A stretch of 64,000 nt of DNA from Crambe crambe. Its lineage: Eukaryota; Porifera; Demospongiae; Poecilosclerida; Crambeidae. A model generated the notes under the pieces. It was not told where the DNA came from. It did no database searches and saw only the letters and a list, made by a program, of their open reading frames with translations. The DNA lies in the NCBI GenBank assembly GCA_963924555.1, contig OZ004581.1, forward strand, positions 496,001-560,000. The letters are read 5' to 3'. This document shows positions 1-64,000 of the stretch, piece by piece. The stretch's first letter is position 1. Each line of letters starts with the position of its first letter. The position numbers were made by a program, and so were the translations under genes.

Positions 1-14599
<14,599 letters not shown>

Positions 14600-14934
14600 C
14601 CTTCAACCTTTAAATCAGTTATGACTTAACAATGTGGTGGGCATTAAATAGGTTTTTATAATAATAATGTCAACATAATCGTTTCTGTATTCGTTTTTAT
14701 ATAATTAATGTTGTATAAGTGGGTACCAGTGTCTACGGCATAGGAAGATTTGATTGGGGGAGGGCAACAATGATTTCTCTTGTATATACACAGTGTAAAT
14801 TTTTCAGGGGCTATCCCTATGAATGGTGATCCTTACCAACCCAGTGAATGCAAGGGCTGACGAAATGATTGTAAAAGATAAAAAATTAATTATAATAAAA
14901 ATAGCTATACACGCAATGATTGTCACTAGGTTGT

Positions 14935-16475
14935 TTAGATGGTATCAGCTATATCTTTTTGACCCATTTTTTGAAGTGCACCCTTCAGAAATAGCCAAGA
15001 AGGTTTGTAGTTGTCATCACTTCTGTCTATCCAAGCCTGGATGATAAGCTGTAAAACTCTGCTCGAATTTTTGGGGTGGTCTGCTTCAAATTTGTCAAAG
15101 TCGGCTGCCTTGAGTCCCAACTCCAGTGCAAGATCTGGGTACAGCTTAGCTGACAGGTCCTTGAGGCAATGTAAGGCTACTTCCCTCAGGTCAAATTTCT
15201 TGTCTATTATAATTCCATGAATTCATTGACTATTCTACTTAATAAGGCATAGCTACATACCCCTGTAAAGTTCACTCTTTTGTCCATTAGGTGTGTCTCG
15301 ATGATCTTGATTACTCTAACAAAACATAACAGTTTTATTATGGCTATAATTAATATATACAGTGTAATGATAAGGACACTAGGTCAAACCCCTACAATCT
15401 AAAAGTACCTTTCATACTTTGTATGCCCTCCAAAAGAGGCTACAAAGGAGTCCCAATTAACGAGGTTACACTGTAACAACTATTATACCTTTGATGTTTC
15501 AACTCCAGGGTCAGCTGTGGGAAGAGTTTGGTGGTAATTATGACCAGAGCCTGAGGCAAACTTATTCAGATACCTGATTTTGCCTTAATTTCCTCCTGAA
15601 GTGCTTCAATGGTGTCCAGTCCAACTGGCGAGAGTTCTATTTTGTACTTGCTTAATTTTTCTTCTGTTAGACTCATGAAGAGTCTTCCAGAAATCCTAGC
15701 AACTGTGGATTAAGCTCATTACATAAGATGCTCAGAAAATAGAGCTAGCCTAGCTAGCTCAGTTCTCTCTGCTAGAAATTTCAACTGACCTCGAAGTTTC
15801 TCACAATCTTCTTCTGGCACGTCTTTTGATTGGAGCCACTGAGCAAGCTGATCTGCACTCAAACTTGTAGAAAACTCTAAGGACATAAAATAAAAATACT
15901 CTACAATTGAAACAAGTAGCTGTTTACCATTGACATTTCCAGTGATAGGTGCCTCAGGAATGTTGGAGGCTGCAGATATGAAACCCTGGACATGATCATA
16001 CAGATTCTTATACAAACCACACTTACCACCAGCTCCTAACAGTTGAACGATCACTTCAGCGCTATCTTCATTCTTTCCCTCCAAACATATCCTCAGTAAC
16101 CGTCCATACGTTGCATCCAAACCTTTCTTTTGCTTCCACGATCTCAGGGCCGCTCTCCTAGTCAATGGAATTAGCTTAAACACTGTAGGCTATGGCAAAC
16201 ACGTTAGGTAGGTCTGCTAGTCAGTACAGCTTCAAATACCTTTGAAGAATTGGCTGCGTCTGATTAACGGCAAGAATATCTCTGACATCCGGATTCTGCT
16301 TCAGCTCCAACAAGGTGGCTAAATTGATTTGCCATTCTTCAAAAGCATCGGCAATCTTCTCCAAGTCTTTCTCCACACCGCCATGCTGGTAATCTAACTT
16401 CTTTTCTAATATGTAATGATTCTCTGAAGGAATACGAGCAATATATCTCTGATATTTTTCCTCGACACCGGCCAT
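14935..16475 (-). CDS. Gene A: death domain-SAM-death domain adaptor-like protein
   Basis: Exons (minus, 5' to 3'): 16475-16240, 16157-16027, 15969-15928, 15876-15790, 15702-15574, 15550-15489, 15315-15261, 15203-14935. They total 1,011 bases, or 336 residues, with no internal stop. Exons 1-2 form an N-terminal death-like domain (residues 1 to about 120; WKQKKGLDATYGRLL is typical). Exons 4-5 form a SAM domain (LSADQLAQWLQSK, then ISGRLFMSLTEEKL). The last exon is a death domain ending at residue 336. Role, inferred: a cytoplasmic adaptor that brings other death-fold or SAM proteins together. It has no enzymatic motif. It converges on the WDFY3-like gene, 335 bp between stops. Its SAM and linker exons are a tandem duplicate of those in gene B. 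The start is the first ATG and lies about 30 bases from a GCGCATGCGC-like motif. Confidence 0.78.
15358..15474. mobile_element. Degenerate MITE-like insertion in gene A intron
   Basis: The ends are complementary (ACAGTGTAA and TTACACTGTA). The interior matches the element at 17,892-18,014 in the equivalent intron of gene B, so it probably predates the A/B duplication. Confidence 0.5.
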
Positions 16476-16501
16476 AGTTATTAAGTGGGGTGTGGCCACA
16501 G

Positions 16502-16514
16502 ATACGCATGCGCA
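16502..16514. promoter_or_regulatory. NRF1-like palindrome upstream of gene A
   Basis: CGCATGCGCA lies about 28 bases upstream of the gene A start codon. It matches the core of the animal NRF1 consensus GCGCATGCGC. Similar motifs precede G, I and H, which supports a promoter role, but binding is inferred. Confidence 0.5.
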
Positions 16515-16665
16515 ATGGGCCCGGGTTTTGAAAATTATTCATAAAATCATAATGTTGTGCATAATACTTCAGATTATCCATCACTGTGGTCCATTCTAGA
16601 TGGGATATTTCTCTAGAGTATTAAAAGATGAAAATTCCAGTGAAATCATAAACTATTAGCCTGCA

Positions 16666-19992
<3,327 letters not shown>

Positions 19993-21344
19993 GGCTAGTC
20001 CTTCCTATTACAATGCTTATTAAACCTGCAACCTGCTAGCTAAAAATAATAAAGCTGATTATGTAGCTCTGTAGCAGTGCAAGAAAAAGTTTCTTCTAAA
20101 TAAAAAGACTATAGTTGGGCTGCATAAAATTAATGTACTGCAGCCTCATATGAAATCCCTACATTTACAACTGCCATAATAGCTAGTCATTTAGAAGAAA
20201 TTTTTTGTGCTCATAAATACATGCATACCTTCTAGCCTTTTTTTGCACAGCTTATATAACTAGGGCAATGCACAACATTAATCATGACAGCAAGGGAGCA
20301 AGTATTCCATAGGTAGGCTTTTAGAGCTGATGCTTCACCTGAGTAATGTAAGTGGCAGGCAGTTGTATACATATAATGCTTACCACAAAACACTTGCCTA
20401 GCTCCTTATAAGCCTAGCACCTACAATCCAAAAGGCTATAGAAATCATGCAAGCCAATATTGCAAATTACAATTAATCGGAGCAGTCATTATGCATGTGC
20501 AGGCCACCAGATGACTCAATGTGACTTTGCCTCACTACCCACTAGATCAATGGGCAAGGGAGATCTGATATATAGCATGACCACTGGTGGATTGTGCACC
20601 ACGGATGCACTGTATGGCGAAATGATAATTGGGTACGCAACAAAGTGGAACTGTTAGTGTTGGTCCCATTTTTCTGATAATAGGATTGCTTAGCCTGGCA
20701 GAGAGAAAAAAACTACCTAGGTGGGACCTAGCCATATATCGTGAGCCCTCGTAGGTGGCCTATGATCTACATATGTCTATGACGTAGCTAACTGCAATTT
20801 ACCAGTGATGTAGAGGAAGATGGTTTCCTTTTAGGGTGGCCACGTTGTAGCAAGGGCGTATCGAGCCTTGACCTCTTACTGCTGATTTATAGTCTGGCGT
20901 AGCGGCGACCCAGACTAGCTTGCCTTTGAAAATTGCGTGGGCTTTTTAGTATTGCAATTTTTTGTGCACATTGAATTCCAAAAGCACCACGCGCATGCTC
21001 AAAATTGAAAGTGCCCCGAACTAGTGGTAGAGCCTAACTTCCATGTCATCCAGTGTGACTTTATTAGTACTCACACTTCTCTTCACATTTTGCAAAGGTC
21101 AGTGCAGATCATGCTGATAGGTAAACAGTGTGGTTGGACAAGGACCACTGTTATGTTGACCTTGTCAAGGTGATGACTTTTCCCTTGGACAAACACATCA
21201 ATCATATTGAGTCAGGTGAAACCACGAGATACCCACACCTGATTCATTATTATGCATGGTCTCACATTGGGGACCTATACATATCAATGAAGGGTAATCT
21301 AAAACAGCAGTTTGGAGTTATCATATAAAAATATATATTATAGC
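19993..21344. other. Intergenic region without supported genes
   Basis: No exon chain or domain is recognisable between the gene B start and the gene C stop. A deletion derivative of a foldback element (about 20,089-20,225) matches the elements at 31,341-32,230. The other open frames here are short and carry no recognisable motif. Confidence 0.6.
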
Positions 21345-22920
21345 TTAGTGTAAGGTGTTTTTTAAAGTGCTCTTTTCAACAGCTAAAGCTTCTTTCAAAC
21401 GCTTCACCTGCGTATCACTGTCAGCGTCTTGTAGAATGTTGCACAAACCACCCCAAGTTAGTGGGTAGCGTTTGTGCTTAGGAAGTGCATCACAATTCTC
21501 CATCCACTTCCCAAAGACATCACGCATGCAATCGATCATTTCATGTCCCATTCCTGGAGCAGCTATATTGCCTATCTCAGCTTTACTCAGACCAATCACA
21601 CCAGCAACCTCCTTCCATTTTGGCGACATCTCTTCGTAAATTTTCAACTTTGCTTCCTCTCCTTTTGGGTTGATCCATTTTATGAGTTGGAGGTGGCAGG
21701 CTCCGATCTCTGGGAGTTGAACTGATCCTATAAAGGATGCAGCATCAATATAATATTAGGATTGAAACTGCAGACCTCCATGAGTATAAGGGTTAATCTA
21801 ATTAAGAGGACAGGAAATTTGAGAGCACTCCTTAGGCAACTGCTTACGTTCCTAAGCTATCCACTAACCTTGTGCTACTGAAGCAGAATTGGTCTCATGC
21901 TGTGCCTGTTGTCATTAAATATCACTTAATACTAACATGTAGACTGCATACTATTTTTATAATATACCTGTGATGAATCTGGACTGGTTTTAGCTTCTGA
22001 GTTAGTACCAGTGGGAAGAACTTGTTCTAGGGTATTATATTAATTATATATCCACAAGAATGCATCATGGTCAGGTGGTCAGTATACCTCCAGGTGTTGG
22101 GTTCATTTCCTTTTGGAGTGCTCTGATGGTATACAATCCAACTGGCGAAATTTCTATCCCAAATTCTTTAAACCTTTCTTTTGTTAGATCCATGAAGAGT
22201 ATACCAGAAATCATTCCCTCTGCAAAGATCACAGTTGGATTAATCATTTCTAGATATGATAGCCATAGCAACTGACCTCTAAGTCGTTCACAATCTTTTT
22301 TCGGCACACCTTTTGATTCCAGCCACTGAGCAAGTTCATCTGCACTCGAATTCCTTCACTTCTGAGGACCAGACATGAAACAATGCAAGCTAGTCAACAG
22401 GATCATGAGGTATTGAGCTATATATATACCTTTTGGAAGCGAAGGTTCCCTTCCTGTTTTTGTCTTAGGCAAGGCTGGAACAAAATAATACGATTCCTCA
22501 ATAAAACTCTAGCTATCTATATTTATATGATATCTAAATACAACCCTTTTGTCTACTAGGAGAACCTCCCAGGAGTTCAATGATCATGTCAGTATAGCCT
22601 TCATTTTTTCCCTTCAAACATATTTCCAGAATTCTTCCATAATAATTATGTTGCATCAAGACCTTTATTTTGTTTCCATGTTTTCAAAGCTTCTAGCTCA
22701 AAATCTTTACTTACTAGTGATGGAGCTATAGCTAATACCTTTGCAGTTTTGGCCTATTGCCACCAACAGAAAGAATATCACTGACTTCTATTGTTGTAAG
22801 TTCCATTAAATTGGCTATATATAAGTTGATGTCCCAGTCGACAAAAGCATCAGCGATCTCTATGTGCTTCTCCACACCACTGTGCTGAAATCCAGCTTCT
22901 CCTTCAGCATGTCGAGATAG
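21345..22920 (-). pseudogene. Gene C: broken death domain-SAM-death domain gene
   Basis: The exon order matches gene H: death-domain halves (about 22920-22745 and 22730-22555), a short linker, SAM halves (about 22363-22275 and 22220-22085), linkers (about 22028-21970 and 21910-21873). It then ends in a death domain (21730-21345; WKEVAGVIGLSKAEIG) instead of a caspase. Lesions seen: the N-terminal start region is missing; one T is lost in the first death domain near 22,890 relative to D and H; and about 11 bases are missing in the first SAM exon near 22,350, bringing a TGA into frame. The splice donor after the second death-domain exon is also lost. The final death domain is intact and closely resembles exon 4 of gene K. 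A shorter transcript using only the 3' exons cannot be excluded. Confidence 0.65.
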
Positions 22921-23235
22921 CTACATAAAATAAGCTTCTGTGCATGGGAACAGAGAAACTACTTGGTAGCTATGTAATGGGTTAGGCTTTGGCTGTGGTC
23001 TACTTTATAGAGTGCACATAGCTATGGCTAAGTGCATGGTCATTTGAATAATGGAACCAGCCTTTTAGAGGCTGTCCTCTTTTGGAGGTTAGAGTGTGAC
23101 CCTGTAGTGTCACAGTGTGCAGCCCTGCACTATACACAATGTACTTACTCACATGCAGTTATCAAGTATACTAGGAATTCACCCTAGCTACAACATTGAA
23201 GATATGAATAGACTAGCCTAATAAGATTACAGGTA

Positions 23236-23420
23236 CCTGCTGTAGTTGTTCTGCATGTCTGCACATACCAGGCTCATCTGGTGGTACTTGAACATCAGAC
23301 TCAACTGGCCTGCTGTTTCAAAGGAATTCATATCATACCAATTCAATTAGCTATCATTAAGTTTTGTATGGATTAGCTACCTGGAGAGAGGTTTCAGCTC
23401 CCAGCATCAGCTGTGTGGAA
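23236..23420 (-). pseudogene. Remnant linker exons of a SAM-caspase type gene
   Basis: Two segments resemble the linker exons of gene I (ending SAVPPDEPG and starting ADVETSLSTSQ). The upstream one has a stop (ADAGS then TGA). No SAM or caspase exon is attached. Confidence 0.5.
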
Positions 23421-23826
23421 AGAAATGAGCTGGCATAGAATTCCCTAATAGTACTATATATAAATGTGTGCTATTTTTAGAACTATTATCTGCCTGAGGG
23501 TATTATTTCTTTCTGATCTCTTATCAGGGAGAGTTATATAATAGGTCTAGCTATGTGGTTTGTTGTTTGACCAACTGTCTGAGTTATTTTTCAAAGGTTA
23601 GGATGAGAATAAGTTTCAGGATCATCATGATGCATCTTCATCACTTAGGGGCATTAACTCAAACTGGGTTATCAGACATGACCATGACTGGGGAAGGTAG
23701 CTATGAAACTCATTCTCTAAAATTAATATGCAGCTACTATTTGCATTTGTCTCAGTTCATCAACAGAGACTTCAGCTGATACAATACTGCACTGTACAGA
23801 CAGTTCCCATCAAGTGGAACATCTTA

Positions 23827-24003
23827 AACTGAGATTGCAGTGACCTTGCAACATGAAATTCAGAACACCAAACCAAAATTTACATAGCTTCCTTTAAGTA
23901 TAGCCCACTCTAAAGCCACAATTAAGTCCTTTGAAAGGAAGCTATATGTAAATTTTGGTTTGGTGTTCTGAATTTCATGATGTTGCAAGATTACTGTAAT
24001 CCA
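23827..24003. mobile_element. Foldback MITE-like element
   Basis: Arms of about 60 bp are near-perfect inverted repeats (CAGAACACCAAACC against GGTTTGGTGTTCTG), separated by a short loop. No coding capacity is present. I could not identify a target-site duplication. Confidence 0.75.
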
Positions 24004-24237
24004 CTGTATCTCTAGCTCAAGATTGTGCAGGGCTGTGGTGAGATTGTTGTGTAAACTAACATGTGCTATTCAATGGCTGGTCCTAGACTGAAGTCTATAT
24101 TGCCTGCTGCAGTGGAACATATACCCTTGCGTATGCGCTGAGGGTTAATAAAATTAATGGATGTCAACAGCAAAATAAGCAACTACAGGAATGTAAGGTA
24201 GTGTCCCATAGACAAAGTGATCTCTCATCCAAACTAG

Positions 24238-26169
24238 CTACTTAGGAGAACCTCCCAGGAGCTTAACAATCACATCAGCACAGTCGTCATTATTTCCCAT
24301 CACACAGATCTCCAGAAGTCTTTCATATGTTGCATCAAGACCATTTTTTTCTCTCCATTTTCTCAGAGCACTCCTCCTGTAATGTAGCCAGCAAATTAGC
24401 TCAAAATCTTATGATAGAACTAGCTACTATACCTTTGCAGTATTTTGTTATTTTCAGAAAGAATATCACTGACTTCTATCCTTGTAAGTCCCATCAAATT
24501 GGCTAATTTGGTGTCCCAGTCAACAAAAGCATCAGCGATCTCTGCAAGGTGTTTCTCCACACCTTTATGCTGAAAATCCAGCTTCATTTTCAGCATGTAT
24601 TGATTTTTTTCAGGAATTCGAGATATATATCGTGCTAAACATAAATAGTGGGAATTAACTCACTGAATTCAGAATATATGTATTAGATTTGAGTAGCTAT
24701 AGGTGGTCTGTGCATAATAATATAAACTGGAAAGGTGTATGCTTATCACTTGCAGCATGCAGGGATTATAAAAGTGTTCTCTTTATTCAGTAGTGGTAGT
24801 GTAAGTGATGTTTTAGCTATACACAATCAATAATACATGCACATTTTACCTGACTGTTCACTTCTGCCAGAGGTTTGCCCTTCTGTGAGCTGCTCCTCAT
24901 GCTACGTATAATTATGTGGTTAGTATAGTTGTAGTTATATAAGTTTACATAAAAAGTTATAATACCTTTTCTGCAAGCTTGGAAGGGGTTTGCTCTAAAG
25001 AAAGAAATCACTTTATTATAAAAACTTACTGAGTTCCAATAGCTAGCTAGTGCATAGCATCAATATGCAAGGGCATCTCAAACTGATTATCCACCACGTA
25101 TATCTATAGATGCTCAGATATGTCCCAAGGTAATACATAACATATGCAGATAATTATTGTGATGGTAGCTTTACCCCTATTTTCTGATTTCTTTCCATCC
25201 TAGTTGTGCCACCAAATGCAATCTGAGGGTAGCATGCCCCTGGACCCCCCTAAACAGCGAATTCATTTCACCAATCAAAAATTGTTTCCTCCAGGCTCTA
25301 TCAAGACAAGAAATTTAACCTGATGGAAGCCTGGCTATTTCTGAGGCGAATAACAACACTGAGAAAGAGGTAGCCTTCATTTACTACTAGCTCATGGGCT
25401 TGTTTTTGTTCATTTTGAACTGTGAATTGTGCGTGAAATTCACACACAAATTCTTCTACCATGAAATGTTCCTAGCTGCTCAGTAGTTAATACAGTAGCT
25501 ATTATCATATACAGTGTGTACGTACCTTGTTTGGACTCCTTTCCTTTGTTTGCACCCCCAGCTAGTTCCCCTGTGGACACAAGGAAGTATAGAGAAAGAC
25601 TTGGTTAACAATATTATGTAGGAGAGCTACGTAGCTATAACTTTGACTGCTAGAGTAGTCATCCATTTTATTTCGAACAAGCTAAGGCATTACCATAACA
25701 GTTAGATAAAAGCACTTACATCTAGCACAAGGGGGCCACTATTGAACACTTCAGCAAACTCATTTCATTAGCTATAGCTAACGTTGGAAAACAGTAGCTA
25801 GCTAAGTGGCTAGAGCAGCCATCACATCTTATAGAACAACACTATAGCTAGATGAGGCTAAGTTATGACTATAATTATAATGGTCTCACTGTATTTATCC
25901 TGTAAGATCTCCACTAGATCTCCAAGCCAGGGCTGTTCCTTAAGGATGTCCATGAACTTGTCATAGTTCTGCGTTCTAAACTTAACTTTGTTGGTTATAG
26001 CTTCAACAAGAAAACCAGCATCTGCCTTCCTCTTATTTGGTGGGATTAGGCCCTTAGCAAGAAGGGCTTGTGCCACTGTTGAAGTGTCTTGGGATATTTG
26101 ACTGACTAACACCGGAGTGCATTCAATCAGAGTTCGATATTCAATACTCATGGGTGAAGATGCTGTCAT
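24238..26169 (-). CDS. Gene D: CARD-like plus death domain protein
   Basis: Exons: 26169-25890, 25570-25526, 24994-24966, 24901-24850, 24634-24433, 24376-24238. They total 747 bases, or 248 residues, in frame. The first exon is a CARD-like six-helix segment (residues 1-93; LVEAITNKVKFRTQNYDKFM). Three small linker exons follow, then a death domain across the last two exons (WDTKLANLMGLTRIEVSDIL; WREKNGLDATYERLL). The protein stops in GGSPK-TAG. In gene H the same exon continues through AAAAAAG into a GT donor, so this gene seems to have lost its donor, and any SAM/caspase tail with it, by a small deletion. Upstream exons are possible, since a further acceptor lies just before the chosen ATG. 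Role, inferred: an adaptor bridging CARD and death-domain partners. Confidence 0.7.
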
Positions 26170-26751
26170 CTTTTTTCCTCCTGGACTGCATGGAGACAAT
26201 TAGGGGTAGGATATAAAAGTACCAGCATTTCAAAACACTTCATAAAGGTCAGTGCAAAAGATCTCATTATGTAAACAGAAACAGCTGATAGGTTTATTGT
26301 GATGACCTGCTGTTATATGGTCCTTTTTCACCAGTACCAAGTGTGTCAGGTCAAGGGGACAGTAGAGGGGAAGGGGGGCAAGGAGACAGGGGGCAAGGGG
26401 ACAGGTGGAGGGAGGGGCAGAGTGGAGGGAGGGGTTTAGAAACACATGCACTAAAAGCATGTGTAAGAATGATATTTGCACAGGCACATTATTAATAGCA
26501 AAACAATAATTAGTAGCAGCTGCACTATTCTAGGCTGCTACTACTAGCTTTCTGTGATACGTGAAAATTAAATGAGTCAAATTGCTAGAGCTGTATACCT
26601 ATGCTCGGGGGTGGCCCACAAGTCCTGAAACACATTTCAACGGTTACAAGATAAAACTACAGTAATCAATTTCTAGATAGTATTATTAGCTGTATGTATA
26701 CTCATTATCTGCATCTGGATTTGGAAACACATGCACTATAAGCATGTGTAA

Positions 26752-27071
26752 GGCCACACCAAGTCAATTATTAGTTTCTGGTCTTTCCCCTTTTAAATTA
26801 ACATGCGGGCGGGCGGTAATTGCGACTATCATGGCTGCTGCAAGTTTGCAATCTTCCACGGTAGAAGGGTAGAATGTTCAGATATAACAGTTACGTTGAT
26901 CAAAGGCATGGCTGGTGGAGCAACTAGTACAACATTTCACAATAATTATTTCACACAACACGCACGAGGTCCTCTGTTCTTCTACTTCTTTTGCTACATA
27001 TCATTATAGTCCGCGAGCGCGATTAGCAGGCGGGCGGGGGACCAGAAACTAATAATTGACTTGGTGTGGCC
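26752..27071. mobile_element. PIF/Harbinger-like MITE, 320 bp, TAA target duplication
   Basis: The terminal inverted repeats of about 32 bp appear perfect and begin GGCCACACCAAGTCAATTA. They are flanked by TAA on both sides (26749-26751 and 27072-27074). The paralogous sequence at 38,541-38,560 has the uninterrupted site with a single TAA. A 3-bp TWA duplication with GGCC-starting ends is typical of the PIF/Harbinger superfamily. No transposase is present. Confidence 0.88.
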
Positions 27072-27326
27072 TAATAGAGTTGTCCAGATTGACCCCATGC
27101 ACTGTAGCAATGTGCCATGACATCTACTACCATGCCTACTGCAGCAGGATGCAGGATTCCAATTGCTGGATTTCAAACAAAGTATTTAGCTACATTAGTT
27201 AGCTAGCTACATAGAATCTATGGCTACCTGATGGTGGGTTAATGCTTGCAGCTGGAGACACTGAGAAACGCCTTTAATAATACGATATTTCGACAAGCCT
27301 ATAATAATCTGTGCCGTGCCTTGGCT

Positions 27327-27432
27327 AGAAAAGGGGGGGGGGGGCATCTCCCCAATGCGGCAATGCCCCCTCCCTTGGATTAGTCTGGCATAGCACCGCC
27401 ATTATAGACTACGTAGATACCCTTGGATCCGC
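27327..27432. mobile_element. Decayed GGGGCGGATCC-type MITE remnant
   Basis: A G-run and a block reading CCTTGGATCCGCCC match the right part of the element at 39,256-39,536. It lies where the CARD exon of the copy-1 gene should be, so it may mark the deletion. Confidence 0.45.
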
Positions 27433-27474
27433 CCTTGTACGCATGCGCATCAAAAGGACTTTCATAATTATAAA

Positions 27475-30400
27475 AGGGTCTACCCCTCATCTCAATATAT
27501 ATCACACCACACACACTCATGGTACTTTTCAATGACATTATTTATGACAAGCATTTATGACACAAGAAAACACAAAAAAAAACAACACTAGTTACATTAA
27601 TTAGTAAGTAGTGTTGTCACTAGAAGTTGAAGAAGTGCACATGTTTCTGGAGCTGATTGGAGCACGTTGGAGTCTGCACATACTCCTTCCCATCAGCAAA
27701 GCCTTCCTCCGTGTAGACGTAATCATTGGCCAGCGCTTGATTGATAAGCAGCTGAAAGTCGGCATGGAGACTTGTACATGTTGCTTTTTTGCACAGGACT
27801 TTGCAAACTTCAGTTATGAACCATGACCCCTTGTAGCGATCTCGGTACGACTTGTTCCCGCCAACAGTGGCATAGCACATGTAGAAGTGTGTGCGTCCAG
27901 TCGTATGTGCACGAGGTGCTACACTTGCTGCATCTGCATCTGCTTCTACTCGGAGGTCACCTATCCTACCACCTTGGCAAGTTTGGATGAAGAATATTTT
28001 TGGCTTGCCTAACAGCAGCTCACTGTCTCCAGTCATCTCTTCTATCAACCGTATCTCCACTGTATTGCTATCTGAACAAATAATCTTTCCTTCTTTGCCA
28101 TGGGAGAGTATGCAGCAGATAAACGAGTCATTTGCAACTCTAGTCTTGGCTTTCTTATTGCTCTCCAACAAAAGCTCATCGATACGAGAGAACAACTCGA
28201 TGGTTTCTTTCCTTTTGAGATTATGGTATATCTTGACACGATAGCCCAGAAAAAGCAAAGTTCTGACAAGATTATCTTCATCTCGATCGGTTCCGTGCCG
28301 TGTAGAAGGTGCATTTTTGTTCTCAAGTTTCTCGAATACCTTGTTATTGATGATCCACGCTACACCATGTTTACTGGATGTCATAGGGTAGTATCCTTCC
28401 TTATACTTGTGTTGGTTGATGGGTTCTGGATCCATTTTGGTGAGTTCGTCATCATTGTCGTGGAGCTTGAGTGTTGGAACGAAGGAACCTCTGTCCCAAG
28501 CCTCGTAGTAATCCACTCCCTTGTCAACACTAGGCTCTCTACCACTCAGCCGCAATGGCCTACCCTTTTTACCTGGAGAAACACAATATATAAACACAAA
28601 ATATAAGACTTCAAAGAGAAAGAGTGTACTCTAGCTTGGTAAGCCCCAGAGTCAAATGCTCTATACGGTCTGAGCAGAAATGTAAACAAAAATAAGGGGG
28701 GAAATTACCACTACAACTGTTCTCAATGATATTCGCTACTAACACATCAATGATTAATATTAAGTTTATGTAATAGGTGTTGGGATAACCATTTTCTACT
28801 AGCTAATTGCCATACGTAATGTTTTCCCCTAAAAAATTGATGAAGAAGGGTTAAGGAAGTGTCACAGTGTGCACTATAATTATACACGATGCACTTACTC
28901 ATAATACTGATGGAATATAACATAATAACTGTGTTAGAGTTCAGGGTTCAGAGTTCATGACCTTACAATTTATCAGTGAAGTAGCTCTATTATTGACCCC
29001 AGGCCCTTCTTTTAATTTGACTTTCATAATGGCCTGGGGACGAGGCTAGCTCTATCATATAGTACTCATTTGGTACCTGCTGTAGCTGAAGGACTTGCAC
29101 AACCAGAGTTAGCTATTGGGTGATTAATAGATTTCATAATAGTTGTAATGATTACTTCAAGCCACTTTTTATGTACCTGCTTTTTTCTTTTCCTTCATTT
29201 CTTCCTGCAGGGTCATAATGGTGTCCAGTCCAATTGGGCCAATGTCACCAATTTTATATCTCTCTAATTTTTCCTCTGTCAGACTCATGAAGAGGCGACC
29301 AGAAATCCCTGAATCTGAGATGGGAAACTGAAAAAGTTAAAGCTTGAAGTACACTCACTATAAACTGACCTCTGATGATGTTACAATCTTCTTTAGGCAC
29401 ATGTTTGGACTGCAGCCACAGAGCTAGTTCAGCTGCACTCAAGTTTTCAGAGAACTCTTTCACTTCTATAGTACATAATAAAAGGGTTTGTAAACAACTT
29501 TTAATGTACCTAAAATAAAAAACTGTTTGTGAGGTTTTTATGCATTTATTATTACTCTTTCACTTCTGTAGAAAAGGGTTTGTGTAAAGCAAAATTAATA
29601 TGCTATACCTAAATAGAAAGAAATTATGTTCGTGAATTTTTTGTGTTACTCAAGTAATGGTCATTATTATCTTTCGCCCAAAAACCACAAACTATCCCCC
29701 TCAAGAATTTCCCTCTAAAAAATAATTTTCTTGCTATGATAATAATTAGTATATTCTGTCTGCACTTACCAGGCTCATCTGGTGGTACTGCTGAAGCATC
29801 AGACTCAACCTGCTGTTTCAAAGGAATTCATGTCATACCAATTCAATTAGCAACCATTAATGGATTACCTGTGAAGTACTTAGAGAGGTTTCAACATCAG
29901 CTGTGTGGAAAAAAAAATTGATGTGCATAATTATTATGAGCTGGCATAGAATTCCTAAATATAAGTGTGTGCTATTTTTAGAACTATTATCTGCCTGAGG
30001 GTTATTAGTACACAAGGTGGAGTCCCAGGGGCTTTTCTAAGGTGGTGTGGTTGGTATTGATAGTAGTGTATTCCTTAAACAGAACTGGTAGTAACCAACA
30101 CCCAACTGAAAGCATTATTTTTAAGTACCTGGTATTGGCCTCAAGTCTTCTTGTAGTGTGATGATGGTATCCATCCCAACTGGTGTCAAATCAATCTTGT
30201 ATCTCCCTTTCAACTTTACCTCAGTTAAACTCATGAAGAGTTGACCAGAAATACCGGCACCTTTGTAAAAAGATGTCAAATCAAAAACAAATAATCAATA
30301 GGGTAAGCACCCCATTGTGGTCACAGGTATGACTGTTAAGGAAATCAGTAGCTATGAGTTATTTACATAGTTTGTGACCTTGAAAGTGCAATTAAGCCAA

Positions 30401-30530
30401 GTATGTAGACTCAAGTTGTTTGGCTTCTAAAATTTGGACACATGAGAGCAGATGGTGAATGATCAAGGGGCAAGGTGAATGCAAATAGACTTTGGTTGAG
30501 GATAATTCCGGTCAGAATTAGATTATTATC
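27475..30530. repeat. Segmental duplication, copy 1
   Basis: The segment is nearly identical to 48,358-51,450, about 20.9 kb away and in the same orientation, across exons, introns and intergenic DNA. The two 325-codon caspase reading frames differ at only about four residues, so the duplication is young or homogenised by gene conversion. Confidence 0.9.
27620..30260 (-). CDS. Copy-1 SAM-SAM-caspase gene, 5'-truncated
   Basis: Exons: 30260-30129, 29900-29869, 29812-29770, 29465-29370, 29314-29177, 29112-29077, 28572-27620. They encode half of one SAM domain, a full SAM domain and a caspase of about 315 residues. Seen: RHGTDRDED (S1-pocket Arg), LSHG (catalytic His), FFIQTCQGG (catalytic Cys) and KGSWFI in the small subunit. 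The sequence is almost identical to the 3' part of gene I. It lacks the ROCO exon, the first SAM half and any start codon I can defend, because the duplication ends near 30,530. QTCQG replaces the QACQG of gene I, an unusual change beside the nucleophile. It may be a pseudogene or be driven from an unidentified upstream exon. Confidence 0.65.
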
Positions 30531-30540
30531 ATTATCAAAG

Positions 30541-31340
30541 GGATGGCAGGTCAAAGGTCATAAGACTGTATGAACTAAAAACTCTTCTTTCTCTTCTACC
30601 CTTACTCTACAGGTTCTCAGAAGGCTACAGTGAATTATTACATCTACAAAGAAGAGAGGAGAATGTTCAAAAACCAAAAATTCATTCGCTAACATAAGAA
30701 AAAAACGAGTTCTAAAATTGACTTTTGTTCATTTTCTTTATAATAATAATAATAAGGATAATAAGATCGACGTACCGACTTACTGGCTATAGTCATCAAA
30801 ATTCTGCTTTGGCCATCTGTTAGAGCGGCACCTAGAGGCTGATCTTTTGCTATTAGTTTTGACTAAGGCTCTACTTTACTATTCGATAGCACTCGGCACT
30901 AGCTAATCTTTCTACGCCATTTTGAAGCGCACGTTGGTAGGGGGCGGGGCCTATGGGCGGAGCCACGAAAATTTCAAACCGTTCAGTAGCTCTTAAGTTT
31001 AGCTAGGTAGGCTTAGGTCTTCAGTTTAATCGTTTAGCTAGCTATTTATTCTTATCTGATGATGTTCCAGTCACTCCTTACTGAATTACAGTACTGATGC
31101 TCATCCTATTGTAGTATTATAGCAAGTACTTGGCTGTAGTGTAGTCACCATGCTCATTTACATGATATTAAATAGCTAATAGACAAAACTGAATAGCTAA
31201 ACAAATTCTTCAACCAGTGACCCTACAAAAGAAAAAGATAAGGTTTATAAAGAGCTGGCTTTGTACTGTACTGTAGCTTCATCACTGCATACTCTCAGTT
31301 GAAGTGACGGTCAATGCAAGCACTAAGAAAAAGGATGGAA
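30541..31340. other. Intergenic DNA without supported features
   Basis: The region starts where the segmental duplication breaks and ends at the foldback element. I found no exon, domain or clear repeat. Confidence 0.5.
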
Positions 31341-32012
31341 ACAAGTGAGCATAAAAAATTTCTTCTAAATAAAAAGGTTAAGTAGGGATAGCCTAAAATC
31401 TAGCTGGGCTATATAATGTACTGCAGCCTAGCTCGTATGAAAACAATCCCTACTTTTACAACTGCCGTAACTAGCTATAGGTATAGTGGATGTAAATGTA
31501 GGGATTGTTTTCATACGAGCTAGGCTGCAGTACATTATATAGCCCAGCTAGATTTTAGGCTATCCCTACTTAACCTTTTTATTTAGGCCACATCAACTTA
31601 ATTACTTGTTTATCATCCCCTCCCTCTCCTAATTTTTGCTCTTCTGGACTTTTAATTTTATTTCTACTGAGCATGCGCATGGTGTGCTCTATTTGAAGTT
31701 CAGGTGTGATTTTCATGTGATTTTAGTTTTGGTGGCTATTAAATTATGGTTTGTTATTCTCAAATATAATAAAGTGTGCAGGAACTTCAGCTTCTTTTTT
31801 TAATTAAAATTCAGCTTTTTATGCATATTTCCATAATGATATCCATGTTTATACTCGTTTGCTTTTTAGATCCTGTATAAATAGTTGCCATGGAAACCAA
31901 TAAAAAATAAAAATAAAAGCCTCCCCCCCTCTCCTATTTTTTGAAGAAATTAGGATGATAAACAAGTAATTAATTTGATGTGGCCTTAGAAGAAATTTTT
32001 TATGCTCACTTG
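31341..32012. mobile_element. Foldback element interrupted by a Harbinger-like MITE
   Basis: The ends ACAAGTGAGCATAAAA and its complement near 32,010 bracket long inverted arms (for example CTAGCTGGGCTATATAATG and its complement). The right arm is split at 31,585 by another element, and removing that element restores the terminal repeat. Confidence 0.75.
31586..31985. mobile_element. PIF/Harbinger-like MITE, 400 bp, TTA target duplication
   Basis: The terminal repeats begin GGCCACATCAA(C/A)TTAATTAC and are flanked by TTA on both sides (31583-31585 and 31986-31988). It is nested in the foldback element. Its ends resemble those of the MITE at 26,752-27,071. Confidence 0.8.
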
Positions 32013-32230
32013 TAATGGCCTAAAATCTAGCTGGGCTGTATAATGTACTGCAGCCTCATATGAAAACAATCTCTACTTTTACAACGGCCCATAGCTAGCT
32101 ATGGGTAGTGGATGTAAATGTAGGGATTGTTTTCATATGAGGCTGCAGTACATTATACAGCCCAGCTAGATTTTAGGCCATCCCTACTTAACCTTTTTAT
32201 TCAGAAGGAATTTTTTGCGCTCACTTGTAG
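32013..32230. mobile_element. Second foldback element, same family
   Basis: A near-complete palindrome of about 215 bp directly follows the first foldback element, with matching arm sequences (CAGCCTCATATGAAAACAAT and its complement). Confidence 0.75.
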
Positions 32231-32268
32231 AAATAGCCTTATAAGAGAGTGTACTGTACTATACTCAC

Positions 32269-32328
32269 CTAGTTTAGTAGTTCCATCAATTCTTCCCAGG
32301 CCAATGGGCTCTTCTTCGGAGGTTTGCA
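32269..32328 (-). pseudogene. Orphan linker exon related to gene B
   Basis: A 60-base open segment with good acceptor and GT donor, in phase 1-1, resembles gene B exon 17095-17039 (EPIGLGRIDGTTKLG against EPIDLKRINGTTVLG). No death-domain exon follows it, so it is an isolated leftover. Confidence 0.5.
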
Positions 32329-32344
32329 CTATAACATAATAAGG

Positions 32345-33885
32345 GAGTTAAGTAATTCATGATCCTGAGTGAGTTCAGTGAGGACTATATATATACTATA
32401 GTATACTAAGGGGCCCAGCAAGGGCTTAAGAAGTGACGAGAAGGCATAACTCCAAATATTTGTGCTAGGCTAATAATAGTAACAACCAACAGCTCACAAT
32501 ATGTCACATGTGACACCATTGCGAGCTGTTGGTTGCTACTATTACCACTATGCCTTATATAATTAGTATGATTGATTTAAGTAAGCAGTGGCTGACTTCT
32601 CTCTCAGACTACACATCAAAATTGTCAGGACCCTCCCTTTTGTGCTGATCAGGTCTTGCCTCTATGCCTTCAATAAATCTTGGGGAGAACCCTGTCATCA
32701 TGTGTAGCTATAATAATTATGCATTGTCAATAAAGTGTACACATTGAACAGCTGTTCACGTGAATTTTTTTGGTTTATAATGTGTTCATGGTAGGAGATA
32801 AACAAACAAACAGGTATCCACACAGCACTCGCTTCTATTGGATGACTTAACTGTGCTGGCTGGTACAATCAATTTGTCTGTTAATAAAAACAAGTTTTAT
32901 GTACAGGTACGAGGCTATAGTTGTCATAACTTACAGGAGAGAGGACAGATAACTGCAAAGATAATTACTAGAAGGCCTACTTTCCATCTCATTGATAAAC
33001 ACCAGAACCGGTCTATGGTATAAAAATAATTGGTGAGAAATCAGTGAAACAGTGACCAAAAGAACCATGCAGGATCAAAAGTGAGTCGTTTAAGTTCCTA
33101 CAGAGATTCATAATAAACTGAAGCAGCTGATAGGTAAATTTTAAATAGTCCAGGACTGCATGGTGTGACCTTTTCAACTGATCTTCTTTATTAAGGATTT
33201 TCTCTATATGACATCTCTCCACTCAAATGCAATATTTATACATTGGATAAAGGACACTTTTTGGGATCAGCCACTTTGTCCTTCATAGAGAGGTTAGCTA
33301 TCCTTTTCTTGGAGGTTAAAAACGTATGAAAGGATGTTGTCCTCTTCTTCAAATCCTTTATTGGAGGCATACCCTACTATATGCTATTAATCACTACCAA
33401 GTGCTCTAGTCTGAGCAGCTTGGGAAATTGATTGGTCATCTTGTGCCAGAGTTGGAGGTGAGCTAGTAGCTTCAATGTATTTTGAGGTGTTGTGCTACTT
33501 TTATTACGTGCTGTTGATGAAGCTGAAAAGCTCTGCTACAGTTGGTCAATTGAGTCATGTTACATTTTTTATAGTCGATCATTACTAAGGAAGGGATGAG
33601 TGATATCAAATTGATGGTCCCATGTATATGCCCATCTGACAGAACAGTCTCCATCAAACCAGTAACTCCGAGTCAGTAGCTACTTGGTGACCTCTACATT
33701 CAGCAGAATACATGTATACATACTTTTCAATAACCAATACTAATACAAGAAACCTGTAACTAATGACAGAATATACTCCAACGAAATAGTTAATTATAAC
33801 GATAAACAAGAAAGATGTTTATAGCTACAGTAAAGATATATGCTACTTCTAAAAGTAATACAAATAAATGTCCAAAATATCTTCT
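32345..33885. other. Intergenic DNA without supported genes
   Basis: An inverted pair around 32,470-32,545 (AACCAACAGCTC and GAGCTGTTGGTT) is visible. Near 33,240-33,370 lies a block resembling the dispersed 'gtcctttgtagagaggt' repeat, also seen near 690 and 8,575. No coding sequence is supported. Confidence 0.5.
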
Positions 33886-33889
33886 TTAG

Positions 33890-36800
33890 CTACTTATGAT
33901 CACAAAACATCTCTATGGTCCTCTCACCATCTTCTTGCTTGAAAATAGTACCACCACCTATGTAATTTATAATAGTCGGTGAAGCAAGCAAGAGTGAGTA
34001 GGCTCTGAAATAATCATATAGATCCTCCATGGATATATCAGGTTTGCACTGTCTTTGTACCACTACAGCGAGCCATGCATGCATGTGTGAAGTTGCTGCT
34101 TGGATACTGGGTACATGACATCCTGTGAACGAATTGCTGCACTTCATCATTCTATGTGTATATATCTAACCGGTTGTGTTGTTAAGGCAAAGTTACAAGC
34201 ATGTGTGGCTGGTTTTCAAATTTTGTGGTGCAAAGACAGTGCAATAAGCTGAGCATGCTCTGTAGCTGAAGGGGGGGGGGGGGGGGGGGGGGTTGATTAA
34301 ACCACTGATTATAGTGATTACACACAGATGACAATCATGACATGTCATTAACTATGCAGTATATGCAGTAGCTATATGACACTAACCTGGACAGAGAGGA
34401 TCTAAGCAAATATTTTGGTTTAGTAGTGATGTCCTCACAGGTTGAACAAAGCCATCTTCAACTACTTCCTTTACAAGCACTTTGTATTTATCACGATTGT
34501 TGTTAATTTTTAACATCAGAACTCGTGTTGCCTCTGTAAGAAGAGCTTCGAGGGAATATAAGTATCTTTTTACTTTGAGAAGCTCATAAACTTCATGTAG
34601 CCACCACCCTCCTCTCTTATTTTCATCAGTGCTTTGTCCATGGTCTATTGCCATAAAGCCTTTATTTGTTGCCTCACCAACAAAATAATTACCTCCTGTT
34701 GCAATCTTCACAAATGGTGATTCTTCTTCTGCTTTTTTATTTTCACCTTCTTCATATCTCGGTTGACTTATAGCAGGCTGAAGAGCAGTTCCACGACAAG
34801 CCTCGAAAAGAAAGATTTTTGGAATGCCTCCAAGATGTTTACCGTCTTTAGGGAATTCTTCAGGGTATAATTTCTTGATCAATTCCTCATTCTTCAACAC
34901 TTTTTCATCTGCCATCTTCAAATATTCATTCTTCTTATCATCAATACCTCCATGACCAGCTATTATGAAAATTATACAACGATACTTTGGAAATGTTTCA
35001 CGCTTAAGCTCCTTCACTTTCTTTATATAATCTTCCAGATTTCCTTTTGTAGCATTGTGTGACCAGTAGACATCGAAGTTTAAAGCGTTGAAAGCTTCTG
35101 CGAGATCTTCACCATCATGACGGGTTGCAGGAAGAGTTTCTTCTGTATTGGTCTCTGTATTGGGGTACCCATTTGTCAGGATGATAACAGCACCAATACG
35201 TTCTACCGGTTGTTTTCTATCCATGTCACCTAAAATTAAAATGTAGTTGGTATTGGTTGAAGTGAGTGATATTGTTGAGTCAGCAATTTCATTGTTATTG
35301 GTGGTAATACCAGGTATTGAAGTGGAATAGAGTATTAATAATGCTTGCTAAAGATCAATCTGTTCCAGTGACGTATGATAGTTTGTCTCCAGTTGAACTG
35401 CCAGCGTCAATTTTTATTATTTTGGTCATTTCCTTAAAAAAGCAGAATGCCATAGAGTTGCCAGACCCTTTCCTTCCCCCTGAACTTATATTCCATGCAG
35501 AAAAAAACATTTCTATGAAATGAAAAAAGATATAGGGATGACCATTGCTCAAAAAAGTAAGGAAGCAAGGTATAGAGATGAAGGATGGAAATGGGATCAA
35601 CCTTTGTTCTGTATAATCATCGAGCCAATCCCTAACATTACCTGAAGTAACTATATGTATAGGGATTGTTGGCTGGATATACAGAATAAACCCATTTTCA
35701 TCCTTCATCCCTATCCTTATTTTGAGCAGTGGCCATCCCTACATCTTTCATTCGACTGAGATCTAGCTAGCAGAGTAATATTAGCATGCGCATTATTGAA
35801 ATAAAAATGGCTTCCAATAATTAGGTCCAGAGTGTCTCCTTATTCTTCGACCATTCCGAGGATTGACGGGTACGAAAGATCGTAGCTGGTAGAATTCGGA
35901 ATGGCTTGAGTATATGGTTGTTTAAGAAGAATAAGAATCTAGCAACTTACCTGCTTGCCGTATTTCTGAAACAGTAAGCTCCCTGGTCCTGAAACTTGTT
36001 CTCCACATTATAGTGGGCTCTAGTAAGCAGGATAATCATTCACAGTAGTTTTTGTTAAGTCCAAGTGGGAGAACTGGAATTACACTAGTGTATATGTGGA
36101 GTCCGTGTCATCCCTACTGTATAGAGAGAGCGATACTGTTCTCTCTGACTATACTGATGTACAGATACTGGAAGATCTCTCTAGCTGCTAAATGATTTAA
36201 TGCATGCAAGTATGCATGAACTCTTGTATGAAGGTCTTGTGTATTTGTCTGGGTGCTTTCCCACACCTGCCTTGCTGTTTCTACTGCCACATTATAGATA
36301 GCTTACATAATACCTATCTAGTTATTATCTCTCATCCTTTCCTTAATTTATTAATAACCATGCATGCTCAGGCATTGAGCAGTGAGTAATCATTGTCTAC
36401 AATGTGCAATAATTTTGATCATCGAATACCTAATCATGGCTGTGCACTATTGCAGGAAATTTACATATCAAAACGGGGGGTGGGGGTGGGGGGTAAGAGA
36501 TTTTTGAGAGGTATTGTTGTTTGCAAGCCATCAAATCCAGCTCTTATTAATGAGCACATGACATATCATTAGTCAGAGCTAGATGCATGCTGAAATTTAG
36601 ACTGACTTACCAGGTTTGCTACTTCCATCAAACAACTTTTTCCCATCACTATCAACTGGCTGTTTTCCACCACCTTCAACCAGCCCCACTTCTGAAATAG
36701 TAGCATTATAACAAAAAGATTAGAATCTCTTGACACAACTTCTTAGGATGTTGCTATCAATTCATGTAGTATTAATATTATGTTTTTGATGGGTATGGTT

Positions 36801-39007
36801 TACTTGCTCGCTCACTCACTTGCACGCAATTATTACACGGATGTTACCATAATTCATTTTATAAATTATCCATACCTTTAGCTAAAGGTCTGCCTTTTCC
36901 ACCACCTCCAAGAAGAGGTTCTATAGTATAATATAGTATAACAATAGACCAATAAAATAGCAATATGCATTCAATAATCACTTGCAAATACTTCCCAAGT
37001 GCATTTATCAGAGAGTGTGGTAGCACTCTCTATGTAGGCTTGACACGCAAAACGCCCACACTCATTGATAATAAGATAATAATAATAATAATCTTCTTGA
37101 CAGCCATAACTCCAGACTGCTTCATCCTATATCTACGATCTTGGTACCATATTGAAGCTCTACACCTGATCTAAGGAATGGTCTTGTTCAAATTGAAGTA
37201 AAGCTCAAGTCCTAGCCATCCAAGTGCCTTCGTGGATGCTTGACAGCCATAACTCCCGACTGCTTCATCCTATATCTACGATCTTGGTACCATCTTGAAG
37301 CTCTACACCTCAGGTAAGGAATGGTATTGTTCAAATTGAAGTAAAGCTCAAGTCCTAACTGTCAATTACCGTTTGAATGCCTTCGTGGACGACTCAAATT
37401 CTCGAACGTTTCGTAGACAGCACAGTTAGTTTATACACTTCGTAGACGCTACGTAGACAACATTAGAATGCTAGAACACTTCGTAGACACAGTTAGCAAT
37501 ATACACAGTCACTGAGGAAAAAAATGTGGTGGGTGTGGTAAGCTTATTTGGTAAAGGGTCATTCTTGACATCCTTTTGTAACCGTTCTAGTGTGTTCCAA
37601 TTGGTCCACAGCTGGATCAGTCAATTAATTGCACATTGCATGCATGCAGCACTGTGCTGTATGGGCTGAACTGTATATAGCACAGCTTATCCAAAAACAG
37701 TGCTGTATGAAGGATATGTAGCACAGTACCAGTACCACTCCTTTGATCCACCCATGCAATACAACCTAATCTTATTATTATCATTTAAACTTACCTATGG
37801 GATCACTTAAGTCTGGTTCTTGGCGGAGCCCTATTGGAAAAAGAATTAAGTAAAGAATAGTACAGTGGTTTGCAAGCTGGTTGGCAGATTTCATGTCTTA
37901 GCTGCAGTTAAACTTTCTGTTGTGTTTGCAGTAGTGCACATTATAGAGTCTACACTATGAGGGGGAAGATTTTGGAACACACTTTTTGATACAGCACTGT
38001 CACTGAGTGGGTGGGATCAAGATTGCAAAAGATCTCATTATGTAAACAAAGCAGCTGATAGGTTTATTGTGGTGACCTGCTGTTATATGGTGATCTTTTG
38101 TTATATAGTTATAATCACTCACCAGTACCAAGTGTGTCGGGTCAAGGGGACAGTAGAGGGGGAGGGGGGCAAGGAGACAGGTTGGAGAGAGGGGGCAAGG
38201 GGACAGGTGGAGGGAAGGGGTTAAGGGGGCAGAGTGGAGGGAGGGGTCATGAGGGGATTTAGAAACACATGCACTAAAAGCATGTGTAACTTTAATTTGC
38301 ACAGGCACATGACAGCAAAACAATAATTAGTAGCAGCTGCACTATTCTAGGCTGCTACTACTAGCTTTCTGTGATACAAAATGAGTTGAATTGCTAGAGC
38401 TGTATACCTTTGCTCGGGGGTGGCCCAGGGGAGGTAGCAAGTCCTGAAACACATTTCAACGGTTACAAGATGAAATCAATTTCTAGATATAGTATTATGT
38501 ATACAGTGGAACTTCATTATCTGCATCTGGATTTGGAAACTACAAGCATGTGTAATAGAGATCAACCCCATGCACTGTAGCAATGTGCCATGCCTACTGG
38601 ATTTCAAACAAAGTATTTAGCTACATTAGTTAGCTATCTACATAGAATCTATGGCTACCTGATGGTGGGTTAATGCTTGCAGCTAGAGACACTGAAGTTC
38701 TATTGTATTCTTTATCAAGAATGCCTGCAATAGTTCCATACACTCTTGGGTTCAGACGCATGTGGTCGACAAACAGGTGGTAACTGGCAGAGTCGAGTTC
38801 AACACTATCTCTGATTGCAGTCACCAGCTTCACGACTTTGTCAGTAGCCGATAGCATTGACTTTGGCTCATTTATATTGTCATAAAGCTCTTTCTTGAGG
38901 ATTCCATTCTGACGAAGAAATAGTGCAATCTCTCTGTCATCTTTCAGAGCAATCTTCAGCTTCCCTTCACAGTTGACTATAGTGGAGTACTCCTTGGACT
39001 CGGCCAT
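33890..39007 (-). CDS. Gene E: CARD plus caspase-like (C14) protein with EACRG site
   Basis: Exons: 39007-38659, 38443-38408, 37830-37795, 36920-36876, 36691-36611, 35965-35951, 35229-34387, 34122-33890. They total 1,638 bases, or 545 residues, in frame. The first exon is a CARD-like domain (residues 1 to about 105) close to that of gene G. Five Gly/Pro-rich linker exons, one only 15 bases, lead to a peptidase C14 domain (residues 188 to about 468). It has TRHDGEDL, IIAGHGG (catalytic His) and FLFEACRGT (catalytic Cys), then a C-terminal segment I do not recognise. Glu replaces the usual Gln before the Ala-Cys of caspases, so substrate preference or activity may differ. A DNA transposon sits about 50 bases upstream of the ATG. 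Inferred: a CARD-recruited death or immune protease. The joining of CARD and protease rests on matching splice phase. Confidence 0.68.
37096..37370 (+). repeat. Two-unit tandem repeat, about 142 bp each, in gene E intron
   Basis: A unit with GACAGCCATAACTCC, ATATCTACGATCTTGG and AAATTGAAGTAAAGC occurs twice. It is followed by short repeats of CTTCGTAGAC up to about 37,490. Confidence 0.75.
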
Positions 39008-39255
39008 TTTACACTTAGCTGACTGCCATACAATGATGGGCGGGGAGCTCCGCGATCCGGTGTCAAAGTCACGGATGACTCCCCCCGGAAAATGACTCCC
39101 CCAGTCATTCCTGCCTAAGGCATAAATGACTCCCCCCTGGTGAAAATGACTCCCCACACGGTCATTCCTGCCTTGGCGCCTGATCACAATAAATCATGTA
39201 GCTAGCTAATTTATCTCAGGAAGAAGTTGATGCTGAAGATGATGATGAACCTGTG

Positions 39256-39536
39256 CAGGGGCGGATCCAGGGATTTCGAAAGGAGGGGGCATTTTAGATC
39301 CGCGCGTAGGAGAAAATTTTCAAAGACCACGCCCACTTTAATAGGAAAAACAAACCTGGCTGCAGCGAAGGTTAGCTAGTTAAGCTACTGCAACTTACAC
39401 TGTGAAGGTTAGCTACCGCAACTTGTGCCTGGCTGCAGGAGCGAAGGTTAGCTAGTCAAGCTACAGCTACCGCAACTTGCTATAAAAGGGGGGAGGGGCA
39501 TCTGCCCCCAATGCCACTCCCTTGGATCCGCCCCTG
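39256..39536. mobile_element. hAT-like MITE nested in the transposon
   Basis: The ends CAGGGGCGGATCCAGGG and CCTTGGATCCGCCCCTG are inverted repeats directly flanked by CTGTG on both sides (39251-39255 and 39537-39541). CAGGGGCGGATC ends are typical of hAT-related MITEs. The flanking repeat is 5 bp instead of the usual 8, so the class call is tentative. Confidence 0.65.
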
Positions 39537-39564
39537 CTGTGGGACAATTTTTATGTATAGCTAT

Positions 39565-39725
39565 ATAACTGGCTAGCAACAAAAATGGTGTCATGGATTT
39601 ACTGCTCCTGTCAGATTCTGCATATTGTGACTGCCTGCATGATGCCAGAGATATGGTGGAATGTGAAGATTGCTTGAACTGGTTTCACCAAAACTGTGCA
39701 TATTTTATTATAACTGTCCTTTGTG
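39565..39725 (+). pseudogene. PHD-like zinc finger fragment in transposon
   Basis: An open stretch carries YCDCLHDARDMVECEDCLNW followed by FHQNC, the Cys/His pattern of a PHD-type finger. It duplicates the finger at the end of the frame 40,733-41,113. Confidence 0.5.
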
Positions 39726-40507
39726 TAAGCACTATATATGATGCATCTTCCTTTGAACTTTAATGCATGCATATTCTGGTAGTCATTCATGCCTAGGATG
39801 GAATGATTCTCTTCCATGGCTATAGATTTTCAGGGAGTCATTTATGCCTAGGATGAAATGACTCCCCTTCAATCATGCCGAGGATGAAATGATTCTCTTC
39901 CATGGCTATAGATTTTTCAGGGAGTCATTCATACCTAGGATGAAATGACTCCCCTGGAGTCATTCATGCCGAGGATGAAATGATTCCCTTCCATGGCTAT
40001 AGATTTTTCAGGGTGTCATTCATGCCTAGGATGAAATGACTCCCCTTCAATTTAGGGAATCATTCATGCCGAGGATGAAATGATTCCCTTCCATGGCTAT
40101 TGATTTTTCGGGGAGTCATTTATGCCTAGGATGAAATGACTTCCTTCCATGGCTATAGTTTTTTTCAGGCAGCCATTCATGCCTAGGATGAAATGACTCC
40201 CCTTCCATTTAGGGAGTCATTCATGCTGAGGATGAAATGATTCCCTTCCATGTCTATTGATAATTCATGCCTGGCAATTCACCTTGTCAATCTCCCCTCA
40301 AAACTGGTTCCCAAAAGGTCAGGATATTGTAATGGACCATTGTGCTACATACTACTAAGATTGTGCAGAGTAAGGAGGTACCTAGTAATTATCCTCGTCA
40401 ACTTCCCCTCAAAACAGATTATCTGCTACAGTTTGCTTCAAAATCAATAGTCAACTATAATAGCTACCAATCCATAATATATTATTGTAGAGAAAGATCC
40501 AAAGAAG

Positions 40508-41113
40508 ATGAAAAATATAGTGCTGGGTGGGAAATGGATCTGTGATGAACATATCATCCTTGCTCAGCATATCTTGAAGATGCAATTTCCGAATATTGGT
40601 GGATTTCAGTCACCATTGCTCTGCCAAAACGATGCCTTGATTCCAGTTCAGAATGGTGAAACAATACGTATACGTAGGTACATACATGCATAGGTAGCTA
40701 TTATAGCTATAATTTGTTTTTCTCATGCTCAGGAAGAAGTGGATATTGAAAATGATGAAACAATGAATATGCTATACATACATGTTCCTCCTGTGCAGCA
40801 ACAAAGTGGTATCGTGGATTGTGGAGTATTTGCGATAGCTTTTGCTGTCCATGCAGCACTAGGAGAAAATGTGGGAGAGATTGAATTCCAGCAGGAAGAA
40901 ATGAGGAGCCATCTTTCTAAATGTTTATGGAAGAAAACTTTTTCTCCTTTTCCAAAGTTGGGGGAAAGGGGGCATAGGGATAATTACTTCCCCTGTCGGA
41001 TTCTGGAGTTATACTGTGACTGTCTTATGCCAGAGACATATGGCAACATGGTTGAATGTGAACATTGTTTTAATTGGTTTCACCAAGACTGTGTAGATTA
41101 TGACAATATATAG
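40508..41113 (+). pseudogene. Transposon Ulp1-like (C48) peptidase plus PHD-like finger, degraded
   Basis: The segment 40,508-40,670 encodes a piece (HIILAQHILKMQFPNIGGF) typical of the start of Ulp1 domains carried by animal transposons. After an intron-like gap, 40,733-41,113 encodes QQSGIVDCGVFAIAFAVHAA with the catalytic Cys, followed by a Cys-rich finger (CDCLMPETYGNMVECEHC) and a stop. The middle of the peptidase, which should carry the catalytic His and Asp, is not visible, so the enzyme is probably dead. It is element-encoded, not a host gene. Confidence 0.6.
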
Positions 41114-42348
41114 TGAAAAAATTTTGTGTCGTTCATGCAATCATAGCTAGCTTATCTTCTTATCGTTATTATTGTTATTGTATCAGCTGTGTGAGAATGA
41201 ACTTTAATGCATTCACAGGGAGTTATTTACCCCTTTATAAGCAAACATCATTTCGTCCCCCAATCTATGCATGGATGGAATGGGAGCTATTTCACGAATG
41301 ACTCCCTGAAAAATTTATATCCATGGAATACATCCTAGGTACAAATGACTCCCTGAACTAAGATAAATGGACTCCACATAGCTACATGCCAAACTAGCTA
41401 TAGGAGAGTCATCCTAGGCACGAATGACTCACAATGAAGTGAACTTGTACATGGAGTGGCACGAATTATACAGCTACACCGGAGTCATAGCCATGGAAAG
41501 GGAATTATTTCATCCTAGGCACCAATGACTCCCTGAATTGAGAAAGTTGGACTACATGATTGGAGTCATAATAGCCATGGAAGGGGAGTCATTTCATCCT
41601 AGAGGCACCAATGACTTCAGGAGTCATTGGTTCCTAGGATGAAATGACTCGCCTTCCATTCAGAATGGTGCAGCCATGGAAGGGGAGTCATTTCATCCTA
41701 GGCACCAATGACTCCATGAATTGAGATGACTGGACAGTCATGATAGCCATGGAAGGGGAGTCGACACATCCTACAGGCATGAATGACTCCCTATCCGATA
41801 ACTCCCTGAAAATCTTGCCTAATGCCTGGCTATAGGATGAAATGATTCCCCTTCCATGGCTGTCATGACTCCAACTATGCATGCATGGGGGGAGTCCATC
41901 TATCTTGATTCACGGAGTAATTTCTTCCTAGGCACAAAAGATTCCATTCACTCAATTTCATAAGCAACTATGGTATAAATCCTTGACTTATTATGATTTT
42001 GCATGCAGCAATGCAATGAATTGGGACTGGTGAGTCTTTTTTCAGGGGCAGACAAGTCAGAAATGACTGGGGAGTCACTCAGACCTAGGCGTGAGTGACC
42101 GGGAGTCATCCACGCCTAGTCAAGAGTGCTCGGAACTGGGGAGTCATTTTTTCCAGGGGGGAGTCATTATAGACTAGTCAGAAATGACCGGGGAGTCACT
42201 CAGACCTAGGCGTGAGTGACCGGGAGTCATCCGCGCCTAGGCATGAGTGACTGGGAGTCATCCACGCCTAGTCAGGAGTGCAAGTGACTGGGGAGTCATC
42301 GCCGAGGGGAGTCACCGCTGACTATGACACCGGAGGTCGCGCGCGGCG

Positions 42349-42360
42349 TGCGCATGCGCT
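42349..42360. promoter_or_regulatory. NRF1-like palindrome separated from gene E by the transposon
   Basis: TGCGCATGCGCT lies just outside the right end of the transposon. Without the element it would be about 65 bases from the gene E ATG, similar to its spacing in genes A, G and I. Confidence 0.45.
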
Positions 42361-42377
42361 TAAAGCTAATTTGGCCT

Positions 42378-43426
42378 ATTCTTTCATAGATAGTATAATT
42401 ATTACCGCCCCGGGATTGGAAACGGAACCAATTCCACGGGCAATCCGTGTTATGGAGTCAACGCGCGCGCGCTTAAATCTAATAATTATTACAGAACATA
42501 CAGTGATAATGTGCAATACATACAGTGCATGGTACTAGTGATGTGATGGACTCTTCTTCCTCTCCTTATTCATCAGTCGAGGAGGCTACTACACAATAAT
42601 TATACTACACAATATAATAATTACTTTCTGGCTCAGATAGATTTGCATGCACAAGTAAGTGATCACAAAAATTGATGCAGAGTTGCTAATAATATAATAT
42701 TATACCATCAAAATTGTCAATGAACTTCAATGCCAAGATGCAGTCATCAGAGTTACCAACACAATTTTGCTGGAATCAATCCGGCACAGTTACTAGAGAG
42801 ACACAGGAGCTGCAATGCCGGAACAATTTTTAGGGTCATGTTGCAATCTATAAATGATATTGACACTATTGATCATTTTAATACTGGCATGAACTGTGGA
42901 GTGACCGGGATATCTGGAATGGAGTGCAGCAGTGGAGGTTACATGACCATTACTTTCTTGTACATAGCCGATGCTTCCTTCCTCCCATGAGTGCTCTAAG
43001 TAATTGGTTTATATCTTCACCATTAATGCAGTAACATGCATCTAATGCCACTCATTCTATAAAAGAAGGATGACTCTACTCACAAAACTAGATAATAAGC
43101 ACAAACCTAAGTTATGAAGACTACCATTCCCCCGACAAATTTTCTTCTAGTTTTCTATATCGCTAAAGTGTGGAATTTAGCCATTATACTAGTAGGAATA
43201 ATTGAAATTGTGGATGCAAATTATAAATACTAACCGCCGCTTCCAGTTTCCCTGTGAAAGAGCAGCCACACGCCTCCTAGCGGACCGCTGCAGCCCGTTG
43301 CTACCCACGTAACTAGGTAAGTATCTTGGTCGCAAACCATAACACGGAGTGCCCGCGGAATTTTCAATTAGCCTATGCTACCGTTTCCAATCCCGGGGCG
43401 GTAATATACTATCTATGATTCTTTCA
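42378..43426. mobile_element. Non-autonomous TIR element, about 1.03 kb, possible hAT class
   Basis: Inverted ends of about 40 bp (CATAGATAGTATA...ACCGCCCCGGGATTGG) are bracketed by the direct repeat ATTCTTTCA at 42378-42386 and 43418-43426. Depending on where the ends are drawn the duplication is 7-9 bp, which fits hAT. The interior has no recognisable protein. Confidence 0.7.
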
Positions 43427-43427
43427 A

Positions 43428-44568
43428 GTGCTGTCATGCCATATTTGGTCCTGCTAGATTTGGTCCATGAGGACAAGATATGGCAGCCATATTTTGTCCG
43501 GACAAAATATGGCAGCCATATTTTGTCCTCATGGACCAAATCTGGTTACAATATTTGGTCCCCTCTTGCCATATTTTGTCCCCCAATAATTATCCCCTTA
43601 TTTTTTGTCCAGACCTATTGCACTTTCATCCAGAAAATCATAGCTACATGTAAGCAGTTATATTTTGCTCGGACAAAATATAACTGCTATAGCTACATTC
43701 TGTCCAGGAGACTCTATATAATGCTCAGACATTTTTTTATCTGGATGATTACAAATAGCAGCTAGCTATCAGTTAAATCACATGCACATTATAAAGTAAC
43801 TAAGTTTTGCAGCAGCTATTTCTGCAATAAATGCAAGGCATTATCATGTGAGATTCAGTTAGCTATTCTACCGATGGCATGTGCAAACTTTATGAGTGAA
43901 ATTTATTGTACAAACATTTTAATTTTAACTTGTACCCTTCATAAAAGACATGGCTAGTTAGCTACTCAATTGAATTCTTGGAACTGAGACAGGATCCACC
44001 GCCCCGCAAAAAAAAGCGGGCCTGGGTATGAGGCTAGAACCATGGATGTATGAATTCTGAAGACTTCTGCTAATGTATGGCTATTAGCTAGATTAGCTAG
44101 CTAACTAGCTAACTAGCTATCTAGCTAGATATATGCTTGTTGTTGTTGTTGTTGTTGTTGTTGTATGACCCTACAACTTGTATTGGAAGCTGATATGGCT
44201 ACTTTATAATTATACAGACAAAATATGGCTGCCGTACGTATTTTGTCCCACTGGACAATATAATGATAATTTGGTCCCCTCCAGAGCACAGATGATAAAA
44301 AACAGAGTTGGTATGGAGGGGTTTAACTTGTAGGTTGAACAAACTGTTGTGATAGCTGACTGTGTTACCAAGACTGAGACTGCATGCAGTGATCCATAGC
44401 TAGTAGCTATTAAAGCTAATGCATGCAAAGAGGTCAATCAGGGAAAAGATAGCACAGTTTATGAAGAGAGGCTTTGTTGTCAAGAGGACAATTCTGGACA
44501 AAAAATTGCAAATTTTTCGTCCGCCCCGGACAAAATATTTCCCCGGACCAAATATTTCATGACAGTGC
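43428..44568. mobile_element. Non-autonomous TIR element rich in ATTTTGTCC/GGACAAAAT repeats
   Basis: The ends TGTCATG...ATATTTGGTCC are inverted, flanked by GTGC at 43428-43431 and 44565-44568 (a possible 4-bp target duplication). The subterminal regions repeat ATTTTGTCC and GGACAAAATATGG in both orientations. The right flank continues into the death-domain pseudogene. The reading frames inside are products of the repeats. Confidence 0.65.
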
Positions 44569-45400
44569 AACCTTCAGAAATAGCCAAGAAGGTTCATACT
44601 CTTCATCGCTTCTGTCCATCTAAGCTGTAAAACTCTGCTCATATTTCTGGAGTGGTCTGCTTCGAATTTATCAATGTTAGCTTCCTTGAGCCGAGCTGAG
44701 TACTTCTTAGCTGACAGGTTCTTGAGGCAATGCAAGGCTACTTCCCTCAGGTTAATAAATTCATGAACTCATTGACTATCTACCTTATATTAATACATAT
44801 ATTCATGTGTCTGTCGAAGAACTTGACACTGCAGGCGCTATTATACGATAGTAGCTTGTAGATCCTTGTGCATATAGAGAGCCATGCTGCTGGAATGGGG
44901 ATCTCTTCAAAGTGATGATCGCTGTCAAAATATCTTTCATATCATTTCTATTATCATCTCCTTCGTACCAAATATTAATAGGCTCATCTTTAGGGAAGAA
45001 AAGAGTGCCATTCTTATACACATCCATTTCCTCAACTTTTAAAAAGTTCTTCTTCACCTCATCTAGGTGTGTAATTTGGATATTTCTGTATAGAAGATTC
45101 CTCTTTAGCATCTTTCCAAATTTTTGAATTCCTCAAGATCATTGTCTTCAGCTGGATCCTTGGTGGTAGCTATTTGTAGGAAGAGGTGACATCATCTTGT
45201 CTCTCTTGTTCTTTTTATGTACACGTGAAGGACCTGAAGAAGCTGACTGATTTTTTTTTGCAAGGATTGATCTGACTTCTTTTCTTGTTGACCATGGCTC
45301 TCTAGTAGTTGTTTGAGCAAGCTATCTTCTTTCATGAAGCCCTTCAGTCTGGACCACTCGGATTTTGCAATTGCTTGTCGACTCCTGTGCTAGGTGAAAT
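44569..45400 (-). pseudogene. ROCO/death-domain pseudogene
   Basis: In the minus direction, 45,390-45,230 resembles the linker after the P-loop of gene I (LKGFMKEDSLLKQLLE against LKGFVEEDSFLTHLLE). Next, 45,111-44,803 resembles its G4-to-COR region (THLDE, then YKNGTLFFP), and 44,755-44,569 is a decayed copy of the final death domain of gene A. Most of the GTPase domain is deleted, several frames are broken, and the adjacent transposon cuts off the 3' end. Confidence 0.7.
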
Positions 45401-45409
45401 CTTTAATTT

Positions 45410-46117
45410 ACATCCAGAGAACAAATATTCAAATATCTCCCACCAAGCATTTTATCGTAGTTAACTTTCCTGATTGAGCATGCTTTATAAACTTCTGTGT
45501 GTTGTGTATTACCTTGGGGCATATATATATATATATGGATCTGTGAATCCCCTCATTTTGCACATGCGTAGAAGATATTGCATAGGTACTATCTGCCCTG
45601 TGCCCTAATAGGGTCTTAGTTATGGAGGGTTTCTCCTTAGCTATAAGTTATAGGGCCTTACTAATAAATTTTTCATTGAGGGACCAAGCTGACACAGGAA
45701 GCAGCCAGAAGAAAATCTGACTGGAGGGCAACACATGATGTGATATACATGCTTGTGGGTGCATGATAAATGAGTCAACTCCTAGCCTCCTGTTGACAAG
45801 ATATCAATGATCAAAGGCATGCTCTATGATGGATAAAACCAAATAGCTAGTTACCCTATTATAGATAAAAATCAAACATCAGAATAAGTTACTATAGCTA
45901 TTCACTTACCAATGGGCTTTGTGGAGGCTTAGCTAGCTATATATCTATAGCTACATACAGCAAGCAATCATAATGATAAGGGAGTCAAAATATAGCCCAG
46001 GTTGTTCAGGGCTTTTCTTTTTATTTTTAGCTAGCTTATTCCCCTCTACTATATGTAATAGGTACTCAAAATGAAATTGAAAGGTCAAAAATGAAACCGT
46101 ATACAACACTAGTCGTG
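45410..46117. other. Intergenic DNA with leftover promoter-like and exon fragments
   Basis: A CACATGCGTAGAAGAT block near 45,562 resembles the region upstream of gene H (57,516). A shortened linker exon related to gene B exon 17095-17039 lies near 45,915. No intact gene is seen. Confidence 0.45.
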
Positions 46118-48282
46118 TTAGCTACTTTGTATAGTCAGTTTAAGAGCAATGTCACCAAAACCAGCACGATTAATGGCAGACTTGAGAGCTTCTAGTGTAG
46201 CAAAGTCTTTACTTCCTCTAGCATCACCAGGAGCCCAATGTGACCAAGACTCAAGCATGTTACTAAGATAGGAACGTGGGGCATTAGTCAGAAGTAAGGG
46301 TTTTGCTTGGATATTCTGAATTTCATATTTCTTGAATCCTAATGCCAAACCTATATCCTCCCAACTGGCAGAAGCAGGAATCAGCTGTTCATAGAGACGC
46401 CCATGATGATGTGATTCAATACGGGTAGATCCAACTGCAGAGAAAGGAGCTAGCTAATCTGTCCTTCTTTAGGCCACACAAACTAAATTTGCTATCTATC
46501 GTCACAAAATTTTCAAATTTCCATGAGAGAGGGAGGTCAATATTCAATATCAGCTTTATTCCACTTTGGATAACCAAGCCTACTTAAATCTTAAGGGCAA
46601 AAATACTGGACCAATTTTTTGGTTTTTGTCAGAAATGCCTCATCAAAATTCAACATTTTGCTGACAAAATTGTATGAGGGAGGTGACAATAAACTGCAGT
46701 ATTTAGTTTGCTTGGCCTTGAATAAAGTGAAGTCAGAGTAGCTTTTTACCAAGCCATGCAAGTCATATGATAAAATAGTCTTAGCACACATTTTACCTGA
46801 CTGTTCACTTCTGCCAGAGGTTTGCCATTTGGTAAGCTTAGGCTCCTCATGCTATGTGTATAATAAAGCATGGTTAATAGTTAGGCTGAGCTATAAGTTA
46901 AGAGAAGTGCATATACCTTTCCTCCATCAGGCTTGGAAGGGGTTTGCTCTAAAGAATGAAATCACTTTATTATGATTATAAATAACTTATTGAGCTCCAA
47001 TAGCTATAGCTAGTGCATAGCATCAACAAGGACATCTCAAACTGATTAGCTATCCATCAGGATTTATTCAAAAGCTGTATGCTAAGAGTGTTACATATCT
47101 AGCTAATAGGGTACAGGAATTTACACAATCAATATACACATTTTACCTGACTGTTCACTTCTGCAGCCTTCTGTAAGCCGCTCCTCATGCTATGTATTGT
47201 GGTTAAGTAGTATATAAGCTATCATAAAGAGAAGTAATACCTTTTCTGCATGCTTGGAAGGGGTTTGCTCTAAAAAAAAAAGAAATTACTTTATTATTAT
47301 GATATCTCATTGAGCTGTTATTACTGTTTTCTTCCTGTAAATCCATAATAACATCCACTCCAACATCAGAAATTCCATACCCTTTTAATTTTTCTTCTGA
47401 AAGTTTCATGAAAAGTAGACCAGGAATCTTCTTTTCTAAATAGTATAGCTACATATTATTATACTGTACAAATTATTAGCTATAAAATGATCACTGGCTG
47501 CAATGTACATAGGGGAAATTTATCTTATTCACTTGTAAAAAAACCCAAAAGCCCACAAAAGAGCTAATGAAATTCACTCAGGCTATACCTCCCTATATTA
47601 ATATAGCTACTAACCTCCAATAATATCACAATCCTCTTGTGGCACATGTTTTTGGAACAACCAGCTTGCAAATTCAGCTGGACTGAAATCCTTAGAAAAT
47701 TCCCCCATTTCTAAAAAAATATGTGATGGCTATAATTGAATACCCAGAGCTATATAGCTACCTTTGTTTGGAGGTGGCACAGGGGAAGTAGCAAGCCCTG
47801 AAACACAAGTTAAAAGTTCAATGGTTAATGCATATAGTTATTCATTTTGCCATGATAAGCGGCCTTTCAGAACTATATACAGCTAGAATTCCAATTGCTG
47901 GATAACTACCTAGCTATGGCTATATCAAGCTACCTGATGGTGTGTTAATGCTTGCAGCTGGAGACACTGAGGTTCCATGATATTCTCTATCGAGAATGTC
48001 TACAATATCTCCATACACTCTTGGGTTCAGACGCATGTGGTTGACAAACAGGTGGTAATTGTCACGGTTAAGTGAGACTTTATCTCTGATTGCAGTCACC
48101 AGTTTCCCGACCTTGTCAGTAGCAGATAGCATTGACTTTGGCTCATTTATTTCGTCATAAAGCTCTTTCTTGATGATTCCTCGCTGATGAAGAAATAGTG
48201 CAATCTCTCTGTCAGACTTCAGAGCAATCTTCAGCTTCCCTTCACAGTTGACTATAGTGGAATACTCCTTGGACTCGGCCAT
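46118..48282 (-). CDS. Gene G: CARD-SAM-death domain adaptor-like protein
   Basis: Exons: 48282-47934, 47797-47762, 47710-47615, 47435-47325, 47269-47241, 47189-47147, 46948-46917, 46851-46797, 46434-46118. They total 1,068 bases, or 355 residues, in frame. Order: CARD-like domain (residues 1 to about 110; VGKLVTAIRDKVSLNRDNYH), SAM (about 130-198), linkers made of duplicated small exons (QTPSK then HEE...SEQSG, each twice), and a C-terminal death domain (LGFKKYEIQNIQAKPLLL; SWSHWAPGD). The death domain is the intact version of the disabled gene B exon. There is no catalytic motif, so an adaptor role is inferred. The gene lies 253 bp downstream of the gene I stop on the same strand. The CARD is the sister of that in gene E. 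Confidence 0.75.
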
Positions 48283-48306
48283 TTTAGGCCACGCCCGGCA
48301 AGGCGT

Positions 48307-48319
48307 GCACATGCGCAAT
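48307..48319. promoter_or_regulatory. NRF1-like motif upstream of gene G
   Basis: TGCACATGCGCA lies about 25 bases upstream of the gene G ATG, differing by one base from the GCGCATGCGC core. Confidence 0.45.
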
Positions 48320-48357
48320 GGTTGGATCCTCACTATTACACAATCAAGTCACATAAC

Positions 48358-51300
48358 TAGTAGGGTCTACCCCTTATCTCAATACTATAATGGTACATTT
48401 ATGCATGGCACATAATATCATTATAACAAAACTTTCATTACAAGTTATCAATTTAGACACATTTTTGATAAAAAATACAAACTTTCACTAATAACTATAT
48501 ATAGTTGCAACTTAGTAGTATTGCCATTGTGTGTGCTAGTAGTTGAAGAAGTGCACATGTTTCTGGAGCTGATTGGAGCATGTTGGAGTCTGCACGTACT
48601 CCTTCCCATCAGCAAAGCCTTCCTCCGTGTAGACGTAATCATTGGCCAGCGCTTGATTGATAAGCAGCTGAAAGTCGGTATGGAGACTTGTACATGTTGC
48701 TTTTTTGCACAGGACTTTGCAAACTTCGGTTATGAACCATGACCCCTTGTAGCGATCTCGGTACGACTTGTTCCCACCAACGGTGGCATAGCACATGTAG
48801 AAGTGTGTGCGTCCAGTCGTATGCGCACGAGGTACTACACTTGCTGCATCTGCATCTGCTTCTACTCGGAGGTCACCTATCCTACCACCTTGGCAAGCTT
48901 GGATGAAGAATATTTTTGGCTTGCCTAACAGCAGCTCACTGTCTCCAGTCATCTCTTCTATCAACCGTATCTCGACTGTATTGCTATCTGAACAAATAAT
49001 CTTTCCTTCCTTGCCATGGGAGAGTATGCAGCAGATAAACGAGTCATTTGCAACTCTAGTCTTGGCTTTCTTATTGCTCTCCAACAAAAGCTCATCGATA
49101 CGAGAGAACAACTCGATGGTTTCTTTCCTTTTGAGATTATGGTATATCTTGACACGATAGCCCAGAAAAAGCAAAGTTCTGACAAGATTATCTTCATCTC
49201 GATCGGTTCCGTGCCGTGTAGAAGGTGCATTTTTGTTTTCAAGTTTCTCGAATACCTTGTTATTGATGATCCACGCTACACCATGTTTACTGGATGTCAT
49301 AGGGTAGTATCCTTCCTTATACTTGTGTTGGTTGATGGGTTCTGGATCCATTTTGGTGAGTTCGTCATCATTGTCGTGGAGCTTGAGTGTTGGAACGAAG
49401 GAACCTCTGTCCCAAGCCTCGTAGTAATCCACTCCCTTGTCAACACTAGGCTCTCTACCACTCAGCCGCAATGGCCTACCCTTTTTACCTGGAGAAACAC
49501 AATATATAAACACAAAATATAAGACTTCAAAGAGAAAGAGTGTACTCCAGCTTGGTAAGCCCCAGAGTCAAATGCTCTATACGGTCTGAGCAGAAATGTA
49601 AACAAAAATAAGGGGGGAAATTACCACTACAACTGTTCTCAATGATATTCACTACTAACACATCAATGATTAATATTAAGTTTATGTAATAGGTGTTGGG
49701 ATAACCATTTTCTACTAGCTAATTGCCATACGTAATGTTTTCCCCTAAAAAATTGATGAAGAAGGGCTAAGGAAGTGTCACAGTGTGCACTATAATTATA
49801 CACGATGCACTTACTCAACTCATAATACTGATGGAGTATAACATAATAACTGTGTTAGAGTTCAGGGTTCAGAGTTCATGACCTTACAATTTATCAGTGA
49901 AGTAGCTCTATTATTGACCCCAGGCCCTTCTTTTAATTTGACTTTCATAATGGCCTGGGGACGAGGCTAGCTCTATCATACAGTACTCAATTGGTACCTG
50001 CTGTAGCTGAAGGACTTGCACAACCAGAGTTAGCTATTGGGTGATTAATAGATTTCATAATAGTTGTAACGATTACTTCAAGCCACTTTTTACGTACCTG
50101 CTTTTTTCTTTTCCTTCATTTCTTCCTGCAGGGTCATAATGGTGTCCAGTCCAATTGGGCCAATGTCATCAATTTTATATCTCTCTAATTTTTCCTCTGT
50201 CAGACTCATGAAGAGGCGACCAGAAATCCCTGAATCTGAGATGGGAAGCCGAAAAAGTTAAAGCTTGAAGTACACTCACTATAAACTGACCTCTGATGAT
50301 GTTGCAATCGTCTTTAGGCACATGTTTAGACTGCAGCCACAGAGCTAGTTCAGCTGCACTCAAGTTTTCTGAGAATTCTTTCACCTCTATAGTACATAAT
50401 AAAAGGGTTTGTAAACAACTTTTAAAATAAAAAGCTGTTTGTGAGGCTTTTATGCATTTATTATTAAACTCTTTCATTTCTGTAGAAAAGGGTTTATAAA
50501 GCAAAATTAATATGCTGTACCTAAATGGAAAGAAATTATGTTCGTGAGGGAATTTTTTGTGCTACTCAAGTAATGGCCATTATTATCTTTTGCCCAAAAA
50601 CCCCCTCAAAGATTTCCCTCTAAAAAAAATAATTTTCTTGCTATGATGGTATTGTAGTTCTTCTGTCTGCACGTACCAGGCTCATCTGGTGGTACTGCTG
50701 AAGCATCAGACTCAACCTGCTGTTTCAAAGGAATTCATGTCATACCAATTCAATTAGCAACCATTAACGGATTACCTGTGAAGTACTTAGAGAGGTTTCA
50801 ACATCAGCTGTGTGGAAAAAAAAATTGATGTGCATAATTATTATGAGCTGGCATAGAATTCCCAAATATAAGTGTGTGCTATTTTTAGAACTATTATCTG
50901 CCTGAGGGTTATTAGTACACAAGGTGGAGTCCCAGGGACTTTTCTAAGGTGGTGTGGTTGGTATTGATAGTAGTGTATTCCTTAAACAGAACTGGTAGTA
51001 ACCAACACCCAACTGAAAGCATTATTTTTAAGTACCTGGTATTGGCCTCAAGTCTTCTTGCAGTGTGATGATGGTATCCATCCCAACTGGTGTCAAATCA
51101 ATCTTGTATCTCCCTTTCAACTTTACCTCAGTTAAACTCATGAAGAGTTGACCAGAAATACCGGCACCTTTGTAAAAAGATGTCAAATCAAAAACAAATA
51201 TAAGCAACAGGGTAAGGCACCCCATTGTGGTCACAGGTGTGACTGTTAAGGAAATCATAGTTAGTAGCTATGAGTTATTTACATAGTTTGCAACCTTGAA

Positions 51301-51450
51301 AGTGCAAGCCAAGTATGTATAGACTCAAGTTGTTTGGCTTCTAAAATTTGGACACATGAGAGCAGATGGTGAATGATCAAGGGGCAAGGTGAGTGCAAAT
51401 AGACTTTAGTTGAGAATAGTAATGATAATTCCAGTCAGAATTAGATTACT
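48358..51450. repeat. Segmental duplication, copy 2
   Basis: This is the partner of 27,475-30,530. Here the duplicated block continues upstream into the missing SAM half (51,600-51,505) and the ROCO exon of gene I, which shows that copy 1 is the truncated one. Confidence 0.9.
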
Positions 51451-54400
51451 ATCGCTAGGAAGCAGAGCTTGAGAATAGCATCACTGTGCTATTATGATAT
51501 GTACCTTTGATCTTGTCACAATCACCCTTTGGGACATGTTTCAATAGCAGCCACTGTGCGAGCTCATCTGGGCTTAAATCCTTGGAGAATTCCTTCACCT
51601 CTGTATGTATGTATGTGACACATGAAGCAATGGCTTTTGGATAATCATGTTGAAAAAGGTCTTGCACTGACACCTACCGGATAGAATTTCCACAGTAGAG
51701 AAATCGATCTCAGATTCAGCCTGTTGTAATTATAATGAAAGAATATTAGTCTGTAGTATTAATCATGTCACTGGTCAGTCATCCACATCAGACTCATTTA
51801 CACCTTTATTCACACTCATTCATATATTTGAACCTTGACACTCATTAGCAGTAATCATACACCCTGGGTATAAAAGAGGTGTGCTTTGCTATCTCTCTGG
51901 TATATCTCTATGAAGGACAAGGAAAAAGGTGTCCTGATTAGAAAGGTGTCCCCATTTCAAGGGGGGGGATAGTGGGACACAAGTGTCTTCTATAGTTTAG
52001 GTTGAATTGTAGTAAAGTGTGTCCTGGTTTAAGGACCCCACATTCACAGCTACACAATTACCTGCGACAAAGATTTAGCTCTGACTTCAACCTCCTGAAA
52101 CCACACCCTCTGAGACTCTGTCAAATCAAGGATTCGCTGATTGACCTGACACTTCAAGAAATCCTCATCGCCTTTCCGCAGAGCAAGGTGTTCTTTCACT
52201 GCATGACCAGAGTCGTGTATGCACTCAAATCCGAACTTGTACTGCAGTGAGTTTGACTTGTAATCCATATGCGGAGCAAGGGTATCCAGAGACGACTCGA
52301 TCCTCTCACGTATGGTAGAACATATTTCTTTATTTGGGATACTGCAGCGAGGACCTCGTGAAAGTGCAATTGCAATGTACGAAGGACGTGAGATCAAAAC
52401 AACTTGGTTCGTCTTGTAGGAGAACTTGATCATGTTCTTACAGATTTTTTCATCTTCGGTCAATTCCCACTGGAAGGTAAAATCAGTGATCATGTGGGAA
52501 AATATGCCTACAGGCATGTAGCCACAGTCGTATTGCAACATCAAAGGAGCTGGATTGTTCTTGGAGGTTACGATGGAGTTCAATTCGGTCTTCAATTCTG
52601 CAGCTGTCGCACTCTTCAGGGCACAAGGCATGAAGTAGGTTTTCTTTCCAGTGGATTTGGAGGAGATAACTATCAAAATCTTGAGGTGTTCGAGAAGCTT
52701 CACTAACTGATCCAGTGGAAGTTCGTTGGACTCATCACTGCATGGCTGCATGGCACATCGGAGATCTTCATCAGAAAACATCCCTCTTTCTTTAAACTTC
52801 TCTATGATACCAGGACCGGTTCTGGTAGGGTCACTGAAAGTGTGCGCAATCAACTGTGTGATACCATCATAGATGACTTGCACATCACAGAAGATTTTGT
52901 CTTCGACACCTTTCACTCCAGGATAATAAAAGATCAGCCCCATGCAGTGATGCAAGAACCAAAGAGCTTCTTTCAACTCTGTGGGATCGATTCCAAGTTT
53001 GCCTGCTTGCTCTTTACAATCTTCCAGAAACATTATACGCCTTCTTGATGCACTGTTGATGTTCTTGCGCATGTAGAGACTCAATATCAGCCAGGCTGCT
53101 GGAATGGTGATCTCTTGGAAGTGATGGTTGATTATCTTTGCCAAGATATTCTTGATGTTCTTTTTCTCACTATCGAGACCTTTGAAGTTATCCACTGCTA
53201 AAATAGGCTCATTTCTTGCGGGAAATAGTAGAGTACCATCCTTATAAAGGCTCATATTCTCGACTCGTTCCTTCAAGAATTTCTGCTTCTCCAATAACTC
53301 CTTCTTGCTCTTCAACTCATCCAAGTGTGTTCCCACAAAGAGTGCTCTGGAACGAATTGGAAATTTCCTGCACATGCTCTCAGTGGAATCCTGTGAAGAA
53401 ACACTGCACGTATCTCTGATACTGGGATCACTGAAGCTGGCAATGCTTGCAAGGACTTGAAATAGACTTTCCTCGACAGTAATCATCGACTCTTCCTCTT
53501 CTTCTTCAAGTGTGTACTCACCATCGCTATCGATGGAAGCCAATTTGAAAGGCTTATCCAACGGGTCATTCAGTCGATGATAAAGGAGGTAGAGGGAAGG
53601 TCCCATGATTAGGGAAGAAAACATATCGTAGAACTCAGGCTTACCACCAGTGTCGGTATTGATCAAAAGAATGAGATGATCAAGATCTCTCAACAGACTC
53701 TTGATGTCGTTCACCTCTCTTTCCCTGGCATCTTGAGGGAGGGCTAACAATTCTTGAATTGTCTTCCTTTTTACAAGTGTGTGTGCTTTTTTATCTGGCG
53801 AAGAATCAGAGGCAAGTGGTTTCGCTGTGGGCTCTGATGATGATGATGAGGTAATATCTGCTGCATCTTTTTGAACAGCTTCCAATAGATGAGTGAGGAA
53901 GCTGTCTTCCTCCACAAAGCCCTTTAGTTTGAGCCACTGGAACGAATTCGGATCCTCAGGATCGACTGAGATTGCTGCCAAATCTGAGCACAAGCTCCGT
54001 GCAGTGATGACTTTTGCTTGCTCAGCAGCGTCTGGGCTGGATGCCGAAACTGATCTCTTGAGTTCCAGGAGATTCATAATGTCTCCCATCAGTCGTTTGA
54101 TCGTAGATGACTTTCCTGACCGAGGGAGGCCAACATGGACAAGCCTAGCCATCTTTATTTTCACAGCGATTTTTTCTTTGATGGCTTTGTAATAAACTTC
54201 CCTGTGTCGTGCATCATCTTGAGATACAGCACCTGCATAATCATGAGTTATGCTATTAGTATGTATGTCCTAGCCGCAGTTGTATGTAAACTCTATCTTG
54301 CACACTACTGCAACACAATAGAGAGTTTACTTATCAGCACAGGTACACACTTGTATGGCACTGCTCAATGCAGACTTATACATGCTCACCACATAAAAGA

Positions 54401-55009
54401 CACATCAAAGTCAGTGTAACCTCATGAGTTTGTTAGCATTAGCTACTTCACTACACAATTTTATTCTTGAATCTGTGGACTTGTTATGGAGCATAAGCAC
54501 AGCTATGTACAGCCAATTCATAGGCGGCTGAAGGTGGGGGTTCAGGGGGCTCTAGTCCCCCAACTTTTGAAGTGCCTACATACTAACCTGCATGACAATT
54601 AAAGCACTTTTTGGTAAATTATTTTCGTAGATAGCTAGTATAGTATAATGGGATCACATTAGCTACATACTAAAATCACGAGCCCCCCCCTCCATCTTTG
54701 AAATAATTATATATGCACCAGAGTCCAGAATTCTCCCTACTTTATAGTAGTCTTGGTTTATTGGACTCTGGGCTTGCCTGCCCGCAAGAGAATAGTGGCT
54801 GCATGCCGTAGGAAAATGTTTTTCGGTGGTGGCGAATTTGAATCCCTAAAGAACCAGCAGTAATTCATTAGTAACTAGCTATTAAGACCAGCTCTTCTGG
54901 AGCTAGCTAGCTCCCTCTTCTTCCTCTATCTCTGCTTTAGTTTACCTGTCTTAGGATCCTGTAGATGCGGGATATTGCTTGCACCTTGAATGGCAACGGG
55001 CCAAGCCAT
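48536..55009 (-). CDS. Gene I: ROCO GTPase-SAM-SAM-caspase fusion
   Basis: Exons: 55009-54946, 54232-52062, 51720-51678, 51600-51505, 51167-51036, 50807-50776, 50719-50677, 50386-50291, 50235-50098, 50033-49998, 49488-48536. They total 3,804 bases, or 1,267 residues, in frame. Residues 45 to about 380 are a Ras-like/ROC GTPase: P-loop GLPRSGKS (56-63), switch DTGGKPEFYD (about 215-224) and a G4-like THLDE (about 323-327). A COR-like region follows (WLILSLYMRK; ALWFLHHCMGLIFYYP). Two SAM domains come next, then a caspase with RHGTDRDED, LSHG, FFIQACQGG and KGSWFI, so the catalytic residues are all present. Inferred: nucleotide-controlled, SAM-assisted clustering would bring caspase units together in one chain. 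The alternative is two genes, ROCO and SAM-caspase. Against that, the joining introns keep frame and no second promoter is evident. Confidence 0.72.
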
Positions 55010-55095
55010 TCGGTTCTCTTGGTTACAGGCCTGCTGACAAATTTTATGGGAGTAGAAAGCAGCACTAGTAATTTATTTACAAGCCACCAGGAATT

Positions 55096-55107
55096 TGCGC
55101 ATGCGTG
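55096..55107. promoter_or_regulatory. NRF1-like palindrome upstream of gene I
   Basis: TGCGCATGCGTG lies about 87 bases upstream of the proposed gene I ATG, supporting 55,009 as the true 5' end. Confidence 0.45.
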
Positions 55108-55251
55108 AATGAATTTCAAAAAAAAAAAAAAAAAATATTGGAAGCGTCATCCGGCAATTCCTGCCATGCCCCGAAAAAAAAAAAAAAAAAAAAAAATTGA
55201 CGTAATAAGCGAAGGTATAATTATATTTACGTAATGACATTATACAAGACA

Positions 55252-57393
55252 TCAAGTATTGAAGAAATGCACATGATGATGAAGCTGATTTGAGCAAGTG
55301 GGCTGCTCCACGAAGCCATTATACGTGTAAGCAGGATTATTGGCCACTCGATTAACTAGAGGCTGAAAGTCACTATGAAGACTCATACACGTTCCTTTTT
55401 CACAAAGCAGCTTACAAACTTCAATAACGAACCACGACCCTGTTATAATATCACGATATGCTCTATCACCAGCAACTGTTGCATAGCACAGGTAGAAATG
55501 AGCTCGTTTTGATGTCTGAACTTCACCATCTGCTTGTATTCGATTGATCAATCTGGTAGATTTTTTGCCTTGGCAAGCTTGAATGAAGAATATCTTTGGT
55601 TTCCACTCCAGCATCTTACTGTCTGCAGTCAATCGTTCTATAACTTCAATCTCAATAAACTCACTATCGGAAGAAATAATTTGGCCTTTATCGCCATGTG
55701 AGAGTATGCAGCAAATAAACGAATCATTTGCTACTTTATTCTGTGCTTTTGTGTTGCTCTCTGACAAGTGCTTGTCTATAGCAGTGAATAAGTCGAGGGT
55801 TTCTTGTTTCTTGAGATTACGAAATATCTTGATACGATAGCCCAAAAAACGCAATGTTTCAACAAGATTATCTTCATCACGATCAGTTCCATATCGTGTC
55901 TTATGCTTCTGAAATATCTTGTTGTTGATAATCCAAGCAACGCCATGTTTTTTTGACTCCATTGGATAGAACCCTAAATTGTTAGGGTCATTGTATGGGC
56001 CTGTGGGTTCTGGCTTCATTACAGTGAGTTTATCCTCTTCATCATGGAGTTTTAGCCTAGGGGTGAAGGATCCTCGATTAGTGGCCTCATATTCCGTCAG
56101 TTTTCCTCCATCGGACTCAAGACGATTGCCTTGGGGCCAGTCACTTTTGGCTAATTAAGAGAACAAGAATAATTTGAGAGTACTCTTTAGGCAACTGTTT
56201 ACTCTATAGATAAGTAAGTATTGGTCCTAAGCTATTGGGTATAACCATCCACTAACCTTGTGCTACTGAAGCAGAATCGGTCTCATGCTGTGCCTGTCAT
56301 GATCATCATTAACTTATAATAATAACATGTAGACTGCATACTATTTTCATATTATACCTGTGATGAATCTGGACTGGTTTTAGCTTCTGAGTTAGTACCA
56401 GTGGGAAGAATAACTTGTTCTAGGGTATTATATTAATAATAACCACAAGAATGTATCATGGTCAGGTGATCAATCATAGCTACCTCCTGGTGTTGGGTTC
56501 ATTTCTTTTTGGAGTTCTTTAATGGTATCGAATCCAACTGGTGAAATTTTTACCCCATAGTCTTCTAACCTTTCTTTTGTTAGGTTCATGAAGAGTCTGC
56601 CAGAAATACCTGCATCTGCAAAGATCAGTATAGATTTTAACCATTGCTCTATAATAAATAAGCCATAGCAACTGACCTCTAAGTTGCTCACAATCTTTTT
56701 TCGGCACACCTTTTGATTCCAGCCACTGAGCAAGCTCATCTGCACTCAAATCCTTGGAAAATTCTTTCACTTCTGAGGACCAGACATGAAACCATGCAAG
56801 TCACAGTAGAAGAACCACAACTTGAGATCATGAGGTAGCTACCTTTTAGAAGTGAAGATTCCCTTCCTAAATTTCCAGTTTGGGCCTCAGGTGAGTCTGA
56901 AATAAAATATGATTTCTCAAGCTAGCTATTATCTAAAATGCATAGCTAGCTAACCTTTTTTAGGAGAACCTCCCAGGAGCTCAACGATCACATTAGCACA
57001 ATCGTCATTGGATTCTCCATTCAGACATATCTTCAGAATTTTTTCATATGTTGCATTAAGACCATTTTTATCTTTCCATCTTCTCAGAGCGCTCCTCCTG
57101 TGATATATTATGTAGAACTTGAAAGCTCATTTATAGATGATAAAGCTAGCTAGCTAGCTAATATACCTCTGCAATATTGGCCTATTGGCATAAACAGTAA
57201 GAATATCATCTCTTTCAATCCTTGTAAGTCCCATTAAATCGGCTAAGTTTTCGTTCCAGTTGACAAAAGCATCAGCGATCTTATTAAGGTGTTTCTCCAC
57301 ACCACCGTGTTGAAAATCCAGCTTCCTTTGTAGCATGTACCGATTTTCTTTAGGGATTCGAGATATATATAACTGGTAGTTTTCCTCAGCCAT
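55252..57393 (-). CDS. Gene H: death domain-SAM-caspase
   Basis: Exons: 57393-57167, 57097-56955, 56896-56843, 56772-56677, 56615-56484, 56419-56358, 56293-56257, 56150-55252. They total 1,650 bases, or 549 residues, in frame. Order: death domain (residues 1-123; WNENLADLMGLTRIERDDIL), linker, SAM (about 142-217; DLSADELAQWLESK, ISGRLFMNLTKERL), linkers, caspase (about 255-549). The caspase shows RYGTDRDED, LSHG, FFIQACQGK and GSWFVIEVC, so the active site looks complete. A long N-terminal prodomain with protein-interaction modules is typical of initiator caspases. The intersubunit linker has no obvious cleavage Asp pair, so processing is uncertain. The first seven exons parallel pseudogene C, which ends in a death domain instead. 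Confidence 0.82.
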
Positions 57394-57515
57394 GACAACA
57401 AATCACTTGAAACCAGAGTGCTTTTTTTTTTTTTGGAGCAAGCTAGCTATCTAGCGCAGTACCTAATAACGAGGGCGTGACCGCCGATATATCGGGCGGA
57501 ACCCTGCCCTTATTC

Positions 57516-57527
57516 TGCGCATGCGTA
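57516..57527. promoter_or_regulatory. NRF1-like palindrome upstream of gene H
   Basis: TGCGCATGCGTA lies about 123 bases upstream of the gene H ATG. Confidence 0.45.
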
Positions 57528-57578
57528 GAAGATTATATAGACATGTACTAAGAAACATAACAGCGTTTGTTTTTCCCT

Positions 57579-59814
57579 CTATGCAGGTGCTGGATGTTTT
57601 ATAGCAATCTTTTCAAAGAGGGCATTATCCAGATCTTTCACTGCTTGGGCCAGTCTCCTCCAGCTGGGTCTTCCATGTTCTATATGATTATAATTCCTCT
57701 TCAGCCACTCTGTCAACGCCTGACTAAGGCATGTACCGACATCACGATTATTTCTCTCGATAGCTTCCAGTGATGACTCCTTCAGACGGAGTTTTGAAGA
57801 CAGTCTCCTCCATTGAGCTGTAAGAGACTCCACAGAGTCTAAGACATCACCATGATCCTCCTGATCTACATGACATAAAATAACTAACAATGCACAGTAG
57901 TTTATAATACCTTCTTCCACTCACCTAATAGAGTGTCATCAATGCCTTTTAGTTCGTCATCTTTATCTAAGTACAATCATAATTGCATTAATCTATAGTG
58001 TACATATAGCTACTTCAGAAAAACACCACACATAGTCATTAACAAATCATGCATAGAAGTAGTATCTTATCTTGGATCATAAAAACCACAATAAAGTAAA
58101 TACTCAGTCATGATAATTGATATCTACTTCTTATGCATGTAGAGTCATAAAAGCAAAATGATGTCAATGTGAATTTAGTTTCATAGCTAGCTACAGTAGC
58201 TATAAGTGAAGTGTTTGAGAAAGATCTCCAAAGCCAGCACGATCGACTGCAGACTTCAAAGCCTCTAAGGTTGCATATTCTTTGCTTCCCCTGTGATCGC
58301 CAGGGGCAAATTGATACCAGCGCTCAAGTACTGCCCAGAGGTAAGAGGATGGACCACCAATCAGTTTCATAGGATCGGCTGTGATATTGCTAATTTCATA
58401 CGGTTTGAAGCCCAAATATTGAGCTATGGTCCTCCATTCTGCAATGCACTGCTGCAGCTGCTCAACAAGAGTGCCAGTGTGATGGGAGTGAACGCGAGTC
58501 GTTCCACCTATGAGAGAGAATCTAGGCTCATTGCAACTGCAGTTATTAAGCAGCTAAGTTTGTTCCTCTATCTTCTCACTCCATTCAAAAAAATGTATAG
58601 CTATAGTATTAGTTCTGGCTGTTTCACATTTGATATCATCAGTTCAAAGATTGGTTTACATGCACAGTCACTATAGCAACTGCCATTTTACACAAATACG
58701 TACAATCATACCTGGTTTTTGATGAGGTTTTTGGGGAATGCCACCATCTGAACCACGAGCGGGAGCAGGGGAGTTCGTAACAGTTCCCTTGATCTGCATG
58801 TCCCAAGCACACATATATTCTTATCGAATACTGATTATAATTATGTCTTAGCTATAGTTACCTCCTCTTGGAGTGAAGTCAACATTCTTCGGTCAGCCCC
58901 TCTTTTGATTCCATAATCTTCTTTCCATTCATCTTCTGGTATTGTCGAAAATACACGACCTGCTATCTCTTCCTCTGAAATATGAAAACCAAATTCAAAC
59001 CCATGCATGCATCTCTACAGTACTAGCTACATGATAAACAACATACTCTCAATGATCTCACAGATTTCTTTCTTTACAAACTTGTTCCGCAGCCAAGCAG
59101 CAAGCTCTTTTGGACTAAAATTTTCAGAAAATTCAACAGCAATAGCTGCTGCAGAGTAATTAGAAATCATAGCCACTGTTGTCAATTTAGCTATAGCTTA
59201 GTTCTCACCATTACTTGAAGCAGCCTGACCAGGTCCGTCACTGCCTCTACCACCTGAAGCAGCAGCACCTACACATCAAAATCATTATGAAGTCGATCTA
59301 TTGAGTTATAGCTAGATAGATAGCATATTTACCTTCTGGGGGACCACTTGCAACAATTGTACAGATTTTTTGAGCAGTTGTGGAGTCTCCACCGGCCAGA
59401 CAAGCCTTCAAGAGGTTTTCATACGTTGCCTTCAGGTTCTTTTTTTCTTTCCAAACCTTTAAAACTCTCACTCTAGATAGTAATAGGATAATAAATGACT
59501 GACATTAGCCAACTTCTAAGTAGCTTGCTAATAATTGGGCAAGCTTGACAACTGCTTGCTAACATGGTAGATAACATATGTATCTCACAAACAAACCTTT
59601 GCAGAGGCAGAGCTCCAGCTGACTTAATGTCTGTGATTTCATGCGGAGCTAGTCCCAGCGAGGTTACCAGCTTTATCTCCCAATCAGTGATATACTTAGC
59701 TATTTCCCTCAAGTCGTCGTCATTGTCTCCATGATCGAAATCTAACTGTTTCTTCAGCCTCCCCCGTCGGTTAGCAGGAATCAGCGCATCAACGTAGTCT
59801 TGATAGCTGGTCAT
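57579..59814 (-). CDS. Gene J: death domain-SAM protein with two alternative death-domain ends
   Basis: Shared exons: 59814-59597, 59472-59333, 59268-59209, 59148-59047, 58974-58862, 58793-58712. Ending 1 adds 58507-58200 (1,023 bases, 340 residues). Ending 2 skips that exon and adds 57966-57925 and 57865-57579 (1,044 bases, 347 residues). Both stay in frame. Seen: N-terminal death domain (WEIKLVTSLGLAPHEITDIK; WKEKKNLKATYENLL), SAM (FSPKELAAWLRNKFV; EIAGRVFSTIPEDEW), then either the death domain FKPYEISNITADPMK or the classical one with QWRRLSSKLRLKESSLEAI and GRPSWRRLAQAVKDL. Alternative splicing is inferred from frame and layout only. The last two exons could instead be a separate gene. 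Inferred role: adaptor. It is divergent from gene K, 259 bp apart. Confidence 0.72.
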
Positions 59815-60073
59815 TGGTTGCTACTCAGTACTTATCTAGCTCGACAATCAACACAGTTCTTCGTAGTATACCTATTTACACAGTAATTAGAACAACTATT
59901 AATAAAGTTACCAAAAAAAATAGTAATTGGCGGGCCCGGGCCAGGCCCCAAGGGTTAGCCCCAAGGGTTAGCCCCAGGGATTTTCCTAGTCTATATGCAT
60001 GTACTATGCGCAATGTACATGTGACATGTATAATAAAATTAATTAATAATAGGTAGCTAGCTAGCTTGAAGCA
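59815..60073. promoter_or_regulatory. Compact divergent promoter region between genes J and K
   Basis: The start codons of J (minus) and K (plus) are 259 bp apart, with a TATGCGCAATG motif near 60,005 and a short CCCAAGGGTTAG direct repeat near 59,947-59,972. Shared regulation is plausible but inferred. Confidence 0.5.
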
Positions 60074-62676
60074 ATGGATACAGGAGGAGTGGATAAATCA
60101 TACTCAGAATATGTGAACCTCATCCCACTTCAGAACAGATTTAAGTTGGATAAGACTCTGGATTATGAGCACAATCGTGTTGAGAAGGACCTTACAGAGA
60201 TAGCAGGCTTCTTTGTGGACTGGGAGTCAAAGGCAAGCCACTTGGGGCTCACTAATGTGGACATCAGTGATATTAAAGAAACCTACAGAAGCAAACCTGA
60301 ACTCCAAAGGTGCTTGCTCGAGGGTGTGTGAAATTAATTTTTGGAAGGAGGTGGAGTAAAGCTTTGGTATAAGGTAGTAATTCTGAATGGTGGGGTAATT
60401 TAAATACCTGAAAACTATATTTAATATAGCTAGTCATAAAGCTTTAACTCGACTATCATTACCTGATATTTAAAATTTTAGAAAAGCAGCTTTGCAAAAG
60501 TGGAAGAACAGACTGAGTTTCCGTGCAACACATGGTCGCTTACTAAAGAGCTTTCTTGAAGGAGGAGCTACTGATGCAGCAGAGGCAGTGTGTCGAATTT
60601 TAGGAGCTAATATTGGTGTGTGTTACATTGTATTAGCATATTATTGAATTTAGCATTAGTGTTTGTGTGTGTCTGCATTGGCCTTAATGTTTATTATAGT
60701 GAGTTTCTGTTATTTAGATGGAGCAGAAGCTGAAGGTGCTACTGGTATTGGTCACAAAGGAGTTCCATCAGCCAATGGCCAAAGTATAGGTACCCAGGCC
60801 TGTGACTGCCTGTATAGCTAATTGTGATAACTCCATCCCTTAGCTATAGGATCTGTTAAGCTTCCAGATATCACAACTTACTACCTCCAACTCATAAAAT
60901 GGATCAACCCAAAAGGAGAGGAAGCAAAACTGAATATTTACGAAGAGATGTCACCAAAATGGAAGGAGGTTGCTGGTGTGATTGGTCTGAGGAATGCTGT
61001 TATTGGCACTATAGCTGCTCCAGGAGCAGGGCGTGGAATGATTGATTGCATGCGTGATGTCTTCGGGAAGTGGATGGAGAATTGTGATGCGCTTCCTAAT
61101 CACAAACGCTACCCACTAACTTGGGACGGTTTGTGCAGAATTCTAAAAGATTCTGACAGTGTTATGGTGATGAAACAACTAAGAGAAGCTCTAGATGCTG
61201 AACAAAGCACTTTAAGAGGCACCTTCCCTGAAAATATACCAGGTAAGTAGCTATGGCATAGTAAGTCCTTCCTCATTTGACCTATTACACATTGCTAGTT
61301 TCAAAGCAGATTGAAGCCTCAGGCATGGAGGTTTCGGCCCCAACTTCAGCGCAAGATGACCAATCAGATTCAGCTATTGCACCTGCTGGTCAGACTAGAG
61401 CACCTGGTAATAGTTAATAGTTAATTAGCACAACGAAGAGGTAGGGGGTAAAAATAAAAAAGTTGTTACTGCACATCCTATAGCTTTAATCATCCCCTAA
61501 ATGGGGTGTTGATTAGATTTGTAAGCATGTGGTGATTATTAACAGCTATCTAGACCATTTCCTCCTTTGGCCATGTAGTTATGGGATAAAATTCCTGTGG
61601 TTTTTAAAGAAAAGGCACTAGGTAGACCTTTACCAGGTAACCCTTTACCATATTCCCACCATAATAGTTTATCCGACCCTTTACCATATTACTTTCGGAA
61701 AAGGGTTGCCATGAGTGCTAATTTGGCGCTATGGCACCAAAGGATAATCAGGTGTGCCAACATTTGAAATTGTGGTACCAGCTGGAAAGTGTTGAGTTTG
61801 ATTAATCATGTGTCCAAACACCTGACTAGTACATTATATACGCTTTGATTATTTTGGTGCCAATACTAAATGGCCCAACAAAATTGAAATAGGATGAAAT
61901 TCCTATGGTTTTTTAAAAAGTACCATTCAGCACTACCAGGTTACCCTTTACCATATTTCCACCATAATAATATATGACCCTTTACCATATTATTTTCGGA
62001 ACAGGGTTGCCATGGGTGCTAATTTGGCGCTATGGCACTGAAGGATAATCAGGTGGTGCCAATTGTGGTGCCAGAGCCTCTGCCTGGAAAGTGCCGAGTT
62101 TGATTAATCACATGACAAAACACATTGTATGCTCATTTCAAAAGCTGGCAATACTTATCTTGGCACCACAAAGAGATCCCTGGCAAAATTGAATATCAGC
62201 ACCCCTGCCAGGCTACTCTAATAAGGTTGTGATAATGTTAAACTGCAGTGAGCAAATGGATGGCTTGTGATGAACTTGCAGACTGGCTAGAGAAAGAGGG
62301 GGGTGTGGCAAAAGAGGATACTAAGAAATTAAAAGGCAAGTGTTATGATTTGTATTCTCCCATGTCGACATGTCACAGTCTCATTATGATGATTACATCT
62401 ATAAATAACCTCGTCCCCAGGCTCTAAAATTTCTCTTTCCTGCCTCCACATAATTTTAGAACCGAGCCTGGGTACGAGGCTAATCTATAAAATCATGGAT
62501 GTTTAATAATTAATGTAGCCAATAATCTAGGTAATTTATTTGCCGCAGAAAAAGGAGTGACTGAACGCGTCTTCATGAAGCTGAAGGCCCCAGTGGCGGA
62601 TTACAACCTCTTGCCAGGAACTGAACTGATTTTAGAAGATCTGCAAGAAGATCTTAAAAAAAGAAGAGCTAGCTAA
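60074..62676 (+). CDS. Gene K: death domain-death domain-SAM protein
   Basis: Exons: 60074-60309, 60482-60615, 60718-60789, 60850-61242, 61299-61406, 62249-62335, 62549-62676. They total 1,158 bases, or 385 residues, in frame. Order: N-terminal death domain (residues 1-123; DLTEIAGFFVDWESKASHLG), a second death domain (about 148-270; WKEVAGVIGLRNAVIGTIAA), linker, and C-terminal SAM (about 315-385; ACDELADWLEKEGG, ERVFMKLKAPVADYNLL). It is the only plus-strand gene of the cluster. The second death domain is a close relative of the intact end of pseudogene C. The sixth intron begins AAAG|GCAAGT, a GC donor with an otherwise perfect consensus. There is no enzyme motif, so an adaptor role is inferred. 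Confidence 0.8.
61560..62170 (+). repeat. Two-unit tandem duplication, about 300 bp each, in gene K intron
   Basis: Blocks containing ACCCTTTACCATATT, AGGGTTGCCATG and GCTAATTTGGCGCTATGGCA recur about 300 bases apart. The copies have diverged by several substitutions. Confidence 0.75.
62409..62480. mobile_element. Small foldback/MITE in gene K intron
   Basis: CCTCGTCCCCAGGCTCTAAAATT and the inverted form near 62,452-62,480 (ending GCCTGGGTACGAGG) make a hairpin of about 72 bp. A fragment with GGCCTGGGTATGAGGC occurs near 44,013. Confidence 0.6.
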
Positions 62677-63071
62677 TCCACTAGCTATTAGTTATAATAA
62701 TTTTCACAATGTCTATTGAAGTTGATCCTTTGATCTTTCATTATTGCTTCCTCTTATGATTGGTAACAGCAAAAACCATCTCATAGAGTGGGTGCATGAT
62801 CAGCTCTCTGCTGGTCATTAATAGAAAATTATGGTCAAGAATTGCTTAGTAGTGCTTACAATGAATTATCCAGGGATCAAGTTAATGCAAATAGATATAA
62901 CATTGGCATCAATTGAGTATCATGATCATGGATCAGCATATTGATTTTAGTGTCACAATGTAACACTGCAAATGGAACACAAACGAAAGAAAAAATGGCA
63001 AGCAAACAAACAAAAATCTAGCTATTATAAATGCAATCATTATGTGTTGTAAACAACAACAGACAGAAATT
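62677..63071. other. Intergenic region between convergent genes K and L
   Basis: The region is AT-rich and holds the 3' ends of K (plus) and L (minus). I see no gene or clear repeat. Confidence 0.5.
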
Positions 63072-64000
63072 TCATGAATCTTTTAAGTACTTGACGGTAA
63101 TATTAATTTGCTGCACACCATCATGAGTAGCTGCTTTGCATAAGTATTCCACCACTTTCAAACCATCATCGTCCAAACTTACCAACCGGAACACAAGAGG
63201 TCTGGATAACTTGTTATTTGTATCACTATGCATGCGAATCAGTGCACAAGTCATTTTATTCTCTCTTTCTGTTTCGAATTCATCTCTGAGTTTTGAGAGA
63301 GATGTATGTTTCAAAGGCAGCTGAACAAGATGTATACTTTGGTGCCTTTTGTCGTCAAAGCTACTTGAAGGAATTTGACTCCTTACCTCACGAAGGAAAT
63401 CATATTGCATGATGTTAAAGAGAGCGTAGATGATTTTCAGATAAGTTGCTTTGAAGTGATTGTCATTTCTCCATTTAATGAGCATCTGGTGACACCTCTC
63501 TTCGTTGTAAAGATATCTCTTCTTTATCTCTACAATGTCTTTATCGGACATATCAAGATAGCGCCCAAGCATACGCCATTTCCTCTTGCAGTTCTCATTG
63601 GTGGCTATAAGCTGGAACAATTTACCTTCCTTCGAGAGAGGCACGTCTGGACAGGAATCTACACATCTCAAAACTGAATCAATGAAATCATCTTTACTGC
63701 CATGAGCCCCAGGCAGTTTTGAAGCTGCAGGTAATTTTGAAGTCTTTCCTTTCTTCTCTTTATTTTTACTTGGAGATTCAGAGCCCTTTTTCACCCTGGT
63801 ATCCGTACCTATCTTCTCCTGTTCAGCAGGACCCTGTACCTTCAAGCGACGAGCAAGTAAAGGCGATCTCTTTCTTCCCACGTCAACTCCAGATTTAGCT
63901 GTTGAAGTCAAAGGTGACTTCACTGGGTGTTTTAGTGGTCCTTCCTTGGTGGATGATAGTGCACTTCCAGTTTTCCTCACAGAAGGGGGAGATCGACGAA
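63072..64000 (-). CDS. Gene L: death-domain protein, 5' end outside window
   Basis: One open exon runs to the window edge without a defensible start. Its frame stays open upstream of the GTG at 63,980, so this is a partial gene with about 309 codons visible. The N-terminal visible part is basic and Ser/Lys-rich, probably disordered. A death domain follows, about residues 105-190 of the visible part (WRMLGRYLDMSDKDIVEIKK; HQMLIKWR). The last 100 residues, with a repeated hydrophobic pattern (LVFRLVSLDDDGLKVVEYL), match no family I know. Unlike its neighbours it has no SAM, CARD or caspase module in view, and it lacks the modular small exons. Confidence 0.75.
   Translation of the reverse strand, partial: RRSPPSVRKTGSALSSTKEGPLKHPVKSPLTSTAKSGVDVGRKRSPLLARRLKVQGPAEQEKIGTDTRVKKGSESPSKNKEKKGKTSKLPAASKLPGAHGSKDDFIDSVLRCVDSCPDVPLSKEGKLFQLIATNENCKRKWRMLGRYLDMSDKDIVEIKKRYLYNEERCHQMLIKWRNDNHFKATYLKIIYALFNIMQYDFLREVRSQIPSSSFDDKRHQSIHLVQLPLKHTSLSKLRDEFETERENKMTCALIRMHSDTNNKLSRPLVFRLVSLDDDGLKVVEYLCKAATHDGVQQINITVKYLKDS

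Follow-up and report, generated by a model that had tools for sequence, protein, structure and literature searches.

Known animal death platforms usually have the nucleotide switch and the caspase on separate proteins. Initiator caspases (caspase-8 and caspase-9) carry the caspase domain behind oligomerising prodomains. SARM1, with the architecture ARM-SAM-SAM-TIR, combines a regulatory N-terminus that restrains, a tandem SAM pair that assembles and a destructive C-terminal enzyme. DAPK1 is a ROCO protein with a death-fold partner, and the outputs of ROC-COR in DAPK1 and LRRK2 are debated. The IPR009003 peptidase of the brown-algal ROCO proteins described below is presumably trypsin-like.

In excerpts of the published accounts, ROC-COR is modelled as a nucleotide-dependent dimerisation device, a model called unproven by the same source (PMC4104024). 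Trichoplax ROCO proteins carry CARD, TIR or death domains (PMC4104024, PMC11378527), and brown algae possess ROCO proteins with a C-terminal peptidase (group 3, IPR009003; PMC11378527). Amphioxus has TNFR-caspase and LRR-caspase hybrids (PMC2575513), and bacterial caspases are fused to STAND NTPases and other domains (PMC8195603, PMC7159879). Large TRADD-N expansions occur in the sponge Amphimedon (PMC8195603). A figure of NLRs from Dysidea avara includes caspase and COR among the domains drawn (PMC12909245); on that account, sponge NLR-caspase or NLR-COR fusions may already be known.

Here we analysed a gene in a 64,000-nucleotide stretch of DNA (the window) from the sponge Crambe crambe. The gene, referred to as locus A, lies at window positions 55009 to 48536 on the minus strand, and its copies elsewhere in the genome are referred to as B, C, D and E. 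Like SARM1, locus A is predicted to have a regulatory N-terminus, a tandem SAM pair and a destructive C-terminal enzyme; it has a GTPase and a caspase where SARM1 has ARM and NADase, and would work like SARM1 without being SARM1. SARM1 is probably the closest working model for a ROCO-SAM-SAM-caspase protein. Initiator caspases and locus A alike have a caspase behind oligomerising prodomains: these are DED or CARD in caspase-8 and caspase-9, and SAM with a built-in ROC-COR in locus A. In Trichoplax ROCO proteins and DAPK1, as in locus A, a ROC-COR core is joined to cell-death or immune signalling domains, but the partner described in the excerpts is an adaptor, whereas that of locus A is a protease effector. 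The brown-algal proteins resemble locus A in having a ROCO switch and a peptidase in one chain; unlike locus A, they have another peptidase class and an LRR-ROC-COR arrangement, and SAM is not mentioned in the excerpted source (PMC11378527). In the amphioxus hybrids, as in locus A, a sensor is joined directly to a caspase and adaptors are skipped, but neither a nucleotide switch nor SAM is named in the excerpted description (PMC2575513).

No published ROCO-caspase protein was found among the matches listed in the literature searched, which takes in few subscription journals; the original prediction likewise knew of none. ROC-COR, a SAM pair and a caspase in one protein appear to be a combination that is not described there. 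The same prediction had stated that switch and caspase usually lie on separate proteins, which is fair for known animal platforms but needs qualification, in that the excerpted sources include published amphioxus and bacterial caspase fusions.

Results

Eleven exons, joined at GT/AG sites, rebuilt the predicted chain exactly: a single open frame that spans 55009 to 48536 (minus strand) and codes for 1,267 residues before its stop. All features that follow are on the same strand. Exon 1 (54946..55009) carries the start codon, ends in phase 1 and has similar short counterparts in B, C and D; about 90 bases 5' of its ATG lies a promoter-like palindrome, ACGCATGCGCA (55096..55106). Exon 2 (52062..54232) holds the putative divergent ROC-COR GTPase, with G motifs, a weak COR-A match and a donor-like GT at its end. 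Exon 3 (51678..51720) is a short linker, entered in phase 0 and left in phase 1, and a homologue also lies 3' of ROCO in copy E. Frame, collinearity and a SAM profile assign the first half of SAM1 to exon 4 (51505..51600) and the second half to exon 5 (51036..51167). Exons 6 (50776..50807), 7 (50677..50719) and 10 (49998..50033) are linkers, placed by frame and by collinearity in the copies. SAM2 is assigned to exons 8 (50291..50386, first half) and 9 (50098..50235, second half) from frame, collinearity and a SAM_2 match, and the caspase domain and stop to exon 11 (48536..49488) from a Peptidase_C14 match and catalytic motifs. When the full-length protein was compared with Pfam at E 1 or better, only Peptidase_C14 and COR-A were matched; ARM and TIR were not.

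Exon 11 matched Peptidase_C14 with 123 bits (E 1.9e-35; cut-off 21.4). Among solved structures it matched caspase-6 (E 5e-28), caspase-7 (2e-25) and caspase-3 (4e-25). The catalytic His in SHG was located at 49018-49016 and the Cys in QACQG at 48895-48893 (minus strand), and SHG and QACxG were present in the caspases of A-D, aligned with caspase-6 and caspase-7. The caspase catalytic motifs claimed at the outset were recovered, and on this sequence evidence it is beyond doubt that exon 11 encodes a caspase domain. A V[EQ]AD site in the linker 3' of QACQG, kept in A-D, is a predicted self-cleavage site.

The P-loop GLPRSGKS of locus A was found at 54131-54108, DTGG at 53654-53643 and THLD at 53330-53319 (minus strand), in line with the P-loop and DTGG switch originally reported. 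In an alignment of 48 sequences (locus A exon 2 and 47 relatives), GxxxxGK[ST] was kept in 45 of the 46 rows that are ungapped at this motif; the counts were 48/48 for DxxG and 42/48 for THxD. Locus A exon 2 matched Pfam COR-A at 21.6 bits (E 2e-4), below the curated cut-off of 35.3 bits; with the same model, 47 of the 48 sequences reached an E of 0.01 or lower (best 1e-11), which bears out the COR-like region of the earlier account. Pfam Roc gave no match to locus A exon 2 and matched only 2/48 aligned sequences at E 0.01 or better. An hhalign comparison of the family profile with a canonical LRR-ROC-COR protein of the same genome, in which LRR, Roc and COR-A all score above their cut-offs, gave probability 97 and E 1e-10; the alignment ran from DxGG through COR-A, with the P-loop outside the aligned part. 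In a profile search of solved structures, the bacterial GTPase Der ranked ahead of LRRK2 ROC and every match was weak (best E 0.0013); locus A exon 2 alone matched nothing at E 1. Because the Roc model is only a proxy for the fold and the profile comparison reached probability 97, we call exon 2 a divergent, ROCO-like GTPase. Exon 2 is probably a divergent ROC-COR GTPase, for which GTP binding and hydrolysis are predicted.

In single-sequence Pfam scans, SAM2 of locus A matched SAM_2 at E 0.003, under the cut-off, and SAM1 matched no SAM model at E 1. A SAM profile was built from 11 SAM copies from the window and its copies. Its best solved structure was the tandem SAM of SARM1 (E 0.003), and 6/11 copies individually matched SAM_2 with an E of at most 1 (best 5.5e-6). 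The two SAM domains are weaker calls than the original prediction implies: they look SARM1-like by the 11-copy profile, but single sequences scored weakly and SAM1 went unmatched. We predict that exons 4-5 and 8-9 encode two SARM1-like SAM domains with weak single-sequence scores.

The ROCO exon gave 65 match rows in the genome, 5 of which were pieces of listed places, leaving 60 places; this count is a lower bound, since the best candidates alone were scored. The caspase exon gave 11 match rows and the Peptidase_C14 model 46. ROCO and caspase occurred together at four places (A-D), with ROCO upstream on the same strand. Copy B lies on C1 at 7.19 Mb, and copies C and D form a tandem pair on C14 at 5.14-5.15 Mb. 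A caspase lay at most 5 kb downstream at 4 of the 60 or more ROCO places, and the order ROCO-then-caspase on one strand, 2.8-3.5 kb apart, was seen at 4/46 Peptidase_C14 match rows. The chance expectation for such pairing at random places was 0.05; the four pairs are duplicates of one event. Identity to locus A was 93% (B), 88% (C) and 88% (D) for ROCO and 94%, 83% and 85% for the caspase, so that both ends of the unit gave the same grouping.

Exons 2-11 of copies B, C and D were collinear with those of locus A and bounded by splice sites, and their lengths differed only by multiples of three; all four full-chain frames (A-D) were open and exon phases were kept. The exon 8 acceptor must shift by 3 bases in copy B, and the exon-11 acceptor of copy C was shifted with the frame maintained. 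Copy D has lost the exon 3 donor and the following intron: 67 bases are read in frame from exon 3 into SAM1. Exon 1 was not aligned in the genomic alignment, but further upstream each of the four copies yielded a short first exon that ends in phase 1, that of copy D having eight codons only. Relative to the exon-1 ATG, palindromes of the CGCATGCG type started 96 bases upstream in A, 102 in B and 123 in D, and none was found upstream of the copy C start codon. We take the palindrome before exon 1 to resemble an NRF1 site.

dN/dS was computed over four pairs (AB, CD, AC and AD). Values were 0.21-0.24 for ROC-COR, 0.23-0.29 for the caspase, 0.28-0.33 for SAM1 and 0.17-0.40 for SAM2. Purifying selection was not seen in linker codons, including exon 3 (dN/dS 0.5-1.7; four pairs had no synonymous change and gave no value).

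Another data source held a 99% ROCO match (P0187) and a 98% caspase match (P0067) on contigs of equal size (691,590), and an 86% ROCO match (P0188) and an 83% caspase match (P0068) on a second such pair (2,741,742). These equal sizes suggest ROCO-caspase linkage in another assembly, the same size being no proof of the same contig. No further same-size ROCO/caspase pairs were seen by eye among 120 of 237 caspase rows. Both database ROCO searches scored the 8,000 candidates sharing most words, and the relatives were mostly ROCO-only pieces.

The big ROCO exon ended, by eye, at a donor-like GT in 30 family loci (L030 and L037 being one place); the 25 loci outside the subfamily share one position for this GT, and in A-E it comes 10-13 codons later. 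In copy E (C1:572184-574175; C1:574175-567949, L013 and L051), ROCO is followed by an exon-3 homologue that continues into an acidic, low-complexity open frame of 1,336 codons, and no SAM or caspase match was found within ~10 kb downstream. Since copy E has ROCO and exon 3 without SAM or caspase, exon 3 appears to belong to the ROCO side. Copy E seems to be a ROCO cassette joined to a different gene. Its ROCO has NTGG in place of DTGG.

The window contains a minus-strand series of SAM exons with Death domains. The upstream neighbour of locus A (~57920-55252, minus strand) has Death, SAM and caspase exons and no ROCO. For this neighbour (55252-57920), a second source has a near-identical caspase and a related one on same-sized contigs (P0069, P0070), hinting at copy-number variation. 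At 14900-22400, 46100-48300 and 58200-63998 the minus strand bears an array of Death domains, SAM exons and unassigned modules, which looks like an expanded immune or cell-death cluster. Three other features of the minus strand were recorded. A copy of exons 5-11 with ~96% DNA identity lies at 27620-30260, without ROCO or the first half of SAM1, and its active-site motif is QTCQG. A separate, more distant caspase-like exon lies at 34385-35347 (Peptidase_C14 5.8e-17). A degenerate-looking piece of ROCO exon (THLDEVKK...EMDVYKNGTLFFPKDEP) lies at 44806-45132 and resembles, by eye, P0006 and P0007. Further CGCATGCG-type palindromes were located in the cluster at 16507, 27442, 42350 and 57517; those at 16507 and 57517 are, by eye, near likely gene starts, and the palindrome may thus be a shared promoter element.

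Searches with the SAM halves (tblastn) found none in 27 other loci (L014-L038, L051, L054), with ROCO relatives covered to 1.5 kb past the match. Death-like open frames were seen by eye downstream of 18/24 other ROCO loci (1,500 bases each) and in none of the remaining 6/24; the frame of L021 was taken from a longer stretch, and that of L035, near-identical to that of L033, was left out of the scan. Pfam Death was matched by 8/17 scanned frames at E 0.01, and a profile of the 17 matched the death domains of THO complex subunit 1, FADD and RIPK1. Given Death-like frames at 18/24 loci versus a downstream caspase at 4/60 places, ROCO adjoining Death is the commoner state sampled. In our reading, locus A is a ROCO platform in which a SAM-SAM-caspase effector of its own has taken the place of the adaptor.

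Exons 2 and 3 form a cassette flanked by phase 1 at either end, exons 4 and 5 likewise start and end in phase 1, and this arrangement fits exon shuffling. A cassette of the ROC-COR exon and exon 3 may have been inserted into a SAM-caspase gene of the Death/SAM/caspase cluster. We consider it probable that locus A is one ROCO-SAM-SAM-caspase gene, in which a ROC-COR exon was spliced into a SAM-caspase gene, and that it was copied to at least four places. This explanation draws on the observed domains, motifs, frame, phases, co-inheritance and purifying selection.

Discussion

The sequence could alternatively comprise two adjoining genes, with ROCO ending a few codons past exon 2 and SAM-SAM-caspase starting between 52,062 and 51,720. 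Read-through past exon 2 meets a stop after 24 codons in B and after 2-3 in the other three copies, as this reading would have it, but the donor-like GT is kept although the read-through tails vary among copies, which counts against it. Two genes would also suit the 5'-truncated SAM-caspase copy without ROCO at ~27620-30260 and the upstream neighbour with its Death, SAM and caspase exons. The predicted intergenic gaps flanking the locus A gene measure 242 and 253 bases and fall within the length range of intron 2 (185-341 bases), so that gap size is compatible with either reading. The original prediction had named a poly(A) site and a promoter between 52,062 and 51,720 as signs of two genes. 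A lone AATAAA was found there (51810-51805), with two in intron 2 of B and none in C and D; the GCATGC palindrome was absent from intron 2 of all four copies, and CGCATGCG motifs instead precede ROCO in A, B and D. An independent SAM-caspase start was sought in intron 2: there was none in A, C and D, in which exons 3-4 are also without an in-frame ATG, and a possible one in B, where the codon directly following the exon 3-4 junction is ATG and another ATG lies in an open frame upstream of exon 4. Two further points count against separate genes: each of the four copies has an in-frame stop at most 3 codons ahead of exon 3, and D has lost the intron between exons 3 and 4 with the frame preserved. 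We consider two genes very improbable.

A single locus might also yield several products through alternative splicing, intron-3 retention or internal promoters, with ROCO-only and SAM-caspase-only proteins made alongside the full chain or in larger amounts than it. Such products could draw on intron 3 of A, which reads open up to exon 4, the ATG at the SAM1 start in B, the promoter-like CGCATGCG palindrome in intron 5 of D, and the 27.6 kb copy, which retains an open caspase exon without ROCO. However, these features are not common to the copies, reading through intron 3 runs into a stop within 16 codons in B and C, and the full-chain frame is kept in A-D, and we judge this reading unlikely. 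Four copies inherited as a unit, with their conserved phases, first exons and open frames, give good support to the single-chain gene model. A different objection grants the fused protein and denies it GTP control: it would be a pseudo-GTPase scaffold, with a caspase that may serve processing or immunity rather than killing. The absence of a Pfam Roc match to locus A exon 2 and the NTGG of the copy E relative point this way, but locus A has all three of P-loop, DTGG and THLD, and nearly all of the 48 aligned sequences keep these motifs. This version is doubtful, though it deserves some weight.

The part of the original prediction that concerns the single-chain gene model was supported by copies A-D and their phases and frames; for its death-effector part, we infer both GTP control and killing. 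In the single-chain protein, ROC-COR would act as a nucleotide-dependent dimer switch, and its change of state would let the tandem SAM domains oligomerise, as those of SARM1 do. SAM clustering would bring the caspase domains together to dimerise, and the dimerised caspases would cut their own inter-subunit linker at V[EQ]AD, 3' of QACQG. Active protease would then be released without a separate adaptor or procaspase. Such a mechanism would involve one mRNA over all exons, GTP binding, oligomerisation, autoprocessing and cell death. A single-chain GTP-switched caspase, in which ROC-COR senses or times, the tandem SAM forms a SARM1-like ring or filament, the caspase fires and the Death adaptor has been swapped for an effector, is a tentative proposal to which we give slightly less than an even chance.

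If the proposal is true, one protein would be sensor, platform and executioner. An animal death platform would be reduced to one polypeptide, in which a GTPase replaces the usual ATP-binding (STAND) switch. The locus makes it testable whether ROC-COR dimer switching alone fires a caspase, which is relevant to DAPK1 and LRRK2. Within the same genome, the contrast between ROCO-Death and ROCO-SAM-caspase would offer a natural before-and-after of adaptor bypass.
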